This document shows, in pieces, positions 1-64,000 of a stretch of DNA of 64,000 nucleotides (the stretch's first letter is position 1; the number at the start of each line of letters is the position of its first letter). The notes beneath the pieces are model-generated. The model ran no database searches. It was not told the DNA's origin and saw nothing but the letters and a program-made list of their open reading frames with translations. The stretch is from Flavobacterium sp. J49 (GTDB lineage: Bacteria; Bacteroidota; Bacteroidia; Flavobacteriales; Flavobacteriaceae): assembly GCF_011742145.1 (NCBI RefSeq), contig NZ_JAAQQU010000105.1, forward strand, positions 1-64,000, given 5' to 3'. A program made the position numbers and the translations under genes.

Positions 1-1136
1 CAAGATACGTTGGTAGTGGTATTAGTAGAAGCCAAAGCTGTTGCCGGTTGCGTGATGGTTACACTTACATTGGAAGTACATCCGTTAGCATCGGTTACCA
101 CTGCGGTATAAGTACCTGCTGCAAAATTGTTAGCGGTAAAGGTAGTGCCGCCATTAGACCATAAAATAGTATAAGGCGAAGTTCCACCGGTAGCCATTAC
201 TGTTACACTTCCGTTGGTTCCTGCATAACAAGATACGTTGGTAGTAGTATTAGAAGAAGCCAAAGCTGTTGCCGGTTGCGTGATGGTTACACTTACGTTG
301 GAAGTACATCCATTAGCATCGGTGATAACGGCGGTATAAGTACCAGCTGCAAAATTGTTAGCGGTAAAGGTTGTGCCACCATTAGACCATAAAATAGTAT
401 ATGGAGAAGTTCCACCTGTAGCCGTTACTGTTACACTTCCATTGTTTCCTGCAAAACAAGAAACGTTGGTAGTTGTGTTAGTAGAAGCCAAAGCCGTTGC
501 CGGTTGCGTGATGGTTACACTTACGTTTGAAGTACATCCGTTAGCATCGGTGATAACCGCTGTATAAGTACCAGCTGCTAAATTGTTAGCAGTAAATGTA
601 GTGCCACCATTAGACCATAAAATAGTATATGGAGAAGTTCCACCTGTAGCCGTTACTGTTACACTTCCATTGTTTCCTGCAAAACAAGATACATTGGTAG
701 TAGTATTAGTAGAAGCCAAAGCTGTTGTCGGTTGCGTGATGGTTACACTTACGTTTGAAGTACATCCATTAGCATCGGTGATAACCGCTGTATAAGTACC
801 AGCTGCAAAATTGTTAGCGGTAAAGGTTGTGCCACCATTAGACCATAAAATGGTATAAGGAGCCGTTCCACCGGTAGCGGTTACTGTTACACTTCCGTTG
901 GTTCCTGCAAAACAAGAGATATTGGTTTGTGTAGTAGTAGCTATTAAAGCTGGAATATTTACAATACTCACTGTTCCGACAACCTGACATCCATTAGCAT
1001 CAGTTACAGTGTAAGTGTAAGTACCGGTTACTAAATTAGAGTTTGTGAAAGCAGCACTTCCATTCGACCATAAAATAATATAAGGGGAAGTACCTCCGGT
1101 GGCCGTTACTATTGCTTGAGCATTATCTCCTTCACA
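1..1136 (-). repeat. Tandem 228-bp coding repeats of the SprB-like gene
   Basis: The same landmark (CAAG at the conserved Cys codon) recurs at 1, 229, 457, 685 and 913, an exact 228-bp period. The next copies are spaced 222 and 225 bp and are more diverged. Long stretches are identical between neighbouring units, including synonymous positions, which implies recent duplication or gene conversion. Confidence 0.9.
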
Positions 1137-2465
1137 AGTGGCCGGAGTAACAACATATGTACTTGCTAAAACCGGTACTGAAAGAATAATCACAGAACCA
1201 TTTGTAATACAACCGTTTGCATCCGTTAGAACATAAGTATACGTTCCGCCGGTTAAAGCATCAATTGACAGGGCTGTACTTCCATTAGACCATAAAATAG
1301 TATATGGAGCAGTTCCTCCTATTGGCGTTACTGCTATACTTCCATTATCTCCGGTACAACAAGTGGCGTTGACCGGAACATTGGTACTTGACAGTAACAA
1401 AGGTTGTGTCACAATTGCCGTTACATCAACAGTACAGCCATGCGCTCCAATTATAACCGCCGTATAAGTACCTGCTGTTAAGTTGTCAATGCTAAAACTG
1501 GTACTTCCGTTAGACCATAGAATAGTATGGGGCAAAGTTCCTCCCGTAGTGGTGACTGATATACTACCATTACTTTGTCCAAAACATATAACATTGGTAA
1601 TAGTCGTAGTTGGAATAATTGGATTAGGCAACGAAATGGTAAAGGTATTGGAGCCGACTGAAGTAGCACCATTAGCATCAGTGACCACCACTGAATAAGT
1701 TCCCGGAGCCAAACCACTAAAAGTAACTGTTTGAAGTGGACTTACAATGAAAGTGCCATTAGACAAGGTAAAAGTATAAGGTGCAGTTCCATCAGTAACA
1801 TTTACGCTAACTTGTGCAGTTGTTGAGTTACTACAAAGCGTTGTTAAAATCAATGTTAGAGGCGGTAATTGTACGGCATCACAAATTAAATAACCATTAT
1901 CTACCGTACCTTCATGAAAATTGAGGTTGATTGCCGCTGCTGCTGCGTTAAATTCCGAATAAGAATATCCGGTAACATCCCCGCCAATAGCAGCATTGGC
2001 TAAAATTAAAAATTCCCCAACGGTCATACCCGCAAAAGTTCCACCGGCAATTTCCAAGCTTGCTAAAGATTGTGAATTCGATGAAAAATCGGCATCATAA
2101 GCATCAAATCCTATGGATAGTGTTAATGCAACTAATTGACCGGCCAAAATATTTTTATAAGTATTACCCGGGTCAACTAAAGCACCAGTATCTAAAGCTC
2201 TAGCGGTAGTGCCAGACGGCAAAAAATTTTTAACTGCCAAAGAGGAAGTCAAAGTAATAGAATTGGTTTCATTCCCAATTCGGATACCATCTAAAAAGGC
2301 TGCGTCGAAATTAGCATCTCGATAACAGCCTGCATTGCCACCATGGCATTGGGTTCCCCATCCGCCCTGTGAAAAGGTTTTGAAGCCTGAACAATCTTGA
2401 GCTGAAATTTGAAAAACCCCAAAAAACATACTTACGAATAAGTAGTAAATTAATTTTCTTTTCAT
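1..2465 (-). CDS. SprB-repeat cell-surface adhesin, N-terminal part (open at window edge)
   Basis: The minus-strand frame is open from an ATG at 2465 to the window's left edge, so the C-terminus is missing. It starts with a signal peptide (MKRKLIYYLFVSMFFG, cleavage near ISAQ). A unique domain of about 200 residues follows. Then come about eight complete and one partial repeats of the type C-F-x-G-x-N-G-S-V-T-V-T-x-T-G-G-T-x-P-Y, ending A-G-T-Y-x-A-V-I-T-D-A-N-G-C. This is the SprB repeat pattern of Bacteroidetes gliding and adhesion proteins exported by the type IX system. The five repeats nearest the left edge are 76 residues each and nearly identical; those closer to the N-terminus are more diverged. 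Expected role: a large secreted or surface-anchored adhesin. Substrate and sorting signal cannot be seen. Confidence 0.85.
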   Translation of the reverse strand, partial: MKRKLIYYLFVSMFFGVFQISAQDCSGFKTFSQGGWGTQCHGGNAGCYRDANFDAAFLDGIRIGNETNSITLTSSLAVKNFLPSGTTARALDTGALVDPGNTYKNILAGQLVALTLSIGFDAYDADFSSNSQSLASLEIAGGTFAGMTVGEFLILANAAIGGDVTGYSYSEFNAAAAAINLNFHEGTVDNGYLICDAVQLPPLTLILTTLCSNSTTAQVSVNVTDGTAPYTFTLSNGTFIVSPLQTVTFSGLAPGTYSVVVTDANGATSVGSNTFTISLPNPIIPTTTITNVICFGQSNGSISVTTTGGTLPHTILWSNGSTSFSIDNLTAGTYTAVIIGAHGCTVDVTAIVTQPLLLSSTNVPVNATCCTGDNGSIAVTPIGGTAPYTILWSNGSTALSIDALTGGTYTYVLTDANGCITNGSVIILSVPVLASTYVVTPATCEGDNAQAIVTATGGTSPYIILWSNGSAAFTNSNLVTGTYTYTVTDANGCQVVGTVSIVNIPALIATTTQTNISCFAGTNGSVTVTATGGTAPYTILWSNGGTTFTANNFAAGTYTAVITDANGCTSNVSVTITQPTTALASTNTTTNVSCFAGNNGSVTVTATGGTSPYTILWSNGGTTFTANNLAAGTYTAVITDANGCTSNVSVTITQPATALASTNTTTNVSCFAGNNGSVTVTATGGTSPYTILWSNGGTTFTANNFAAGTYTAVITDANGCTSNVSVTITQPATALASSNTTTNVSCYAGTNGSVTVMATGGTSPYTILWSNGGTTFTANNFAAGTYTAVVTDANGCTSNVSVTITQPATALASTNTTTNVS

Positions 2466-2487
2466 AATTAATGATTTAGAATTACAC

Positions 2488-2510
2488 AAAATACCGACTA
2501 TCGGTATTTT
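2488..2510. promoter_or_regulatory. Perfect 10-bp inverted repeat in the leader of the SprB-like gene
   Basis: AAAATACCGA at 2488-2497 and its exact complement at 2501-2510 are separated by three bases. It lies 22 bp upstream of the adhesin start codon, so it would form a tight hairpin in the 5' leader or serve as a dyad operator. No T-tract typical of a terminator follows on either strand beyond the arm itself. The rest of 2466-2740 shows no gene. Confidence 0.55.
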
Positions 2511-2740
2511 AATTTGCAAGCTCTTTTTTAAAGGAAAAAGGACATATTATCGTTTAAATACATCATAAATCTGTTAATCAACATGTTTTTGAAAAACCCG
2601 TAATTAGGCTTCTAAGCAACAAGGCTTTAAGAGGATTACTTGACAAAATTATAGGGATAGCCTTTTAGAATTAATTTATTATGTTTTATAATTCACACCC
2701 TCAAAATATTGATTGTCAATTGTTTATATCGTTATAAATC

Positions 2741-2776
2741 TGTGAATTATGCAATTTAAATTTCTTATTGTGTAAT
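2741..2776 (+). promoter_or_regulatory. Stress-type promoter motif, site a
   Basis: TGTGAATTAT at 2741 is followed by TGTAAT at 2771, exactly 30 bp start to start, and 57 bp before the start of the 2833 gene. The second element is preceded by TTG, as in other sites of this set. It is the weakest of the seven sites in its second element (T instead of final C). Confidence 0.55.
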
Positions 2777-2832
2777 AAACTTCACCGTAAAATGATTCAT
2801 ATTTGTATGGAATTATTAAACAATCCTAAACC

Positions 2833-3027
2833 ATGAATCTCAAACGAATTTTCGGAGCCATACTTACCTTACTTGGAATTGCCAGTCTCATCTATGCCGC
2901 TCAAGTTTTTTTAACTGCAACAGAAAGCACCAGAGATATTAAAACACTGGCTATATATGGTGTCTTGGGCTTAATTTTCTTTGTGTCCGGAATCAGTTTG
3001 GTGAAAACTACTAAAGACGAGTCATAA
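2833..3027 (+). CDS. Small two-helix membrane protein
   Basis: The gene encodes 64 residues with two predicted membrane helices (about residues 5-27 and 38-58) joined by a short polar loop containing TESTRD, and a charged C-terminal tail (KTTKDES). I do not recognise a named family with certainty. It has its own copy of the 30-bp-phased TGTGAAT/TRTAAC signal upstream and opens the stress island, so a stress-induced inner-membrane protein is a reasonable inference. Its start is the only ATG in a suitable position. Confidence 0.7.
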   Translation: MNLKRIFGAILTLLGIASLIYAAQVFLTATESTRDIKTLAIYGVLGLIFFVSGISLVKTTKDES

Positions 3028-3198
3028 CAAAATGGCATGATGTGGGTGAAAGAAAAATCAATTCTTAATCCTGAAAACAATCATTTATTGAATTACTTGC
3101 AAGTAACCGGTATAAAGTGACTACCTTTAACAGAATTATTTCATGACTAACCATTTTTGTGAAATTATTATTTAACCAATACTTATCTAAACAAAATC

Positions 3199-3540
3199 AT
3201 GGACATCATTGAACTCGAAAAAGCAAAATCACATATAATTGTTGAAATCATTCAATACATACCCAATGCTGTGGTAAGCAAAACCATCATTAGGAAAACT
3301 ACCGGAAACATTACCGCTTCTTCTTTTGATGCCGGTGAAGAACTACAGGAAAAGACATCACCTTACGATAATTACATTCAAATTATTCACGGTGCAGCTG
3401 AAATTACCATCAAAGACCTAAAACACAAACTTACTTTGGGTGAAGGAATCATTATACCGGCGCATGCCCGACATAGTTTTAATGCCAATGAACAATTTAA
3501 AATGATCTCTACCATTATTAAAAGTGGTTATGAAGATTAG
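3199..3540 (+). CDS. Small cupin-domain protein
   Basis: The 113-residue protein forms a single cupin barrel. The first motif region reads Q-I-I-H-G-A-A-E-I-T-I and the second G-E-G-I-I-I-P-A-H-A-R-H-S-F. The His residues of IPAHARHSF are the usual metal ligands, but the first cupin motif is weak (no clear HxH), so metal binding is uncertain. Such small cupins often act as sugar or metabolite binding proteins or isomerases. It stands alone between the small membrane protein and the AraC-type genes, with no TGTGAAT signal that I can find. Confidence 0.75.
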   Translation: MDIIELEKAKSHIIVEIIQYIPNAVVSKTIIRKTTGNITASSFDAGEELQEKTSPYDNYIQIIHGAAEITIKDLKHKLTLGEGIIIPAHARHSFNANEQFKMISTIIKSGYED

Positions 3541-3628
3541 AAAATAAGTTTTATTTAAAGCGTAAAGCTTCATTTTATCAAAACATAACCTTTTTAATCA
3601 GTACAACAAAGTACTTAAAAAATGACAC

Positions 3629-4195
3629 TTGAAAATGAAGCTATACATTAAATATATGGTCAGTTTGCGTTGCAAGTTGCTAGTCAAAGCAGAGTTGAAA
3701 AATTTAGGACTACACTATACAACTGTTGAGCTTGGTATTGTTGAAATCATGGAGAATATCACGGCTGAGAAACGCGAAAAATTAAAAACAGCACTTTTGG
3801 CTTCCGGACTCGAACTGATGGATGATAAGAAAGCCATGCTCATTGAAAAAATAAAAATTGTCATTACCGAAATGATTCATTACAACGATGAATTACCCAA
3901 AGTAAACTACTCCGATTACATCAGTAAAATAATGGGATACGATTACACTTATTTGGCGAATATCTTCTCCGAAGTAAAAGGAATCACCATAGAACACTAT
4001 ATCATTGCACACAAAATCGAAAAGGTAAAAGAACTGCTGCTCTACGACGAACTCAATCTTACCGAGATATCCTATCGCATGAACTACAGCAGTGTTTCCC
4101 ACTTATCTACTCAATTTAAAAAGGTAACAGGACTGACCCCTACCTTCTTTAAAAATCTTCAAGAAAAAAAGCGCAATACACTCGATAATCTGTGA
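3629..4195 (+). CDS. AraC-type regulator with degenerate HMA-like N-terminus (copy 1)
   Basis: The protein has 188 residues. Residues about 3-45 resemble a heavy-metal-associated (HMA) fold, with MVSLRC at the place of the MxCxxC metal loop, so the first Cys is Ser. The C-terminal ~100 residues are an AraC/XylS helix-turn-helix (ITEMIHYN...YLANIFSEVKGITIEHYI, then LTEISYRMNYSSVSHLSTQFKKVTG). The start is probably TTG at 3629 (ATG at 3635 is the alternative), because the paralogue just downstream also begins with TTG at the equivalent place and the conserved K-L-Y-I-K-Y-M-V-S follows. Expected role: transcription regulator. The signal it senses is not visible. Confidence 0.8.
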   Translation: MKMKLYIKYMVSLRCKLLVKAELKNLGLHYTTVELGIVEIMENITAEKREKLKTALLASGLELMDDKKAMLIEKIKIVITEMIHYNDELPKVNYSDYISKIMGYDYTYLANIFSEVKGITIEHYIIAHKIEKVKELLLYDELNLTEISYRMNYSSVSHLSTQFKKVTGLTPTFFKNLQEKKRNTLDNL

Positions 4196-4226
4196 ATTAT
4201 ATCATTTAATTCCATTATTGTATAAC
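4191..4226 (+). promoter_or_regulatory. Stress-type promoter motif, site b
   Basis: TGTGAATTAT at 4191 is followed by TATAAC at 4221 (30 bp), 52 bp before the TTG start at 4278. The first element overlaps the TGA stop codon of the preceding AraC gene. The site therefore separates the second AraC gene, the hybrid kinase and the response regulator into their own transcription unit. Confidence 0.7.
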
Positions 4227-4277
4227 TGAGATTTGTTTTAATAACAAACCTTTGCTTAACTGTATAAACCACTTATT

Positions 4278-4850
4278 TTGAAACTCTATATTAAATACAT
4301 GGTCAGCAATCGTTGCAAAATGATGGTGAAAGAGGAACTGAAAAAATTAGGGCTGCATTTTATCATCGTTGATTTGGGCGTGGTTGACATCATGGAAAAT
4401 ATCTCTGCAACACAAAGAGAGTTACTGAAAGTCAATTTATTAGAATCAGGATTGGAACTAATGGACGACAAAAGAGCCATCTTGATTGAAAAAGTAAAAA
4501 ATGTCATTATCGAAATGATTCATTATGCCGAAGAACCTATCAAAGTGACCTTTTCAGAATATTTAAGTGAAAAGCTAAACCAAAACTACACCTATCTTGC
4601 CAATCTTTTTTCGGAAGTTCAAGGCATAACCATTGAACAATTCATGATTTTGCACAAAGTGGAACGCATCAAAGAGCTTATCATCTACGACGAACTCAAC
4701 ATTACCGAAATCGCCTGGAAAATGAATTACAGCAGTGTTGCTCATTTATCAACCCAATTCAAAAAAGTCACCGGCTTATCGCCTTCGCACTTCAAATTAC
4801 TAAAAGACAAAAGACGAAATCCAATTGAAGAATTGGGCGTTTACTCTTAA
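4278..4850 (+). CDS. AraC-type regulator with degenerate HMA-like N-terminus (copy 2)
   Basis: This 190-residue paralogue of the preceding gene has the same layout: an HMA-like N-terminus with MVSNRC (again Ser for the first Cys) and a C-terminal AraC HTH (LTEIAWKMNYSSVAHLSTQF type; here ITEIAWKMNYSSVAHLSTQF). A TTG start at 4278 is needed to keep the conserved N-terminus. The first internal ATG would remove the first beta strand. The gene ends 11 bp before the hybrid histidine kinase, so it is probably cotranscribed with the kinase and response regulator from site b. It could be a DNA-binding output of that signalling pathway. Confidence 0.8.
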   Translation: MKLYIKYMVSNRCKMMVKEELKKLGLHFIIVDLGVVDIMENISATQRELLKVNLLESGLELMDDKRAILIEKVKNVIIEMIHYAEEPIKVTFSEYLSEKLNQNYTYLANLFSEVQGITIEQFMILHKVERIKELIIYDELNITEIAWKMNYSSVAHLSTQFKKVTGLSPSHFKLLKDKRRNPIEELGVYS

Positions 4851-4861
4851 ACTAAAAATCT

Positions 4862-7585
4862 ATGAGCCAAACCCAAACATCAGAAGACCAAAAAAACAAA
4901 TCCCAAGATCTGTTTTTCGACATGTTTGAAAACAGCGCTATCGGAATGATTTTTATAGATACTAAAACAGCACAGTTTAAGTATGTCAATAAATCATTCC
5001 TAAAATGTTTTGGTTTTACTAAAGAGGAAATTATCGGCAAAACAGCAACAGAATTAGGCATTGTAAACCCGGAGTTTCAGGAAAAATTGGCATTAGAATT
5101 CAAAAATAACGAAACCATCAATACCATAGAAATCATCCTCAAGAACAAAAAAGGCGTTCCGTTTTGGTTCTTAGTTTCCATACAGGCTATGAAGTATATG
5201 GGAAATGACTGTTCACTGATTTCATTCATCGATATTACCCAACAAAAGAAAACTACTGCCCAATTGGTTATAGCCAACAAAGAACTGGCATTTCAGAACA
5301 AAGAAAAAGAAAAACGTGCGGCCGAACTGGTTATTGCCAATATAGAACTCGAACACCAAAACAGCGAAAAAGAAAAACGTGCCGATGAATTGTTGGTTGC
5401 CAACAAAGAGCTGGAATACCAAAACAAAATCAAAGAAAAACGCGCCGATGAATTGGTCATCGCCAATAAAGAACTTGAGTTTCAAACCGGAGAAAAACAA
5501 AATCGCGCCAATGAATTGGTCATCGCCGATAAAGAATTGAACTTTCAAAACGAAGAAAAAGAAAAACGCGTCTCTGAAAACAAAGAACTCGAAGCCTATA
5601 ATTACTCGCTGAAAGCCGCTTCTCAATATTCGTTAAGCCTAATAGAAGCCAGCCGAGATCCGTTATTTACCATTAGCCCTAAAGGCAAAATTACAGATAC
5701 CAATCAAGCATCGGTTAGGGTAACCGGCGTTTCCAAAGAGAAACTGATAGGCTCCGATTTCTTCAATTATTTTACCGAACCCCAACAGGCCAAAAAAATT
5801 TACGAGGAAGTCTTTGAAAAAGGATTCGTCATCGACTATCCATTGGTGATTACTGATGGTGAATTGGTTCCTGTCTTATTTAATGGCTCAGTTTATAAAG
5901 ACCAAAACGGCAATGTGATTGGTGCAGTGGTTGTAGCTCGTGACATTACCGAACAAAAAAGAGCGGAACAGGAATTAATTGAGGCCAAAACATTTGCTGA
6001 ATTGGCCTCTTCTATTGCCGAAAAAACCAAAATTATGGCCGAAAAGGCGACCAAAGAAGCCAATGAAGCCGTAAAATCAAAACAACAATTTCTGTCAAAC
6101 ATGAGTCACGAAATACGAACACCGATGAACGCCATTATCGGATTCACCAAAGTCGTCCTCAAAACCGAATTGACCGCCAAACAAAAAGAATACTTAATGG
6201 CCATTAAAATGAGTGGCGATGCGCTGATTGTATTAATCAATGACATACTCGATTTGGCCAAAGTGGATGCCGGAAAAATGACTTTTGAAAAAACACCTTT
6301 CAAACTGAAATTGTCTATCAAAGCCATGCTGCATTTGTTTGAAACCAAAATTCAAGAGAAAAATTTAAAATTAATAACCCATTATGACGCCTCGATTCCC
6401 GATGTTTTAGTAGGCGATCCGGTGCGTTTGCATCAAATCATTCTAAACCTGGTGAGCAATGCGGTCAAGTTCACCAATGTTGGCCAAATTACCGTTAGCG
6501 TAAAATTGGTTTCCGAAACGGATGACGATGTTGCCCTACAATTTTCGGTAACCGATACCGGCATCGGAATAAATGACACCAAAACCGAAACCATCTTTGA
6601 AAATTTCCAACAAGCTACCAGCGGAACTTCCCGAATTTTTGGCGGAACCGGTTTAGGCTTGGCCATCGTAAAACAATTGGTCGAAGCCCAAAACGGAACT
6701 ATAAATGTGGAAAGTACTCTTGGAGAAGGCTCCACTTTTAGCTTTATCCTTTACTTTGACAAAACCGATGCGGAAGCGGTTTTAGACCCTGAAATTACCG
6801 AAATAGACACCGATATTAAAGACACCAAAATCTTAGTCGTGGAAGACATGGAACTCAACCAACTGTTGATGAAAACGGTATTGGATGACTTTGGTTTTGA
6901 ATGTGAAATTGCCGGCAATGGAAAAATTGCCATTGACAAGCTCGAGAAAAACACTTACGATATTATTTTGATGGATTTGCAAATGCCTGAAATGAATGGT
7001 TTTGAAGCCACAGAATACATCCGGAAAACCTTGAAATTAAGCTTGCCGATTATTGCCCTAACCGCTGATGTCACGACAGTTGATGTGGCCAAATGCAAAG
7101 CCGTCGGCATGAATGATTATATTTCAAAACCTGTAGACGAACGCTTGTTATACAGCAAATTAATTAGTTTTATCAAAAAACCGGTCGCTATCATTGAAAA
7201 CAAAAGCATCGGTAACAAACATACACAGACCATCAAGTACGTGGATTTGAGTTATTTGACCAAACTAACCAAAGCCAATCCGATACTGATGGGTGAAATG
7301 ATCAATGCTTACATCAAGCAAACTCCTCCATTGGTCGATTTAATGAAACAGAGTTTTAAAGACAAAGACTGGAGTTTGTTAAAAGCAACAGCCCACAAAA
7401 TGATGCCGTCATTTGCCATCATGGGAATTCATCCGGAATTTACGGAATTGGCCCAAAAAGTTCAGGAATATGCCGAGAAATTAGAACGTTCTATTGAACT
7501 GAATGATTTAGTTGAACAATTAGAAAAAGTTTGCAATGAATCACTTATCGAATTAAAACAGGAACTACTCCACCTAAAACTATAA
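4862..7585 (+). CDS. Hybrid sensor histidine kinase (PAS-coil-PAS-HisKA-HATPase-REC-Hpt)
   Basis: The 907-residue protein has no membrane segment and so is probably cytosolic. Order of parts: PAS domain (about 14-130), five 21-residue coiled-coil repeats (133-237), second PAS (about 250-375), HisKA with MSHEIRTPMNAI (phospho-acceptor His416), HATPase with DTGIGI and GGTGLGLAIVK, receiver with the acceptor Asp705 in ILMDLQMPEMNG, and a C-terminal Hpt domain with His845 in ATAHKMMPSF. It therefore carries a complete internal phosphorelay able to pass phosphate from His416 via Asp705 to His845 and on to another receiver. The single-domain response regulator 3 bp downstream is the obvious candidate partner. 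Confidence 0.92.
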   Translation: MSQTQTSEDQKNKSQDLFFDMFENSAIGMIFIDTKTAQFKYVNKSFLKCFGFTKEEIIGKTATELGIVNPEFQEKLALEFKNNETINTIEIILKNKKGVPFWFLVSIQAMKYMGNDCSLISFIDITQQKKTTAQLVIANKELAFQNKEKEKRAAELVIANIELEHQNSEKEKRADELLVANKELEYQNKIKEKRADELVIANKELEFQTGEKQNRANELVIADKELNFQNEEKEKRVSENKELEAYNYSLKAASQYSLSLIEASRDPLFTISPKGKITDTNQASVRVTGVSKEKLIGSDFFNYFTEPQQAKKIYEEVFEKGFVIDYPLVITDGELVPVLFNGSVYKDQNGNVIGAVVVARDITEQKRAEQELIEAKTFAELASSIAEKTKIMAEKATKEANEAVKSKQQFLSNMSHEIRTPMNAIIGFTKVVLKTELTAKQKEYLMAIKMSGDALIVLINDILDLAKVDAGKMTFEKTPFKLKLSIKAMLHLFETKIQEKNLKLITHYDASIPDVLVGDPVRLHQIILNLVSNAVKFTNVGQITVSVKLVSETDDDVALQFSVTDTGIGINDTKTETIFENFQQATSGTSRIFGGTGLGLAIVKQLVEAQNGTINVESTLGEGSTFSFILYFDKTDAEAVLDPEITEIDTDIKDTKILVVEDMELNQLLMKTVLDDFGFECEIAGNGKIAIDKLEKNTYDIILMDLQMPEMNGFEATEYIRKTLKLSLPIIALTADVTTVDVAKCKAVGMNDYISKPVDERLLYSKLISFIKKPVAIIENKSIGNKHTQTIKYVDLSYLTKLTKANPILMGEMINAYIKQTPPLVDLMKQSFKDKDWSLLKATAHKMMPSFAIMGIHPEFTELAQKVQEYAEKLERSIELNDLVEQLEKVCNESLIELKQELLHLKL
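5258..5572 (+). repeat. Five 63-bp coding repeats (21-residue coiled-coil units) in the hybrid kinase
   Basis: Five units of exactly 63 bp encode variants of x-E-L-V-I-A-N-K-E-L-E-F-Q-N-x-E-K-E-K-R-A (residues 133-237). Each is three heptads, so the units keep coiled-coil register. They form the linker between the two PAS domains. Confidence 0.9.
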
Positions 7586-7588
7586 ATT

Positions 7589-8023
7589 ATGAAAATTGAG
7601 TCTAAAATAAAACTTTTCCTGGTTGATGATGATGCCGTTTTTTTAAAATCATTGGAAATCCAATTTATGGAGCAAGGTGATTTTGAGATAGAAACTTATG
7701 CTACAGGGGAATTGTGCCTCCAAAACTTAAACAAAAAACCGGATATTGTCGTCCTTGACTATCACCTTGACGGCGTGGTTAAAAATGCCATCAACGGTCT
7801 GCAAACTTTAGATAAAATCAAAAATACCAATGGTGGCATTCCGGTAATAATGTTGTCCAGCCAAGACCGTATTGAAATTGCAGTAACTTGCATGCACCAC
7901 AAAGCGTTTGACTATGTGGTAAAAAGCGAAACGGCATTTGTTCGTTTGCAAAAAGTAATCTCTACGATTTTCAAATACCAAAAAATGGAAAAAGAGCTGA
8001 GTTGGTATATGGACCGAATGTAA
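7589..8023 (+). CDS. Single-domain response regulator
   Basis: The 144-residue protein is a CheY-like receiver with nothing after it except a short helical tail (KYQKMEKELSWYMDRM). Visible receiver residues are the acidic cluster DDD (13-15), phospho-acceptor Asp57 in VVLDYHL, Ser in MLSSQD and Lys in VVKSE. It begins 3 bp after the hybrid kinase stop and is probably the terminal or shuttle receiver for that kinase's Hpt domain. With no DNA-binding domain it must act through protein contacts, possibly on the adjacent AraC-type regulator; that is inference. Confidence 0.88.
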   Translation: MKIESKIKLFLVDDDAVFLKSLEIQFMEQGDFEIETYATGELCLQNLNKKPDIVVLDYHLDGVVKNAINGLQTLDKIKNTNGGIPVIMLSSQDRIEIAVTCMHHKAFDYVVKSETAFVRLQKVISTIFKYQKMEKELSWYMDRM

Positions 8024-8044
8024 AGCATTACATCGCTTATAATG

Positions 8045-8080
8045 TGTGAATTATAAAAAAAATTCAGGCAATCTTATAAC
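8045..8080 (+). promoter_or_regulatory. Stress-type promoter motif, site c
   Basis: GTGTGAATTAT (TGTGAAT from 8045) is followed by TATAAC at 8075, 30 bp, and 86 bp before the ATG at 8166. The presence of this signal argues that the upstream in-frame extension beginning at 8046 is leader, not coding. Confidence 0.7.
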
Positions 8081-8165
8081 TGCCATTTTATTTATTCGTC
8101 TCAACTTTGTATCATCACTAAAGCTCATCATTGCAATAGTAGGTCTAATCAATACAAAGAAAGCC

Positions 8166-8552
8166 ATGGCAACTACAAGAAATAAAATCGGCATTTGGAT
8201 GGATCACTCCATCGCACATCTGATGGAATATTCAAACCATCCCTTCGAAGTTAAAACCATTGAATCTGACTTTACCCAACAGGAAAAAATCGACAGCTTA
8301 TTGAAAGGTGAAGCACATTTACACAGCAAAGAGCAACAGTTACAATCTAAGTATTACAAAAAACTGATGGCCGTAGTCAAAAAGTACAAAGAAGTCATTC
8401 TCTTTGGCCCAACTGATGCTAAGGAAGAACTCTTTAACGTCATTACTGCTGATAATCGCTTTCAAAATATCAAAATACAAGTCAAACAAACGGATAAAAT
8501 GACTGCTCAACAAAAACATAATTTTGTCAAGGAGTTCTTTTCCAACAAATAA
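8166..8552 (+). CDS. Small stress-associated protein, possible eRF1/Pelota domain-3-like fold
   Basis: The protein has 128 residues, taking the ATG at 8166. An in-frame extension to 8046 exists but overlaps the promoter motif. It begins NKIGIWMDHSIAHLMEYS and its C-terminal half reads VILFGPTDAKEELFN, then IKIQVKQTDKMTAQQKHNF. This resembles the small archaeal-release-factor-like or host-attachment-like proteins that share the eRF1 domain-3 topology, but I cannot confirm that. A shorter paralogue lies at 18770 with the same signatures (GIYMEQSSARLIEF, LLFGKSTTTDQLF, NEQNNFV). It is probably cotranscribed with the DUF892-like gene that follows. Confidence 0.65.
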   Translation: MATTRNKIGIWMDHSIAHLMEYSNHPFEVKTIESDFTQQEKIDSLLKGEAHLHSKEQQLQSKYYKKLMAVVKKYKEVILFGPTDAKEELFNVITADNRFQNIKIQVKQTDKMTAQQKHNFVKEFFSNK

Positions 8553-8574
8553 TTGACCCCTAAAAGAAAAGAAG

Positions 8575-8913
8575 ATGAAGAATAGAGTATCAAACTATTT
8601 GACTAAGGTTTCCCACAACCAAATCAAAAGTGTAACCGACAGAAAAGATTTTGCTGAGAATGTGCTTTTATGCGAAAAGTCAATGAAAGAACTAAAGGAA
8701 ATCTATTGGCACGAAAAAGAACTCTTGGTTGTCATTCCGATGTTAATCAGCAATGCGACTACTTTTGAATTGGTCGAAATGCTAACCGTTCACATCATCT
8801 ATTTAAGAAAGCATACTAAAGAATTAGAAAAGAAATTTCCCTTTATCAACCAATTGGAAATCAATAAAAATACCCCGGAAAATAATCAAATAAATAGGAT
8901 TGCGATACCCTAA
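8575..8913 (+). CDS. Short DUF892/YciE-like ferritin-fold protein
   Basis: The 112-residue protein contains LKEIYWHEKELLVVIPMLIS and HIIYLRKHTKELEKKF, which match the first helices of the DUF892 (YciE/YciF) ferritin-like family (compare the family pattern L-x-D-I-Y-W-A-E-K-x-L). Members are usually about 160-180 residues; here the second half of the bundle is absent and the end is a polar tail. It may be a trimmed but functional stress protein or a decayed one. It is 22 bp downstream of the 8166 gene and is followed by a clear terminator. Confidence 0.6.
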   Translation: MKNRVSNYLTKVSHNQIKSVTDRKDFAENVLLCEKSMKELKEIYWHEKELLVVIPMLISNATTFELVEMLTVHIIYLRKHTKELEKKFPFINQLEINKNTPENNQINRIAIP

Positions 8914-8998
8914 AATATTTCAAAAATATAACTATGCGTTAAGCGTAATAAGGTTTGTTTTGGTTAGTTTAATAAATGTGAGACCATTTATTGGAAGT

Positions 8999-9030
8999 CC
9001 TGTTGCTCCCATGCAGCAGGGCTTTTTTTT
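8999..9030 (+). terminator. Rho-independent terminator after the DUF892-like gene
   Basis: An 8-bp stem (CCTGTTGC at 8999-9006 with GCAGCAGG at 9013-9020, one G-T pair) is followed by eight T at 9023-9030. It lies 86 bp after the stop codon and insulates the next promoter. Confidence 0.85.
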
Positions 9031-9043
9031 GTGCCTTTAAATG

Positions 9044-9079
9044 TGTGAATAACACAAACTATAACAATAGTTGTATAAC
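9044..9079 (+). promoter_or_regulatory. Stress-type promoter motif, site d
   Basis: GTGTGAATAAC (TGTGAAT from 9044) is followed by TTGTATAAC, with TATAAC at 9074, 30 bp apart and 55 bp before the OmpA-family start. A short dyad (AACTAT/ATAGTT) lies between the two elements. Confidence 0.75.
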
Positions 9080-9133
9080 TCTTTTACCGCCAATGTATAT
9101 GACCTTTGACGTAAATAATTAAATAATTATAAT

Positions 9134-10588
9134 ATGAAAAAAGTACTACTATTCTGTATATGCCTGGCATCTACACTAGCAACAAAAGCACAAACCGAAG
9201 ACAAGAAATGGAACTTCGGACTGCATGGTGGACTGATCCAATACCATGGTGATTTAGGAAGAGATTGGTACAAAACCGATAAAACCGCTTATGGTTTTGC
9301 CGGGATTACAGTTTCAAGGTATTTGTGGAAGTATTTGGATTTGAATTTATTGTACACCCGAGGTACATTGGGCTATGACAGTAGCGTAACCGGGTTTAAA
9401 AGTGATTACAGTTCAGCGGCCATTAATTTAAGATTGAACCTTATCGGACCCGAATTTGCCGTTAGACCTTATGTCTTTGGTGGAATTGGCGCCATTCTTT
9501 TTGACCGACAACTCAATTTCCACAAAGAGAAAATCGATACTACTTTTCCGGTAGTTGGTGGTGGTATTAACTTCCGATTAACGCCCGTATTATCCCTTAA
9601 TCTTCAGGAAACTTTTATGTTTACCAACAATGATCGCAGAGATGGGGTTGTTTCGGGTAAAAAAGATGATTTCTTGATGCACATGGCCGGTTTGACTTTC
9701 AATTTCGGTGAGAAAAAAGATGCCGATAATGACGGTGTTTCCGATAGCAATGACAAATGTCCCGACACACCGGCTGGTGTTGCCGTTGACAAAAAAGGCT
9801 GTCCTTTAGACAAAGACAGTGACGGTGTGGCCGATTATTTAGACACTTGTCCCGATGTAGCCGGAAACGCAATAATGAATGGTTGTCCCGATAGAGACAA
9901 TGACGGCGTAACCGATTTGAGCGACCGTTGTCCTGATACCAGAGGAACAATTGCCTTAAAAGGTTGTCCCGATACGGATGGTGACGGAGTTGCCGATTTG
10001 GATGATAAATGCCCTAATTCTCCATCCGGAAGTAAAGTAGATGTTAATGGTTGTCCGATGGATGATGATAAAGATGGTGTGATGAATGATGTAGACCGTT
10101 GTCCGAATGCTTTCGGTCCGGAGAGTTTAAGAGGTTGTCCTGATACCGATGGTGATGGCGTAGCCGATATAGACGACCGTTGTCCCAATGCGAAAGGCAG
10201 CTTAGAAAACAAAGGTTGTCCTGAAATAGCCAAGCAAGATGCTGTAAGAATCACTTACATCGGAAGTAAAATTTTCTTTGAAAACAATAGCGACAAACTA
10301 AAAGTAGCGTCATTGGTTTTACTGGATGAATTGGTTAAAATTTTAAACAAATACGAAGGTGCCAATCTTTTCATAGATGGTCACACTGATAGCAACGGTT
10401 CGGATGAATTCAATCAGGTGTTGTCGCAAAAACGTACCAATTCCGTAAGAGCTTATCTTATTGAAAAAGGAATTGCCGACAGCCGTTTAACTGCAACAGG
10501 ATTTGGCGAAAGCAAACCTATAGCTACCAATGCAACCTCTTTAGGTCGTGCCAAAAACAGAAGAGTTGAATTGAGAACGGCCTATTAA
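9134..10588 (+). CDS. OmpA-family outer-membrane protein with thrombospondin type 3 repeats
   Basis: The 484-residue protein has a signal peptide (MKKVLLFCICLASTLATKAQ), an N-terminal beta-barrel-like region of about 175 residues, six calcium-binding-type repeats (D-x-D-x-D-G-V-x-D-x-x-D-x-C-P, about residues 195-365), and a C-terminal OmpA peptidoglycan-binding domain (IFFENNSDKL ... FIDGHTDSNGSDEFN ... RAKNRRVEL). Role: links the outer membrane to peptidoglycan. It stands alone between a stress-type promoter and its own terminator. Confidence 0.93.
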   Translation: MKKVLLFCICLASTLATKAQTEDKKWNFGLHGGLIQYHGDLGRDWYKTDKTAYGFAGITVSRYLWKYLDLNLLYTRGTLGYDSSVTGFKSDYSSAAINLRLNLIGPEFAVRPYVFGGIGAILFDRQLNFHKEKIDTTFPVVGGGINFRLTPVLSLNLQETFMFTNNDRRDGVVSGKKDDFLMHMAGLTFNFGEKKDADNDGVSDSNDKCPDTPAGVAVDKKGCPLDKDSDGVADYLDTCPDVAGNAIMNGCPDRDNDGVTDLSDRCPDTRGTIALKGCPDTDGDGVADLDDKCPNSPSGSKVDVNGCPMDDDKDGVMNDVDRCPNAFGPESLRGCPDTDGDGVADIDDRCPNAKGSLENKGCPEIAKQDAVRITYIGSKIFFENNSDKLKVASLVLLDELVKILNKYEGANLFIDGHTDSNGSDEFNQVLSQKRTNSVRAYLIEKGIADSRLTATGFGESKPIATNATSLGRAKNRRVELRTAY

Positions 10589-10620
10589 AGCATAAGCTCA
10601 TTTACCTCCTATTAATAAAA

Positions 10621-10647
10621 AGGCTATCTCATTGAGGTAGCCTTTTA
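10621..10647 (+). terminator. Terminator of the OmpA-family gene
   Basis: AAGGCTA-TCTC (10621-10631) pairs with GAG-G-TAGCCTT (10635-10645) around a three-base loop, followed by a short T-rich stretch. It is 32 bp downstream of the stop. Confidence 0.85.
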
Positions 10648-10684
10648 TTTATTGTAAACTACTGAAATACAAAACTATAAAAGT

Positions 10685-10720
10685 GTGAATAATATAATTA
10701 TTTGAAAGATTTCTATAACA
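10685..10720 (+). promoter_or_regulatory. Stress-type promoter motif, site e
   Basis: GTGTGAATAAT (TGTGAAT from 10685) is followed by TTCTATAAC, with TATAAC at 10715, 30 bp apart and 52 bp before the start at 10772. It would drive the eight-gene run up to 17402, which has no later gap large enough for an obvious promoter. Confidence 0.75.
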
Positions 10721-10771
10721 GATTTTTAGGGAAATAGCGTGAAATTTATTATTCACAATAAATAGTAAATC

Positions 10772-11092
10772 ATGAAAACAATTACCAAATTTCAAATTCT
10801 ATTACTAGTACTATCCATAGCAACAACAGCTCCTGCTTTTGCTACTAATGGTACCCATGAAAAAACGCCAATCACCAACACAGCCGAAGAAAAAGCCAAA
10901 GTAGATGTCATGGTCAAGCGTATTAAAGAAATACGAGACATGGACAAATCTGATTTGTCTCGCGTGGAAAGAAAAGCGCTTCGCAAAGAGGTCAGAGACA
11001 TCAAAGCGACACTGAAAGCCAGCAACAACGGAGTCTATCTTTCTGTAGGTGCCATTTTAATCATCATTCTATTGTTGATTTTAATTTTATAA
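10772..11092 (+). CDS. Exported small coil protein with C-terminal membrane anchor
   Basis: The 106-residue protein has a signal peptide (cleavage near APAFAT), a charged helical middle (KVDVMVKRIKEIRDMDKSDL and ERKALRKEVRDIKATLK) and a hydrophobic C-terminal helix (VGAILIIILLLILIL) ending at the stop codon. The layout suggests a short periplasmic coiled coil anchored in the inner membrane. I know no function. It is the first gene after promoter site e and lies 16 bp before the GH130 gene, so it is probably the operon leader. Confidence 0.7.
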   Translation: MKTITKFQILLLVLSIATTAPAFATNGTHEKTPITNTAEEKAKVDVMVKRIKEIRDMDKSDLSRVERKALRKEVRDIKATLKASNNGVYLSVGAILIIILLLILIL

Positions 11093-11108
11093 ACAACTTA
11101 AAAGTTCC

Positions 11109-12143
11109 ATGATAAAAGTAATCAAAGAAGGCATATTGCTTCAAAAAACCAATAATGTCTTCGAAAACGAAGGTGTTTTAAATCCGGCAGCCATTAGAGA
11201 AGGAGACGATGTGCACCTTTTGTACAGAGCGGTGAGTCAAGGCAATCATTCCAGCATAGGCTATTGCAAACTCAAAGGACCCTTATTTATTGAAACCCGA
11301 AATGATAAAGCACTACTGTCTCCCGAATTTGATTATGAATGTCATGGCATTGAAGATCCCAGGCTGGTTAAAATTGAAGACACCTATTATCTCACTTTTA
11401 CAGCCTATGATGGTGTAAATGCACTAGGTTGTTTGGCAACCTCCAAAGACTTAGTGCATTTTGAAAAAAGAGGCATTATTGTACCTCAAATTACTTATGA
11501 AGAGTTCAATCATTTGGCTAAAACCAAAGGGATTATAAACGATAAATATTTCAGGTACAACCAACACGACAGTATACTCGAAAAAGACGGTAAAGAGATG
11601 CTTATTTGGGATAAAAACCTCATTTTCTTTCCTCGAAAAATTAATGGAAAGCTTCTGTTCTTGCACCGCATACGGCCCGAAATTCAATTGGTCGTGGCTA
11701 CTGAAAACCTAGCCGAATTGAATGATGTGTTTTGGCAAAACTACTTTCTTCATTTTGATGAATATATAGTACTCCAACCTAAATATGAACATGAAGTCAG
11801 TTATATCGGTGGCGGCTGTCCTCCAATTGAAACCGAACACGGTTGGTTACTGATTTACCACGGTGTACACGATTCGTTACAAGGGTATGTTTATTCAGCC
11901 TGTGCCGCACTATTGGATTTAGAAAATCCGCAAAAAGAATTGGCCCGATTGCCTTATCCGCTCTTTGTGCCGGAGTTTCATTGGGAACTGAAAGGAGAAG
12001 TTAACAATGTTTGCTTTCCAACAGGTGCAGTAGTTTTTGATGACAGATTGTTCATCTATTATGGTGCCGCCGACGAGAGAATCGCTTGTGCCTCTATGAG
12101 TTTATCCGATTTGCTTAATGAATTAATGCTTAACAAAGTTTAA
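11109..12143 (+). CDS. GH130-family beta-mannoside phosphorylase/hydrolase
   Basis: The 344-residue protein is a five-bladed propeller typical of glycoside hydrolase family 130. Characteristic segments are NPAAIREGDDVHLLYRAVS, the catalytic GIEDPRLV (about residues 80-87), GGGCPPIETEHGW (about 234) and YYGAADERIACA near the end. Family members phosphorolyse or hydrolyse beta-1,4- or beta-1,2-mannosides. No signal peptide is present, so it acts in the cytosol. It is followed after 1 bp by a glycosyltransferase fusion, so the two probably make and remodel one storage or surface mannan-type glycan; substrate is inferred. Confidence 0.88.
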   Translation: MIKVIKEGILLQKTNNVFENEGVLNPAAIREGDDVHLLYRAVSQGNHSSIGYCKLKGPLFIETRNDKALLSPEFDYECHGIEDPRLVKIEDTYYLTFTAYDGVNALGCLATSKDLVHFEKRGIIVPQITYEEFNHLAKTKGIINDKYFRYNQHDSILEKDGKEMLIWDKNLIFFPRKINGKLLFLHRIRPEIQLVVATENLAELNDVFWQNYFLHFDEYIVLQPKYEHEVSYIGGGCPPIETEHGWLLIYHGVHDSLQGYVYSACAALLDLENPQKELARLPYPLFVPEFHWELKGEVNNVCFPTGAVVFDDRLFIYYGAADERIACASMSLSDLLNELMLNKV

Positions 12144-12144
12144 A

Positions 12145-14466
12145 ATGAAAAATAATATGGCTGATAAAACACACCGTGAAATTGTATTTATTTCTTCCTA
12201 TCCGCCAAGAGAATGCGGCATTGCTACCTATTCCCAAGATTTAATTTTTGCCTTGAAAAACAAATTCAAGAAAACATTTAAAATCAGCATTTGTGCCTTA
12301 GAATTAGCCGATGAAAAACAACTATATCCCAAAGAAGTAGCTTATACTCTCGAAACCGACAGTACCGAATCCTACGCTGAAACCGCGACTAAAATCAATC
12401 AAAACACCAACATTGATATCGTTTTGTTGCAACATGAGTTTGGCCTATTCAAAAACAATGAATCCGATTTTATTCATTTTCTAAAGCAAATCAACAAACC
12501 GGTTATAGTGGCTTTCCATACCGTTTTACCCAAACCCGACGAGGCTTTAAAACAATTGGTAAAAAACATAGAAAGCGTTGCGCAATCGATCATAGCAATG
12601 ACCAAAACCTCAGCCAAAATCCTAATTGAGGACTACGGAATAAGCAGTACCAAGATTGAAGTGATTCCACACGGAACCCATTTGGTAGCGCATTTAGACA
12701 AAGCAATTTTAAAAGAAAAACACCTTTTAAGCGGCAGAAAAGTTTTGGCCACCTTTGGCTTATTGAGCTCAGGAAAATGCATTGAAACAACCATAAACGC
12801 GCTGCGAATTGTGGTCAAAAGATATCCGGATGTATTGTTCTTAGTCATTGGAAAAACACATCCTACGGTAATCAAAGAAGAAGGCGAACAGTATCGAGCA
12901 ATCCTTATAGAAAAAATCGAATCGCTGCATTTACAGCACAATGTAAAATTTATCAACCAATATTTACCTCTTGAGGTACTGCTGGAATATTTGCAACTCA
13001 CCGATATTTACCTCTTTACTTCCAAAGACCGAAACCAAGCGGTTAGCGGCACATTTTCTTATGCTTTGAGTTGCGGTTGTCCCATCATTTCAACGCCTAT
13101 TCCTCATGCTACAGAAGTTTTGCAAAACGAAACAGGGATAATCGTAGATTTTGAAAACCCAAAGCAATTGGCCAAAAAGATTATCGACCTCATCGACAAT
13201 GATACATTGTGTGCCACTATTTCGGCTAACGGTATTCACAAATTGGCTCCAACTGCTTGGGAAAACTCAGCAATTGCCCATGCGCTGCTTTTTGAAAAAG
13301 TCTCCGAAAGTGAATTAGACTTGCAATACAAAATACCCGAAATCAATTTGAATCACCTAAAAAAAATGACCACAGATTATGGCATGATTCAATTCTCAAT
13401 TATCAACCAACCCGACATCGAATCCGGTTATACTTTAGACGACAACGCCAGGGCTTTAGTGGCGATGTGCCAACATTATGAAATCACCAAAAACGAAGAA
13501 GATTTAATATACATTACTCTCTATTTCAACTTTATCAAAAACTGTCTGCAGGATGAGGGTTATTTTTTAAACTACTTAGATAAAAACAAAAAATTTACCA
13601 AACAAAATAGCGAGACCAATCTGTCGGATTCCAACGGAAGAGCCATTTGGGCATTGGGCTATTTAATTTCGAACAGCGACCTTTTGCCCGATGCTTTGAT
13701 TGACGAAGCAAAAGCCACTATGAAATTAGCCTTGTCTAATGTGCTAAACATACATTCGCCAAGAGCCATGGCTTTTATAATCAAAGGGATATTCTACAGC
13801 AATCGCAACAACAAAACACCTTCTTACACCTTATTAACCAAACATTTAGCAGACAAACTAGCCCAAATGTACAAGCATGAAACCAAAGAAAATTGGCAAT
13901 GGTACGAAAGCTATTTAACATATGGCAACAGCATCCTGCCCGAAGCCATGCTCTGCGCTTATTTGACTTTGGGAACCACCATTTACAAGGAAATTGCGAT
14001 CATCACTTTTGACTTTTTACTGTCTAAAATTTTTACCACCAACAGCATCAAGGTGATTTCTAATAAAGGTTGGTTACACAACGGTTACGAATCATCGGAA
14101 GAGGTTATCGGAGGCGAACAACCCATTGATGTGGCTTATACCATTTTGGCCTTAAGCAAATTCTACGACACTTTTAAAGACGAGGATTACAAGGATAAAA
14201 TGAATATGGCTTTCAATTGGTTTTTGGGCAAAAATCATTTGAACCAAATCCTCTATAATCCCTGTACCGGAGGTTGTTATGATGGCTTAGAAGAAGATTA
14301 CATCAACCTTAATCAAGGAGCCGAATCTACGGTGAGTTATTTGATGGCAAGACTTACCATTAAAAAGTATTTTGAAATCAAGGAAAAAAAGGTTTCCGAA
14401 ACCAAAAAAATGCAACCCCTCAAATACCAAAAAACAGCCAAACAATGGCAGAACATATCACTTTAA
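12145..14466 (+). CDS. GT4 glycosyltransferase fused to an alpha/alpha-barrel glycan-binding or glycosidase-like domain
   Basis: The 773-residue protein begins with a GT-B glycosyltransferase (PPRECGIATYSQDL near residue 20; EVIPHGTHL; GLLSSGKCIETTI; GCPIISTPIPHATEVL) extending to about residue 390. From about 408 a second domain of roughly 340 residues begins (TTDYGMIQFS, GYTLDDNARALVA, SDSNGRAIWALGYLIS), resembling six-hairpin glycosidase folds. ATG at 12157 is an alternative start. Tight spacing to GH130 (1 bp) indicates coupled expression. Related GH130-GT pairs occur in many Bacteroidetes; the glycan product is unknown. Confidence 0.85.
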   Translation: MKNNMADKTHREIVFISSYPPRECGIATYSQDLIFALKNKFKKTFKISICALELADEKQLYPKEVAYTLETDSTESYAETATKINQNTNIDIVLLQHEFGLFKNNESDFIHFLKQINKPVIVAFHTVLPKPDEALKQLVKNIESVAQSIIAMTKTSAKILIEDYGISSTKIEVIPHGTHLVAHLDKAILKEKHLLSGRKVLATFGLLSSGKCIETTINALRIVVKRYPDVLFLVIGKTHPTVIKEEGEQYRAILIEKIESLHLQHNVKFINQYLPLEVLLEYLQLTDIYLFTSKDRNQAVSGTFSYALSCGCPIISTPIPHATEVLQNETGIIVDFENPKQLAKKIIDLIDNDTLCATISANGIHKLAPTAWENSAIAHALLFEKVSESELDLQYKIPEINLNHLKKMTTDYGMIQFSIINQPDIESGYTLDDNARALVAMCQHYEITKNEEDLIYITLYFNFIKNCLQDEGYFLNYLDKNKKFTKQNSETNLSDSNGRAIWALGYLISNSDLLPDALIDEAKATMKLALSNVLNIHSPRAMAFIIKGIFYSNRNNKTPSYTLLTKHLADKLAQMYKHETKENWQWYESYLTYGNSILPEAMLCAYLTLGTTIYKEIAIITFDFLLSKIFTTNSIKVISNKGWLHNGYESSEEVIGGEQPIDVAYTILALSKFYDTFKDEDYKDKMNMAFNWFLGKNHLNQILYNPCTGGCYDGLEEDYINLNQGAESTVSYLMARLTIKKYFEIKEKKVSETKKMQPLKYQKTAKQWQNISL

Positions 14467-14478
14467 AAAGACCAAAAG

Positions 14479-14628
14479 ATGAGCACCTTTAAAAAACAAA
14501 AACCAACCGCCAAAAAAACAGTGGCCAACAAAAATTCGACTATTGCTGATACCAGTAACAAATCACCTTACTCAAAACAAAACATCAAAAAAAAGTTTAA
14601 TGAGTTTGGCGATAACGATTCCATATAA
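14479..14628 (+). CDS. Small lysine-rich 49-residue protein
   Basis: An ATG 12 bp after the glycosyltransferase stop opens a 49-codon frame (MSTFKKQKPTAKKTVANK...; end KKFNEFGDNDSI). It is rich in Lys, Asn, Ser and Thr, without hydrophobic segments, and is likely disordered and basic. Spacing to both neighbours (12 and 20 bp) is typical of a real operon member, and nothing else fills this gap. No family is recognised. A nucleic-acid-associated role beside Dps is possible but is inference. Confidence 0.6.
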   Translation: MSTFKKQKPTAKKTVANKNSTIADTSNKSPYSKQNIKKKFNEFGDNDSI

Positions 14629-14648
14629 AAACAATAAAATTCAATCCA

Positions 14649-15128
14649 ATGATTATGACTCCTAAAATTGGCATCTCTGAAACCAATTTAAAAAAAAGCA
14701 CCCAACTGTTGTCTGTAGTATTATCAGATGAGATGACCCTATATGTCAAAACCAGAAAATTCCACTGGAATATTGTGGGTAATAGTTTTATGGAACTCCA
14801 CAAACTATTGGAAGCGCAATACACCGAATTTGAAAAAATTATTGATGAAGTCGCTGAGCGCATCAACAAATTAGGCAGTAAGACAATTGGAACCATGAAG
14901 GAGTTTACAAATCTTACCCGATTGACTGAACATGAAAATAAATATCCTTTGCAAAAAGACATGATCCTGGAACTCTTGAACGATAACGAAATGCTGATTG
15001 TTGAAATACGAAAAGATATTGATTTGTGCACCAACGAAAACCACGATGCAGGAACAGCCGATTTACTCACCAAAATTTTGCAACAACACGAAACTATGGC
15101 TTGGGTTTTAAGGCGTTATTTAAGTTAG
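14649..15128 (+). CDS. dps: Dps family DNA-protecting ferritin
   Basis: The 159-residue four-helix ferritin-fold protein carries the Dps ferroxidase signature: KTRKFHWNIVG (about 34-44), then FMELHKLLEAQYTEFEKIIDEVAERI. Dps proteins form 12-subunit shells that oxidise and store iron and protect DNA during oxidative and starvation stress. A second ATG at 14655 is an equally possible start. It lies inside the run governed by promoter site e, between the Lys-rich small protein and mlaE. Confidence 0.93.
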   Translation: MIMTPKIGISETNLKKSTQLLSVVLSDEMTLYVKTRKFHWNIVGNSFMELHKLLEAQYTEFEKIIDEVAERINKLGSKTIGTMKEFTNLTRLTEHENKYPLQKDMILELLNDNEMLIVEIRKDIDLCTNENHDAGTADLLTKILQQHETMAWVLRRYLS

Positions 15129-15139
15129 TTTTATAATTC

Positions 15140-15898
15140 ATGACCACAACCTTAAAAAATATTTTTACCGACACGGGAAACATGGCGCTGTTTACGGCAA
15201 GATTCTTTAGAGAACTTTTCAAACCGCCATTTCAAATCAATGAGTTTTTGCGGCAATGTTATGCGGTAGGCAATAAATCGTTACCATTGGTTACCATCAC
15301 CGGTTTTATCATGGGATTAGTGCTCACCATTCAATCTCGTCCGACGATGGCAAAGTTTGGTGCCGAAACTTGGTTGCCCAGTATGGTATCGCTATCAATT
15401 ATCAGAGAAATTGCTCCGGTGATTACCGCCCTAATCTGTGCCGGGAAAATTGCTTCGGGTATTGGTGCCGAACTAGGTTCGATGAAAGTAACCGAACAAA
15501 TTGACGCCATGGAAGTTTCGGCTATCAATCCTTATAAATACTTAGTAGTTACGAGAATTTTGGCCACTACATTAATGGTTCCGATTTTGGTCTTGTATGC
15601 CGATTTGATTGGTATATATGGTGGCTACATTGGCTACAACATTCATGGAAACATCAGTTTGTACCGCTATTTTTCGGATGTGTTTGAACATTTAGAATTT
15701 TTAGATGTGCTTCCGGCCATTGTGAAAACCTTCTTTTTTGGCTTTTTTATCGGCTTAATTGGTTGTTATAAAGGTTTCAATGCTTCTAACGGAACAGCCA
15801 GTGTAGGAATTGCAGCCAACTCTGCTGTGGTTTCTGCTTCCCTATCCATTTTTATCATCGATATGCTGGCGGTACAATTAACCGATTTACTTTTTTAA
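15140..15898 (+). CDS. mlaE: MlaE-type ABC transporter permease
   Basis: The 252-residue polytopic membrane protein of the MlaE/YrbE permease family contains SLPLVTITGFIMGLVLTIQ, IREIAPVITALICAGKIASG and GAELGSMKVTEQIDAMEVS, the family's hallmark cytoplasmic coupling region. With the ATPase 4 bp downstream and the MCE protein after it, it forms an inner-membrane lipid transporter that maintains outer-membrane asymmetry. Confidence 0.92.
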   Translation: MTTTLKNIFTDTGNMALFTARFFRELFKPPFQINEFLRQCYAVGNKSLPLVTITGFIMGLVLTIQSRPTMAKFGAETWLPSMVSLSIIREIAPVITALICAGKIASGIGAELGSMKVTEQIDAMEVSAINPYKYLVVTRILATTLMVPILVLYADLIGIYGGYIGYNIHGNISLYRYFSDVFEHLEFLDVLPAIVKTFFFGFFIGLIGCYKGFNASNGTASVGIAANSAVVSASLSIFIIDMLAVQLTDLLF

Positions 15899-15902
15899 CG
15901 CT

Positions 15903-16640
15903 ATGGGAAAAGAAATTGCGCTTATAGAAATATCGAATTTACACAAAACCTTTGGTGACCATAAAGTCCTTGAAGGCGTAACTCTAAAAGTCAAATCGGG
16001 TGAGAACTTAGTGATACTCGGCCGTTCGGGTTCGGGAAAATCGGTAACGATTAAATGTTTGGTAGGTTTGGTTCAAGCCGACAAAGGTAATATCAAAGTT
16101 TTTGGTACCAATATCAAAGCTTTGAATGAACATGACCTGAACAAAATCAGAGTCCGTGTGGGTTTTATGTTCCAAAACGGCGCTTTATACGACTCGATGT
16201 CGGTGAGACAAAACCTCATCTTTACGTTAAAGCACCACACCAAAGACATTTCGAAAGATGACATAGAGCAAAAAGTAACCGAAGCATTAGAAAATGTAGG
16301 ATTGCTCGAAGCCATAGATAAAATGCCTTCGGAGTTATCGGGCGGTATGCGAAAGCGCATTGGAATGGCGCGTACTTTGATCATCAAACCCGAAATTATT
16401 TTGTATGACGAACCTACTTCGGGCTTGGATACTATTACTGCACGAGAAATCAGCGAGTTGATTTTGTCTATTCAAAAGAAATTTAAAACGACCTCTATAG
16501 TAATAACGCATGATATGGCTTGCGCCAAACTAACGGGTGACCGCATCATGATTTTAAAAGACGGCATAATCAATGCCGAGGGCACTTATGCCGCACTCAA
16601 GAAAAGCAATGATCCTTGGGTTCGGTCCTTTTTTGTATAA
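15903..16640 (+). CDS. mlaF: MlaF-type ABC transporter ATPase
   Basis: The 245-residue ABC ATPase has Walker A GRSGSGKS (about 40-47), signature LSGGMRKRIGMAR (about 145-157), Walker B ILYDEPTSGLD and the switch His in IVITHDMA. The Met-Arg-Lys-Arg after SGG is typical of the MlaF branch. It energises the lipid transporter with its mlaE and mlaD neighbours. Confidence 0.93.
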   Translation: MGKEIALIEISNLHKTFGDHKVLEGVTLKVKSGENLVILGRSGSGKSVTIKCLVGLVQADKGNIKVFGTNIKALNEHDLNKIRVRVGFMFQNGALYDSMSVRQNLIFTLKHHTKDISKDDIEQKVTEALENVGLLEAIDKMPSELSGGMRKRIGMARTLIIKPEIILYDEPTSGLDTITAREISELILSIQKKFKTTSIVITHDMACAKLTGDRIMILKDGIINAEGTYAALKKSNDPWVRSFFV

Positions 16641-16655
16641 TTTAATTCAACAATT

Positions 16656-17402
16656 ATGATTAAGAATTCAGGATACGTATGGAAATTAGGGATGTTTATC
16701 ATCATCGGTATTTTTCTTTTTATAGTGACCATTTATTTTATCGGCAAAACCAAAAATTTGTTTGGAGATACTTTCCAATTGAAGTCGGAATTTAAAAATG
16801 TCAGTGGATTGAAAATTGGCAACAACGTTCGTTTTTCGGGCATCAACATCGGAACGGTAAAAGAAATCGAATTCCTTTCAGATTCGGCTGTGGTCGTAGT
16901 TATTGTGGTGCAACAGAAAGTCCAAAAATACATCAAAACAGATGCCTTGGCCAGTATTGGCTCAGACGGTTTGATGGGTGATAAAGTCTTGACCATTTCC
17001 CATGGCAATTCTTCTAAAAAAATAGTCAAAAACAACGATAAAATAGGTTCTACCAATGCTATTGAAATAGAAGACATCATGAAAAGTGTAAAAGTCAGCG
17101 TTGATAATGCTCAAGTGATTACTTATGAACTGGCGGAATTTACTTCAAAAATGAACAATGAGAACAGCATGCTTTCTAAATTGGTCAACGATGATAAAAT
17201 GGGTAAATCCCTTGATGCTTCCTTGAGCAATATTGAAGATGCTACAAAAGGGCTTAATGAAAATATGGAAGCAGCCAAACACAATTTCCTGCTCCGAGGT
17301 TACTTCAACAAAAAGAAAAAAGCTGAGGAAAAAAGGCTCAAGGAACTGGAAAAAACCAAAAAGAAAAAAGAAGTGCAAAAAGAAGTGCAAAAGACGCAGT
17401 AA
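16656..17402 (+). CDS. mlaD: MlaD/MCE-domain lipid-binding protein
   Basis: The 248-residue protein has one N-terminal membrane helix (about 10-30) and an MCE domain (F-K-N-V-S-G-L-K-I-G-N-N-V-R-F-S-G-I-N-I; DGLMGDKVLTI). A helical region follows, and the tail is extremely Lys/Glu rich (KKKKAEEKRLKELEKTKKKK type). It is the periplasmic substrate-binding part of the Mla-like transporter. It is the last gene of the run beginning at 10772. Confidence 0.9.
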   Translation: MIKNSGYVWKLGMFIIIGIFLFIVTIYFIGKTKNLFGDTFQLKSEFKNVSGLKIGNNVRFSGINIGTVKEIEFLSDSAVVVVIVVQQKVQKYIKTDALASIGSDGLMGDKVLTISHGNSSKKIVKNNDKIGSTNAIEIEDIMKSVKVSVDNAQVITYELAEFTSKMNNENSMLSKLVNDDKMGKSLDASLSNIEDATKGLNENMEAAKHNFLLRGYFNKKKKAEEKRLKELEKTKKKKEVQKEVQKTQ

Positions 17403-17413
17403 GCCATCCTACA

Positions 17414-17449
17414 TGTGAATCTTGAAACTTTAGAATAAGATTTTGTAAC
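17414..17449 (+). promoter_or_regulatory. Stress-type promoter motif, site f
   Basis: TGTGAATCTT at 17414 is followed by TTTTGTAAC, with TGTAAC at 17444, 30 bp apart and 63 bp before the DUF4382 gene. Confidence 0.65.
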
Positions 17450-17511
17450 ACAATTACGCTTTAAATATTGGAAATTTGTCTTTAATAATAGTAACTTAAA
17501 ATACTCAGAAA

Positions 17512-18282
17512 ATGAAAAAGACAATTTTAACAATGGCATTTATGGTGATTGCAATCACATTAAACTCATGTAGTAGTGATAGCTCGGACTCCAACAGCTA
17601 TGCTTACAAAGTTCGAATGACCGATGCTCCGGGACCTTTTAGTGAAGTTAATGTAGATATAGAAGCAGTTGAAGTAACAGGAAGCAACGGTCAAACTGTA
17701 CTCTTGAATACCAATGCTGGAATCTACAATCTTTTAGACTTTACCAATGGTGCTGATACACTAATTGCTACAAGTACTTTGAGCGATTCTAGAGTAAATC
17801 AAATCCGATTGATATTGGGTTCTAATAATACTGTAGTTTTAGATGGTGTAACATACCCTTTGAGCACCCCAAGTGCTGAGCAATCAGGCTTAAAACTATT
17901 GGTAAACCAGACACTATATGCTGATATTGACAATAGTATCCTATTAGATTTTGATGCCAATGCCTCAATCATTGAAACCGGTAACGGAACATTTAAATTA
18001 AAACCGGTACTTAGACCGGTATTAACTGCCATATCCGGTAATATCATCGGAAGTATCACACCTATCGGAAGTTTGGCGATGGTAACCGCAACATCAACTT
18101 CTACCCTATTGGTATATACCAGTAATGTAGATGCTGAAGGTAATTTTAAAATAACAGGTTTGCCACCGGGAACTTATTCCATAACGATTACACCGGTATC
18201 TCCTTTACTTCCTGTAACACAAACAGATGTAGTAGTTACTGCAGGTGTAAATACCAACATTGGTGTGGTTGCCCTAGAATAA
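17512..18282 (+). CDS. DUF4382 lipoprotein with C-terminal carboxypeptidase-regulatory-like domain
   Basis: The 256-residue protein has a lipoprotein signal (lipobox ending in Cys at ITLNSC, followed by Ser/Asp-rich SSDSSDS). A DUF4382 domain follows (YKVRMTDAPGPFSEVNVDIE, a family hallmark). The C-terminal 75 residues form a beta-sandwich of the CarboxypepD_reg type (GNFKITGLPPGTYSITITP). It is probably an outer-membrane or periplasmic lipoprotein. It has its own stress-type promoter. Confidence 0.85.
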   Translation: MKKTILTMAFMVIAITLNSCSSDSSDSNSYAYKVRMTDAPGPFSEVNVDIEAVEVTGSNGQTVLLNTNAGIYNLLDFTNGADTLIATSTLSDSRVNQIRLILGSNNTVVLDGVTYPLSTPSAEQSGLKLLVNQTLYADIDNSILLDFDANASIIETGNGTFKLKPVLRPVLTAISGNIIGSITPIGSLAMVTATSTSTLLVYTSNVDAEGNFKITGLPPGTYSITITPVSPLLPVTQTDVVVTAGVNTNIGVVALE

Positions 18283-18307
18283 AGAATAATTTTTGTTCTT
18301 GAATTTT

Positions 18308-18438
18308 GAAAAGAGGTTGTTCATTTTAGTGACCCTTCAATAATCATCCGCAAGAAATATTGTCCTCAAGAATCTACTATTGCAAAGTGGTTTTATTTGG
18401 AGTTAGTTATTCAACTGATATTGTAACAACCTCTTTTC
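18308..18438 (+). ncRNA. Possible structured RNA bounded by a 14-bp perfect inverted repeat
   Basis: GAAAAGAGGTTGTT at 18308-18321 is exactly complementary to 18425-18438, enclosing 103 bases. No coding frame fits, and the nearest strong terminator comes 60 bp later. It could be an independent small RNA, the folded 3' UTR of the DUF4382 mRNA, or a small repeat element. Only the closing helix is directly supported. Confidence 0.35.
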
Positions 18439-18495
18439 ATTGTTCAGACAAATCTACTTAATAATAAGACTGTTTGCCTCAAAACAACAGCAGTG

Positions 18496-18527
18496 AAAAG
18501 CACCAAAGTTTTTGGTGCTTTTTTTTT
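18496..18527 (+). terminator. Strong rho-independent terminator
   Basis: A 12-bp perfect stem (18496-18507 with 18511-18522) with a 3-base loop runs into nine T (18519-18527). It lies upstream of the 18549 start codon, so it ends transcription from the DUF4382 gene or from the intervening RNA. It is also a possible attenuator for the genes that follow. Confidence 0.85.
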
Positions 18528-18548
18528 AACCCTATAAAAACCCTTATC

Positions 18549-18755
18549 ATGAAAATTGAAGAAGAAATCAATGCAGACATCCTCAAAATCACCATGACTA
18601 TTAGAGCCGATTATCCGGAATTGTCGAAATATTTGAATGAAATGCAGGTAACCATTCCTGATGTCGCCACACCCGAAATGACAAATAAAATATTATTTGA
18701 ATACTATAAGTCGTTAGAGTCTATGCTTAAAGAGTACATTCCTAATCATTCTTAA
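18549..18755 (+). CDS. Small hypothetical acidic protein
   Basis: The protein has 68 residues from the ATG at 18549. An in-frame upstream extension reads through the terminator hairpin and is rejected. The sequence (MKIEEEINADILKITMTIRA, then YPELSKYLNEMQVTIPDVA) is acidic, helical and without export signal. No family is recognised. It lies 14 bp upstream of the next small gene, with which it is probably cotranscribed. Confidence 0.65.
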   Translation: MKIEEEINADILKITMTIRADYPELSKYLNEMQVTIPDVATPEMTNKILFEYYKSLESMLKEYIPNHS

Positions 18756-18769
18756 CACCAACAAGTATC

Positions 18770-19150
18770 ATGAAAAAACTCGGTATATACATGGAACAGT
18801 CGTCTGCCCGATTAATTGAGTTTACGATTGATATTTTAAAAACAAAGTCGGACTTGGCTTGTTTTGACTATTTTGATGAAAAGCATCCCAAAGAAAAAAA
18901 TCTAAATCTTATAGAATACCAAGAAGCTTATTTGCAAAATCACTTTCTCAATAAACTTAGCGAGTATATCCTTTACTACAATGATGTGTTGTTGTTTGGA
19001 AAATCGACCACAACCGATCAGCTTTTTGATTTGATGGCTTATGACAATCGGTTTTATAAAATCAACATTACGATAAAACAAACCGGAACTATGACATTTA
19101 ACGAGCAAAACAATTTTGTTTCTGATTATTTTTTATTAGCCAAATTATGA
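18770..19150 (+). CDS. Paralogue of the 8166 small stress protein
   Basis: The 126-residue protein aligns along its length with the product at 8166: KLGIYMEQSSARLIEF at the start, LLFGKSTTTDQLFDLMAYDNRF in the middle and KQTGTMTFNEQNNFV at the end. Both share the F-G-x-T/S-x-A/T-x-x-x-L-F and D-N-R-F patterns. The fold may be eRF1 domain-3-like. The stop codon overlaps the start of the next gene (ATGA), indicating translational coupling. Confidence 0.65.
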   Translation: MKKLGIYMEQSSARLIEFTIDILKTKSDLACFDYFDEKHPKEKNLNLIEYQEAYLQNHFLNKLSEYILYYNDVLLFGKSTTTDQLFDLMAYDNRFYKINITIKQTGTMTFNEQNNFVSDYFLLAKL

Positions 19151-19569
19151 ATAGCATATACAACCGCACTGAGCACTATTTTGAGAAGCTAACCTCTTTA
19201 GCGACCAAAGTATTGGGAAGTTCCATAACGTTTCTTTTTGCACTGCTGTTGGTTTTGTTTTGGTGGACAACCGGTTTGTTCAAAGGAGATAATTTTCATG
19301 ATAACATAGGCGATTTTATTTTTGGCACGACATTTCTTTGCTTGTTTATCATTCAAAAATCATCGAACCGCTATTCGGCCTTAGTTCATTTAAAAATGAA
19401 CGAATTGATATCCTCACATGAAACAGCCAATAATGCCGTAATGGATGACAGTACCAAGACAGAGCATGATATCCTAAACCTATCCAAAAAATACATGGAA
19501 CAAGAAGAAAGCATAGAAGGCATACAGGAACTGTTAAACAATCCTGATACCGATTCTCAAAACAAATAG
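19147..19569 (+). CDS. Low-affinity iron permease-like membrane protein
   Basis: The 140-residue protein has two membrane helices (about 22-42 and 55-70) in the pattern of the low-affinity iron permease (Fet4-like) family: LGSSITFLFALLLVLFWWTT, then a second helix FIFGTTFLCLFIIQKSSNR and the following ALVHLKMNELI. Bacterial members are short and their transport role is not proven. It is translationally coupled to the preceding gene by a 4-bp overlap. Confidence 0.8.
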   Translation: MNSIYNRTEHYFEKLTSLATKVLGSSITFLFALLLVLFWWTTGLFKGDNFHDNIGDFIFGTTFLCLFIIQKSSNRYSALVHLKMNELISSHETANNAVMDDSTKTEHDILNLSKKYMEQEESIEGIQELLNNPDTDSQNK

Positions 19570-19585
19570 GTTCAAACGGGAGAAG

Positions 19586-19621
19586 TGTGAATAATACAAC
19601 TCATACTTCGAATTCTGTAAG
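19586..19621 (+). promoter_or_regulatory. Stress-type promoter motif, site g
   Basis: GTGTGAATAAT (TGTGAAT from 19586) is followed by TTCTGTAAG, with TGTAAG at 19616, 30 bp apart and 64 bp before the start at 19685. It heads the small-envelope-protein operon ending at the terminator at 20956. Confidence 0.65.
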
Positions 19622-19684
19622 TCATTTGACTCTTAACAGATTACCTTTATACTATATCCAATTAACAATTAAAACTAAAACATT

Positions 19685-19837
19685 ATGAACAATTTACTTT
19701 ATACCATAGCCGTAGTATTACTCATTTTATGGGCCATAGGTTTCTTTGCCTACAGTGCCGGAAACATCATTCACATACTGTTAGTGATTGCCATCATTGC
19801 TATAATCTTGAGAGTTATTCAAGGAAGAAGATTATAA
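19685..19837 (+). CDS. Lmo0937-family 50-residue membrane protein
   Basis: A 50-codon frame begins MNNLLYTIAVVLLILWAIGF and contains two hydrophobic helices separated by AYSAGNIIHI, ending QGRRL. This is the pattern of the small lmo0937-family membrane proteins that accompany stress operons in many bacteria. It is the first gene after promoter site g. Confidence 0.85.
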   Translation: MNNLLYTIAVVLLILWAIGFFAYSAGNIIHILLVIAIIAIILRVIQGRRL

Positions 19838-19859
19838 ACTTAAAAATTAAACAAACATT

Positions 19860-20099
19860 ATGAACACAAACAAAATAGTATTAGGTGTTATCAGTGGTAT
19901 TGCTATAGGTGCAGTGGCCGGAATCTTATTTGCTCCTGCAAAAGGTTCTAAGACCAGAAAAAGAATCATGAAAAAAGGAAACAACTACACCAATGAGCTT
20001 AAAACCAAATTTGAAGAGATGTACCATAACGCGGCTAACCAATATGACAGCGCTGTAGAACAAACCAAAGAATTTGCAACTGATCACCAACCAAAATAA
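19860..20099 (+). CDS. YtxH-domain protein
   Basis: The 79-residue protein has an N-terminal glycine-rich membrane helix (LGVISGIAIGAVAGILFAPA) followed by KGSKTRKRI and an amphipathic helix, the YtxH family pattern. YtxH proteins belong to general stress responses in Firmicutes; function in Bacteroidetes is not established. It is the second gene of the small-envelope operon. Confidence 0.85.
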   Translation: MNTNKIVLGVISGIAIGAVAGILFAPAKGSKTRKRIMKKGNNYTNELKTKFEEMYHNAANQYDSAVEQTKEFATDHQPK

Positions 20100-20124
20100 G
20101 CTTTAAGCTTTATTAAAATCATTT

Positions 20125-20475
20125 ATGGAAGCCAAAACCACCACACTGGAAAGTCTATTTGAAAACGTAGAACAGTACAGCAAAACCTCATTTGAACTTT
20201 ATAAACATAAAGCTATTTTTGAAATTGCCGCACTCACTTCTTCATTGGCTGTTAGATTTATACTATCTATTGTTGTTGCTTTGGTTTCCTTATTTGCTTC
20301 CATAGGGTTGGCTTTGTGGTTTGGTGAAATGATGACAAAAACTTATTACGGTTACTTTGCGGTAGCTTTAATGTATGTCTTGATTGGAATATTGCTTTTC
20401 CTTTTTAGAAAACCTTGGATTAAAACCCAAATGAACAATACTGTCATCAAAAGCATGTTAAAACAAAACCCCTAA
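20125..20475 (+). CDS. Phage-holin-like (YqjE/DUF1469-type) membrane protein
   Basis: The 116-residue protein has two long membrane helices (about 45-70 and 78-97), preceded by an amphipathic N-terminal helix (SLFENVEQYSKTSFELYKHK). It resembles the holin-superfamily-III/YqjE group that occurs with YtxH and similar small stress proteins. There is no phage context, so lysis is unlikely. It is third in the operon. Confidence 0.7.
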   Translation: MEAKTTTLESLFENVEQYSKTSFELYKHKAIFEIAALTSSLAVRFILSIVVALVSLFASIGLALWFGEMMTKTYYGYFAVALMYVLIGILLFLFRKPWIKTQMNNTVIKSMLKQNP

Positions 20476-20484
20476 GCAACCAAC

Positions 20485-20778
20485 ATGAAAACCATTACCG
20501 AAGCCCAGCTTTTGAAAGAACATATCATACACCTTCAGTTAAAACAAGCCATAGAACTGCGTCAGCTCAAATCACAAGTTCACGGAGCTATGGAGCATTT
20601 GAATCCGTTGGCGTCTTTTTTTGGCAGAAATGACACGTCCGAAATAAAAACTGATTTAGTAGGCACTGCAGTGAACATTACGTCCCAATTTTTATTCAAA
20701 AACAACCTCTTAAGTCGATTCCAACAACCCATTAAAAGAATACTTGGGAACTGGCTTCAAAATTTTTTAAACAAATAA
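20485..20778 (+). CDS. Hypothetical 97-residue protein of the small-envelope operon
   Basis: The protein is helical and basic (LLKEHIIHLQLKQAIELRQL; QPIKRILGNWLQNFLNK), without clear membrane helices or export signal. Its position 9 bp after the holin-like gene and 7 bp before the next small gene makes it an operon member. Similar small proteins follow the holin-like gene in other Bacteroidetes stress operons as I recall; I cannot name a family. Confidence 0.65.
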   Translation: MKTITEAQLLKEHIIHLQLKQAIELRQLKSQVHGAMEHLNPLASFFGRNDTSEIKTDLVGTAVNITSQFLFKNNLLSRFQQPIKRILGNWLQNFLNK

Positions 20779-20785
20779 TAGTCTT

Positions 20786-20956
20786 ATGGAAACCATCACC
20801 AAAAACCATTTATCCAAAGGCAGCAACATTGAAAACAAACAAACCCTGCTAAGACTGATTTACAGTGTGCTTTACTTAGTGTCTTATCTCACCATCAGAG
20901 GTATCACAGATTATATCCATCTGTTCATCATTTCACCCTACCATCAAAAAACATAA
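20786..20956 (+). CDS. Small 56-residue protein with one hydrophobic segment
   Basis: The ATG 7 bp after the preceding stop opens a 56-codon frame (METITKNHLSKGSN...), with one hydrophobic helix around LLRLIYSVLYLVSYLTI and a short C-terminus ending at the terminator. It may be distantly related to DUF4389 (R-L-I-Y pattern), which I cannot confirm. It is the last gene of the operon. Confidence 0.6.
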   Translation: METITKNHLSKGSNIENKQTLLRLIYSVLYLVSYLTIRGITDYIHLFIISPYHQKT

Positions 20957-20985
20957 AACTCCCCATTGCTGAGGAGTTTTTTTAT
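20956..20985 (+). terminator. Terminator of the small-envelope-protein operon
   Basis: AAACTCC (20956-20962) pairs with GGAGTTT (20973-20979), followed by a T-rich run. The first stem base is the last base of the stop codon of the 56-residue gene. The sequence from here to 21088 holds no gene. Confidence 0.85.
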
Positions 20986-21088
20986 TTCACAAAAATCATT
21001 ATTTGTAGTCAGTAACCTCTTCTAATTACAACACAAAACTCAAATTTTTATAATAACTTTACGCCTATACCAATCATAGTTATTATCC

Positions 21089-21706
21089 ATGCGAATAGCG
21101 CTGTTTATATTTGTATCACTGCTGTTAACCGGCTGCAAGAAAGAACCTTTCAACACTGCCTGGACACAAGAACAAGCTCCCGAAATTTTCAAAGCCAAGT
21201 TTGAAACCACCAAAGGCGACTTTGAAATGCAAATCAACCGAAACTGGTCGCCTAAAGCAGCCGACAGACTCTACCAACTCCTTAAACACGGTTATTATGA
21301 CAATGCCATTTTTTACCGCGTTGTCCCCAATTTTGTAGCCCAGTTTGGCAATACCGATACTGCCCAAATGAAACTATGGAAATCGGTTACTATACCCGAT
21401 GAACCTGCACAACACTCTAACACCCGAGGCACTGTAAGTTTTGCCCGTAGCGGAAAAGACTCTCGCGATTTAGAAATTTTTATAAATTTGGTAGACAATA
21501 CCGTTCTTGATACCTTAACCTTTGATGGCGTAAAAGGATTCACCCCTTTGGGCAAAGTAAGCAAAGGCATGGAAGTAGTCGACGGTTTATACTCGGGCTA
21601 TGGCGAAGAGCCTATGAACAATTCCAATTTGTATTTGAACCGTGACCTTTTTTACCAAATGTATCCTAAACTGGATTTAATTAGAAAAGCCTACCTGATT
21701 GACTAA
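21089..21706 (+). CDS. Lipoprotein peptidyl-prolyl cis-trans isomerase (cyclophilin type)
   Basis: The 205-residue protein begins with a lipoprotein signal (LLLTGCKKEP). The cyclophilin domain follows: FKAKFETTKGDFEMQINRNW, GYYDNAIFYRVVPNFVAQFG (catalytic FYR), RGTVSFARSGKDSRDLEIFI and GFTPLGKVSKGMEVVDGL. It would fold proteins in the periplasm. Length and motifs are complete. Confidence 0.92.
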   Translation: MRIALFIFVSLLLTGCKKEPFNTAWTQEQAPEIFKAKFETTKGDFEMQINRNWSPKAADRLYQLLKHGYYDNAIFYRVVPNFVAQFGNTDTAQMKLWKSVTIPDEPAQHSNTRGTVSFARSGKDSRDLEIFINLVDNTVLDTLTFDGVKGFTPLGKVSKGMEVVDGLYSGYGEEPMNNSNLYLNRDLFYQMYPKLDLIRKAYLID

Positions 21707-21720
21707 AACAACCTGAAGAC

Positions 21721-22146
21721 ATGGGAGAAAAAAAATCAAAACTCGTCGAAATCAAAACCAAACCCACCGAGGCCAGCGTAACCGATTTTATCAATGCGGT
21801 TCCTGATGAGCAAAAACGCAAGGACAGTTTTGTCCTTTTAGAAATGATGAAGGCCGCCACCGGAGAAGAACCGGTGTTGTGGAGCAGTTCTATCATTGGG
21901 TTTGGCAACAAGCGCTACAAGAGTCCTACCACCGGCCGAGAGGTCGATTGGCTTCTTATAGGTTTTTCACCCCGAAAGGCCAATCTGTCTTTGTACCTCA
22001 GCATAGCCATAAAAGAACAGGCAGTGGCACTCGAAAAACTGGGAAAACACAAAACCGGCGTGGGCTGTTTATACATTAACAAGCTTGACGACGTTGACCT
22101 CAAAGTACTGGAAAGAATGATAGCCACTTCGTTAAAACAAAAATAA
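21721..22146 (+). CDS. DUF1801 domain protein
   Basis: The 141-residue protein has the DUF1801 (YdhG/YjbR-like) pattern: VTDFINAVPDEQKRKDSFVL near the start, WSSSIIGFGNKRYKSPTTGR and WLLIGFSPRKANLSLYLS. It is cytosolic and of unknown biochemical function. It lies 14 bp after the PPIase gene and 6 bp before the DUF4256 gene. Confidence 0.88.
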   Translation: MGEKKSKLVEIKTKPTEASVTDFINAVPDEQKRKDSFVLLEMMKAATGEEPVLWSSSIIGFGNKRYKSPTTGREVDWLLIGFSPRKANLSLYLSIAIKEQAVALEKLGKHKTGVGCLYINKLDDVDLKVLERMIATSLKQK

Positions 22147-22152
22147 AACACT

Positions 22153-22722
22153 ATGAAAACGGATACCTCCAACCAATTGTCATCAGAGCAAACGGAACTA
22201 TTGCTCAATACCCTAAAAACCCGTTTTGAGAAAAACAAAAACCGCCACCCTAAACTGGATTGGGCAGCGGTACAAACCAAACTGTTGGCCCAACCCCAAA
22301 AACTATGGTCGCTACATGAAATGGAAAATACGGGTGGCGAACCTGATGTGGTGGGTTATGACAAAGAAACCAGCGAGTATCTTTTTGTAGACTGCGCACC
22401 CGAAAGTCCCAAAGGCCGTCGCAGCGCCTGTTATGACCGCGAAGCACAAGTAAACCGAAAAGACTTTCCGCCGCAACACAACGCTCAGGATATGGCTGCC
22501 ACTATGGGCATAAGCCTTTTAACCGAAGAACAATACCGCGCCTTGCAGGAACTGGGCAACTTTGACAGCAAAACCTCCAGTTGGATACAAACCCCACCCA
22601 ACATAAGAAAACTAGGCGGTGCCCTCTTTGCCGATTTCCGATACAACCACGTTTTTACTTACCACAACGGCGCACAGTCGTATTATGCTGCCCGAGGTTT
22701 TAGAGGGATGCTGAGAGTGTGA
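22153..22722 (+). CDS. DUF4256 domain protein
   Basis: The 189-residue protein matches the DUF4256 family: LKTRFEKNKNRHPKLDWAAV, LWSLHEMENTGGEPDVVGYD, CAPESPKGRRSACYDREA and SWIQTPPNIRKLGGALF, ending FTYHNGAQSYYAARGFRG. Function unknown. It probably forms an operon with the DUF1801 gene. Its TGA stop is followed at once by a purine-rich heptamer-like array. Confidence 0.9.
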   Translation: MKTDTSNQLSSEQTELLLNTLKTRFEKNKNRHPKLDWAAVQTKLLAQPQKLWSLHEMENTGGEPDVVGYDKETSEYLFVDCAPESPKGRRSACYDREAQVNRKDFPPQHNAQDMAATMGISLLTEEQYRALQELGNFDSKTSSWIQTPPNIRKLGGALFADFRYNHVFTYHNGAQSYYAARGFRGMLRV

Positions 22723-22727
22723 GTTGG

Positions 22728-22835
22728 GAGGTGGGGAAAAAAAGGAAAGAAGAAAGAAGAAAGAAGCAAGAAGCAAGAAGCAAGAAGCAAGAGGAAATAT
22801 AAGGTGGGGAAAAAGAGGAAAGAAGCAAGAGGAAA
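22728..22835 (+). repeat. Purine-rich heptamer array (GA arm) after the DUF4256 gene
   Basis: The + strand is almost wholly A/G. The clear core at 22755-22792 consists of AAGAAGC units repeated every 7 bp. A second short stretch (AGAAGCAAGAGG) follows near 22820-22832. It is the reverse complement of the CT arrays just downstream, separated by about 22 bp of unique sequence. Confidence 0.8.
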
Positions 22836-22857
22836 GACTAACTGCAATGAACTAAAT

Positions 22858-23004
22858 CTCACCTCTCACCTCTCGCTTCTTGCTTCTTGCTTCTTGCTTC
22901 TCGCTTCTTGCCTCTCGCTTCTCGCTTCTCGCTTCTCGCTTCTCACTTCTCGCCTCTCGCCTCTCACTTCTCGCTTCTCGCTTCTTACTTCTTACTTCTA
23001 ACCT
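22858..23004. repeat. Heptanucleotide array, 21 units (CTYRCYT on + strand)
   Basis: Twenty-one uninterrupted 7-bp units (CTCGCTT, CTTGCTT, CTCACCT and variants) run from 22858. Variation is confined to transitions at positions 3, 4 and 6. The last unit, 22998-23004, is CTAACCT, whose CTA is the TAG stop codon of the minus-strand S23 gene. In the gene's sense direction the array therefore starts directly after the stop codon and in register with it. Confidence 0.9.
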
Positions 23005-23348
23005 AACTTAACAATAAACCCATAAATCATCTTTTGAAACTCAATAATCTTATTTTCAATTTCCAAAGTTATTTCATGGGTTATGTATTTGTTTTGATTG
23101 GCTATTAACAATTGAGTTTGCAATTCAAAGGACGAACCCAGACTAATATTCAAGTAATGCTTAAAATGAACATTTCCACGGTTAGAACCCTCAGCAATAT
23201 TAGAAGCCATAGAAACCGCAGCTCTATTCATTTGACTCACTAAACCAAAAACCTCGTTCTTAGGAAAACCAAGACTAATGGTGTGGATATCAGAAGCAAT
23301 CTCCATCGACAATATCCAAATTTTAAGATTCTTAAAGTTATGCTTCAT
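22998..23348 (-). CDS. S23/bAvd-like four-helix-bundle protein (copy 1)
   Basis: The 116-residue protein is of the four-helix-bundle S23 family first known from 23S rRNA intervening sequences: NFKNLKIWILSMEIASDIHT, FGLVSQMNRAAVSMASNIAE, GSNRG, LNISLGSSFELQTQLLIA. Relatives include the bAvd accessory protein of diversity-generating retroelements, but no reverse transcriptase is in this window. It lies between two CT heptamer arrays: its stop codon is inside one, and its start is 14 bp from the other. It shares its family with the gene at 33379. Confidence 0.88.
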   Translation of the reverse strand: MKHNFKNLKIWILSMEIASDIHTISLGFPKNEVFGLVSQMNRAAVSMASNIAEGSNRGNVHFKHYLNISLGSSFELQTQLLIANQNKYITHEITLEIENKIIEFQKMIYGFIVKLG

Positions 23349-23362
23349 AATTTCTATTTTAT

Positions 23363-23495
23363 CTCACCTCTCTCCTCTCGCTTCTCACCTCTTGCTTCTT
23401 GCTTCTTGCTTCTTGCTTCTTGCTTCTTGTTTCTTGCTTCTTGCTTCTCACTTCTCACTTCTCACTTCTCACTTCTCACTTCTCGCCTCTAACTC
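23363..23495. repeat. Heptanucleotide array, 19 units (CTYRCYT on + strand)
   Basis: Nineteen 7-bp units run from 23363, dominated by CTTGCTT and CTCACTT, with one CTTGTTT and one CTCTCCT. The last unit (23489-23495, CTAACTC) begins with CTA, the TAG stop of the minus-strand DUF6266 gene, so this array too is in register with the stop codon. Confidence 0.9.
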
Positions 23496-24130
23496 ACCGT
23501 CACTGCTCCCATGTACACACTAGTAGCATAACTTTTTTCGTCGGCAGCAGCAAAGGTTATCCAGCTTTGTACTTCTAGGCCTGCAAAATATGTTGGTAAG
23601 GTAATTACACCATTGCCGCTATTGCGCAAGCCGGCGTTAAGCATATAATAGTACAAGTTTGCCGAAGGGGCATAAATTACAACTACCAGTTGGTCAGTAG
23701 CTTTGGCAGAGCCCTGCCCGGAGTTATCTGTCCAGTTATATTTTATTTCGTTAGAGCCCACTACCGATACTGTAGGATTTTGCAAGCCCAGTAAATCACC
23801 TTTAGCAATTTGCACTTTGTTGTAAATCATCTCAAAATTAGGATCTACATAAGTTACTGCTTCTTTCATGTGGTAAGACATGGCTTGGTTGCGACGGGTG
23901 AGCTCACCACTACCCGACCCATAGTAACGTGAAATCACATCGCCTATAGGCGTTAAAAATTCGCTTACTGTGGCAAACTTTTGCCTTTGTAGCATTTGCA
24001 CCTCGGTTGGGGTACGATTTGTTTTTTTGGGTAACGAACGCAATATGTCTTTACCTCTCCAACTGGCACCTACAACGGTACCAACTTTTCCTGAAAATGG
24101 GCCTAAGATGCCCTTGTTGTATGTTCCCAT
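23489..24130 (-). CDS. DUF6266 family protein
   Basis: The 213-residue protein starts MGTYNKGILGPFSGKVGTVV and continues GASWRGKDILRSLPKK, the signature opening of the DUF6266 family, which is common in Bacteroidetes and of unknown function. It has no signal peptide, and the C-terminal half is beta-rich. The family often sits among repeats and variable genes. Upstream (24131-24670) lie a 10-bp-phased array and a hairpin. Its 3' end merges into a heptamer array. Confidence 0.88.
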   Translation of the reverse strand: MGTYNKGILGPFSGKVGTVVGASWRGKDILRSLPKKTNRTPTEVQMLQRQKFATVSEFLTPIGDVISRYYGSGSGELTRRNQAMSYHMKEAVTYVDPNFEMIYNKVQIAKGDLLGLQNPTVSVVGSNEIKYNWTDNSGQGSAKATDQLVVVIYAPSANLYYYMLNAGLRNSGNGVITLPTYFAGLEVQSWITFAAADEKSYATSVYMGAVTVS

Positions 24131-24250
24131 AGTTTCTAAATTTTTTAGGGATTAGTAATCAATTTATCAGCCCATTATGGTTACTGATTAAAAGCAAAGC
24201 TATACCGGTCTTACATGCTGTGCAATAGGCTGACGGGTATTAACCTGTAT

Positions 24251-24310
24251 TGATTATTGATGACTGTATATGACTGGTAATGAATATCATTGACTATTAC
24301 TGACTAGTCA
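24251..24310. repeat. Six 10-bp units beginning TGAYT (iteron-like)
   Basis: TGATTATTGA, TGACTGTATA, TGACTGGTAA, TGAATATCAT, TGACTATTAC and TGACTAGTCA follow one another without spacers. Only the first 4-5 bases are conserved, repeating once per helical turn, which is what a cooperative protein-binding array would need. It is 120 bp upstream of the DUF6266 start and about 360 bp upstream of the 24671 gene. Confidence 0.5.
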
Positions 24311-24365
24311 AATAGCCTATTTTTACCATCGGCTTTGGAAGTTACTGGGGTATAACTTGGGTTTC

Positions 24366-24393
24366 GTTCGCAAAACAGGTGCTTTTTGCGAAC
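24366..24393. promoter_or_regulatory. Perfect 10-bp inverted repeat with 8-base loop
   Basis: GTTCGCAAAA at 24366-24375 is exactly complementary to 24384-24393, around CAGGTGCT. There is no T-tract after either arm, so an operator or recombination hairpin is likelier than a terminator. The remainder of 24131-24670 contains no gene I can support. Confidence 0.5.
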
Positions 24394-24670
24394 AGTAATC
24401 AAACAAAGCACCAATAAAAAACACCTTTTTTACGGAAAACCATAAACTTTCGCTCTCCGGGCTCGGTATTTTTATCCCATCATTTTTTATGTACCCCCCA
24501 TTTTGTTAAGAATTTTTACAATTAATTAGTGTAATAATTCCTTACTAATGGAGATTGTATATGTGTGAGAAATTTGGTATGTTTGGAATAGATAAGTAAT
24601 GATTGAATTTTATGTCATTATTATCTGTTAGTTATGAGCAATTTATTAAACCTTTGTGCTAAAAAAGAAC

Positions 24671-25168
24671 ATGCATATTAAAACTAAAATAGACGCTAAA
24701 AAATATCTAAAACTGATGTTTTCCTTGACTTACAAAAAACCATTAATAATATTGATGCATTTAATTGGAGTCGGAATGTTTATTTATTCTTTATTGTATT
24801 TTTTAGGCATTATTATCTTGGAAGAAATACCTTTAATTCCATTGATTTTTGGTTTTATCATGACTTTTATGATTCCGATTTCATTATATAAAAGTTTTAA
24901 AAAGAATTTTTTATCAAATAAAAGAATTCAAGAAACCATAGAATATGAATTTACCAATGAAAAAATGAAAATCATTGGAGAAAGTTTCAATTCTGAGCTT
25001 GAATTAAACAAAGCTCATAAAATTGTTGAGTTGAAAAACTGGTTTTTAATATATCAAAGTGAGCAAGTAGCTAATCTAATTCCAACAGAAAATCTGAATG
25101 ATAATGAAGTAAATATTTTGCGTGAAATTTTTAAAAATCAAACTAGCGTAAAATTAGAGCTAAAATAA
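24671..25168 (+). CDS. YcxB-like membrane protein
   Basis: The protein has 165 residues from the ATG at 24671 (an upstream TTG at 24656 is less likely). Two adjacent membrane helices lie at about 23-50 and 55-75. The cytoplasmic C-terminal domain reads EYEFTNEKMKIIGESFNSEL, HKIVELKNWFLIYQSEQVAN and LIPTENLN, the YcxB/immunity-like pattern. Its low GC and isolated position beside a long palindrome suggest a recently acquired cassette. Function unknown. Confidence 0.7.
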   Translation: MHIKTKIDAKKYLKLMFSLTYKKPLIILMHLIGVGMFIYSLLYFLGIIILEEIPLIPLIFGFIMTFMIPISLYKSFKKNFLSNKRIQETIEYEFTNEKMKIIGESFNSELELNKAHKIVELKNWFLIYQSEQVANLIPTENLNDNEVNILREIFKNQTSVKLELK

Positions 25169-25186
25169 ACTGCTCATAACAGCAGT

Positions 25187-25291
25187 TTGCAACAACTGCT
25201 AGGCTTGGGTTTCTCACCGAATTTTCTTCGAAAATTCAAAGCCAAGTTTGTACTTGGAATCATCAGTAATAAATCGTCGCAGCTGTTGCAA
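25187..25291. repeat. Nested imperfect palindrome, attC-like layout
   Basis: Three concentric stems are visible: 25187-25199 with 25279-25291 (12 of 13 pairs), 25204-25212 with 25238-25246 (8 of 9), and GAATTTTC 25219-25226 with GAAAATTC 25230-25237 around TTC. It begins 18 bp after the stop codon of the 24671 gene. Outer flanks CATAAC (about 25174-25179) and GTTAT (about 25302-25306) are also complementary. A 62-residue frame across it is a by-product of the palindrome. Confidence 0.55.
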
Positions 25292-25392
25292 GCCGCGGCA
25301 CGTTATTACCAATCTTCCCGTCAGTTCAATAATCTATCGCAAGTTTATATGACTTCCGCGAATATTTTCAAGTAAAAAACGACAAGGCTAAA

Positions 25393-25514
25393 ATGAATAA
25401 CAAAAGTGAGGATGTTACTTATACACAACTAATTATTGATCTTAGAGATGGTTTGAAAGTTTTGGCAAAAAAATAGAGCCTAAGGTATACGAATACGGCT
25501 TTTTGAAGAAATAA
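25393..25514 (+). pseudogene. Short frame broken at an A7 run (40-residue product if shifted)
   Basis: ATG at 25393 opens MNNKSEDVTYTQLIIDLRDG and stops after LKVLAKK at a TAG directly behind a run of seven A (about 25467-25473). A -1 shift on that run continues naturally as IEPKVYEYGFLKK and stops at 25514. This is either a small decayed gene remnant or a slippery-site gene. No family is recognised. Confidence 0.35.
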
Positions 25515-25558
25515 ATAAAAAACCTTGTCAATTTAAAAATTCTTTCAATATTTTTTCA

Positions 25559-25656
25559 GCGATTTATTTGAACCTACGGCAATTGGAGCCTGTGGTAATC
25601 AAATAAGTCGCTTTTTTTTACCCTATACCTTCACCACACACCCTAGAGCGCGTATT
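25559..25656 (+). repeat. Direct repeat copy A with internal terminator hairpin
   Basis: About 98 bp recur with roughly 90 percent identity at 27449-27548. The first part folds into a 13-bp stem (GCGATTTATTTGA with TCAAATAAGTCGC) followed by eight T, so it can terminate rightward transcription. Homology continues some 40 bp past the T-run to GAGCGCGTATT. The interval 25657-25872 otherwise holds only the inverted repeat listed next and the leader of the carbonic anhydrase gene. Confidence 0.8.
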
Positions 25657-25685
25657 TCAACCTAACATCATAAGATAACATCAAA

Positions 25686-25709
25686 TTTTTACAACATGTT
25701 TTGTAAAAA
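25686..25709. promoter_or_regulatory. Inverted repeat upstream of the alpha carbonic anhydrase
   Basis: TTTTTACAA (25686-25694) is complementary to TTGTAAAAA (25701-25709), with six bases between. It lies about 165 bp before the carbonic anhydrase start and could be a dimeric regulator site. No poly-T terminator context beyond the arms. Confidence 0.35.
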
Positions 25710-25872
25710 TAGAAACACAGCTTAAACAAAATATAAAAAAAACATAAATAATCAGCGTGCAACTCAGTAAACACTAAAGCTGTAAAAATTTCTGCCATCA
25801 TGATGAATGTATTTATTTAAAAACTAAATATTAAATTTATATTTTCGCCAAAACAAAAACAAAACAAGAAAA

Positions 25873-26643
25873 ATGAAAAAAAAATATTTTACAAAAAGCG
25901 TTACAGCGTTACTTTTTGCTGTTCTCTTACTAGGTTGTACCGAAGAAGGAAAAATTGAAAAACATTCTCCTCACTGGGATTATGAAAACCCCATTTGGCA
26001 AAACGTTGGTTATACAGATTGTGGTGGAACAGTGCAAACACCCATTAATATCCAAACCGGTAGCACCATTCAGTCTTCACAATTATCAGAAGTAATGTTT
26101 AATTACAACCCTTTCAACATGAAAATTGTTGATAATGGTCACACTGTACAAGTAAATACCGACAATGCAATCACAAACAATATAAGCATTGACGGGGTTA
26201 CTTATAATTTTTTACAATTTCACTACCATACACATAGTGAACACGAAATTGATGGAAATACCGATCAAATGGAGATTCACTTAGTACACCAAGACCCTGT
26301 AACCAGTAATCTTGCGGTTATTGCTATCATGCTTAATGCAACCAGTGCAACTGATAATACCTTTATACAATCTTATTTGCAAAACTTCCCAAGCGAAGAA
26401 GATATAGAGGTAGCCACATCTACAAGTTTAAACCTAAATGCCATATTACCGGCAAACAAAAATTATTATACATACACGGGTTCACTTACAACACCTCCAT
26501 GTAGCCAAGGTTTAAAATGGATTATTCTCAAAGAAAAAATGGCCGTTTCTTCTAGTCAACTCAATGCCTTTCAAGAACGACATGATATCAATGCAAGACC
26601 AATTCAACCACTAAACGGTAGAATTGTATTAGAAAAAATATAA
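25873..26643 (+). CDS. Alpha-class carbonic anhydrase, lipoprotein
   Basis: The 256-residue protein has a lipoprotein signal (AVLLLGCTEEGK). Alpha-CA features are HWDYEN near the start, QTPINIQT, the zinc-ligand region FLQFHYHTHSEHEIDGN with the third His in MEIHLVHQD, and YTGSLTTPPCSQGLKWIIL. It hydrates CO2 in the periplasm. It is 3 bp from an outer-membrane beta-barrel gene, and the pair is flanked by ~100-bp direct repeats. Confidence 0.93.
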   Translation: MKKKYFTKSVTALLFAVLLLGCTEEGKIEKHSPHWDYENPIWQNVGYTDCGGTVQTPINIQTGSTIQSSQLSEVMFNYNPFNMKIVDNGHTVQVNTDNAITNNISIDGVTYNFLQFHYHTHSEHEIDGNTDQMEIHLVHQDPVTSNLAVIAIMLNATSATDNTFIQSYLQNFPSEEDIEVATSTSLNLNAILPANKNYYTYTGSLTTPPCSQGLKWIILKEKMAVSSSQLNAFQERHDINARPIQPLNGRIVLEKI

Positions 26644-26646
26644 TTT

Positions 26647-27336
26647 ATGAAAAAGTTATTTTTTCTAATTTGCTTCATTTGTTCAACAACTGTAGTAATG
26701 GCTCAGGACACACCACAAAGCAATACCGAAACAAGCAATATTGAGCTAAGATTTTCAAGCGGGTTAGTATTTCCCCTTGGTGATATTAAATCCTCACAAA
26801 ACGAATCATTTGGTATGGCAAAAACAGGATACAAAGCTACAATAGACTTTGCCTATAAATTCAAAAACAATTTTGCAGCCGTTATGATTGTTGATTATAC
26901 GACGCTAGGAACCGATGCAGATAAAATAGCCAAATCCATTTTAGACGCTAATCCTTCCTACAACAGCGTAGAAGTTAAAAGTGGTAACTATTCCGTTTTA
27001 TCTCTATTAGTCGGGGGCAATTACACCATCAATTTAAGTTCACATTTTTTTATTCAAGGTCAGCTGGCTTTAGGCTTGGCTACTATCAAAGGACCCGAAA
27101 ATGAAATAACGGTCAGTAGCGCTTCACCATTTGAAGAACTTAAATCAGCAGGAACAGTAAATGCACTCGCTTATCAAGGTAAAGTTTCAGTAAACTACAA
27201 CATCAATACCCCTTTGGCAATAGGATTGTATACCAGCTATTACGAAACAAACCCTACCTTTGAAATAGAAAACAGTTCAATTAAGCAAAAATTAAACAGC
27301 ATGTCTACAGGCCTGCAACTCACCTATAAGTTATAG
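26647..27336 (+). CDS. Outer-membrane beta-barrel protein
   Basis: The 229-residue protein has a signal peptide (MKKLFFLICFICSTTVVMAQ) followed by alternating amphipathic strands (IELRFSSGLVFPLGDI; NFAAVMIVDYTTLG; FFIQGQLALGLATI; PLAIGLYTSYYETNP) ending L-T-Y-K-L, as in small OmpX/OmpA-like barrels. It starts 3 bp after the carbonic anhydrase stop, so the two are cotranscribed. A specific role in inorganic carbon or pH is inference from context only. Confidence 0.8.
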   Translation: MKKLFFLICFICSTTVVMAQDTPQSNTETSNIELRFSSGLVFPLGDIKSSQNESFGMAKTGYKATIDFAYKFKNNFAAVMIVDYTTLGTDADKIAKSILDANPSYNSVEVKSGNYSVLSLLVGGNYTINLSSHFFIQGQLALGLATIKGPENEITVSSASPFEELKSAGTVNALAYQGKVSVNYNINTPLAIGLYTSYYETNPTFEIENSSIKQKLNSMSTGLQLTYKL

Positions 27337-27448
27337 CGTAAGTAAGCTAACACAAAGGTGCAAAACCGTACTGCTTGTTCAGTAATGTTTTTGCTAAGCA
27401 TCATATTGAACTTATATCTATTTTTTTAGAATTTTATTAAAATATCCG

Positions 27449-27548
27449 GCGATTTATTTGAACCTACGGCAATTGTAGCCTATGTACCATCAAATAAGTC
27501 GCTTTTTTTTATACCCTATACTTCACTACACACCCTAGAGCGCGTATT
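27449..27548 (+). repeat. Direct repeat copy B with internal terminator hairpin
   Basis: This is the second copy of the repeat at 25559, about 112 bp after the barrel gene. The 13-bp stem and T8 are conserved; most differences lie in the loop. The two copies enclose 1.8 kb containing the carbonic anhydrase and barrel genes. Confidence 0.8.
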
Positions 27549-27576
27549 GGCAATCTGCGACTACATACCCCTGTAT

Positions 27577-27607
27577 TAAAAAACAACAGCCCCGTTTCCG
27601 AGGCTGT
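27577..27607 (-). terminator. Terminator of the HTH gene (minus strand)
   Basis: ACAGCC (27586-27591) pairs with GGCTGT (27602-27607), extended by an inner CG pair. The A-run at 27578-27583 gives the T-tract on the minus strand. Confidence 0.75.
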
Positions 27608-27631
27608 GTCTAGTGGTATTTGATAAAAAAA

Positions 27632-27922
27632 TTAATTGGTTTTGTCGTCAAACCGTTTTGAAGGGTCGTCGGGTTTTGTAATACTATTGAGTACCTCTTG
27701 GGTAAAAAAGTGTTTAGGATAAAGATAGCTCCGCCCTACCAGTACACAAGGTACCGAACCGTTTTTACGCAATCGGTACAACTTAGCAGGACTGCACCTA
27801 AGCAGTTTCTCCATGGCATGGCTGTCTAAAAAGTCCTCTTCTACTACAGGCTTTGATACTTCTAGCAAAGCCCTTAAGTCGAGTATGGCCTTTAATAAAA
27901 TTTGAAATTCCTTGCTGCTCAT
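27632..27922 (-). CDS. Excisionase-like helix-turn-helix protein
   Basis: The 96-residue protein has a helical N-terminus and a MerR/excisionase-type winged helix: AMEKLLRCSPAKLYRLRKNG, then SVPCVLVGRSYLYPKHFF. The pattern of residues after the turn is that of HTH_17 DNA-binding proteins, which often accompany integrative elements. No integrase is in the window, so it may be a remnant or an ordinary small regulator. It has its own terminator. About 120 bp upstream begins a purine-rich repeat arm. Confidence 0.75.
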   Translation of the reverse strand: MSSKEFQILLKAILDLRALLEVSKPVVEEDFLDSHAMEKLLRCSPAKLYRLRKNGSVPCVLVGRSYLYPKHFFTQEVLNSITKPDDPSKRFDDKTN

Positions 27923-28039
27923 AGGTTACGTTTTAAGTTAGACTTGGGCAGTAATACATAATTTGTAAGCTAATCTATACAAAGTAAATATAATATGCAA
28001 GAAAATAGGTGTAATTTTTTTCTTAACTACTTTAAAGTC

Positions 28040-28097
28040 TAAGAAGAGGAAAGAGGAAAGCAAGAAACAAGAAGCAAGAAGCAAGAGGAAAAAAAAG
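28040..28097 (+). repeat. Purine-rich heptamer arm (GA arm) facing the 36-unit CT array
   Basis: The run GAAGAGGAAAGAGGAAAGC followed by CAAGAAACAAGAAGCAAGAA is the reverse complement of the CT array type. It is separated from the CT array at 28119 by about 21 bp, so the two can fold into a long hairpin. No plus-strand gene ends here. Confidence 0.75.
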
Positions 28098-28118
28098 ACA
28101 AACACCACTAAACCGCTT

Positions 28119-28370
28119 CTTGCCTCTCGCCTCTCACCTCTCGCCTCTCGCCTCTTGCTTCTCGCCTCTTGCTTCTCGCCTCTCGCCTCTTGCTTCTCGC
28201 CTCTTGCTTCTCGCCTCTTGCTTCTCGCCTCTCGCCTCTCGCCTCTCGCCTCTTGCTTCTCGCCTCTTGCTTCTCGCCTCTCGCCTCTTGCTTCTCGCCT
28301 CTCGCCTCTTGCTTCTCGCCTCTTGCTTCTCGCCTCTCGCCTCTCGCTTCTCACCTCTCGCTTCTCACCT
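28119..28370. repeat. Heptanucleotide array, 36 units (CTYRCYT on + strand)
   Basis: Thirty-six uninterrupted 7-bp units, mainly CTCGCCT and CTTGCTT, run from 28119 to 28370. The next three bases, 28371-28373 (CTA), are the TAG stop codon of the minus-strand amylase gene, in the position a 37th unit would occupy. All six frames across the array give Leu/Ala/Ser-rich peptides with a 7-residue period, which are translation artefacts. Confidence 0.92.
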
Positions 28371-30167
28371 CTACCTCCTACTAAGCACCACTAAATTCAT
28401 CGGCTCAATAGTAACTGTTTTCATTACTTTATTAGAAAAAACCTCTTTAAATTTATTAGTTTTCAAAAGTTCATTTGTAAAGTTCACGGGCTTATCTGAA
28501 CGATTGATGCATACAAGCACTTCTTCGCCTTGGTATTTTCGGCTAAAAACATAGAGTTTTTGGGCATCATCTTTTGCAATGGTAGTGTAGTTGCCTAGTT
28601 GGATAGACTTGTAGTTATTGCGCAACACCATAAACTTTTGATACCAGTTATACAAATCCTTATTAAAAGCTACAGCATCGGGTTCATGAGTACTTTGGTC
28701 AGGGTTGTAAGTTTCGGCATCATAGGTTTTGTCGTCCCATACCATTGGTTTGCGACAGTCAGGATCATTGCCTCCCCAAATTCCGGCTTCGTCTCCATAA
28801 AAAATCATAGGCGATCCCAAATACAACATTTGGAAAGCAGCAATTAGTTTTTGTTTTTGAACCTGGGCTGCGGTTGGTTTTCTGGCATTGTACTCTTTGT
28901 TATTGCTTTTTTGACTCCAATTAAAATAAGCGCCCCAATCCCCAAACTTCTTACCGTCAGGATTGGCGACAGCGCTGGCTAATCGGGTAGCATCGTGACT
29001 GTTCATCAGGTTTTGCATATTCAGCGCTACATCGTTTCCAAAAGCTTCCCTTAGTGTTGCCAATTGGGCATCAAATTGTGTTACGGTAGAAGCCAATTTA
29101 TCTTGAATAAAAAAATCATGTACTATAAAAGCAAAATTGTAATTCATGGTGGCATCAAACTCATCACCTTCAAGATAAGGTCTTGTTTTTTCTATTGGAG
29201 ACACCAGTTCGGCAGTCATATAAGCTGTAGGGTTGATACTGCGTACCCATCGACGCCAGTCTTTCCAAAAAGGATGTCCAACATCATAAGCAACATCCAA
29301 GCGCCAACCGTCAATACCATCTTGAATTCCTTTATCCATAGGATTCATCCAGCGTTTGGTGGCGTTGAAGATATACGCTTTGGGTCCGGCTACTATGCCT
29401 TTCTCATCCTCTTTGAACTCGGGTAAGGTTTTTACACCAAACCACCCTTTGTATTGAAAGGTAGTTCCTTTTGCGGGATCGTCCCAACTATCGATAGAAA
29501 ACCAGTCACTATAGGCAGAAGCCTGTTGGTTTTTTTGAACATCCTCAAAAGCAAAACTTTTCATTCCCATGTGGTTAAATACACCATCAAAGATGATACG
29601 CATATTGCGGGCGTGAACTTCCTTAATCAGTTTTAATGCCAAGAGATCGGCTTTGGTCCATACCCAGCTTTTAACATCTAGTGGATTTTCGTTTTTCATC
29701 ATCGCCACATCACCTTCAGGATCAGGCCCAAAGGTAGGATCAACGTGATGGTAACAAAGTGCATCGTATTTATGTGAAGAAGGCGACCAAAAAATTGGAG
29801 TCAGATAGATTGCATTAACCCCAAGTGATTTGATATAGTCTAATTTATTGATGATGCCTTGCAAGTCACCACCGTAGCGACGACGCTGAAGATTATAGTA
29901 TAGGTCTTTCCCATTCTGTTGCTCATATGGCTGTAGCTGATACCAATCACTTGTCCAAGGATGAATTTGAAACGCTGAAGTATCATCAAAAGGATAGGCG
30001 CCATTTTGGTCGGTTACTTTAGGATCATTGGTTGGATCACCGTTGTTAAAGCGCTCCGGGAATATTTGGTACCAAATGATTCCTTTACTCCACTCGGGTG
30101 TAAATTTTGACTGCGAGTTGGCAACTATTGAAAAGAGAATTACAAGTGAGAAGTAAAAAGATTTCAT
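28371..30167 (-). CDS. Secreted GH13 alpha-amylase-family enzyme
   Basis: The protein has 598 residues from the ATG at 30167, which begins a good signal peptide (MKSFYFSLVILFSIVANSQS); an in-frame extension to 30242 is less likely. The GH13 catalytic regions are visible: DGVFNHMG (region I), DGWRLDVAYDVG with the nucleophile Asp (region II), MTAELVSP with the acid/base Glu (region III) and MNSHDATR (region IV). The N-terminal IIWYQIFPERFNNGDP is typical of neopullulanase/cyclomaltodextrinase-type enzymes. It probably degrades alpha-glucans in the periplasm or outside the cell. No SusCD genes adjoin it. Confidence 0.92.
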   Translation of the reverse strand: MKSFYFSLVILFSIVANSQSKFTPEWSKGIIWYQIFPERFNNGDPTNDPKVTDQNGAYPFDDTSAFQIHPWTSDWYQLQPYEQQNGKDLYYNLQRRRYGGDLQGIINKLDYIKSLGVNAIYLTPIFWSPSSHKYDALCYHHVDPTFGPDPEGDVAMMKNENPLDVKSWVWTKADLLALKLIKEVHARNMRIIFDGVFNHMGMKSFAFEDVQKNQQASAYSDWFSIDSWDDPAKGTTFQYKGWFGVKTLPEFKEDEKGIVAGPKAYIFNATKRWMNPMDKGIQDGIDGWRLDVAYDVGHPFWKDWRRWVRSINPTAYMTAELVSPIEKTRPYLEGDEFDATMNYNFAFIVHDFFIQDKLASTVTQFDAQLATLREAFGNDVALNMQNLMNSHDATRLASAVANPDGKKFGDWGAYFNWSQKSNNKEYNARKPTAAQVQKQKLIAAFQMLYLGSPMIFYGDEAGIWGGNDPDCRKPMVWDDKTYDAETYNPDQSTHEPDAVAFNKDLYNWYQKFMVLRNNYKSIQLGNYTTIAKDDAQKLYVFSRKYQGEEVLVCINRSDKPVNFTNELLKTNKFKEVFSNKVMKTVTIEPMNLVVLSRR

Positions 30168-30389
30168 TGGATTTATTTTTATCTTTCCAAATATACAGTA
30201 TTTGAGCGGCTGTTTCGTATTACCTTTTTCAGAGGGAAGCAAAAAGACAAACAGTACCTCGCAACTAAAACCTCTTGTCTAATTCTTTACACCTCTTGTC
30301 ACACACATTCCTCCTTTTATCTTTTGTTTCTTTATTAAAAAAAATTAATATTTTTTACTATATAGTATGCATGCATAATATATTTTTAT

Positions 30390-30397
30390 TATCTTTG
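30390..30397 (+). promoter_or_regulatory. Canonical Bacteroidetes -7 box for the MarR gene
   Basis: TATCTTTG matches TAnnTTTG and lies 25 bp before the MarR start codon. It serves as a contrast to the stress-type sites, which lack this box. Confidence 0.65.
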
Positions 30398-30422
30398 AAA
30401 TCGTTATAGTAAAATTTTAGGT

Positions 30423-30854
30423 ATGAAAGACAAAACTATAGATTATATACTCCGCGCTACTTGGCAAGCCGTTGCCCGCATGTACAATGAAGAAGCCTCC
30501 AAGTTTGAAGGTTCAATGGCAATAGGGTTTGCACTGCTGAGCATCGATAAAGAAGAAGGAACTCCTTCTACTTTTATCAGTTCGCGCATGGGCATGGAAG
30601 CCACCAGCCTAACCAGAACTCTTAGAACTTTAGAAGAAAAAGGTTTAATCATTCGCAAGAAAAACCCCGAAGACGGTCGTGGTGTACTCATTTACCTAAC
30701 TGATTTAGGCAAACAAATGAGAGAACAGTCTAAAATTACCGTATTAAAATTTAATGAAGTGGTGAAGCAAAATATTTCAGAAGAAAAGTTACAGCACTTC
30801 ATAGAAGTAGCGGATACTATCAATGATTTAATCGCAGAGAAGAAGATTTTTTAA
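30423..30854 (+). CDS. MarR-family transcription regulator
   Basis: The 143-residue winged-helix regulator contains FALLSIDKEEGTPSTFISSR, MGMEATSLTRTLRTLEEKGL (recognition helix) and KKNPEDGRGVLIYLTDLGK (wing). It immediately precedes the beta-oxidation genes on the same strand. It probably represses them and itself and is released by an acyl-CoA or fatty acid; the ligand is inferred. Confidence 0.9.
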   Translation: MKDKTIDYILRATWQAVARMYNEEASKFEGSMAIGFALLSIDKEEGTPSTFISSRMGMEATSLTRTLRTLEEKGLIIRKKNPEDGRGVLIYLTDLGKQMREQSKITVLKFNEVVKQNISEEKLQHFIEVADTINDLIAEKKIF

Positions 30855-30874
30855 ATGAATAAAAAACAGACAAA

Positions 30875-30929
30875 AGATAATAGACAGAGAGATTATAGAT
30901 CAAATCCGTAAAAACAAAGTCTATCATCT
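30875..30929 (+). promoter_or_regulatory. Inverted repeat between the MarR gene and fadB
   Basis: AGATAATAGAC (30875-30885) and GTCTATCATCT (30919-30929) are complementary except for one position. The spacing is long for a MarR dyad, so a leader hairpin is equally possible. The purine-rich left part (GATAATAGACAGAGAGATTA) also has a loose AG-ending rhythm like the heptamer arrays. Confidence 0.35.
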
Positions 30930-30950
30930 ATTTTCATTAACAAAAAACAT

Positions 30951-33341
30951 ATGAAACGAACCATTAAAAAAGTGGCAGTAGTAGGTTCAGGAATCATGGG
31001 TTCCGGAATTGCATGTCATTTTGCTAACATTGGTGTGGAAGTTTTGCTTTTGGATATTATTCCAAATGCCCTAACCGAAGCCGAAGAAAAGAAAGGATTG
31101 ACACTAGAGAGTAAAGTTGTTCGCAACCGTTTGGTCAACGATCACTTGGCTAATGCCTTAAAGTCAAACCCATCGCCTATTTACAGTCAGAAGTTTGCTT
31201 CCCGAATCACAACCGGTAATACCACTGACGACATGGCTAAGATTGTCAACTACGATTGGATAATCGAAGTAGTTGTTGAGCGTTTAGACATCAAGAAATT
31301 AGTATTCGAGCAAATCGACCAATACAGAAAACCGGGAACTTTAGTAACTTCAAACACTTCAGGTATTCCGATTAAGTTTATGAGTGAAGGCCGAAGCGAA
31401 GATTTCCAGGCGCATTTTTGCGGAACGCACTTCTTTAATCCGGCGCGCTATTTAAAGTTATTCGAAATCATTCCGGGACCAAAAACATCTAGTGAAGTAC
31501 TAGACTTCTTGTTTGACTATGGTTCTAAATATTTAGGCAAAACTTCGGTCGTGGCCAAAGATACTCCGGCGTTCATAGGCAACCGCATCGGTATTTTCGG
31601 AATCCAAAGCTTATTCCATTTGGTCAAAGAAATGGATTTGACCATAGAAGAAGTAGACAAGTTAACCGGTCCGGTAATCGGGCGTCCAAAGTCGGCTACG
31701 TTCAGAACGGTTGATGTCGTTGGTTTAGATACTTTGGTACACGTAGCGAACGGTATCTATGAAAACTGCCCAACCGACGAAGCGCACGACCTATTCAAAC
31801 TGCCTGATTTCATCAACAAAATGATGGAAAACAAATGGCTAGGCAGCAAAACCGGTCAGGGTTTTTATAAAAAAGTAGACAAAGACATCTTGTCTTTAGA
31901 TTTAAATACACTAGAGTACAGAGCCGCTAAAAAAGCGTCATTCGGTACTTTAGAATTGACTAAAACCATTGATAAACCTATTGATAGATTCAAGGTTTTA
32001 GTAAAAGGCAAAGACAAAGCCGGCGAATTCTACAGAAAAAACTTCTCAGCCATGTTTGCTTATGTGTCCAACAGAGTTCCGGAAATCACAGACGACTTCT
32101 ACAAAATAGACGACGCCATGAAAGCCGGCTTCGGTTGGGAAAACGGACCATTCGAAATATGGGACGCTATCGGCGTAGCCAAAGGAATCGAATTAATGCA
32201 AGCCGAAGGGTATCAACCTGCCGCTTGGGTAAACGAAATGTTTGCTTCAGGAAGCACTAGTTTCTACACCGTGAAAGAAGGCGCTACTTATTATTACAAC
32301 ATTCAAACCAAATCGCAAACCAAAGTTCCGGGACAAGACAGTTTCATTATTCTAAACAATATTCGTGAAAGTAAGAAAGTTTGGAGCAACAGTGGTGCTG
32401 TAATTCATGATTTAGGTGATGGTATCTTAAACCTTGAATTCCAGTCAAAAATGAATACCATAGGTGGTGACGTTTTGGTCGGAATCAACAAAGCCATCGA
32501 CTTAGCCGAAAAACAATACAACGGATTAGTGATAGGAAACCAAGGCGCTAATTTCTCTGTCGGTGCCAATATCGGAATGATTTTCATGATGGCAGTCGAG
32601 CAAGAATATGACGAACTGAATATGGCCATAAAAATGTTCCAAGACACCATGATGCGTTGCCGCTACTCTTCTATTCCGGTCATCGTTGCGCCACATGGCA
32701 TGACTTTAGGCGGTGGTTGCGAAATGACGATGCATGCCGATAAAGTGGTAGCTGCAGCAGAAACGTATATCGGTTTGGTTGAATTCGGTGTCGGTGTAAT
32801 TCCGGGCGGCGGCGGTTCAAAAGAAATGACTTTAAGAGCTTCTGACCTATTCCGTAAAAACGATGTAGAGCTAAATGTTCTTCAAGAATACTTTCTGACA
32901 GTGGCAATGGCAAAAGTGGCTACTTCAGCTTACGAAGCTTTTGACATGGGCGTATTACAAAAAGGAAAAGACATCGTGGTGGTTAATAAAGACCGTCAAA
33001 TAGCCGAAGCCAAGAAACACGCTTTGTTAATGGCAGAAGCCGGTTATACGCAACCCATCCAAAGAAAAGATGTGAAAGTTCTAGGCAAACAAGCCTTAGG
33101 GATGTTCTTAGTCGGAACCGACCAAATGGTCGCCGGAAAATACATTTCAGAACACGATCAAAAAATCGCTAACAAACTGGCATACGTTATGGCAGGTGGT
33201 GATTTGTCTGAACCAACTTTAGTGTCTGAACAATATTTGTTAGATATCGAAAGAGAAGCGTTCTTATCCCTTTGTACCGAAAGAAAAACATTGGAGAGAA
33301 TTCAGTTTATGTTAACCAAAGGAAAACCGTTGAGAAATTAG
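30951..33341 (+). CDS. fadB: Bifunctional 3-hydroxyacyl-CoA dehydrogenase/enoyl-CoA hydratase
   Basis: The 796-residue protein starts with an NAD-binding fold (VAVVGSGIMGSGIACHFA), 3-hydroxyacyl-CoA dehydrogenase N- and C-domains (AHFCGTHFFNPARYLKLFE; KDTPAFIGNRIGIF; ENKWLGSKTGQGFYKK) and ends with an enoyl-CoA hydratase/isomerase domain (GLVIGNQGANFSVGANIG; GMTLGGGCEMTMHAD). The order is reversed compared with E. coli FadB and is normal for Bacteroidetes. It carries out the two middle steps of fatty-acid beta-oxidation. The TAG stop is followed in register by TATTAAG heptamers. Confidence 0.93.
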   Translation: MKRTIKKVAVVGSGIMGSGIACHFANIGVEVLLLDIIPNALTEAEEKKGLTLESKVVRNRLVNDHLANALKSNPSPIYSQKFASRITTGNTTDDMAKIVNYDWIIEVVVERLDIKKLVFEQIDQYRKPGTLVTSNTSGIPIKFMSEGRSEDFQAHFCGTHFFNPARYLKLFEIIPGPKTSSEVLDFLFDYGSKYLGKTSVVAKDTPAFIGNRIGIFGIQSLFHLVKEMDLTIEEVDKLTGPVIGRPKSATFRTVDVVGLDTLVHVANGIYENCPTDEAHDLFKLPDFINKMMENKWLGSKTGQGFYKKVDKDILSLDLNTLEYRAAKKASFGTLELTKTIDKPIDRFKVLVKGKDKAGEFYRKNFSAMFAYVSNRVPEITDDFYKIDDAMKAGFGWENGPFEIWDAIGVAKGIELMQAEGYQPAAWVNEMFASGSTSFYTVKEGATYYYNIQTKSQTKVPGQDSFIILNNIRESKKVWSNSGAVIHDLGDGILNLEFQSKMNTIGGDVLVGINKAIDLAEKQYNGLVIGNQGANFSVGANIGMIFMMAVEQEYDELNMAIKMFQDTMMRCRYSSIPVIVAPHGMTLGGGCEMTMHADKVVAAAETYIGLVEFGVGVIPGGGGSKEMTLRASDLFRKNDVELNVLQEYFLTVAMAKVATSAYEAFDMGVLQKGKDIVVVNKDRQIAEAKKHALLMAEAGYTQPIQRKDVKVLGKQALGMFLVGTDQMVAGKYISEHDQKIANKLAYVMAGGDLSEPTLVSEQYLLDIEREAFLSLCTERKTLERIQFMLTKGKPLRN

Positions 33342-33778
33342 TATTAAGACTACAGTATTAAGTATTAAGACATAGAGTATGCACAATTTCGAGAAATTAA
33401 AAATATGGCAAAAAGCAATGGATATTGCTGTTGAAGTTTATGAAGTTTCATTGCTTTTGCCCAATGATGAAAAATTTAATTTAATTCATCAAATTAAAAA
33501 ATGTGCAGTATCTATTCCCTCTAATATTGCTGAAGGTTCCGGAAGAAATCATGACAAGGAATTTGTTCAATTTTTAGGAATTGCAAATGGCTCAACATTC
33601 GAATTAATAACGCAATTAATTCTAGCTAAAAGATTAAAACTTATAAACGAAGAAACAGCACAACCCATAATTAATCAATTGGTAGAAGTTTCAAATATGA
33701 ATTTCTCCTTTCAAAAAACATTAAAATCATAATCAAGCGATTGGAAAGTCTTAATACTTAATACTCCAATCTTAATAC
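33341..33778 (+). mobile_element. IVS-like cassette: S23 gene between 31-nt inverted repeats
   Basis: 33341-33371 and 33748-33778 are inverted copies: 9 paired bases, a 4-by-4 mismatch, then 18 perfectly paired bases (33354-33371 with 33748-33765). Each arm is built of heptamers: TATTAAG, a variant, TATTAAG, TATTAAG. The 438-bp segment contains only the S23 gene and separates fadB from fadA. The left arm begins on the last base of the fadB stop codon. Layout matches 23S rRNA intervening sequences (ORF in the loop of a long stem); mobility is inferred. Confidence 0.55.
33379..33732 (+). CDS. S23/bAvd-like four-helix-bundle protein (copy 2)
   Basis: The 117-residue protein is of the same family as the gene at 22998: NFEKLKIWQKAMDIAVEVYE, LIHQIKKCAVSIPSNIAEGS, GRN and LGIANGSTFELITQLILAKR. 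The spacing to fadB (37 bp) and fadA (53 bp) is occupied by inverted heptamer repeats. Known relatives bind nucleic acid or partner with reverse transcriptases; neither is testable here. The insertion would make fadA expression depend on transcription through the hairpin. Confidence 0.9.
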   Translation: MHNFEKLKIWQKAMDIAVEVYEVSLLLPNDEKFNLIHQIKKCAVSIPSNIAEGSGRNHDKEFVQFLGIANGSTFELITQLILAKRLKLINEETAQPIINQLVEVSNMNFSFQKTLKS

Positions 33779-33785
33779 AAAAAAT

Positions 33786-34967
33786 ATGAAAACAGCATAC
33801 ATAGTAAAAGCATACAGAACCGCCGTCGGCAAAGCCCCAAAAGGAGTTTTCCGTTTCAAACGTCCCGATGAGTTGGCTGCCGAAACCATTCAGTACATGA
33901 TGAATGAACTACCTGATTTCGACAAAACAAGAATAGATGACGTCATGGTAGGAAATGCCATGCCTGAGGCGGAGCAAGGATTAAACGTGGCGCGTTTGAT
34001 TTCGTTAATGGGATTAAAAGTAACCGATGTTCCTGGCGTAACTGTAAACCGTTATTGCGCTTCCGGAGTAGAAACCATTGCCATGGCTACTTCAAAAATC
34101 CAAAGTGGTATGGCAGATTGCATCATCGCCGGCGGTGCCGAAAGTATGAGTTTTATTCCAATGGGCGGTTATAAACCTACACCTGATTATGCAGTGGCCA
34201 AAGAAGGAAACGAAGATTACTACTGGGGAATGGGTTTAACGGCTGAAGCGGTAGCCAAACAATTCAACGTATCTCGTGAAGACCAAGATGAATTTGCATT
34301 GAATTCACATTTAAAAGCCATCAAAGCGCAAGCAGAAGGCAAATTCGACAAACAAATTGTACCGATTACTATCGAACAAACCTTTATCAATGAAAATGGT
34401 AAAAAAGAGACCAAATCATACACTGTAACCAAAGACGAAGGACCAAGAGCCGATACCAATGCGGCTGCTTTAAGCAAATTGCGTCCGGTTTTCGCTGCCG
34501 ATGGTAGTGTAACGGCCGGAAACTCTTCACAAATGAGCGACGGAGCTGCTTTTGTCTTAATCATGAGCGAGGAAATGGTCAAAGAACTCAACCTCACGCC
34601 TATCGCCAGAATAGTAAGTTATGCTGCTGCCGGTGTAGAACCAAGAATCATGGGAATCGGACCAGTGAAAGCCATTCCGAAAGCATTAAAACAAGCAGGA
34701 TTGACATTAAACGATATTAATTTAATTGAATTAAACGAAGCCTTTGCTTCTCAGGCTTTAGCGGTTACTCGCGAATTAGGTATCAATCCTGATATCGTTA
34801 ATGTAAATGGTGGTGCAATTGCTTTAGGACATCCGTTAGGTTGTACCGGAGCGAAACTTTCCGTGCAACTATTTGACGAAATGAAACGCCGCGGTGACAA
34901 GTATGGAATAGTTTCTATGTGCGTCGGAACCGGACAAGGTGCGGCAGGAGTTTATGAAGTGTTATAA
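33786..34967 (+). CDS. fadA: Acetyl-CoA C-acyltransferase (3-ketoacyl-CoA thiolase)
   Basis: The 393-residue thiolase has the nucleophilic Cys91 in [35 protein letters not shown] with the catalytic His, and Cys379 in [11 protein letters not shown]. It performs the last, thiolytic step of beta-oxidation. It would normally directly follow fadB; here the S23 cassette intervenes. Confidence 0.94.
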
Positions 34968-34986
34968 GTAAAACTTATTCTTCCTT

Positions 34987-35062
34987 TTGTCATTCCGACG
35001 AAGGAGGAATCTAATAAACTGAGGAACAATTTGATGAGATTCCTCCTTCGTCGGAATGACAA
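34987..35062. repeat. 26-bp perfect inverted repeat between fadA and the acyl-CoA dehydrogenase
   Basis: 34987-35012 and 35037-35062 are exact reverse complements of 26 bases, separated by 24. The arm core reads GTCATTCCGACGAAGGAGG. Closely similar GTCATTCC-type palindromes recur as dispersed repeats in many bacterial genomes (from general knowledge, not checked). In the mRNA it would be a very stable hairpin 20 bp after the fadA stop and 39 bp before the next start. Confidence 0.85.
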
Positions 35063-35101
35063 GATTGTAAATAAAACTATTAAAACTAAAAAGCATATAC
35101 A

Positions 35102-36892
35102 ATGGAAGATATAACAAGAGGTGGACAGTTTTTGGTAAAGGAAACCAAATGCGAAAACGTTTTTACACCCGAAGACTTCAGCGAAGAACAAATCATGATG
35201 CGCGATTCTGTTAAGGAATTCGTCGACAAAGAAATTTGGCCTAATAAAGACCGTTTCGAAAAGAAAGACTACGCCTTTACCGAAGAAGTAATGCGTAAAG
35301 CCGGTGAAATGGGCTTCCTAAGCGTAGCTGTTCCTGAGGCTTATGGTGGAATGGGAATGGGATTCGTAGATACTTGTTTGGTGTGTGATTACATATCGGG
35401 AGCTACCGGTTCGTTTTCAACCGCTTTTGGCGCGCATACCGGAATCGGAACTATGCCCATTACTTTATACGGAACCGAAGAGCAAAAGCAAAAATACGTA
35501 CCTAAACTAGCTTCAGGCGAATGGTTTGGCGCGTACTGTTTGACCGAACCGGGCGCCGGTTCTGATGCCAACTCCGGAAAAACAAAAGCAGTTTTATCCG
35601 CAGACGGAAAATATTATAACATCACCGGACAAAAAATGTGGATTTCTAATGCAGGTTTTTGTTCGGTATTTATTGTATTCGCTCGTATTGAAGATGATAA
35701 AAACATTACCGGTTTCATCGTTGAAAACGATCCAAGCAACGGCATCACAATGAACGAAGAAGAACACAAACTCGGTATTCGCGCCTCTTCTACCCGTCAG
35801 GTTTTCTTTGCGGATACTAAAGTGCCGGTGGAAAACATGTTGGCCGGACGTGGCGAAGGTTTCAAAATTGCAATGAATGCATTGAATGTTGGTCGTATCA
35901 AATTGGCTGCTGCTTGTTTAGACGCGCAACGTCGAGTGACTTCCAATGCGGTGAATTATGCCAATGAAAGAATTCAGTTCAATACACCAATCTCAAGTTT
36001 TGGAGCTATTAGATATAAACTAGCCGAAATGGCCACTTCTGCTTATGCCGGAGAAAGTGCGACTTATCGCGCAGCCAAAGACATTGAAAACCGAATCAAA
36101 CTACGCGAAGCAGAAGGTGCAAGCCATCAAGAAGCCGAATTAAAAGGCGTTGAAGAATTTGCTATCGAATGTTCAATTCTAAAAGTAGCCGTTTCTGAGG
36201 ATGTTCAAAATTGTGCTGATGAAGGCATTCAAATTTATGGCGGAATGGGATTCTCCGAAGATACGCCTATGGAAAGTGCTTGGCGTGATGCTCGTATCGC
36301 TCGTATTTACGAAGGAACGAACGAAATCAATCGAATGTTATCAGTAGGAATGCTAATTAAGAAAGCAATGAAAGGTCATGTGGATTTATTAGGTCCGGCC
36401 ATGAAAGTACAAGAAGAATTAATGGGTATTCCATCCTTCGAAACCCCTGATTATTCAGAGTTGTTTTCGGAAGAAAAAGAAATGGTGGCCAAATTGAAAA
36501 AAGCCTTCTTAATGGTAGCCGGAGCAGCCGTTCAAAAATATGGTATGGACTTAGACGCGCACCAACAATTATTAATGGCTGCAGCCGATATGCTGATTGA
36601 AATCTATATCGCGGAAAGCACCATTTTAAGAACAGAAAAATTAGCAAAAAAAGAAGGCGAAGCTACTGTTACCGAACAAATAGCTATGGCCAAATTATAC
36701 TTGTACAAAGCCGTAGATGTGGTCACTCAAAAAGGAAAAGAAAGCATTATCTCTTTTGCAGAAGGCGATGAACAACGCATGATGCTCATGGGATTACGCC
36801 GATTTACAAAATACACCAACATGCCAAATATAGTTGGCTTGAGAGAAACTATTACCACCAAGTTAGTGGCGGAAAATAGTTATTGTTTTTAG
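35102..36892 (+). CDS. Acyl-CoA dehydrogenase with C-terminal extension
   Basis: The 596-residue protein contains the FAD/substrate segments AYCLTEPGAGSDANSGKTKA, KMWISNAGFCSVFIVFARI, ASSTRQVFFADTKVPVENML and GIQIYGGMGFSEDTPMESAW with IYEGTNEINRM. The C-terminal ~150 residues (from about 440) form a helical extension found in VLCAD-like and Bacteroidetes enzymes. It catalyses the first, oxidative step of beta-oxidation, completing the operon with fadB and fadA. Confidence 0.93.
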   Translation: MEDITRGGQFLVKETKCENVFTPEDFSEEQIMMRDSVKEFVDKEIWPNKDRFEKKDYAFTEEVMRKAGEMGFLSVAVPEAYGGMGMGFVDTCLVCDYISGATGSFSTAFGAHTGIGTMPITLYGTEEQKQKYVPKLASGEWFGAYCLTEPGAGSDANSGKTKAVLSADGKYYNITGQKMWISNAGFCSVFIVFARIEDDKNITGFIVENDPSNGITMNEEEHKLGIRASSTRQVFFADTKVPVENMLAGRGEGFKIAMNALNVGRIKLAAACLDAQRRVTSNAVNYANERIQFNTPISSFGAIRYKLAEMATSAYAGESATYRAAKDIENRIKLREAEGASHQEAELKGVEEFAIECSILKVAVSEDVQNCADEGIQIYGGMGFSEDTPMESAWRDARIARIYEGTNEINRMLSVGMLIKKAMKGHVDLLGPAMKVQEELMGIPSFETPDYSELFSEEKEMVAKLKKAFLMVAGAAVQKYGMDLDAHQQLLMAAADMLIEIYIAESTILRTEKLAKKEGEATVTEQIAMAKLYLYKAVDVVTQKGKESIISFAEGDEQRMMLMGLRRFTKYTNMPNIVGLRETITTKLVAENSYCF

Positions 36893-36916
36893 ATTTTTAG
36901 TTAAGTTAATTGTGTT

Positions 36917-36951
36917 AAAAGACCGGCTGATCAAATTAGTCGGTCTTTTTT
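36917..36951 (+). terminator. Terminator of the beta-oxidation operon
   Basis: AAAAGACCG (36917-36925) pairs with CGGTCTTTT (36941-36949) around a 15-base loop that is itself partly paired. A T-run follows. From here to 37334 (about 380 bp) there is no gene. The stretch is very AT-rich and includes an imperfect dyad at 37209-37239. Confidence 0.85.
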
Positions 36952-37264
36952 TGTAGTTAAAAAAACTAAAGAATCACACCGCTTTTAAACAAAAGACAAT
37001 AAAATATTGAAAAACAAAATGACATAAAAATTCCATAATCCAATCTTGCAAGGTGTTTAAGTTCCATTGAATGCTTAGGAACAATTTAAGATGAGATTAT
37101 AAAAAACACTCTCAATAAACCCACTAATATCGACGCTTAAGACATTAAAAAGGAAGCTGTTTTTTTTTATGATAATCAGTTTATTAGGCTAATTCATAAA
37201 AACAAATATTAAAATTTGTTAAACAATTTAACATTTTAAAAAAAAATAAATGAGAAAAGTTACC

Positions 37265-37272
37265 TAAATTTG
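37265..37272 (+). promoter_or_regulatory. Canonical -7 box for the PAS kinase gene
   Basis: TAAATTTG fits TAnnTTTG, 62 bp before the start codon. The AT-rich region just upstream contains an imperfect inverted repeat (TTAAAAT...GTTAAA with TTTAAC...ATTTTAA, 37209-37239). Confidence 0.5.
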
Positions 37273-37334
37273 ATAATCTCTTCAAAATTTATATTAAAAT
37301 GGTATAAAGAAATCAAGCAATTTTATTCTTAGGT

Positions 37335-38846
37335 ATGAGCAAAAAAGTAAAAGAAGAAGTTGAAGATGAACTTCTGGGAAAGATAAAAGAACTTTCCTAT
37401 TACAGATACGCGCTTGATGAGTCGTCCATAATAGCTATAACAGATCAAAAGGGAATTATAAACCATGTCAATGATAACTTCTGTAAAATATCAAAATATT
37501 CTCGTGAGGAACTTTTAGGGAAAGACCACAGAATCATTAACTCAGGCTATCATAAAAAAGAGTTTATAAAATACCTTTGGAGGACGATTGCGCAAGGCAA
37601 AATTTGGAAAGGAGAGCTAAAGAACAGAGCCAAAGACGGTACTGCCTATTGGGTGGATACCACTATTGTTCCTTTTCTTGACAACAAGGGTAAACCCTAT
37701 CAGTATGTAGCCATTCGTTCCGATATCACCGAACGAAAAAAAGCTGAGGAGGAGTTATTAAAAAAAATTAAAGAAATATCCGATTACAAATACGCCTTGG
37801 ACGAGTCTTCCATTGTAGCGATTACGGACCAAAAAGGAATCATAACACACGTGAACGATAATTTCTGTAAAATATCAAAATACAGTCGGGAGGAATTGCT
37901 GGGTCAAGATCACCGAATTATCAATTCTGCCTATCACTCTTCTGAATTCATTAAAGAGTTATGGCAGACGATAGCCAACGGAAAAGTATGGAAAGGAGAA
38001 TTGAAAAACAAAGCCAAGGATGGAACTGCCTATTGGGTGGACACCACAATTGTACCCTTTTTAAACGAACATGGAAAACCCTATCAGTATGTAGCCATTC
38101 GATCTGATATTTCTGAAAGAAAAAAAGGCGAGGAAAAAATTGCCAAAATGCTTATCAATACCGAATACCAAAACAAACAGTTGGTTGACTTTTGCAACAT
38201 CGTTTCCCATAACCTCAGAGCGCCACTCGTAAACATATCGATGCTACTGGATTATGCAGAATCTACGGAAGACCAAGACGAAAAAACTGAAGTGTTAAAA
38301 AGAGTCAAACCGGTAATTAATCATCTTAACGGCATACTTGATGAACTTGTTGAGTCATTACAAGTTAGACAAGATTCCGAAATCGAATCAAATATTATTA
38401 ATTTAAAAGAAACTACAGAAAAAACTCTAGTCGCTTTTGAAGGCCAAATCAAGCTTTATAAAGCTAAGATACGTATGGATTTTAGTGAAGTTAATACTAT
38501 TTTCTATCCGCAACGCTACATTGATAGTATTTTAACCAATTTAATCAGCAACGCTTTAAAATACAAATCACCTGATCGCAATATCACCATTACAATCAAA
38601 ACTCGCAACGAGCCCGATGGCGTTGTTCTTTCTATTGCCGATAATGGTTTGGGAATAGATTTAGAACTTCACAAACACAATATGTTTAAGATTCGAAAAG
38701 TCTTTCACAAACATCCCGAGTCCAAAGGTTTTGGTTTATTCATGACAAAAACCCAAGTGGAAGCCATGGGCGGACACATATGGGTTGATAGCACTCCTAA
38801 CAAAGGAAGTACCTTTTACATACAATTTAAACCCCAACCATCATGA
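37335..38846 (+). CDS. Cytosolic histidine kinase with two near-identical PAS domains
   Basis: The 503-residue protein starts with two PAS-PAC units (about 15-138 and 140-262) that share most residues: YALDESSII/VAITDQKGII, VNDNFCKISKYSREELLG, AKDGTAYWVDTTIVPFL and GKPYQYVAIRSDI. HisKA follows with His292 in FCNIVSHNLRAPLVNIS, then HATPase with LISNALKYKSPD, LSIADNGLGIDL and GFGLFMTKTQVEAMGG. There are no membrane segments. Its stop overlaps the start of a response regulator by 4 bp. Confidence 0.92.
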   Translation: MSKKVKEEVEDELLGKIKELSYYRYALDESSIIAITDQKGIINHVNDNFCKISKYSREELLGKDHRIINSGYHKKEFIKYLWRTIAQGKIWKGELKNRAKDGTAYWVDTTIVPFLDNKGKPYQYVAIRSDITERKKAEEELLKKIKEISDYKYALDESSIVAITDQKGIITHVNDNFCKISKYSREELLGQDHRIINSAYHSSEFIKELWQTIANGKVWKGELKNKAKDGTAYWVDTTIVPFLNEHGKPYQYVAIRSDISERKKGEEKIAKMLINTEYQNKQLVDFCNIVSHNLRAPLVNISMLLDYAESTEDQDEKTEVLKRVKPVINHLNGILDELVESLQVRQDSEIESNIINLKETTEKTLVAFEGQIKLYKAKIRMDFSEVNTIFYPQRYIDSILTNLISNALKYKSPDRNITITIKTRNEPDGVVLSIADNGLGIDLELHKHNMFKIRKVFHKHPESKGFGLFMTKTQVEAMGGHIWVDSTPNKGSTFYIQFKPQPS

Positions 38847-39241
38847 AAAAAATTGAACTATTAGCCCTAGTTGACGATGATGATACTTTTGTATTTATTA
38901 CCAAAAGAATCATCGAAAAAACAAATCATGTCAAAGAAATCAAAGTATTTGGCAACGGATTAGATGCTTTAAACTATTTGAAAGAAAATTTAAACTCTGA
39001 ATACAAATTACCAGATGTAATATTTCTTGACTTGTCTATGCCTATCATGGACGGTTGGCAGTTTTTAGATGAATTTACTTCTTTAGAAAGCCAAAAAACA
39101 AGTAAAATCATTATTTATGTTTGTTCCTCCTCTATCTCACCTCATGATATTATGAAGGCAAAAAAAATGAGTGCTGTGTCAGACTTTATCATAAAACCGG
39201 TGACAAAAGACAAGTTCAGTGAAATCATATTAACCTTATAA
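38843..39241 (+). CDS. Single-domain response regulator
   Basis: The 132-residue receiver has the acidic cluster DDDD (11-14), phospho-acceptor Asp63 in IFLDLSMPIMDGW, Ser/Thr in VCSSSIS and Lys in FIIKPVT. The ATGA overlap with the kinase gene indicates coupled translation and a cognate pair. Its output is unknown because it has no effector domain. Confidence 0.92.
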   Translation: MKKIELLALVDDDDTFVFITKRIIEKTNHVKEIKVFGNGLDALNYLKENLNSEYKLPDVIFLDLSMPIMDGWQFLDEFTSLESQKTSKIIIYVCSSSISPHDIMKAKKMSAVSDFIIKPVTKDKFSEIILTL

Positions 39242-39282
39242 ATCGTTATTTTTTTATTCCGCTATAAATAATTAAAAAACCT

Positions 39283-39314
39283 ATGCTGCCTTTTCTGGGC
39301 GGCATTTTTTTTTT
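39283..39314 (+). terminator. Terminator of the kinase/regulator pair
   Basis: ATGCTGCC (39283-39290) pairs with GGCGGCAT (39298-39305, one G-T pair) and is followed by a run of T to 39314. Confidence 0.88.
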
Positions 39315-39355
39315 CCAAACAAATTACTATTTTAGTCACAATAAAAACAGCTCTT

Positions 39356-39880
39356 ATGAAACTATTAGGAATAGGCTCCAGAATCAACCATGCCGAATAT
39401 GGCAAAGGCGTAGTAACCAATGTATCATCGAAAGAATATTGGGTCACTTTTATAGAAAACGGATTAGAAACCATCGCTATCGACAGTGAATTTGAAGTCA
39501 TAGAACACGCCGAGAACGAAGTAGATACCGTGAGCTTTTACGATGTAGAGCAAAGTTTATTATCCATTCTAAAAAAATGGAACGGTTTAGGGGAACCGGT
39601 TGCCATTGGCGACAAATGGAAAGGTGGTAACATGAAACTTACTCCAGGTCAAGCCGGATTGGCTGCTAAAGACGTACCGATTGATACTTTCTTCCACAAA
39701 ATCGTAATGCTCCGTGATCGGTTACGCGTAATGGAACAAAAGATTAACTCCAGCAACTTAGAAGAAATTGAAAAAGTGGAATTACAACAATACATTACCC
39801 GTATTTACGGTAGTTTAACGACTTTCAATGTCTTATTCAAATCACAAACCGACTATTTTGTAGGCGAAAAAACCAAGTAA
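39356..39880 (+). CDS. Conserved hypothetical protein with N-terminal SH3-like segment
   Basis: The protein has 174 residues. The N-terminal ~50 (GIGSRINHAEYGKGVVTNVS ... YWVTFIENGLETI) resemble the small Tudor/SH3-like module (G-x-x-V-x-H-x-x-F/Y-G-x-G) at the C-termini of UvrD/RecQ-type helicases and related proteins. The C-terminal half is helical (FFHKIVMLRDRLRVMEQKIN). It has no signal or membrane segment. I know no function. Confidence 0.75.
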   Translation: MKLLGIGSRINHAEYGKGVVTNVSSKEYWVTFIENGLETIAIDSEFEVIEHAENEVDTVSFYDVEQSLLSILKKWNGLGEPVAIGDKWKGGNMKLTPGQAGLAAKDVPIDTFFHKIVMLRDRLRVMEQKINSSNLEEIEKVELQQYITRIYGSLTTFNVLFKSQTDYFVGEKTK

Positions 39881-39951
39881 ACTTTAACCTAATTTTAAAG
39901 TAATTGCTTTGCCGAATTGTGTACTTTTATAAATCTAAAAAGAATTTACTC

Positions 39952-40479
39952 ATGAAAAAAATAGTCTTAGGGATTTTGGCGATAGGTTTGCTGATATTCG
40001 GTTGTAAAAGCTCGTCTTCAAAAGAAAAAAGTAAATCGGTTAACATCACATTCCAATCTAAAAGCGGAAGCAATGTAAACGGAACCGCCTCCTTTATAGA
40101 AAAAGACGGGGAAGTCACTTTCACTGCTAATTTCACAGGATTAAAGCCGGGAGAACATGCTATTCACATTCATGAAAAATCAGATTGCTCTGCAGCCGAT
40201 GCCACTTCAACCGGTGGACATTGGAACCCAACTTTTAAAAAACACGGAAGATGGACTGATTACGAACACCACAAAGGCGATATGGATAACTTTTACGCCA
40301 ATGCGGATGGTAATGCTACAGTATTGTTTAAAACAAACGAATGGTGTGTGGGCTGTGGTGATGAAACCAGAGATATTCTTGGTAAAGCCGTAATCGTTCA
40401 TGAAAAAGCCGATGATTATGTAACACAACCTACCGGAAATGCCGGTGCAAGATTGGCTTGTTCAGCTATCATAAAGTAG
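39952..40479 (+). CDS. Cu/Zn superoxide dismutase, lipoprotein
   Basis: The protein has 175 residues from the ATG at 39952, which gives a lipoprotein signal (IGLLIFGCKSSSSK); the in-frame extension to 39904 is leader. Metal ligands of the family are visible: HAIHIHEKSDCS, GGHWNPTFKKHG, HHKGDMDNF and VIVHEKADDY. The disulfide Cys pair is in KSDCS and ARLACSAI. It removes superoxide in the periplasm. Confidence 0.92.
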   Translation: MKKIVLGILAIGLLIFGCKSSSSKEKSKSVNITFQSKSGSNVNGTASFIEKDGEVTFTANFTGLKPGEHAIHIHEKSDCSAADATSTGGHWNPTFKKHGRWTDYEHHKGDMDNFYANADGNATVLFKTNEWCVGCGDETRDILGKAVIVHEKADDYVTQPTGNAGARLACSAIIK

Positions 40480-40485
40480 TAGTTT

Positions 40486-41061
40486 TTGGAAGATAAAGAA
40501 CATCTATACTTCAGGAATGCGCAAGAATGGCGAGAATGGTTGCATCACAATCACCATACGTCAATGGGAGTTTATCTCATTTTTTACAAAGTAACCAGCG
40601 AATATGAGAGCATGCGTTGGGAAGAAGCCGTTCAGGTCGCCATTTGTTATGGCTGGATAGATTCAACCGTAAAGCGATTAGACAATGAACGCCGACGTCA
40701 AATGTTTACACCACGCAAAGACAAGAGTGTTTGGAGCAAACTCAACAAAACCTATATCGAGAAACTCATCGCCGATAATTTGATGCACGAAAGTGGTTTG
40801 CGCAAAATTGAAATTGCCAAGCAAAACGGCTCCTGGGAATCATTAGACCATGTGGAAAATCATATTATACCCGATGATTTGGCCTTGGCTTTTGAACAAA
40901 ACAAAACTGCTTTAGAAAACTACAATAAGTTTAGTCCTTCGTATCGAAAAAGCTACTTATATTGGCTCAACCAAGCCAAAAGAGCGGAAACCCGCAAAGC
41001 CCGTATTGCTGAAATCGTTTCTCTATGTGCGCAAAATATCAAGTCACGAGGCACATTTTAA
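40486..41061 (+). CDS. YdeI/OmpD-associated family protein
   Basis: The protein has 191 residues with a TTG start at 40486, 6 bp after the SOD stop; no ATG occurs before residue 27. Family features are YFRNAQEWREWLHHNHHTSM, WEEAVQVAICYGWIDSTVKR, FTPRKDKSVWSKLN and the C-terminal SPSYRKSYLYWLNQAKRAET. Members are linked to bacteriocin or peptide resistance in enterobacteria; the biochemical role is unknown. Confidence 0.85.
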   Translation: MEDKEHLYFRNAQEWREWLHHNHHTSMGVYLIFYKVTSEYESMRWEEAVQVAICYGWIDSTVKRLDNERRRQMFTPRKDKSVWSKLNKTYIEKLIADNLMHESGLRKIEIAKQNGSWESLDHVENHIIPDDLALAFEQNKTALENYNKFSPSYRKSYLYWLNQAKRAETRKARIAEIVSLCAQNIKSRGTF

Positions 41062-41131
41062 ATTTGGTAACAAATTCATTACTTAGCACAAGCAAAAATG
41101 ATTTAGTTTTGTGCCAATAATTAACAGCTAA

Positions 41132-42328
41132 ATGATTAACCCTTCAGTTCACGGTTGGATAGACAAGTTTTTTGCAGAGCAAAGTTTGTCAGTGCATTCG
41201 TTTCCTCAAAACGAAACGGACTTCTACATCCGAACCAGAGCTACCGGATTTATATTTGGCCATGTGGTAAGTTTTGATGCTTCTATAACTATAGAAACTA
41301 AAGACCGACTTCCGCAAGAATTGTCAAAGATAGGCATGCTCAATACGCTTTATCAGATGTACCGTTTGACGAAGCAAAATGACAATGCTGCTAGCTTTAT
41401 AAACGAAGCGGTAGCCTTTTACAGCACCATGATTCCAAAAGGATTTAATCCTCTAAAAAAAGTATTAGAATCAAGTTCGCCATCGAGCAAATTGGAAAAA
41501 ATCATCCACGACAGAGTACAGACTAATGAGGATATGTTTAGCAAAAACTTCTCTCATGTGATTACAAATGCTTTGTTGTTTATAGATGTTTTGGCTTTCA
41601 AACAGCATCTTGAAAATGGCAGCATCTCCGAAAAGTATTCTACCAAAATTGAAGACATAGTCATCGGTATTATTTCGCTTTCGCTAAAAGCCAAAACCGG
41701 TATTTCACAACATGATGATTTGTTGTTGAAGCTGTTTGAATCTTCCGTTCGTTACAATAAATTTGCCACTACTACCTCTACTTCTATTGAAGATTTAGAT
41801 TTAAGTTACTTATCCAATAACCTTGAAAAATACTATGTTATCGATTTGGCCGGAATAAGTTTGTGGAGCGATGAAAAGGTCGAAAACGAAGAGCGCTACT
41901 TTCTTTTCAAGTTAGGTGAATTGGTTAACATTACCGATGCTGTTATTTTAGAAAGCATTGATTTCATCAACGAATTTATTGTAAAATACAAAAAGGAAAT
42001 TCCGTATTTCAACTTCTCCAATCCGGTGAAACACTTTTATGACCAAACCACCGAAAGTGTTGCGGTATTAATCAACAGAAATAAATCACGGCTGTTAAAA
42101 GAGATTTCTCAGAGTAAAGAATTGATGCAACTTTTGGCCAAATCAACCCACAAAGATTTAGACAAAGAAGAAAAGAAAAAAATTAAAAAACAGCTCCTCG
42201 ACATCTGCAAAACGATTCCGTCACTGACGATATTCCTATTGCCGGGCGGTGGTTTGCTCCTACCGATATTGATCAAGTTTATCCCAAAAATGATGCCTTC
42301 TGCATTCAATGAGAATATTGAAGATTAA
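41132..42328 (+). CDS. LETM1-related protein
   Basis: The protein has 398 residues and is largely helical. The C-terminal segment IPSLTIFLLPGGGLLLPILI followed by KFIPKMMPSAF matches the conserved LETM1 core (L-L-P-x-L-x-K-F-x-P-x-M-L-P-S-x-F). Flavobacterial proteins of this kind are annotated as LETM1-related and biofilm-associated, as I recall. The single hydrophobic stretch near residue 365 may insert in the membrane. A TAGTTTTG -7 box lies at 41104. Ion-transport activity as in mitochondria is not implied. Confidence 0.78.
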   Translation: MINPSVHGWIDKFFAEQSLSVHSFPQNETDFYIRTRATGFIFGHVVSFDASITIETKDRLPQELSKIGMLNTLYQMYRLTKQNDNAASFINEAVAFYSTMIPKGFNPLKKVLESSSPSSKLEKIIHDRVQTNEDMFSKNFSHVITNALLFIDVLAFKQHLENGSISEKYSTKIEDIVIGIISLSLKAKTGISQHDDLLLKLFESSVRYNKFATTTSTSIEDLDLSYLSNNLEKYYVIDLAGISLWSDEKVENEERYFLFKLGELVNITDAVILESIDFINEFIVKYKKEIPYFNFSNPVKHFYDQTTESVAVLINRNKSRLLKEISQSKELMQLLAKSTHKDLDKEEKKKIKKQLLDICKTIPSLTIFLLPGGGLLLPILIKFIPKMMPSAFNENIED

Positions 42329-42383
42329 AAAAAAACAACCAAATAATTGATTGCTTTTTTTTATGTATTAAATAAAATATTGC

Positions 42384-43025
42384 TTAGTTACTGAACTTTA
42401 AGCGGTAAACTTCATCCAAGTTATCATTGGAAGTCATGTTAACTCCTAAGTCGGTCACGTAGCCGGAGTTCAATCCGTAAGCCCAACCGTGGAGTGTTAA
42501 TTCCTGACCGTTTTTCCAAGCATTTTGTACTATAGAAGTTTTGGCCAAATCAAAGACTTGTTCTTGAGCATTGATTTCCACAAACTTGTTAAAACGTTCT
42601 TCTTCGTTAGTAAATGAATTCAGGTAATGTTCGTGCAAACGGTAAACGTCTTTGATGTGTCTGATCCAATTGTCAATCAATCCGATGGATTGGTTACCCA
42701 TGGCGGCTTTTACACCTCCGCAGCCATAATGACCACATACAATAACGTGTTTCACTTTTAGAACATTGACAGCATAATCCAAAACACTTAACATATTCAT
42801 ATCACTATGGATAACCATATTGGCTATGTTTCTGTGTACAAATACTTCACCGGGTTTGGCACCAATAATTTCATTGGCAGGAACTCTGCTGTCAGAACAA
42901 CCTATCCACAACAAAGGTGGCTGTTGGCCTTTAGACAAATCTTTAAAATAATCAGGGTCAATGGCTAACTGAGATTCTACCCATTTTTTGTTGTTATCAA
43001 GTATTTTTTTATAAAAATTGCTCAT
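42384..43025 (-). CDS. can: Beta-class carbonic anhydrase
   Basis: The 213-residue protein has zinc ligands Cys43 (WIGCSDSRVP, with Asp45 and Arg47), His99 and Cys102 (VCGHYGCGGVKAA). The architecture is that of Can-type enzymes. It interconverts CO2 and bicarbonate in the cytosol. It is the last of three genes read leftward after the SulP transporter and another beta-CA; the 85-bp gap may hold a separate promoter. Confidence 0.94.
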   Translation of the reverse strand: MSNFYKKILDNNKKWVESQLAIDPDYFKDLSKGQQPPLLWIGCSDSRVPANEIIGAKPGEVFVHRNIANMVIHSDMNMLSVLDYAVNVLKVKHVIVCGHYGCGGVKAAMGNQSIGLIDNWIRHIKDVYRLHEHYLNSFTNEEERFNKFVEINAQEQVFDLAKTSIVQNAWKNGQELTLHGWAYGLNSGYVTDLGVNMTSNDNLDEVYRLKFSN

Positions 43026-43110
43026 ATAATAAATTTAGTCAAATATAGTAAATAAAAAACTTGAACTACATACAGGTAAAATAGATGTTTATAGGGTTGC
43101 GCTAAAGGAA

Positions 43111-43794
43111 TTAATGTCTTAATTCTACCACTGAAAAATCCGGATTCAATTCGTCTTTGATATATTGACTGTCTTCATAAAAAGTAACTTCACCGGTTTC
43201 TATATTGTGCATGGCACCCACTATACCTATTTCTCCATTTTCAATCATTTGTTCTAAAATAAAACTGCGTTCAATGATGTTTTTGACATTGCGTTTAACG
43301 TTAATTTCAGCTACATTCTCAACGAATACAGCGTTAGAAGCATTGCGGTTATCCTTGGTTTCTTTCTCTTGGTAAACCGCAGGTTGTATTTTAGAAAGCA
43401 GTTCGGTAAGATTACCCATTTCTACGTGGTCACAAGCACCTTTTACGGCACCGCATTTAGAGTGACCCAATACCACAATCAATTTGGAACCGGCTACTTT
43501 ACAAGCGAACTCCATACTGCCCAAGATGTCGGTATTCACAATGTTTCCGGCAATACGTACCGAAAAAACATCACCAAGCCCTTGGTCAAAAATAAGTTCG
43601 GCCGAAGTTCGGCTGTCAATACAACTCAATATAGTGGCAAAAGGCCATTGCCCGTCGCGGGTATCATTGACTTGCTCCAATAGATTGCGATGCGCTTGAA
43701 GATTACTAACAAATCGGTTATTACCATTCTTTAATAATTCAAGAGCTTTTCTGGGCGATATAGAAGCTTGTAGTTCTTTATTTAGCGTTTTCAT
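43111..43794 (-). CDS. Beta-class carbonic anhydrase, second type
   Basis: The 227-residue protein has Cys58-x-Asp60-x-Arg62 (LSCIDSRTSAEL), and His111 and Cys114 (VLGHSKCGAVKGACD). It differs clearly from the neighbouring Can-type enzyme in spacing and N-terminus (SPRKALELLKNGNNRFV) and belongs to the SulP-associated beta-CA group. It starts 12 bp after the SulP stop, so it probably supplies or removes bicarbonate at the transporter. Confidence 0.93.
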   Translation of the reverse strand: MKTLNKELQASISPRKALELLKNGNNRFVSNLQAHRNLLEQVNDTRDGQWPFATILSCIDSRTSAELIFDQGLGDVFSVRIAGNIVNTDILGSMEFACKVAGSKLIVVLGHSKCGAVKGACDHVEMGNLTELLSKIQPAVYQEKETKDNRNASNAVFVENVAEINVKRNVKNIIERSFILEQMIENGEIGIVGAMHNIETGEVTFYEDSQYIKDELNPDFSVVELRH

Positions 43795-43806
43795 TTTGTT
43801 TTATTT

Positions 43807-45444
43807 TTAATTTTCTACGTTAATCATTTTACGTTTCATGGCGTCATACTTTTGCTCAACAGTAACCGTATTCTTAAAATTATCACTGTCTTCAAGTTGA
43901 TAAGCTTTTTTGAAGCCTTTCAATTTTACCTTGATATTTTCGTCAACGGCTCGAGTAGCCTTGAATTCACGAATCAAATCTAAAATATCGTGGGCAATGT
44001 ATACTGTATCAGTAGCGTTGATAACCACTTTTGAATTTTCAGGCAAATCATTCAAAGTTGATTTGATAGCGGCTTTATTCAAAAAAGAAACTTCTTGAGC
44101 CAACTCGATATGAATGATATCTCCTTCATGATATTCTTCCTTTCTGAATTTAAAGGCCCGTTTAGAATTTCCGATGAGTACAAAAATGATATTGACAATC
44201 ATTCCCAATGCCACTCCTTTGAGCAAGTCGGTAAATACCACGGCTACAAAAGTTAAGATAAAAGGAATAAACTGGTAAATTTTGTCTTTTTTCCAAAAAT
44301 GCTTGATGGTTTTTGGATTGGCCAATTTGTAACCAACCAACAACAATACTGCGGCCAAAGTGGCTAATGGAATTTTGTTCAACAACACCGGAATGGTCAA
44401 AACACTTATCAACAAAAGAAAGCCGTGAATAATGGCCGACATCTTTGATTTGGCACCCGCCGCATTATTAGCAGAAGTTCGCACCACAACAGAAGTCATA
44501 GGCAAACCACCCAATAATGAACTTACCATATTACCAATTCCTTGAGCTTTTAGCTCAACATTCGTATTAGTGTAACGTTTTTGAGTGTCCATTCGATCGG
44601 CTGCTTCAATACACAATAGCGTTTCAATAGAAGCCACAACCGCGATGGTTGCTCCGATTCCCCAAACTTTGAAATTGGTAATGGCTGAAAAATCCGGAAT
44701 TACAAAAATACTCTGAAACTCTTCAAGACTGGTCGGCACCGGTAATGCCACCAAGTGATCTCCGGAGATTGCTAATGAACTTCCGGTTTGAATAAATACT
44801 TCATTTAAGATAATTCCAACAATAACAGCTACCAATGCCGCAGGAACTAACTTTATTTTTTTAAGAAATTCAACTTTATTCCATCCAATTAAAATAGCCA
44901 GTGAAATCAAAGTAATAACCAATGAACCTAATTGTATGTGGTCAATCACTGAAAACAGTTCAGAAAAAGTATTTTGACCATCTGCTTGTACAAAAGATTC
45001 ATCTCCTTCAAAATCCTTATCATAACCAAAGGCGTGCGGAATTTGTTTCAAGAAAATGATCACTCCAATACCGGCTAACATTCCTTCAATAACATTGTTG
45101 GGGAAAAAATTTGAAATGGTTCCCGCTTTTAGAAACCCTAAAGTCAATTGAATCAAGCCGGCTATAAAAACAGCCATCAGAAAGATATTGAAGGCACCCA
45201 AATCGGTAATAGCGGTTAAAACTATAGCCGTTAAACCGGCTGCCGGTCCCGAAACACTCAAATGGGAAGTACTTAAATAGCCCACTACAATTCCGCCAAC
45301 AACGCCGGAAATAATACCTGAAAATAGTGGCGCGCCTGAGGCCAATGCAATACCTAAACACAATGGCAATGCCACCAAGAAAACCACTAAACCTGATGCG
45401 AAATCAGATTTAAGGTTTGCAAAAAGATTGATTTTTTTTGTCAT
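43807..45444 (-). CDS. SulP-family anion (bicarbonate/sulfate) transporter
   Basis: The 545-residue protein has 10-14 membrane helices. SulP signatures are GLVVFLVALPLCLGIALASG, GPAAGLTAIVLTAI and AQGIGNMVSSLLGGLPMTSV. A cytosolic STAS domain lies at the C-terminus (about 435-530, IELAQEVSFLNKAAIKSTL). Coupling to a beta carbonic anhydrase gene points to bicarbonate as substrate; this is inference from context. Confidence 0.92.
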   Translation of the reverse strand: MTKKINLFANLKSDFASGLVVFLVALPLCLGIALASGAPLFSGIISGVVGGIVVGYLSTSHLSVSGPAAGLTAIVLTAITDLGAFNIFLMAVFIAGLIQLTLGFLKAGTISNFFPNNVIEGMLAGIGVIIFLKQIPHAFGYDKDFEGDESFVQADGQNTFSELFSVIDHIQLGSLVITLISLAILIGWNKVEFLKKIKLVPAALVAVIVGIILNEVFIQTGSSLAISGDHLVALPVPTSLEEFQSIFVIPDFSAITNFKVWGIGATIAVVASIETLLCIEAADRMDTQKRYTNTNVELKAQGIGNMVSSLLGGLPMTSVVVRTSANNAAGAKSKMSAIIHGFLLLISVLTIPVLLNKIPLATLAAVLLLVGYKLANPKTIKHFWKKDKIYQFIPFILTFVAVVFTDLLKGVALGMIVNIIFVLIGNSKRAFKFRKEEYHEGDIIHIELAQEVSFLNKAAIKSTLNDLPENSKVVINATDTVYIAHDILDLIREFKATRAVDENIKVKLKGFKKAYQLEDSDNFKNTVTVEQKYDAMKRKMINVEN

Positions 45445-45503
45445 ACCAATAATTAATTTAATACATAAAAAAGCTTCGCTAAGGCGAAACCATAACGGAT
45501 GTA

Positions 45504-45788
45504 TTAAACCAATTCGGGCGGTGGAGAAAATATTTCTTCAGAAACGTTATCATGACGTGATAGGTTCTCAGAAATGATTTTGGAATCTGGGTTAAGCTCA
45601 GACTCAGTAAAAGGGTAATCAAAACATTGCTTTAAAGCCTTGATTTCTTTGATATCCTTGTGAATTTCTTCTTCAGCAAAACTATAAAAAACAGACATAT
45701 CAGCACTCTTCTTTATCAACGTAACCACTGTTGGAGTTGAAAGAAAAGTAACAAATATTACTAATATGAAGCCTGCTATAAATTTCAT
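45504..45788 (-). CDS. Hypothetical protein with N-terminal signal/anchor
   Basis: The protein has 94 residues from the ATG at 45788 (a TTG at 45809 would add seven residues). An N-terminal hydrophobic helix (IAGFILVIFVTFLSTPTVVT) precedes an acidic, probably periplasmic part (AEEEIHKDIKEIKALKQC) ending SPPPELV. It is 59 bp upstream of the SulP gene on the same strand and may be cotranscribed with it. No family is recognised. Confidence 0.6.
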   Translation of the reverse strand: MKFIAGFILVIFVTFLSTPTVVTLIKKSADMSVFYSFAEEEIHKDIKEIKALKQCFDYPFTESELNPDSKIISENLSRHDNVSEEIFSPPPELV

Positions 45789-45910
45789 ATCACAAAAGTA
45801 GTTATTCAATTAAGGTTAAAATTGGTTATTATAAAAATTTTAACAGAATTTTAGACCCCAAATTTAGGAAATATCAAGGCTTCAATACTATAGGTTTAAT
45901 TTATAGTTTT

Positions 45911-45918
45911 TATCTTTG
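45911..45918 (+). promoter_or_regulatory. Canonical -7 box for oxyR
   Basis: TATCTTTG fits TAnnTTTG exactly and lies 19 bp before the oxyR start codon, implying a short leader. Confidence 0.65.
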
Positions 45919-45937
45919 CATCAAATTTGATTATATC

Positions 45938-46879
45938 ATGACCATCACTCAATTGAAATATGTTTTGGCAGTTGCCGAACACAAAAACTTCACGCTGGCT
46001 GCAGAAAAATGCTTTGTAACACAACCTACACTGAGCATGCAAATTCAAAAGATTGAAGAAGAATTAGCCGTTCAAATTTTTGACCGCACCAAGAAACCTA
46101 TTCAGCTTACGGAAATTGGACAAAAAATTGTCAATCAATCCAAAAACATTGTCAACGAAGCTGACCGAATTCAGGATATAGTCGACCAACAAAAAGGATT
46201 TATAGGAGGAGAATTCCGTTTGGCTATCATCCCAACAGTAATGCCGACATTGCTTCCGATGTTTTTGAATAATTTCATCAAAAAATACCCAAAAGTCAAG
46301 CTCATCATTGAAGAGCTAAACACTGCGGAAATCATCACCAAGTTGAAAAACGGTCATTTAGATGCCGCCATCGCCGTTACGCCATTGGAAGATGAGAAAA
46401 TCAAAGAAATTGTATTGTATTACGAGCCGTTTGTGGCTTATATTCCTGAGAACCACCAATCGTTTCACAAAAAAGAAATAGAAGTTGGGGACTTAAATAT
46501 GAATGAAATTTTACTGCTTCAAGACGGACACTGCTTCAGAGATGGTATTTTGAACTTGTGCAAAAACTTGAACAACGAAGAAAAAACGCATTTCCAAATA
46601 GAGAGCGGCAGTTTTGAAACCTTGATAAAATTGGCCGATGAAGGTTTGGGCACTACACTATTGCCCTATTTGCATACCTTAGATTTGCCGGCCAAAGATG
46701 TACTAAAGCTCAAACATTTTGTAGAGCCGAAACCGGCGCGGGAAGTGAGTTTGATTTTTCCCAAAAATGAATTGAAGATACATATCATTGATGCACTAAG
46801 AAGTACTATTTCGGGTGTAATCAAGGGGGCGATTACTTTTCAAAATGTGGAAATCATCAGTCCGTTACAAAAAAAATAA
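45938..46879 (+). CDS. oxyR: Hydrogen-peroxide sensor/regulator OxyR (LysR family)
   Basis: The 313-residue protein has the LysR HTH (TQLKYVLAVAEHKNFTLAAE, FVTQPTLSMQIQKIE) and a redox domain in which the two regulatory cysteines fall at residues 199 (DGHCFRDG) and 208 (LNLCKN), the numbers used in E. coli OxyR. It is activated by disulfide formation and controls peroxide defence genes. Dps (14649) is a typical OxyR target elsewhere, but no site was identified here. Confidence 0.94.
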   Translation: MTITQLKYVLAVAEHKNFTLAAEKCFVTQPTLSMQIQKIEEELAVQIFDRTKKPIQLTEIGQKIVNQSKNIVNEADRIQDIVDQQKGFIGGEFRLAIIPTVMPTLLPMFLNNFIKKYPKVKLIIEELNTAEIITKLKNGHLDAAIAVTPLEDEKIKEIVLYYEPFVAYIPENHQSFHKKEIEVGDLNMNEILLLQDGHCFRDGILNLCKNLNNEEKTHFQIESGSFETLIKLADEGLGTTLLPYLHTLDLPAKDVLKLKHFVEPKPAREVSLIFPKNELKIHIIDALRSTISGVIKGAITFQNVEIISPLQKK

Positions 46880-46901
46880 GGAGTTGTTGCACCAACTCCT
46901 T
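46878..46901. terminator. Bidirectional terminator hairpin between oxyR and the 64-residue gene
   Basis: AAGGAGTTG (46878-46886) pairs perfectly with CAACTCCTT (46893-46901) around TTGCAC. The left arm includes the oxyR stop codon, and an A-rich run precedes it for the minus strand. Confidence 0.8.
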
Positions 46902-46914
46902 ATTTCATTCTGTT

Positions 46915-47109
46915 CTAACTAACTACAGATAAACAGTCTTTTAATTCCGGGTGCTCTTTGGTAAAGAATTGAAGCCATCTTTTTAATTGTTCTATCTCAT
47001 AAGGCAGTAAATTTTTTACTGCTTTCTTTAATTCTTTAGCAAAAAGAATCGGGTCAAAACTTACTCTCTCGAGTACCGATTTAGTGTAATCGTAAATCAT
47101 TCTAGGCAT
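46915..47109 (-). CDS. Small conserved protein, 64 residues (paralogue 1)
   Basis: The sequence contains TKSVLERVSFDPILFAKELK, LLPYEIEQLKRWL and FTKEHPELKDC. It is closely similar over its whole length to the gene at 47320, including the V-L-x-R-V-S-F-D and L-L-P-Y-E motifs and the Cys four residues before the end. It is helical and cytosolic. Small proteins of this type occur widely in flavobacteria without known function. Confidence 0.75.
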   Translation of the reverse strand: MPRMIYDYTKSVLERVSFDPILFAKELKKAVKNLLPYEIEQLKRWLQFFTKEHPELKDCLSVVS

Positions 47110-47284
47110 AATCTTAAGATTTGGGGTTATCTTATTGTAAGAACGTTTGGTAAAAGTAAAATAAAATTTGTTTCACCGCAATAAAAAATGTTAAAAAACA
47201 TCGTTTAAGTACCTTAAAAGTCGACAAAATGCATTTTTAATAAATTTTAATACGTTAAATATTACAAGATCAAGATGATAGCAT

Positions 47285-47311
47285 AAAAAAAGGAATCGTT
47301 TAAATTCCTTT
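47285..47311 (-). terminator. Terminator of the second 64-residue gene (minus strand)
   Basis: AAAGGAAT (47289-47296) pairs with ATTCCTTT (47304-47311). The six A at 47285-47290 give the T-tract on the minus strand. Confidence 0.8.
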
Positions 47312-47319
47312 AGTTTTTA

Positions 47320-47514
47320 TTAATTAACATTTAAGATACATTGTCTAAGTTCCGGTTTTTCTTCGGTAAATTTTAGCAACCAGTTTGTTAACTCTTCAAG
47401 TTCGTATGGCAATAAGAACTTATAGGCTTTAGAAAGCTCTTTGCAAAAAAGGTCAACATCAAAACTTACTCTTTTTAACACAGACTTAGTGTGGTCTAAC
47501 ATTGTTTTAGACAT
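47320..47514 (-). CDS. Small conserved protein, 64 residues (paralogue 2)
   Basis: The sequence contains TKSVLKRVSFDVDLFCKELS, LLPYELEELTNWL and FTEEKPELRQC. It is the same length as its neighbour, with conserved core motifs and diverged surface residues, which indicates an old tandem duplication under selection. Each copy has its own terminator and an intergenic gap of 210 bp, so they are probably transcribed separately. Confidence 0.75.
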   Translation of the reverse strand: MSKTMLDHTKSVLKRVSFDVDLFCKELSKAYKFLLPYELEELTNWLLKFTEEKPELRQCILNVN

Positions 47515-47640
47515 AGAGAGTTATAAATTTTAGGTTTGAAAATTAGTAAGAACGAATAATTATTTCATCAAATTTATTGAAAAAAATATACCGTCGGTAA
47601 AAATCATCGTTAAAAATAACTTCAAAAAAAGTTAATTTTT

Positions 47641-48306
47641 TCAAACTCCTTTAGTGGCGCGCAACATTTCTCTTTTGCCCGGAGCGCCCGGCAACTTTTC
47701 TACAGAAAATCCTGCTGATATCATCGCTTTTTTAATCGAAGTGCGACAAGCATAAGTAACCAAGACGCCATTCGCTTTCAATGCCTTAAACATGGCTGCA
47801 AATATAGCTTCTGACCACAATTCGGGTTGTACTCTGAAACCAAATGCATCAAAGTAAATCAGGTCAAAAGCATTGCTGTCATTGATATCCTGAAAATATT
47901 GTTGGCGTTTGGTAAGGGTAAATTCGGGTGGAATCATATTCTCTTCTTCCCAATCAACTTGGTGTAAAAGTTGAAAGACATGACTTTCCTTAGCCTCAAT
48001 TTCTTGGGCATAATTCATCTGTAAAGCTTCCTCTAAAGCTATTGGATAAGCTTCAACGCCAACATAATGTATCTTTTGATTGGTGTTTTTTTGGGCTTCC
48101 AAATAAGTGATAAAGGCATTCAATCCGGTACCGAAACCAATCTCTAAAATAGAAATGGATTTTCCTTCGAAAAGTGAAAACCCATTCTTTATAAATACGT
48201 GATAAGCTTCTTGAACGGCGCCGTGCTTTGAATGATAACTTTCATTCCAATCGGGCAAATAAATGGTGGTAGAACCATCTTGGGTTTGAATAATTTCGCG
48301 TTTCAA
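47641..48306 (-). CDS. mnmD: tRNA wobble-uridine methyltransferase MnmD
   Basis: The 221-residue Rossmann methyltransferase (SAM motif LEIGFGTGLNAF; DLIYFDAFGFRVQPELWS; TYACRTSIKKAMISAGF; LPGAPGKREMLRA) corresponds to the MnmD domain of MnmC, which makes the final methyl transfer in mnm5s2U34 synthesis. The FAD-dependent MnmC1 part is absent, as is usual in this phylum. It starts 2 bp after the heme-protein gene. Confidence 0.92.
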   Translation of the reverse strand: MKREIIQTQDGSTTIYLPDWNESYHSKHGAVQEAYHVFIKNGFSLFEGKSISILEIGFGTGLNAFITYLEAQKNTNQKIHYVGVEAYPIALEEALQMNYAQEIEAKESHVFQLLHQVDWEEENMIPPEFTLTKRQQYFQDINDSNAFDLIYFDAFGFRVQPELWSEAIFAAMFKALKANGVLVTYACRTSIKKAMISAGFSVEKLPGAPGKREMLRATKGV

Positions 48307-48308
48307 AA

Positions 48309-48767
48309 TTACTCTTTAATGTATAATTTTTTTATCCTCGGAATCGGCCCGCCACATTTTTGTTGGTGGCATTGGATACAAGCATCAACACCGGTATTAA
48401 AATGCTCTTTGGCATTTTTAGGATCTTTATAAATCATTTCCTGTGCTTTGATAAACTTCGCTGCTTGCTCTTTAAAGAAAGCATCGTTGTCCGACTCATC
48501 GGTCATCACCGCTTCATGAATTCTTAAAAAATGTTGCGGAAACTGTCCAATGGTATCGCCTTTTTGAATGCGTTCCTTTAAACGCTTGTTATCCACATAC
48601 ATTTGTTCCATCAAAGCGGCCATTTCTGACATTTGGTACATTTCTAACTTATTTTCGGTTTTGGGTTCGCACTTTTCTTCCGCTGTTTTTTCTGCTGCCT
48701 TCTGGCAAGAAAGCACCGACAGCACTAAAAAAAGAAGCACCAAAACAACTACTATAACTTTCTTCAT
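48309..48767 (-). CDS. Lipoprotein with one c-type heme motif
   Basis: The 152-residue protein has a lipoprotein signal (LVLSVLSCQKAAEK), a helical middle (MYQMSEMAALMEQMYVDNKR) and a single heme-binding motif CIQCH near the C-terminus (TGVDACIQCHQQKCGG). This is the layout of a small periplasmic cytochrome of the c-prime-like or helical type. Axial ligand and partner are unknown. It lies between DUF4920 and mnmD with 6- and 2-bp gaps. Confidence 0.82.
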   Translation of the reverse strand: MKKVIVVVLVLLFLVLSVLSCQKAAEKTAEEKCEPKTENKLEMYQMSEMAALMEQMYVDNKRLKERIQKGDTIGQFPQHFLRIHEAVMTDESDNDAFFKEQAAKFIKAQEMIYKDPKNAKEHFNTGVDACIQCHQQKCGGPIPRIKKLYIKE

Positions 48768-48773
48768 CGAAGT

Positions 48774-49274
48774 TTATTTTTTGATGTAAACACCATCAGC
48801 CAAGAAGGAATAGGTAACTTCTGGTTTAGTGATTTTTGCAATCTCTGCTGCCGATTTTCCGCCATCTTTGGCATAATGCTTCAATTCATCTACCGAAACC
48901 ACATCGACAAAAGCTTTGCCATTAACAATCGCCGTGCTGTTATCTGCATTCAACGGTACAAAAAATGCGTAGTCTTTAAATTTTACAAATGAAGTATCAT
49001 CGCCGGCCATTTCCATCTTCATCCAACAACCTTTCTTTTTACAAACCGATTTGATATTGGATTGAAATTGTACGGTAATCGTATCTCCCTTCTTAAGGCT
49101 CTTGTATTTTTTAAGCATTTGGTCTTTGGTCAAAATCTTGGTCACTTTGAATTTTTCTCCAAACAAAGCATAATTTTTGGCATCAAAAGCGGCTGCCTTT
49201 GCTTTGGATTGCGCCATAACAATATTGCCTACAAATAGCGCAATAACAATAAGAAGTAAATTTATTTTTTTCAT
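48774..49274 (-). CDS. DUF4920 domain exported protein
   Basis: The 166-residue protein has a signal peptide (LLLIVIALFVGNIVMAQ). The DUF4920 domain follows: NYALFGEKFKVTKILTKDQM, VQFQSNIKSVCKKKGCWMKM (conserved C-x-x-K-G-C-W) and YSFLADGVYIKK. The Cys pair suggests metal or redox function in the periplasm, consistent with the adjacent heme lipoprotein; family function is unknown. Confidence 0.9.
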   Translation of the reverse strand: MKKINLLLIVIALFVGNIVMAQSKAKAAAFDAKNYALFGEKFKVTKILTKDQMLKKYKSLKKGDTITVQFQSNIKSVCKKKGCWMKMEMAGDDTSFVKFKDYAFFVPLNADNSTAIVNGKAFVDVVSVDELKHYAKDGGKSAAEIAKITKPEVTYSFLADGVYIKK

Positions 49275-49477
49275 GTTTTACGGTTTTAGAATTACAAAAG
49301 TAAACAGATTAACAATTTCACATACAATTATGGCAATTAATTTCTCGTTTTAATGAAATATTAAGACAAAAAATAGGGAGCCAAAGAGAATTTGGAAAAA
49401 AGCATTCAATATTTTTTAAGGGTGCAAATGGCTAATATTTTTTTATTAGTTTTACAAAAAACTAACAACACAACTTA

Positions 49478-49485
49478 TAATTTTG
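49478..49485 (+). promoter_or_regulatory. Canonical -7 box for ilvE
   Basis: TAATTTTG matches TAnnTTTG, 68 bp before the ilvE start. The leader shows no obvious leucine/isoleucine/valine-rich attenuator peptide. Confidence 0.55.
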
Positions 49486-49553
49486 AGGAATACCACACAA
49501 CTATTTGATTAATAGCTACATAAAGTTAGTTTCCTCGTTAAACTTGATACTAA

Positions 49554-50621
49554 ATGATGTTAAAAACACCTTCCGAAATCGATATAGTTAGAGCTTCAGC
49601 GTCTAAAATTAAAGATGTCGATTTTGAAAACCTTGCCTTTGGAAACACCTTTACTGACCACATGTTGGTTTGTGACTTTAGAGAAGGTCAATGGCAAAAA
49701 CCTATTATAAAACCATACGAACCGTTTTTGATTGATCCATCTGCTAAAGTGTTTCATTATGGTCAGGCCATCTTTGAAGGAATGAAAGCTTATAAGGATG
49801 AAAACGATGACGTTTGGTTGTTTAGACCGGATGAAAATTTACACCGTTTCAATAAATCAGCCAAAAGAATGGCCATGCCCGAAGTTCCTGAAGATATTTT
49901 CCTGGGCGGTTTAAATGCCATCCTTGATTTGGAAAGAGATTGGGTTAAGAAAGGTTTGGGCAACACTTTATACATCAGACCATTTATGATTGCGATAGGT
50001 TCGGGCGTTATTGCACAGCCATCCACTCAATACCGATTTATGATTATCCTTTCCCCTGCTCGTTCTTATTATTCGGGTGAAGTGAAAGTGATTATTGCAG
50101 AACATTTCAGTCGTGCTGCCAATGGCGGAATCGGTGCAGCCAAAGCAGCCGGAAATTATTCGGCTCAATTTTACCCACAAAAATTGGCTCAAGAAAAAGG
50201 GTTCCAACAAATCATTTGGACTGATGATGCCACGCACACCAAACTGGAAGAAGCCGGAACGATGAACGTATTTTTCAGAATCAACGATACTTTATATACC
50301 GCACCAACCAGTGAAAGAATTTTGGATGGTGTAACCCGTAAAAGCTTAATTGAATTGGCCAAACGAGAAGGTATTAAAGTAGAAGTTCGTTCGGTATTGG
50401 TAGACGAATTAGTAAACGCTGCCAAAGACGGAAGCTTAAAAGAAATCTTTGGTGCCGGAACAGCAGCCGTAGTTAATCCTATCGTTGGGTTTCAATACAA
50501 AGACGTGTATTATGAGCTGCCAAAACTAGAAAACTCATTTGCTTTAGAATTAAAAGACAAACTGACGAAAATTCAATACAAATTGGCTGAAGATACTTTT
50601 GGCTGGACTGTAAAAGTATAG
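49554..50621 (+). CDS. ilvE: Branched-chain amino acid aminotransferase
   Basis: The 355-residue class IV PLP aminotransferase contains HYGQAIFEGMKAYK, LYIRPFMIAIGSGV, KAAGNYSAQFYPQKLAQEKG (Schiff-base Lys region), EEAGTMNVFF and DGVTRKSLIELA. It transfers amino groups to and from leucine, isoleucine and valine. It is a single-gene unit with canonical promoter and terminator. Start is one of two adjacent ATGs. Confidence 0.95.
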   Translation: MMLKTPSEIDIVRASASKIKDVDFENLAFGNTFTDHMLVCDFREGQWQKPIIKPYEPFLIDPSAKVFHYGQAIFEGMKAYKDENDDVWLFRPDENLHRFNKSAKRMAMPEVPEDIFLGGLNAILDLERDWVKKGLGNTLYIRPFMIAIGSGVIAQPSTQYRFMIILSPARSYYSGEVKVIIAEHFSRAANGGIGAAKAAGNYSAQFYPQKLAQEKGFQQIIWTDDATHTKLEEAGTMNVFFRINDTLYTAPTSERILDGVTRKSLIELAKREGIKVEVRSVLVDELVNAAKDGSLKEIFGAGTAAVVNPIVGFQYKDVYYELPKLENSFALELKDKLTKIQYKLAEDTFGWTVKV

Positions 50622-50643
50622 ATTTAACCAAACTTTACGAATA

Positions 50644-50673
50644 AAAACTCTCGAGAAATCGGGAGTTTTTTTT
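50644..50673 (+). terminator. Terminator of ilvE
   Basis: A stem of about nine pairs (AACTCTCGA with TCGGGAGTT, one G-T) around a GAAA loop is followed by T8. Confidence 0.88.
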
Positions 50674-50804
50674 ACTTATTGTCTTAGGACTGTAAGATAA
50701 TCTTTCAAATAAATTTTATAACCCTTAAAAAAAGAATATTATTGAAAAGAAAGTATTTTAAATCATCATTTTTGAACTAATTTTGCTCAATAAATACCAC
50801 ATTT

Positions 50805-51383
50805 ATGATCCGTTTTTACCCACAAGAAGTCTTTCGAGAAGTCGAAATAGATTATCCTTTGCAATTGCGTTATGCTGTATCCAACAGAGGAAGATTGATA
50901 AGTTTTACTAATGATTTTAAAGACGGCAAAGTCTTGAAAGGCGGAGTGGTTGACGGCTATAGAACCTTGCGATACAAAATGCGTAAAGACGGCAAGCTTC
51001 TCAATAAGTCGATTTGTATTTATAAATTGGTTGCCGAATTGTTTATCCCGAAAACTTCAGAAGACCAACTGTATGTAATCCATTTGGACCACAGCAGAGA
51101 CAATGACGTAGTTTCTAATTTGAAATGGGTTAACTATGAGGAAAAAATGGCTCATTACAGGAAAAGTCCCGCCGTAATCAAATCTAAACTAAAACTCATA
51201 GAGCACAATATTAAATCGGACGGCAGAAAATTAACCTCTACAGATGTCATTCGCCTGAAAAAAATTCTAAACAAACCAAACCGCAAAACCCGCATCAAAA
51301 TATTAGCCAAACTATTCGGCATCAGCGAAATGCAAATTTACCGAATTAAAACCGGTGAAAATTGGGGTCATATCAAAGTTTAG
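50805..51383 (+). CDS. NUMOD4/HNH-type DNA-binding or nuclease protein
   Basis: The protein has 192 residues. A NUMOD4-like start (FREVEIDYPLQLRYAVSNRG, RLISF) is followed by an HNH-like core (VIHLDHSRDNDVVSNLKWVN, pattern H-x-D-x-x-x-x-N-x-x-x-N-L), and the end is a helix-turn-helix resembling intron-nuclease repeat modules (ILAKLFGISEMQIYRIKTG, ENW). This is homing-endonuclease architecture, yet no intron or intein surrounds it. Its canonical promoter box TAATTTTG at 50778 suggests a resident gene. Catalytic competence is uncertain. Confidence 0.75.
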   Translation: MIRFYPQEVFREVEIDYPLQLRYAVSNRGRLISFTNDFKDGKVLKGGVVDGYRTLRYKMRKDGKLLNKSICIYKLVAELFIPKTSEDQLYVIHLDHSRDNDVVSNLKWVNYEEKMAHYRKSPAVIKSKLKLIEHNIKSDGRKLTSTDVIRLKKILNKPNRKTRIKILAKLFGISEMQIYRIKTGENWGHIKV

Positions 51384-51384
51384 T

Positions 51385-51768
51385 TTAACGCAAAATCTCC
51401 TCAAAACTAGGCTTAAAGTAATTCGGGCCTTTCATTACTTTACCGTCTTCTCGGTAAATAGGTTTGCCGTCTTCACCCAGTTTACTCATATTGCTGCGTT
51501 GTATTTCGTCAAACACCTCTTCTATTTTGTGTTGCAACCCGTGTTCCAAAATCGTTCCGCACAGAATATAAAGCATGTCACCGAGCGCATCGGCAATTTC
51601 AACTAAGTCGTCATTCTGCACTGCTTCTAAATATTCTTCGTTTTCTTCTTTCATCAAATTGAAGCGCAACATATTCTTTTGTTCACCCAAATGACCTTTC
51701 ATTTCGTGGCTTACGCCCAATCCGAATGCAGTGTGAAATTCTTTTACTGCGTTGATTTGTTTTTGCAT
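51385..51768 (-). CDS. MazG-like nucleoside triphosphate pyrophosphohydrolase
   Basis: The 127-residue all-alpha NTP-PPase contains VKEFHTAFGLGV, FNLMKEENEEYLEAVQNDDL (E-x-x-E-x-x-E metal ligands) and EIADALGDMLYILCGTILEH (E-x-x-D-x-x-G-D). It hydrolyses nucleotide triphosphates to monophosphates, a house-cleaning role. Its stop codon is 1 bp from that of the convergent NUMOD4 gene, with no terminator between them. Confidence 0.88.
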   Translation of the reverse strand: MQKQINAVKEFHTAFGLGVSHEMKGHLGEQKNMLRFNLMKEENEEYLEAVQNDDLVEIADALGDMLYILCGTILEHGLQHKIEEVFDEIQRSNMSKLGEDGKPIYREDGKVMKGPNYFKPSFEEILR

Positions 51769-51846
51769 TTTTTAACTAAATTAAATGATACTGCAAGTTA
51801 TAACTTTACAATACATTTGAGTATTTTTGTTGAAAATTTGGAATAA

Positions 51847-52035
51847 ATGTTCACAACTGGTCAATGGATTTTCGCCGCTTTGTTCTTTGTCGCTTTCGTA
51901 ATTGCAGCCTATTTTGCCTATGGCAAAGACAAAGCCTTACACAACAAGTTTTATAAGGGAAGTTATAAAGTTCTCATTGCGTTCATACTTTTTATCTTGA
52001 TGTTGTTTGTGATAAAAGTGTTTATGAAACACTAG
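51847..52035 (+). CDS. Small two-helix membrane protein
   Basis: The 62-residue protein has two hydrophobic helices (FAALFFVAFVIAAYFAYG; VLIAFILFILMLFVIKVF) separated by KDKALHNKFYKGSYK. A TATTTTTG -7 box at 51822 lies 17 bp before the ATG. Conserved small membrane proteins like this occur in flavobacteria; function unknown. Confidence 0.75.
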   Translation: MFTTGQWIFAALFFVAFVIAAYFAYGKDKALHNKFYKGSYKVLIAFILFILMLFVIKVFMKH

Positions 52036-52036
52036 T

Positions 52037-53644
52037 CTATTTCCCTTTAAAAAGATTGACACTCACCGTCGCCAAATCTGAATTTGGGAATCGGGTGAAG
52101 ACTTTGTCATCTGAAAACAAACCGGCTTCCGCGGCTATTTTGTGTAAAACGTCAATCTCTACTATGTATTGGTCTGAAAATCCGTGTGTAGCATCATAAG
52201 CGGTTGCGGCTGTTCTGCCTATATTATTTGCGGTTAATTCCGGTGCTACAGTATGCAACTCGATTAAAAGCAAACCAAATTTTTCCACAAACGGCGACCA
52301 TTTTAATAAGTGTTCCAATAAATTGTCTTCAACTTCATTATTACTGATTCTTCTGCCACGATGTGCAAATGCTCCTGTTGAAGAACTGACGCGGTTTGGC
52401 GTTTTGGTTTTTGGTTCTTCCCAAATGCGGTTGTGGTCAAGAAAAGTTCTCACATTCAGTAACTCTTTTAAATCGATGCTGTAATCTTCTTTTAAAGTAT
52501 CGGCCAATAATTGCGGTCTTCCGATGTCACCCCAAATCACTTTCGCCCAAATATCGGCTTTGATTAAATTGGCGCGGGTGACTTTCAACGCGGCTTCGTT
52601 ATAATCAACCCCTACCAAAAACAGCGGATATTCGTCGAGCATTTTGCCACGTTTGGTTTGGCGCTCAATTACATCAAAAATATGTTCCAAAAAAGCGCCG
52701 TTACCGCAACCCATATCCAAGATTCCCTTGGGTTGTTCAGCAATCGGTCGGTTGAATAATTCTATTATAATCTCGTCTACGATTTTAAAATATTCGGCAT
52801 GCGCGCCGCCACTACCCCAAACATTCATTTCACGATCAACATGCAACTCGGTTTCGTGTTCGCCAATATTGCGGAGAATTGAAGCATTGCCAAAAAGCAG
52901 TTCGTCCATTTTGCGAAGCGTTGGAATATAAGAAACCGTTACACCGTAAGCCGCAGCTCTTTTGGCATAAAACAAACCCGTTTCCGTGAATTGATAGTTA
53001 TCGCCTTTTTTGGTAAACCAATTTAAATGAGCCAGAAAATCCAAAATCTCTTTAAAACATTCCGGCTTTTTGTGGAACTCTTCCGGACGAAAGGAAGTTT
53101 CCATAAAATACTTATGAAACATGCCCGTCATGCCCAGCATTACAATGGTTGGACCCACCAAATTGCCTTCGATATGATACAAAACCTGTTCTTGAAGAGA
53201 ACGCACTTTTGCATCATCCGATAATTTTAGACCAAAATTAGTCTTGTATTTTTGGAACAATTCATTGAGCATTTCAAAGGGCTCAACTTCAAATTTACGC
53301 GGGTGAAAATGCTCTGTAAATTGAAGTAATTCAAAAACGCCTTCATAAAGCGGAACCAAAGCAAATGCTTCAGCACTTTTATCATTGATGCTAAAAGTAA
53401 CTTCATCCTTAACGTTATCTACCTTTTGGTTCAACCATCCTTGTGAAGCTAAAACCCGAAGAGCGACATTGAGATAACCTGCATTGGCTTTAAACTTTTC
53501 GGTCAACTCTAAAAGCGATACGGTTTGCGCTTGCAGGATAAATTTCAAAACCCCTTTTTTATGCAGAGAATAAGCAACCGGAACAGTTGTAATACCGTCT
53601 AAATGCCTGAATAAAATCCCTCGAAGTTCGCTTTTGGTTTTCAT
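52037..53644 (-). CDS. Large SAM-dependent methyltransferase with winged-helix N-terminus
   Basis: The protein has 535 residues from the ATG at 53644 (eight further residues in frame are less likely). The N-terminal part contains winged-helix features (VAYSLHKKGVLKFILQAQTV, LASQGWLNQKV) as in O-methyltransferase dimerisation domains. The SAM-binding motif is GILDMGCGNGAFLEHIF, followed by LFLVGVDYNEAALKVTRANL. The substrate is unknown. The stop lies 1 bp from that of the convergent 62-residue gene. Confidence 0.85.
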   Translation of the reverse strand: MKTKSELRGILFRHLDGITTVPVAYSLHKKGVLKFILQAQTVSLLELTEKFKANAGYLNVALRVLASQGWLNQKVDNVKDEVTFSINDKSAEAFALVPLYEGVFELLQFTEHFHPRKFEVEPFEMLNELFQKYKTNFGLKLSDDAKVRSLQEQVLYHIEGNLVGPTIVMLGMTGMFHKYFMETSFRPEEFHKKPECFKEILDFLAHLNWFTKKGDNYQFTETGLFYAKRAAAYGVTVSYIPTLRKMDELLFGNASILRNIGEHETELHVDREMNVWGSGGAHAEYFKIVDEIIIELFNRPIAEQPKGILDMGCGNGAFLEHIFDVIERQTKRGKMLDEYPLFLVGVDYNEAALKVTRANLIKADIWAKVIWGDIGRPQLLADTLKEDYSIDLKELLNVRTFLDHNRIWEEPKTKTPNRVSSSTGAFAHRGRRISNNEVEDNLLEHLLKWSPFVEKFGLLLIELHTVAPELTANNIGRTAATAYDATHGFSDQYIVEIDVLHKIAAEAGLFSDDKVFTRFPNSDLATVSVNLFKGK

Positions 53645-53738
53645 AGATAGTGATTTGATTACAAACAAATATACTCAATTGGGAAATATCAAAAGTTAAA
53701 TGTTTTATCTTAACTTTGTGTCACCTAAAAATCGACCG

Positions 53739-54845
53739 ATGAGAATTCTGAAATACATATTCCTACTGATATTATTAGCTTTTATAGGCGTTACTGTTTA
53801 TGTAGCTACTCAAAAAGGCGATTTTGAAGTCTCTAAAAGCACCGTAATTCACAGTCCGAAAGGCATTGTTTTTGATTTTGTGAATGACTATAAAAACTGG
53901 GAAACCTTTGGCGCGTGGATGACCAAAAATCACGGTATTACCTTTAATTATCCGGCTAAAACCATGGGCTCAGGTGCCAATTTTTCTTGGCAAAAAGACG
54001 GAGATGAAGGGTTTATCAAAACGTATTACGCCAAAGAAAATGACAGTTTAGTTCAAAAAGGTAACCTAAACGGAACAACCGCTACTTTCCATTGGAAATT
54101 TAAAGACACAATTGGCGGCACCAAGATTACGATTCACTGCAAAGGAAAAATGGATTTGTTGACCAAAATCAATACGTTTTTCAATGGCGGGATGTCCGGA
54201 TTAGTATCGGATGTCTTTGAAAAGAGTCTGAGAAACCTCGACAAGACTTTAGACTATGAAATGAAAACGTATTCGATTAAAGTCAATGGCATTACCCAAC
54301 GTAATTCTGGTTTTTGCTTGAAACAAACGGTTTCATGTAAGATTAAAAATCTGTCTAAAAACATCAAAATTATGATGCCTCGTATGGTTCATTTCTTTAA
54401 AAAGAACCAATTGACCATGGCGGGAAAACCTTTTGTACAATACGAGCGCTATGATGTGGCCAATGATTTTGTGACGTTTTCCGTTTGTGTACCAACGACC
54501 AAACAAATATTTGTGGCCTCGGGTAGCGATGTGATTTCGGGTGAAATTGTACCTTTTACTTGTTTGAAAACAACTTTGACCGGAGACTATTCCCATACAC
54601 AAGAAGCTTGGACAAAAGCCAGAAAATATATAACCGATAACGGTTTCAAAGAAAACTTCGCCGGAAAATATACCGAAGTTTACATCAAAACCATAGATGA
54701 CATCAAACAACCGTCTAAATGGGTGACTGAAATTCACATACCGGTATTTCCAAAAGCACCGGTAGTTGCCCCAACCTTTGTTTTGCCAACAGCGCAGACA
54801 ACTGAACCTGCTGTAACGAATAGTACTCCGACTGAAACGCCATAA
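53739..54845 (+). CDS. SRPBCC-domain protein with N-terminal membrane anchor
   Basis: The protein has 368 residues from the ATG at 53739, which starts directly with a membrane helix (ILKYIFLLILLAFIGVTVYV). An SRPBCC/polyketide-cyclase-like lipid-binding domain follows (TVIHSPKGIVFDFVNDYKNW; TMGSGANFSWQ). The second half (about 190-340) resembles a GyrI-like/effector-binding fold, and the tail is Pro/Thr rich. Canonical -7 box TAACTTTG at 53711. Ligand unknown. Confidence 0.8.
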   Translation: MRILKYIFLLILLAFIGVTVYVATQKGDFEVSKSTVIHSPKGIVFDFVNDYKNWETFGAWMTKNHGITFNYPAKTMGSGANFSWQKDGDEGFIKTYYAKENDSLVQKGNLNGTTATFHWKFKDTIGGTKITIHCKGKMDLLTKINTFFNGGMSGLVSDVFEKSLRNLDKTLDYEMKTYSIKVNGITQRNSGFCLKQTVSCKIKNLSKNIKIMMPRMVHFFKKNQLTMAGKPFVQYERYDVANDFVTFSVCVPTTKQIFVASGSDVISGEIVPFTCLKTTLTGDYSHTQEAWTKARKYITDNGFKENFAGKYTEVYIKTIDDIKQPSKWVTEIHIPVFPKAPVVAPTFVLPTAQTTEPAVTNSTPTETP

Positions 54846-54906
54846 TTTTTTTTGAATGGGATTAAACCTTTTCTTTTATCTTTATTCCAACAGTTAAATT
54901 ATCGCT

Positions 54907-55449
54907 TTGCAAGAAGAAAAGGATTTTATTCGGGAATTATTAGATCCGAAAACGCACAATATGGCGTTTCAAAAGCTCTTGCGGGATTACCAAAGACCTT
55001 TATACCATCACATACGCAACATTGTTTTAAACCATGATGATGCTGACGATGTGTTGCAAAATACTTTTGTGAAAGTCTTTCAGCATCTGAAAAATTTCAA
55101 AGGCGACAGTAAATTATTTTCCTGGATGTACCGAATTGCAACTAATGAAGCCATTACGTTCATCAATCAAAAAGCCAAGCGCAATGGAACAACCAGCGAA
55201 GCAATGCAAACCAAAATAGTGGAAAACTTAAAAGCCGATGATTATTTTGACGGTAATGAAATTCAGATAAAATTGCAAAAAGCCATTACCTTGTTACCCG
55301 AAAAACAACAATTGGTTTTTAAAATGAAATATTACGAAGAAATTAAATACGAAGAGATGTCGGAGATTTTAGGTACTTCGGTTGGTGCATTGAAAGCGTC
55401 CTACCATCACGCCGTTAAAAAAATTGAAGATTTTATGAATACCAATTAA
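54907..55449 (+). CDS. ECF RNA polymerase sigma factor
   Basis: The protein has 180 residues with a TTG start at 54907. Region 2 reads LYHHIRNIVLNHDDADDVLQNTFVKVFQHL (ECF sigma-2 pattern). Region 4 reads LPEKQQLVFKMKYYEEIKYE, EMSEILGTSVGALKASYHHA. The two genes downstream are a putative anti-sigma membrane protein and an ECF-associated sensor-like protein, the usual flavobacterial triple. Confidence 0.92.
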   Translation: MQEEKDFIRELLDPKTHNMAFQKLLRDYQRPLYHHIRNIVLNHDDADDVLQNTFVKVFQHLKNFKGDSKLFSWMYRIATNEAITFINQKAKRNGTTSEAMQTKIVENLKADDYFDGNEIQIKLQKAITLLPEKQQLVFKMKYYEEIKYEEMSEILGTSVGALKASYHHAVKKIEDFMNTN

Positions 55450-55479
55450 ACCTTATAAACTTATTTTTGTCAAAGCTTT

Positions 55480-55893
55480 ATGAAATCATTTAAACTAGAT
55501 AACGAACCCAAAATCACTTCAGGATTTACAATGCCTGATGATTACTTTGATTCGTTTACAGACAAGGTGTTAGCCCGAATTCCGAAAGAAGAACCGAAAG
55601 TAATTTCATTTTTCAGCCGAAGAAAAACTTGGTATTATGTCGCTGCTGCCGTAATTGTGATGCTGTTGTTTGTTCCGATTTACAATAATTTCACCACTCA
55701 GTCGAATGAAGTTGATGCCGTTGCCTTAGAAGATTATGTTACCAATCAAGCTACTATTTCTGATGAAGAAATTGCTAACTTATTAGACCAAGAAGATTTA
55801 GAGAAAATGAAGTTAGAATTAAATCTGGGAGAGGAAGCAATGGAAGACATCTTAATAAACAACAACGATTTAGAACAATATATTATAGACTAA
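55480..55893 (+). CDS. Putative anti-sigma membrane protein
   Basis: The 137-residue protein has a cytosolic N-terminus (FTMPDDYFDSFTDKVLARIP, a motif common in ECF-linked membrane proteins of this phylum), one membrane helix (about 52-68, WYYVAAAVIVMLLFVPIY) and an acidic C-terminal domain rich in Glu and Asp. Position and topology imply that it holds the sigma factor; no ZAS zinc motif is present. Confidence 0.78.
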   Translation: MKSFKLDNEPKITSGFTMPDDYFDSFTDKVLARIPKEEPKVISFFSRRKTWYYVAAAVIVMLLFVPIYNNFTTQSNEVDAVALEDYVTNQATISDEEIANLLDQEDLEKMKLELNLGEEAMEDILINNNDLEQYIID

Positions 55894-55896
55894 GAT

Positions 55897-56358
55897 ATGA
55901 GAACCCATAAAATACTACTTGCAATCATTTTACTGTTTTCGATTAACACTTTTGGCCAAGGCGGTCGTTTAATGAGAGAAAAGAAAGAGCAAATTAAGGC
56001 TATGAAAGTAGCTTACATCACCAATGAATTATCATTGACACCCGATGAAGCCGCTAAATTTTGGCCATTATACAATGCTTTTGATGACAAGCAGCAAGAA
56101 ATCAGAAAGCAAAAACTCAAAGGCTATCTGGACCGCATTGATGATGAATCTTTTGACAACTTATCTGAAAAAGAAGCTTCAACTATTTTAAGCCAAATGG
56201 AAAGCACCGAAGATGAATTGTACCAGGCCAAGAAAAAGTTTATCGCCAGTTTGAAAGGCATAATTCCTTCTACCAAAATCCTAAAACTCAAAAAAGCGGA
56301 AGAAGGTTTCAACCGAAAACTACTGCAACAATACCGTGATAAAAAACTCGGAAGATAA
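55897..56358 (+). CDS. Periplasmic helical protein linked to the ECF sigma factor
   Basis: The 153-residue protein has a signal peptide (LLAIILLFSINTFGQ), then an all-helical, highly charged protein (YITNELSLTPDEAAKFWPLY; LSEKEASTILSQMESTEDEL; KFIASLKGIIPSTKILKLKK), the CpxP/ZraP/Spy-like arrangement called sensor of ECF-type sigma factor in this phylum. It would act in the periplasm as chaperone or sensor. Stop is followed at once by a 36-bp palindrome. Confidence 0.82.
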   Translation: MRTHKILLAIILLFSINTFGQGGRLMREKKEQIKAMKVAYITNELSLTPDEAAKFWPLYNAFDDKQQEIRKQKLKGYLDRIDDESFDNLSEKEASTILSQMESTEDELYQAKKKFIASLKGIIPSTKILKLKKAEEGFNRKLLQQYRDKKLGR

Positions 56359-56393
56359 AAAGATAAGAGAGCCAATTGGCTCTCTTATCTTTT
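56358..56393. terminator. 36-bp perfect palindrome, bidirectional terminator
   Basis: The segment is identical to its own reverse complement over all 36 bases (centre AATT, flanks AAAAGATAAGAGAGCC). It begins on the last base of the plus-strand stop codon and contains the stop codon of the minus-strand gene (56385-56387). With A-rich and T-rich ends, it can terminate both convergent transcripts. Confidence 0.88.
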
Positions 56394-57428
56394 GAATTCT
56401 ATTTTAATAATCTTATTCTTTCCCGCAGCAAAAGCTGTATCACTGTCCAAAAATCGTATGGTGTATAAAGTTGGATCAGATAAAAATTGTTGCCAAGTAT
56501 GACCGCCATCCGATGAATATTGTAAACCGCTTGCTCCTACTGAAACTATACCTTTGCCTTTAGATTTTGGTACAAATTGCACACAGGAAGCATAACCAAA
56601 ACCGGTGTTTTCGCCTATCAATCTCCATGTTTTACCACCATCGTTTGTAATAGCTTTGTTTTGGAAATTTTGAGTTGGTTTTTCATAATCGCCTCCTGCA
56701 ATAAATCCGATGTTTTTATTATAGAAATCGGCTGTGAAAATTCCGGTCATTGATTCGCCTTGCACTATTGGTGTTTCATACACTTGCCAAGATTTACCTT
56801 TATCATCTGAGTGAAAAACCCTTGACTTCTTGCCTCCGGAAACTATCCAAACGCTATTTCCTTTAAGAACTATATTGGTGTTGCTGGCTGCAAATGCGGC
56901 TTCACCATCAACCACTTTGGGAAGATTATCACAAGAAATTTTTGCCCAATGATTGCCTCCGTCACGCGTTATAATCACGGAAAGGCAATCGGCTGTAGGA
57001 TCACCAATGGCAATACCTTCTTTTTCATTCCAAAACTGCATGCTATCGTAGAATACTTTTTCGTGATTTTCTTGGTAAACCAAAGTCTTATCGGCTAAAT
57101 CATTAGAAAACTTGTACAATCTGACCGGATTCCCTATTGATAAAGCAAAGAAATTTTTACCGTTATTGGCCAAACTCCTGTATTCGTATGGTATGGTATC
57201 GGTAACTATCGCTTGATTAATGTTATTGTTTTGTTTCGAAAGGCGAATAAAGCCTACCTTACTTTTATCTCCGGCGAAATAGATTTTATCGGCTACTATC
57301 GAAATCGCTCTAATACTGATTTTATCCTTCAAAACAGTGTCTATTTCAACCGAATGAAAAGTTTGCGCTTTTGTATTAGTCACCAAAACAAAAAAAAATA
57401 TTGTGGAAAGGAATAGTTGATTTTTCAT
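56385..57428 (-). CDS. Exported BNR/YCF48-like beta-propeller protein
   Basis: The 347-residue protein has a signal peptide (LFLSTIFFFVLVTNTKAQ). Repeated Asp-box/BNR-type motifs follow: ITRDGGNHWAKI, HSDDKGKSWQVY, ITNDGGKTWRLI and YSSDGGHTWQQF. This predicts a six- or seven-bladed propeller of the sialidase/YCF48 type, without visible catalytic residues of sialidases. It is probably a periplasmic or secreted binding or assembly protein. Confidence 0.85.
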   Translation of the reverse strand: MKNQLFLSTIFFFVLVTNTKAQTFHSVEIDTVLKDKISIRAISIVADKIYFAGDKSKVGFIRLSKQNNNINQAIVTDTIPYEYRSLANNGKNFFALSIGNPVRLYKFSNDLADKTLVYQENHEKVFYDSMQFWNEKEGIAIGDPTADCLSVIITRDGGNHWAKISCDNLPKVVDGEAAFAASNTNIVLKGNSVWIVSGGKKSRVFHSDDKGKSWQVYETPIVQGESMTGIFTADFYNKNIGFIAGGDYEKPTQNFQNKAITNDGGKTWRLIGENTGFGYASCVQFVPKSKGKGIVSVGASGLQYSSDGGHTWQQFLSDPTLYTIRFLDSDTAFAAGKNKIIKIEFKR

Positions 57429-57563
57429 TGCAAATACAGGGATTTGAAGCGAATATACAAATTTTGATTCAGTTAAGATTTAGTTAAAACCATTAAAAAA
57501 AATCCTATGGCATAGTAATTGGATGTTCGCTATCAAAACTATTCCATCTTAAAATATTATATT

Positions 57564-58847
57564 ATGAAAGCTAAAGTTATAACATTGTCGGTGCTGTCGT
57601 TGTTGAGCATCTCTACCCTTTTTGCCCAAGACAGGACTACGGTTTCAGCCTACAACTCTGAAATCAGTGATAACCTTGATTTAAGAGCCGTGGCTTCAAT
57701 TTTTGGTGATTCCAGAGATTTAGCCGATTTTGAAAGAAGGTTAAATGACCCGAAAATTCAAATCTCCAATTTGGATCTAAACGAAGACAATCAAGTAGAT
57801 TATTTGCGTGTAATTGAAACTGTGGAAGGCAATGCCCACTTAATTGTTATCCAATCAGTACTTGGGCGCGATACCTATCAAGATGTGGCTACCGTTGAAG
57901 TAGAGCGAGATAGAAACAATCGAGTTCAGGTTCAAGTTGTAGGTGATGTTTATATGTATGGTCCTAATTATATCTACGAACCTGTTTATACCTATACACC
58001 AGTAATATATACTACATTTTGGGTAGGTAATTACAGACCGTATTATTCTTCATGGTATTGGGGATATTATCCAAGTTATTACTACGCTTGGTCCCCTTGT
58101 CCAATTTTCAGATACAGAAGTCATATTGGTATAACCATCAATTTCAATCACCATTACAACTACGTAAACTACAGAAGATGTGGCGTCGCATACAATAGTT
58201 ATTACAGAGCTGGTCGAAGAGGAAATGCATATGAAGTTCGTTATCCGAATCGTTCCTTCCAAGTTAGAAATACCGGTTATGCCAACCGTCACGAGTTAGA
58301 CAGAAACAGAAATATCAGAACAGTCGGTACCAGAGAATTCACTAACAATAGTCCAAGAAATAACAATACCACAGGCATTTCTCCCAGAGTAAATCCATAT
58401 ACCAGAGCTGAATCGCCAAGGAGCGCTAATACCCAAGCCTCTTCACCCAGAACTAATGGCAATCCGAGAAGCGAATCACCGAGAACCGTTGTTGCAAATG
58501 GCAATCCAATAAGCGAATCACCTAGATCGGTCAGAAATGAACAAGTTTCTCCAAGAGTAAACTCCAATCAAGGTTATGAATCACCCAGAAGTACAGCACC
58601 AAGAGGCAATACCCAAAGTTATGAAACACCATCCAGAGGTTATGCCAATCAAGGGAATCAATCTCCTCGCGCTGAATCACCGAGAGCAAATGCCCCAAGA
58701 GAAATGTCAAGTCCGAGAGGCAACTCCGGTGGACAAAGAGAAGTCGCAAGCCCTAGAGGAAATGGCGGAGGACAAAGAGAAATGTCGAGCCAAAGAGGTG
58801 GGTCACAAAGAAATGAAAGTGGCTCAAGAGGAAACAGAAGAAGTTAA
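57564..58847 (+). CDS. Exported protein with aromatic middle and SPR-repeat basic tail
   Basis: The protein has 427 residues from the ATG at 57564 (signal peptide SVLSLLSISTLFAQ); the in-frame extension to 57519 is rejected. A folded N-terminal part (about 25-125, DLNEDNQVDYLRVIETVEGN) precedes a Tyr/Trp-rich stretch (RPYYSSWYWGYYPSYYYAW). From about residue 250 to the end a low-complexity tail follows with about 13 Ser-Pro-Arg motifs (SESPRS, AESPRA, SSPRGN) and many Gly, Asn and Gln. No catalytic motif is seen. Confidence 0.78.
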   Translation: MKAKVITLSVLSLLSISTLFAQDRTTVSAYNSEISDNLDLRAVASIFGDSRDLADFERRLNDPKIQISNLDLNEDNQVDYLRVIETVEGNAHLIVIQSVLGRDTYQDVATVEVERDRNNRVQVQVVGDVYMYGPNYIYEPVYTYTPVIYTTFWVGNYRPYYSSWYWGYYPSYYYAWSPCPIFRYRSHIGITINFNHHYNYVNYRRCGVAYNSYYRAGRRGNAYEVRYPNRSFQVRNTGYANRHELDRNRNIRTVGTREFTNNSPRNNNTTGISPRVNPYTRAESPRSANTQASSPRTNGNPRSESPRTVVANGNPISESPRSVRNEQVSPRVNSNQGYESPRSTAPRGNTQSYETPSRGYANQGNQSPRAESPRANAPREMSSPRGNSGGQREVASPRGNGGGQREMSSQRGGSQRNESGSRGNRRS

Positions 58848-58877
58848 TTTGTACATATAGTTTTGTTGTTGGAAAAG

Positions 58878-58900
58878 GACATCGCTTAGGCGATGTCTTT
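58878..58900 (+). terminator. Terminator after the SPR-repeat gene
   Basis: GACATCGC (58878-58885) pairs with GCGATGTC (58890-58897) around TTAG, followed by a short T-rich stretch. Confidence 0.85.
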
Positions 58901-58977
58901 TGTTTTTAAAAATAATTGACCGTTAGAGAATGAGATATGGCAAAAAGATATAAATTTGCTCTCTTTAACATTTTATT

Positions 58978-60966
58978 ATGAGCTCTCACAGCCATCAAAA
59001 TTTACATTCAAGACTCTCAGCAGCAGGATTACTTTTAACATTAGGAATCATCTATGGAGACATTGGTACTTCGCCTTTGTATGTAATGAAATCCATTATA
59101 GATGAAAATAGAATAAGCCCCGATTTAGTTCTCGGCGGTTTGTCTTGTATCCTTTGGACCTTAACCATGCAAACCACATTAAAGTACGTAATCATCACAC
59201 TAAATGCTGATAATCACGGGGAAGGCGGTATTTTCTCCTTGTATTCATTGGTCAAAAGAACCAAAATACAATGGCTTATCGTTCCGGCCATCATCGGTGG
59301 AAGTTTGCTCTTAGCCGAAGGAATCATCACACCTCCTATTTCCGTTTCCTCAGCTGTCGAAGGTTTACTCATCTTTAAACCGGATATTCCAACCATTCCG
59401 ATTGTAATTGCAATTTTGTTTGTATTGTTTACCATACAACAATTCGGGGCCAAAATTGTAACCAAGTTTTTCTCTCCTGTAATGCTCGTTTGGTTCACCA
59501 TGTTAGGCGTTTTAGGAATTATACAAATTACCCAAAACTTTGAAGTCTTAAAAGCTGTTAATCCTTATTATGCATATAAGTTATTGACTTCGGATGCCTC
59601 AGGTCATGGTTTCTTTATATTAGGTGCTGTCTTTCTTTGTACTACCGGAGCAGAATCATTGTATTCGGATATGGGACATTGCGGAAGAAGAAATATCCGT
59701 GTGAGTTGGATTTTTGTAAAAACTACTTTGGTGCTGAATTACTTCGGACAAGGGGCTTATTTGTTACAACACAACGGTAGCACTTTATCCCAGTTAAACG
59801 ACCACAATCCGAATCCGTTTTATCTAATTATGGCCGAATGGTTCCAACCTATTGGAATTGTAGTAGCAACCTTAGCCGCAATCATTGCATCACAAGCGTT
59901 AATCAGCGGTTCATTTACTCTGATTAATGAAGCCATGAGATTAAATTTCTGGCCAAAAGTAAAAATCAATTATCCAACTGATGTTAAAGGACAATTGTAT
60001 ATTCCGTCTATCAACTGGTTGTTATTCATTGGTTGTGTAGGTATCATTTTATACTTCAAAGAATCCAAATACATGGAACACGCCTATGGGCTTTCCATTA
60101 TTTTAGGAATGATGATGACTACGACTTTATTGAACTTCTATTTGATTATGAAAAGGGTCAAATGGTATTTTATTGGCGCGATTATTACCGCTTACGGTGT
60201 TATTGAAATGAGCTTCTTGATTGCCAATGTGACTAAATTCATGGAAGGTGGTTATGTCACCTTAGCCATCGCCATCTTCTTAATTGGGATCATGTCGACT
60301 TGGTTTTTGGCCAAAAAAATCAGCAAAAGTTATACTAAAATTGTCAAAATCAACGACTACAAAAAAGTACTGGCAGAACTAAGCGTTGACTTATCGATTC
60401 CAAAATATGCTACGCACTTAGTATACATGACCAACTCCAATCGAAGCGATGAAATTGAAGAAAAAGTAATGTACTCTATTCTTCAAAAAAGACCTAAACG
60501 CGCCGATTTATATTGGTTTATCCACGTCAATATCTTGAGCGAACCTTATAAAAAAGAGTACCGCGTTACCGAAATTATCAAAGACGATATCTATCGCATC
60601 GATTTTTACCTTGGCTTTAGAGAACCAACTAAAATCAATCTGATGTTCAAACAAGTAATCAAAGACATGGTTGAACGTGGCGAAGTAGATATTACCAGCC
60701 GATACGAATCTTTGAGCAAAAACCACATCATTGGTGACTTCAAATTCGTGCTGTCTGAAAAATTCTTATCCAATGATAGTGACTTGACTTTCTTTGAAAA
60801 AATTGTGATGAACACTTATTTCACCATGAAAAAAATGAGTTTATCAGAAGAAAAAGGCTTTGGTTTAGACAGTAGTTCGGTGAAAATTGAGCAATTCCCA
60901 CTGGTAATCCACGCACCCGAAAAAATCGAAATGCGCAGAATTGACGGCGATCGGACTATTTTATAA
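58978..60966 (+). CDS. kup: KUP-family potassium transporter
   Basis: The 662-residue protein has about 12 membrane helices and family signatures LGIIYGDIGTSPLYVMKSI, NADNHGEGGIFSLYSLVK, LLAEGIITPPISVSSAVEGL and ALYSDMGHCG-type SLYSDMGHCGRRNIRVSWI. A cytosolic C-terminal domain follows from about residue 450. It takes up potassium with protons. Its -7 box TAAATTTG is at 58951. The 3' end overlaps the convergent hydrolase gene by 11 bp. Confidence 0.94.
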   Translation: MSSHSHQNLHSRLSAAGLLLTLGIIYGDIGTSPLYVMKSIIDENRISPDLVLGGLSCILWTLTMQTTLKYVIITLNADNHGEGGIFSLYSLVKRTKIQWLIVPAIIGGSLLLAEGIITPPISVSSAVEGLLIFKPDIPTIPIVIAILFVLFTIQQFGAKIVTKFFSPVMLVWFTMLGVLGIIQITQNFEVLKAVNPYYAYKLLTSDASGHGFFILGAVFLCTTGAESLYSDMGHCGRRNIRVSWIFVKTTLVLNYFGQGAYLLQHNGSTLSQLNDHNPNPFYLIMAEWFQPIGIVVATLAAIIASQALISGSFTLINEAMRLNFWPKVKINYPTDVKGQLYIPSINWLLFIGCVGIILYFKESKYMEHAYGLSIILGMMMTTTLLNFYLIMKRVKWYFIGAIITAYGVIEMSFLIANVTKFMEGGYVTLAIAIFLIGIMSTWFLAKKISKSYTKIVKINDYKKVLAELSVDLSIPKYATHLVYMTNSNRSDEIEEKVMYSILQKRPKRADLYWFIHVNILSEPYKKEYRVTEIIKDDIYRIDFYLGFREPTKINLMFKQVIKDMVERGEVDITSRYESLSKNHIIGDFKFVLSEKFLSNDSDLTFFEKIVMNTYFTMKKMSLSEEKGFGLDSSSVKIEQFPLVIHAPEKIEMRRIDGDRTIL

Positions 60967-62125
60967 TTTTACCGTTACCAATAACCTTCCCGGCATGGAC
61001 AATTGAATAAAAGTAAGTGCCTTGTGCTAAGTCGGAGGTTTCAATTGAAGTTAATCCTGTAAATGATTTGTCCGAAATTATTTTGGCATTACTGTCGTAT
61101 ATTTTTATATGATAAATCATCCCAGGCATTCCGGTAATATTCACAAAATCACTCGCAGGATTGGGGTAAACCTTGATAACATTATCAGTTAGGGTAACTG
61201 CTACACTCAACCCATTACATTGCAAACAATTTTTTTGATAGGTAATCGTGTTATCTGTAGTGATTTGATTGTCAAACAAATTACCCTGACTGCAATTTCC
61301 TTTTAACTGATAGTCCAACCAAAGCAAAAGATAAGAATTGATAATGGTTTGCTGAACCGCTCTGCTAATGGTGGGTTGTGGCGAACAAGAACTTTCCCCT
61401 ACATTACATAAAAAATTATTATTGGCCATTTGACAATGACTTCCACCAACAATACTGAGTAACGTTTTGCAAGTGCTTGACAATGCATTATACATAGGAA
61501 TTTGATGCGCATTAGGCGGTGTAACACAATCATTGGCACCGGAGAAAATCAAAGCCGGAATACCAATAGAAGCTGCAGCGTTTACAGCAGAAGGATTGGT
61601 TTCTGCAGGCGCAAAATTGACTATAGTTTTAATGGTACTGCTGAGTTGGGCCGCCAAAAAAGAAGCGCCACCACCCATACTGTGACCCATCACCGCATTC
61701 ATGGTACTGATTCTGTTGTAAAAAACAGAGGTCGCATTATTATTCAAAACCGTCATTTGCTCTAAAACAAAAGCCAAATCTTTTCCAAAATCTAAATGAG
61801 AAGGAGAAATAGTGCCTTCGGTTTTGGGGAACATCATGATATAACCATTGGGCACCAAAGCATTCCAAAAATTTTGATAAGCATCCCAAGTCATCACAAA
61901 GCCATGACCAAAACTCAACACCGGAAAAGTTCCACTAGTAGCCGTCATCACCACATTATCACCGGCGACATCCGAGGGATAATAAATTTCCGTAGCAATC
62001 ACACGATTGTTTCTGGTAGGATCGGTAAAGTTAATCGTGGTATGGCCAATTTGAAACGGTTGAGCCCAACCGATTGGAGTAATACCTATAAGAAAAAGAG
62101 CAACAAACAACTTAACAGGTTTCAT
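60956..62125 (-). CDS. Secreted alpha/beta hydrolase with type IX sorting domain
   Basis: The protein has 389 residues from the ATG at 62125 (signal peptide LFVALFLIGITPIGWAQ). The alpha/beta-hydrolase core has the oxyanion segment PVLSFGHGFVMTW, the nucleophile elbow GHSMGGGASF and the His candidate in VGGSHCQMA, as in chlorophyllase/PAF-acetylhydrolase-like enzymes. The C-terminal ~75 residues are a type A T9SS sorting domain (VKVYPNPASDFVNI ... LAQGTYFYSIVHAGKVIGN). It is exported and released or anchored by the type IX system. Substrate unknown. Confidence 0.9.
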   Translation of the reverse strand: MKPVKLFVALFLIGITPIGWAQPFQIGHTTINFTDPTRNNRVIATEIYYPSDVAGDNVVMTATSGTFPVLSFGHGFVMTWDAYQNFWNALVPNGYIMMFPKTEGTISPSHLDFGKDLAFVLEQMTVLNNNATSVFYNRISTMNAVMGHSMGGGASFLAAQLSSTIKTIVNFAPAETNPSAVNAAASIGIPALIFSGANDCVTPPNAHQIPMYNALSSTCKTLLSIVGGSHCQMANNNFLCNVGESSCSPQPTISRAVQQTIINSYLLLWLDYQLKGNCSQGNLFDNQITTDNTITYQKNCLQCNGLSVAVTLTDNVIKVYPNPASDFVNITGMPGMIYHIKIYDSNAKIISDKSFTGLTSIETSDLAQGTYFYSIVHAGKVIGNGKIIK

Positions 62126-62216
62126 TTTGAGAGAATTAATCAAATCAAATATAGGGAATTCTGATTCCAAACTGTTTTTAGCTTGTTAATTTTAAGCTTG
62201 GATAACAAAAAAGGAA

Positions 62217-62224
62217 TATCTTTG
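62217..62224 (+). promoter_or_regulatory. Canonical -7 box for the RNA methyltransferase gene
   Basis: TATCTTTG matches TAnnTTTG and sits 21 bp before the ATG at 62246. It supports that start over the in-frame upstream extension to 62183. Confidence 0.65.
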
Positions 62225-62245
62225 CACGCTTATTTTTTTTACAAC

Positions 62246-63466
62246 ATGCGATTACATCGAAATTTAGTTTACACCACCATTGATTCCTTAAACGCTATTT
62301 TCAACGAAGGCGAATATGCCGATAAAGTGGTAGCTCGTGCCTTAAAAAAAGACAAACGTTGGGGAAGCTCTGACCGTAAATTTGTGGCCGAAACCATCTA
62401 CGAAATCGTCCGTTGGAAAAGACTTTATATGGAAATTGCCGGCGTAAAAGAACCTTTCGACCGTGACCAATTATGGCGATTATTTGCCGTTTGGGCTGTG
62501 TTGCGCGGTTATCCGATTCCCGATTGGAGACAACTCGAAGGCACACCGGAACGCAAAATCAAAGGCCGATTTGATGAATTGTCCAAAATCAGAAAGATGC
62601 GGGAGTCTATTCCGGATTGGATGGATGAATTGGGTGTAAAAGAATTAGGCGAAGAGGTTTGGACCAAAGAAATTGCGGCGCAAAACAAACAAGCACAAGT
62701 AATTCTTCGAGTAAATACTTTAAAAACGACCAAAGAAAAACTTCGCGCCATTTTAATGGATTTAAACATCGAAACCGAGTTTTTAAAAGACCAACCCGAT
62801 GCTTTAGTGCTTAAAGAAAGAGCTAATGTATTTTTAACCGATGCCTTCAAAGAAGGTTTGTTTGAAGTACAAGACGCCTCTTCTCAGTTAGTCGCTGCTT
62901 TCCTCGACGTTCAACCCGGAATGAGAGTGGTAGATACTTGTGCCGGTGCCGGTGGTAAAACATTACACATGGCTTCGCTAATGCAAAACAAAGGGCAATT
63001 GATTGCCATGGATTTGTATGAAAGCAAACTCAAACAATTAAAATTAAGAGCCAAAAGAAACGGCGCTTTCAATATAGAATACCGCATTATCGACTCGACC
63101 AAAGTCATCAAAAAGCTCCACGAAAAAGCCGATAGAGTCTTAATCGATGCACCCTGCAGCGGATTGGGTGTTTTAAAAAGAAATCCGGATGCCAAGTGGA
63201 AACTCCAACCGGAATTCATTGACAACATCAAAAAAGTACAAGCCGAAGTTTTAGAAAATTACTCTAAAATCGTAAAGCCCGGCGGCAAATTGGTTTACGC
63301 CACTTGCTCGGTCTTACCTTCTGAAAATCAGGAACAAGTTAAGCATTTCTTGACTACCGAAATCGGGAAATCATTTACCTTTGTAAAAGATACCAAAATT
63401 TTAGCCCAAGACACCGGATTCGATGGTTTCTACATGGCCTTATTAGAACGAAAAAAAGAAGCATAA
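62246..63466 (+). CDS. RsmB/NOP-family RNA cytosine-5 methyltransferase
   Basis: The 406-residue protein has an N-terminal RsmB-like helical part (KVVARALKKDKRWGSSDRKF), then the NOL1/NOP2/Sun catalytic domain: QDASSQLVAAFLDVQPGMRV, VDTCAGAGGKTLHMAS, LIDAPCSGLGVLKRNPDAKW (Cys of motif IV) and VYATCSVLPSENQEQ (catalytic Cys of motif VI). It methylates C5 of cytosine in rRNA or tRNA; the exact site is unknown. Confidence 0.93.
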   Translation: MRLHRNLVYTTIDSLNAIFNEGEYADKVVARALKKDKRWGSSDRKFVAETIYEIVRWKRLYMEIAGVKEPFDRDQLWRLFAVWAVLRGYPIPDWRQLEGTPERKIKGRFDELSKIRKMRESIPDWMDELGVKELGEEVWTKEIAAQNKQAQVILRVNTLKTTKEKLRAILMDLNIETEFLKDQPDALVLKERANVFLTDAFKEGLFEVQDASSQLVAAFLDVQPGMRVVDTCAGAGGKTLHMASLMQNKGQLIAMDLYESKLKQLKLRAKRNGAFNIEYRIIDSTKVIKKLHEKADRVLIDAPCSGLGVLKRNPDAKWKLQPEFIDNIKKVQAEVLENYSKIVKPGGKLVYATCSVLPSENQEQVKHFLTTEIGKSFTFVKDTKILAQDTGFDGFYMALLERKKEA

Positions 63467-63471
63467 ACCCT

Positions 63472-64000
63472 ATGAAAAAAATCTTTACCCTTTTATTATT
63501 AAGCAGTGTTTTTTTGGGGTTTGCCCAAATACCGGCAGGATATTACAATACCGCAACAGGAACCGGGTACACTTTAAAAACACAACTTTTCAATATCATT
63601 AACGATCACAACGATAGAGGTTATGCAGGTTTATACGTTACCTATACTACGTCTGACATCGATATTTACTACGAAAACAACGGTTCGATGCTCGATATGT
63701 ATACCGAAAATCCAACCGGATCCGAATGTGAATTTATTTATGGTGGCGGTTTACAAGACGACGGAACTTTAGGGAATAACGAATGTGAAAGATACAACCG
63801 AGAGCACATCATTCCGCAATCGGTATTTGGTTCTGCTACGCCTATGTATTCCGATGCGCATTTTGTTGTGCCGTCTGATAAATATGTCAATGCACAAAGA
63901 GGTGATTTGCCTTTTAGTAAAGTGAATGTTGCCAACAACACTTACTCTAATGGCGGCAAAAGAGGCTCTAATTTAAACTCAGGCTACTCTTCCGGATACA
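63472..64000 (+). CDS. Exported endonuclease I family protein (partial, runs off the right edge)
   Basis: The ATG at 63472 lies 5 bp after the preceding stop. The visible 176 residues start with a signal peptide (MKKIFTLLLLSSVFLGFAQ). The nuclease core follows: NNECERYNREHIIPQSVFG (the N-R-E-H catalytic motif of the EndA/Bsn family) and YSDAHFVVPSDKYVNAQRGD. It is a secreted non-specific DNase/RNase. The C-terminus, where a T9SS domain would be expected, is outside the window. Confidence 0.9.
   Translation, partial: MKKIFTLLLLSSVFLGFAQIPAGYYNTATGTGYTLKTQLFNIINDHNDRGYAGLYVTYTTSDIDIYYENNGSMLDMYTENPTGSECEFIYGGGLQDDGTLGNNECERYNREHIIPQSVFGSATPMYSDAHFVVPSDKYVNAQRGDLPFSKVNVANNTYSNGGKRGSNLNSGYSSGY

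Follow-up and report, generated by a model that had tools for sequence, protein, structure and literature searches.

Arrays of 7-bp repeats begin at, and in register with, the TAG stop codons of four genes of Flavobacterium sp. J49. What are these arrays, and why do they begin there? They lie in the window, the whole stretch of 64,000 nucleotides analyzed here (contig NZ_JAAQQU010000105.1, positions 1 to 64,000). A first-pass annotation had suggested a process that seeds or grows heptamers from the 3′ ends of coding regions. Our comparisons point to a different answer: each array is probably an arm of a small S23/IVP element or, in one case, of a copy that lacks S23.

Heptamer arrays and S23 genes in the window

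Direct reading of the window confirmed where the four arrays lie, how many units they have, that they follow TAG stops, and that they are in register. S23 gene 1 (22,998–23,348, minus strand; type A, MKHNFKNLKIW...) ends in a TAG at 22,998–23,000, within the unit AGGTTAG. From this stop runs a 3′ array of 140 bp with 20 ARGYRAG units (22,858–22,997, minus strand). A 5′ array of 127 bp with 18 ARGYRAG units (23,362–23,488, minus strand) extends from the stop of the upstream DUF6266 gene (23,489–24,130, minus strand; PF19781, E = 1.5e-44) to the start of S23 gene 1; the DUF6266 stop, TAG at 23,489–23,491, is also in array register (unit GAGTTAG). An inverted arm of AAGCAAG units on the plus strand (22,742–22,800) is the partner of the 3′ array (RNA fold z = −6.0). 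Together these parts form putative element 1. The third array, 252 bp with 36 ARGYRAG units (28,119–28,370, minus strand), follows an alpha-amylase family gene (28,371–30,242, minus strand; PF00128) with its stop at 28,371–28,373 (unit GAGGTAG). It has an inverted arm at 28,040–28,092 on the plus strand (fold z = −1.9) and is regarded as a putative S23-less element.

The array behind fadB (3-hydroxyacyl-CoA dehydrogenase; 30,951–33,341, plus strand; PF02737/PF00725; stop TAG at 33,339–33,341, unit AAATTAG) is indeed distinct in sequence from the ARGYRAG arrays, reading TATTAAG, ACTACAG, TATTAAG, TATTAAG. This 5′ arm (33,342–33,378, plus strand) leads into S23 gene 2 (33,379–33,732, plus strand), which is followed by a 3′ inverted arm of the CTTAATA type (33,749–33,778, plus strand). 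The two arms pair in the predicted RNA fold with the S23 ORF in the loop (z = −4.9), forming putative element 2. The first-pass annotation had overlooked S23 gene 2, which lies immediately 3′ of the fadB array, the inverted arms of all three structures, and the fact that arrays flank S23 gene 1 on both sides.

The period-7 arrays were also detected by TRF. Certain units in the ARGYRAG runs are degenerate. Across the 3.05 Mb of the genome, triple ARGYRAG had 66 matches, of which 65 lay at 22,764–28,370 of the window contig, whereas the reversed control had 0 matches in the same genome, indicating that the ARGYRAG arrays did not arise by chance. A strict scan for periods 5–11 covered 464 kb, consisting of the window and a 400-kb sample of the same genome that contains none of its other S23 places. 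It returned 11 tracts, all of period 7 except one of period 10; the fadB array was too short for its threshold. Ten of the 11 were intergenic: eight window arrays, a period-7 tract starting 2 bp past a TAA stop, and the period-10 tract. No Rfam family reached its gathering score in 22,000–34,500.

The products of S23 genes 1 and 2 passed the PF05635 gathering cut-off of 33.8 with 107.3 and 129.7 bits, respectively. PF05635 is S23/IVP, the ORF of 23S rRNA intervening sequences (IVS). The AF2 model of the gene 1 product (pLDDT 95.7) has a four-helix-bundle fold with a TM of 0.93 to 2gsc, the product of the Xanthomonas S23 gene XCC0516. It also resembles, with weak E-values, Avd of diversity-generating retroelements (4dwl and 8ub7; TM about 0.8, Foldseek E 0.05 and weaker). 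Only gene 2 hit NF033474 (DivGenRetAVD), with E = 2.3e-5 and 24.6 bits, below the cut-off of 80. A resemblance of PF05635 to Avd is also described in the cited part of PMC10053308. Unlike a diversity-generating retroelement, the genome of strain J49 has no RVT_1 reverse transcriptase match (0 found), and a reverse-transcriptase mechanism was rejected on that ground. A phage origin was also rejected: S23 gene 2 had no match in phage records, and a pattern-based viral-contig scan confirmed none. PADLOC returned no defence-system match for either S23 protein.

Element anatomy and stop-codon register across S23 loci

S23/IVP matches were present in 146 of 150 genomes of the genus and 157 of 198 of the class. 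The family search counts nine in strain J49, where eight S23 loci were viewed. All eight lay, as judged by eye, amid repeats of 6–8-bp period with locus-specific units, and five exceeded the inverted-arm threshold (5′ flank scored against the reverse-complemented 3′ flank, exceeding the 99th percentile of shuffles). The analysis was extended to 210 S23 loci, which were best-scoring or hand-picked matches rather than a random draw, 66 of them sharing one site. The threshold was passed by 128 of the 210 and failed by 82, whereas only 2 of 154 control genes passed. A laxer periodicity score was positive for 157 of the 210 loci, but also for 40 of the 154 controls. Mispaired arms were tried as a null for local alignment, with own arms above the 95th percentile in 96 of 210 loci; this null was inflated by loci of one site, and shuffles and control genes took its place.

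Own arms co-folded better than mispaired ones (median −16.5 vs −3.3 kcal/mol, n = 88, p = 5e-23), and 45 of the 88 fell under the 5th percentile. Of 207 arms, drawn from 114 of the 210 loci, 43 were strongly periodic, with none in shuffles; the period was 7 in 20 of them and 8 in 21. The 5′ arm was richer in G than the 3′ arm in 90 of 99 cases. S23 was in sense and flanked by co-directional genes at 197 of the 210 loci, or 55 of 68 site clusters. Twelve of 24 S23 plasmid records were examined, two of them near-identical loci; seven passed the inverted-arm score, and heptads were visible by eye in 11.

Genes upstream of S23 were enriched in TAG stops (84/204 vs 63/323, p = 1e-7). The phase of the AG in the unit relative to the stop was examined in 232 arms, and period-7 arms after TAG with a clear AG phase were counted. 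Phase 0 was found in 39 of 56 such arms and in 17 of 29 distinct site–phase combinations (p = 4e-8). Period-7 arms that follow TAA most often had phase 1, giving TAAG (10/27). The first-pass annotation had named uniform phase as a refutation, and period-7 arms do not show it; arrays that start at stop codons and in register with them thus occur well beyond the window. Among period-8 arms no phase was clearly preferred (phase 0 after TAG in 8 of 32). A comparison of all three stop-codon bases with the unit (TAG mean 1.59 of 3, n = 17; TGA 1.88, n = 8; TAA 0.82, n = 33) involved fewer arms than the AG-phase test.

These features outline an element that consists of a 5′ arm of 7–8-bp units, an S23 ORF encoding a four-helix bundle, and a 3′ arm complementary to the first in inverted orientation. 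The 5′ arm is usually G/A-rich, with units often ending in AG, and begins at the upstream stop, often in register. The element usually lies in sense within an operon, and therefore its arms could pair in the mRNA as a long stem that loops out the S23 ORF, as in the 23S rRNA IVS. S23-less copies, such as that after the amylase gene, would be non-autonomous derivatives.

Arm sequence, S23 subtype, and the fadB–fadA site

Arms at different sites were compared by S23 identity. They were alike in 8 of 9 pairs at ≥75% identity, a set drawn from few loci in which one pair is a tandem pair in a single locus and three join sites either side of fadB; the corresponding values were 10–12% of sampled pairs at 55–75% identity and about 1% below 55%. 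Likeness also held between MAGs labeled as different phyla. Arms of type A relatives are AGAAGCAAGA-like and those of type B mostly ATAGARN. Genome-wide array counts followed S23 type (MWU 1.5e-4 and 2.9e-4). For triple ARGYRAG the link to S23 type is a correlation: the triple was present in 10 of the 17 genomes with type A, in 3 of the 10 with type B, and in 7 of the 51 without types A–C. ATAGARN arrays likewise occurred in 8 of the 17 type A genomes, one of which had the highest count (52), and in 21 of the 51 genomes that lack all three types. S23 gene 1 is at the DUF6266 gene here, and its counterpart is located after fadA in the 16 type A relatives viewed. Arm sequence thus tends to track S23 subtype, not host gene, with exceptions. 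Growth of heptamers from coding ends as such is not supported, because the arrays flank S23 genes, have inverted partners, and tend in sequence to follow S23 subtype.

For the fadB–fadA site, 59 loci were obtained and three dropped (L076, L082, and L302, in which either a complete fadB frame or a fadA start could not be found). Of the remaining 56, 14 were empty, 12 held S23, and 30 were filled without S23. The S23-less hairpins, classed by eye, agreed with the S23 type of their genome in every genome counted (9 of 9, and 3 of 3). This count leaves out six fills in genomes without type A or B and concerns hairpins, some mixing units, that lie no more than about 2 kb from the S23 gene, so that linkage may explain it. 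From the 14 empty sites no target-site duplication could be defined, and no S23 element copy was seen to move at the loci examined.

Arrays might also arise without any element, if slippage expanded a heptamer near the stop and template switching in a quasi-palindrome complemented the second arm, with S23 as a passenger. The highly variable unit number, the stop codon in array register, and the difference between species in the arms at a single site are as expected from such mutation, and at fadB–fadA some 3′ arms close with the complement of TTGAGAA, the coding end of the host gene (an exact match in L074, 6 of 7 bases in both L070 and L094, no match in L091). However, mutation alone is an unlikely source given the rarity of inverted arms at control genes, the strong sense orientation of S23 loci, the restriction of all but two of the 43 strongly periodic arms to periods 7 and 8, and the tendency of arms to track S23 subtype across sites, including MAGs of different labeled phyla. 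Slippage and template switching may still multiply units inside an element.

We give a similarly low probability to host regulatory hairpins that would act in operons on mRNA stability or downstream attenuation, with S23 as a domesticated regulator binding them. S23 is under purifying selection (dN/dS 0.12; 80 pairs, 12 sites), the loci are in sense in operons, and fadB–fadA is filled in 42 of 56 loci, which favors this reading. Yet the hairpins are patchy at the same site (empty in 14 of 56), the host genes viewed are functionally unrelated, heptads vary among relatives, and fadB–fadA also holds other palindromes (L090, L317, and L319).

REP/BIME palindromes, which lie near gene ends around a small RAYT transposase gene and also occur without it, are alike in layout, but here the arms are tandem heptads of varying sequence, and they enclose an S23 gene instead of one for a Y1 transposase. 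Movement of MITE/REP palindromes by a known transposase such as a Y1 (RAYT-like) protein is very improbable, since the genome's one Y1_Tnp match, from a transposase search limited to that family, lies amid unrelated palindromes of the AATCCCTAACGGGATT type without heptads.

An S23/IVP element, resembling an IVS but located in mRNAs at stop codons, remains the preferred reading. Its anatomy, period, inverted arms, sense orientation, and stop register are evident from sequence, as are the statistical association of arms with S23 subtype and the purifying selection on S23. The S23 protein, with its Avd-like fold, most likely recognizes the heptad of its own subtype and may help spread or maintain elements at unit-like stop sequences, TAG or TAAG. 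We infer that the stem may be cleaved by RNase III and that the elements may be mobile.

Relation to known heptamers and meaning for the S23 family

The first-pass annotation knew of no described mechanism, but a close precedent exists in the 23S rRNA IVS of Coxiella burnetii. As described in the cited part of PMC4990558, it contains an S23 ORF with tandem GACAGAT heptamers ahead of it, in two or three sets by strain, and its terminal inverted repeats pair as a stem of 28 bp. It is called a selfish element there, RNase III cutting its inverted arms for excision, and its S23 protein is presumed not to be made. Element 2, by its predicted fold, and the 128 loci above the inverted-arm threshold likewise place S23 between inverted arms able to form a stem. 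Unlike that IVS, the window elements lie at stops between protein genes and not in a 23S rRNA gene, and our set combines tandem arms on either side of the ORF with S23-less copies, many S23 subtypes, and S23 proteins under purifying selection.

G-rich heptamers of Xanthomonas (GGGAATC) and Nostoc/Anabaena (GGGGAYT), described as G-quadruplex repeats, share the period of 7 and the position between co-aligned genes and are mostly transcribed (PMC4692102, cited in part). Two Xanthomonas genomes have 70 and 75 inverted pairs, and Anabaena GGGGAYT has few, with none on plasmids; the part of PMC4692102 cited mentions S23 zero times. The published Coxiella and Xanthomonas heptamers appear to fit an S23 element well, and those of Nostoc partly. 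The cyanobacterial repeats, offered earlier as the nearest analogy, may be more than that: S23 genes on cyanobacterial plasmids adjoin heptad arrays. TAACTGA heptamers of Beggiatoaceae, cyanobacteria, and Bacteroidetes are intergenic and direct, mostly just 5′ of start codons in two to six copies. A stop codon is overlapped by 13 of the sets, the main genome has a single inverted case, and some Bacteroidetes and cyanobacteria carry long arrays; the passages cited make no S23 link (PMC4679880).

S23/IVP has so far been known mainly from rRNA genes and is little studied, with no function given in the cited parts of the literature; heptamer repeats have repeatedly been reported without a cause. 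A link between them suggests what S23 probably acts on and where the repeats probably come from. The link is testable: cognate and non-cognate heptads are natural controls, and relatives have empty, S23-filled, and S23-less versions of a site. More tentatively, S23/IVP could define a phylum-spanning and so far unrecognized class of small mRNA mobile elements whose subtypes recognize their own 7–8-nt unit and in trans place or maintain S23-less hairpins in stop register, and the heptamers of cyanobacteria, Xanthomonas, and Coxiella could be products of the same system. The arms of S23 elements may thus also explain unexplained heptamer repeats elsewhere in bacteria.

Heptamer arrays and S23 genes of the genome

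The first-pass annotation had claimed that four heptamer arrays in the window begin at TAG stop codons and in register with them. Direct reading of the sequence confirmed this, as well as the positions and unit numbers of the arrays. S23 gene 1 (22998–23348, minus strand), which encodes a PF05635 protein known from the ORF of 23S rRNA intervening sequences (IVSs), was flanked on both sides by ARGYRAG arrays, with an inverted arm (22742–22800) past the second array. Missing from that annotation was a second S23 gene (33379–33732, plus strand), located directly 3' of the fadB array and followed by an inverted arm, CTTAATA (33749–33778). The ARGYRAG array after the alpha-amylase stop (28119–28370, minus strand) also had an inverted arm (28040–28092), without an S23 gene. 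In RNA folds, the arms of the fadB element paired, so that the loop held the S23 ORF (MFE −97.1 vs −69.5, sd 5.6, in shuffles; z = −4.9). The 3' array and inverted arm of the DUF6266 element also paired (z = −6.0). The fold of the amylase array stood out less from shuffles of its own, repetitive sequence (z = −1.9; 4/100 shuffles equally stable).

Triple ARGYRAG had 66 matches in the genome, 65 of them within 22764–28370 of the window contig; the reversed control had 0. A strict scan for tracts of periods 5–11 covered 464 kb, namely the window and a 400-kb sample of the genome containing none of its remaining S23 places. It gave 11 tracts, all of period 7 except a single period-10 tract. Ten were intergenic, eight of them in the window, and the period-10 tract was among the other two. 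The remaining one, an S23-less array outside the window, started 2 bp past the TAA stop of a gene whose C-terminus was named by eye as biotin carboxyl carrier protein-like. Other tandem repeats in the window were a 228-bp unit at its edge (1–917; 4.0 copies, 92% matches) and two overlapping long ORFs (5262–5568, 63-bp; 58697–58798, 39-bp).

Eight S23 places were found in the genome by protein search and nine by family search. By eye, all eight loci viewed sat among short-period repeats of differing units (ARGYRAG, TATTAAG, RAGGNNCT, AAAGTAGC, GTCGGTT, AAGGGAT-like, a hexamer and TCGGTTC-like). Five passed the inverted-arm score; the arrays of the other three (L001, L004 and L007) were direct or degenerate.

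Inverted arms and S23 subtypes across genomes

We surveyed 210 distinct S23 loci, taken from the genus, its class and named genomes and having flanks of at least 200 bp either side; they were best-scoring or hand-picked matches rather than a random draw, and 66 came from one shared site. When the 5' flank was compared with the reverse-complemented 3' flank, the match exceeded the 99th percentile of dinucleotide shuffles at 128/210 loci (30/68 when counted per site cluster) and at 2/154 neighbouring control genes. A laxer periodicity score marked 157/210 loci and 40/154 controls, and either criterion marked 185/210 and 41/154. Because the laxer criteria also mark many controls, weak arms are individually indistinguishable from background. 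Strong periodicity was found in 43 of 207 arms from 114 loci and in no shuffles; the period was 7 in 20, 8 in 21, and 9 and 12 in one each. Mean skew was +0.40 for the G-rich 5' arms and −0.32 for the C-rich 3' arms, the 5' arm being the more G-rich of the two in 90/99. With neighbours assigned by ORF length alone, both were co-directional with S23 at 197/210 loci (55/68 site clusters). The median dN/dS of S23 within sites was 0.12 (80 pairs, 12 sites), and the protein therefore appears to be kept functional. In locus L068 a pair of S23 genes is separated by about 545 bp, and ACATCGA heptads lie both in the gap and outside the pair, possibly a tandem duplication of an element.

Arms at different sites were alike in 8/9 sampled pairs with S23 identity of at least 75%, which draw on few loci (one is the L068 pair and three compare either side of fadB), in 10–12% at 55–75% identity, and in about 1% below 55%. 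S23 gene 1 is a member of subtype A (M[KR]HNFKNLKIW). All 16 relatives of this type that were viewed have the gene 3' of fadA, mostly with AGAAGCAAGA-like arms. Here it lies about 12 kb from fadA, at DUF6266, and fadA is instead followed by a different palindrome (34989–35061), GTCATTCCGACGAAGGAGGAATC and its inverse, which among 393 loci was confined to the locus covering that place. The sister subtype B (RHNYKNLKIW) mostly occupies the same site after fadA, with mostly ATAGARN arms.

Eighteen S23-less fills of the fadB–fadA gap within the genus were classed by eye; six, whose genomes had neither type, were set aside. CAAG units occurred in 9/9 fills of type A genomes and 0/3 of type B genomes, which had ATAGA units instead (p = 0.0045); an ATAG unit also opened four of the nine. 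The S23 gene is linked within about 2 kb, and the match to type may reflect this linkage. Across 81 genomes, triple ARGYRAG was present in 10/17 with type A, 3/10 with B, 0/3 with C and 7/51 with none of these. The figures for triple ATAGARN were 8/17, 8/10 (median 20.5 matches), 1/3 and 21/51. Counts differed by type, type C excluded (MWU, ARGYRAG 1.5e-4, or 5e-4 without this genome; ATAGARN 2.9e-4). The specificity is not absolute: the top ATAGARN count, 52, belongs to a type A genome (G009).

Stop codons and array phase

The upstream gene ended in TAG at 84/204 S23 loci vs 63/323 other ORFs (p = 1e-7; site-weighted 25/62, p = 1.5e-4). Phase was scored in 232 arms, including the window arrays and 30 S23-less fadB–fadA fills, and counts refer to arms with one clear AG phase. 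After TAG, 39/56 period-7 arms had their AG ending at phase 0 relative to the stop (17/29 distinct site-phase combinations, p = 4e-8). After TAA, phase 1 (TAAG) was most frequent (10/27; 7/23 distinct, p = 0.04), and the eight TGA arms had no clear mode. Period-8 arms had no clear preference (TAG phase 0 in 8/32, 2/11 distinct). At ARGYRAG loci elsewhere, phase 0 was found in 4/12 for which the upstream gene was identified.

Of 59 fadB–fadA loci, 56 were classed. Fourteen were empty (11 TAA, 3 TAG), 12 carried S23 (TAG in 11) and 30 were filled without S23 (TAG in 26), so that the stop codon differed between filled and empty sites (p = 8e-6, uncorrected for shared ancestry). A few fills were palindromes of other kinds (L090, L317 and L319; CCCCCTAACCCCC type and others), so this site attracts or tolerates several kinds.

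A proposed IVS-like element in mRNAs

The structure model of S23 gene 1 matched the S23 structure 2gsc (TM 0.93) and the DGR protein Avd, alone and in the ribonucleoprotein (TM about 0.8; Foldseek E-values of 0.05 or weaker). Given this modelled Avd-like fold, RNA binding by S23 is plausible. RVT_1 had no match in the genome. A Y1 transposase was rejected as the mover: the only Y1 (RAYT-like) match of the genome (L393) is surrounded by other, AATCCCTAACGGGATT-type palindromes, apparently a REP family of its own. The S23/Avd fold, the lack of RVT_1 and the different palindromes at Y1 led us to propose an IVS-like element that would reside in mRNAs. Its S23 protein probably recognises the heptad, and the element would likely be excised, by analogy with rRNA IVSs. 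Arm length was probably shaped by slippage and template switching.

Published heptamer work agrees in part with this S23-element reading. The Coxiella rRNA IVS combines heptamers 5' of S23p with a 28-bp stem, which is cleaved by RNase III, although the authors consider its S23p unexpressed (PMC4990558). Xanthomonas heptamers are described as lying just past stop codons (sense) or just before genes (antisense), many in inverted pairs; those of Anabaena have few inverted pairs and were not found on Anabaena plasmids, and S23 is unmentioned in the excerpts of that paper (PMC4692102). TAACTGA heptamers are described as lying mostly ahead of start codons (PMC4679880). Plasmid S23 matches were mostly cyanobacterial (19/24 records). 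Among 12 plasmid loci, heptads were seen by eye in 11 (units CAGGGAA, AAAAGCT, GGGTGTA, GGGAAAA, GGTGACA and GTCAGAA), and seven passed the inverted score. The AAAAGCT unit is repeated about 13 times, in direct orientation on either side of S23, between cas6 and cas4. S23 with heptad arrays lies between these CRISPR operon genes on Pseudanabaena and Anabaena plasmids (L326, 1501–1860; L331, 1477–1845).

Among the matches listed from the open PMC set, no paper linked heptamer arrays with S23 genes other than those in rRNA. The known kind here is the IVS element, and a wider class may lie behind the S23/heptad elements.
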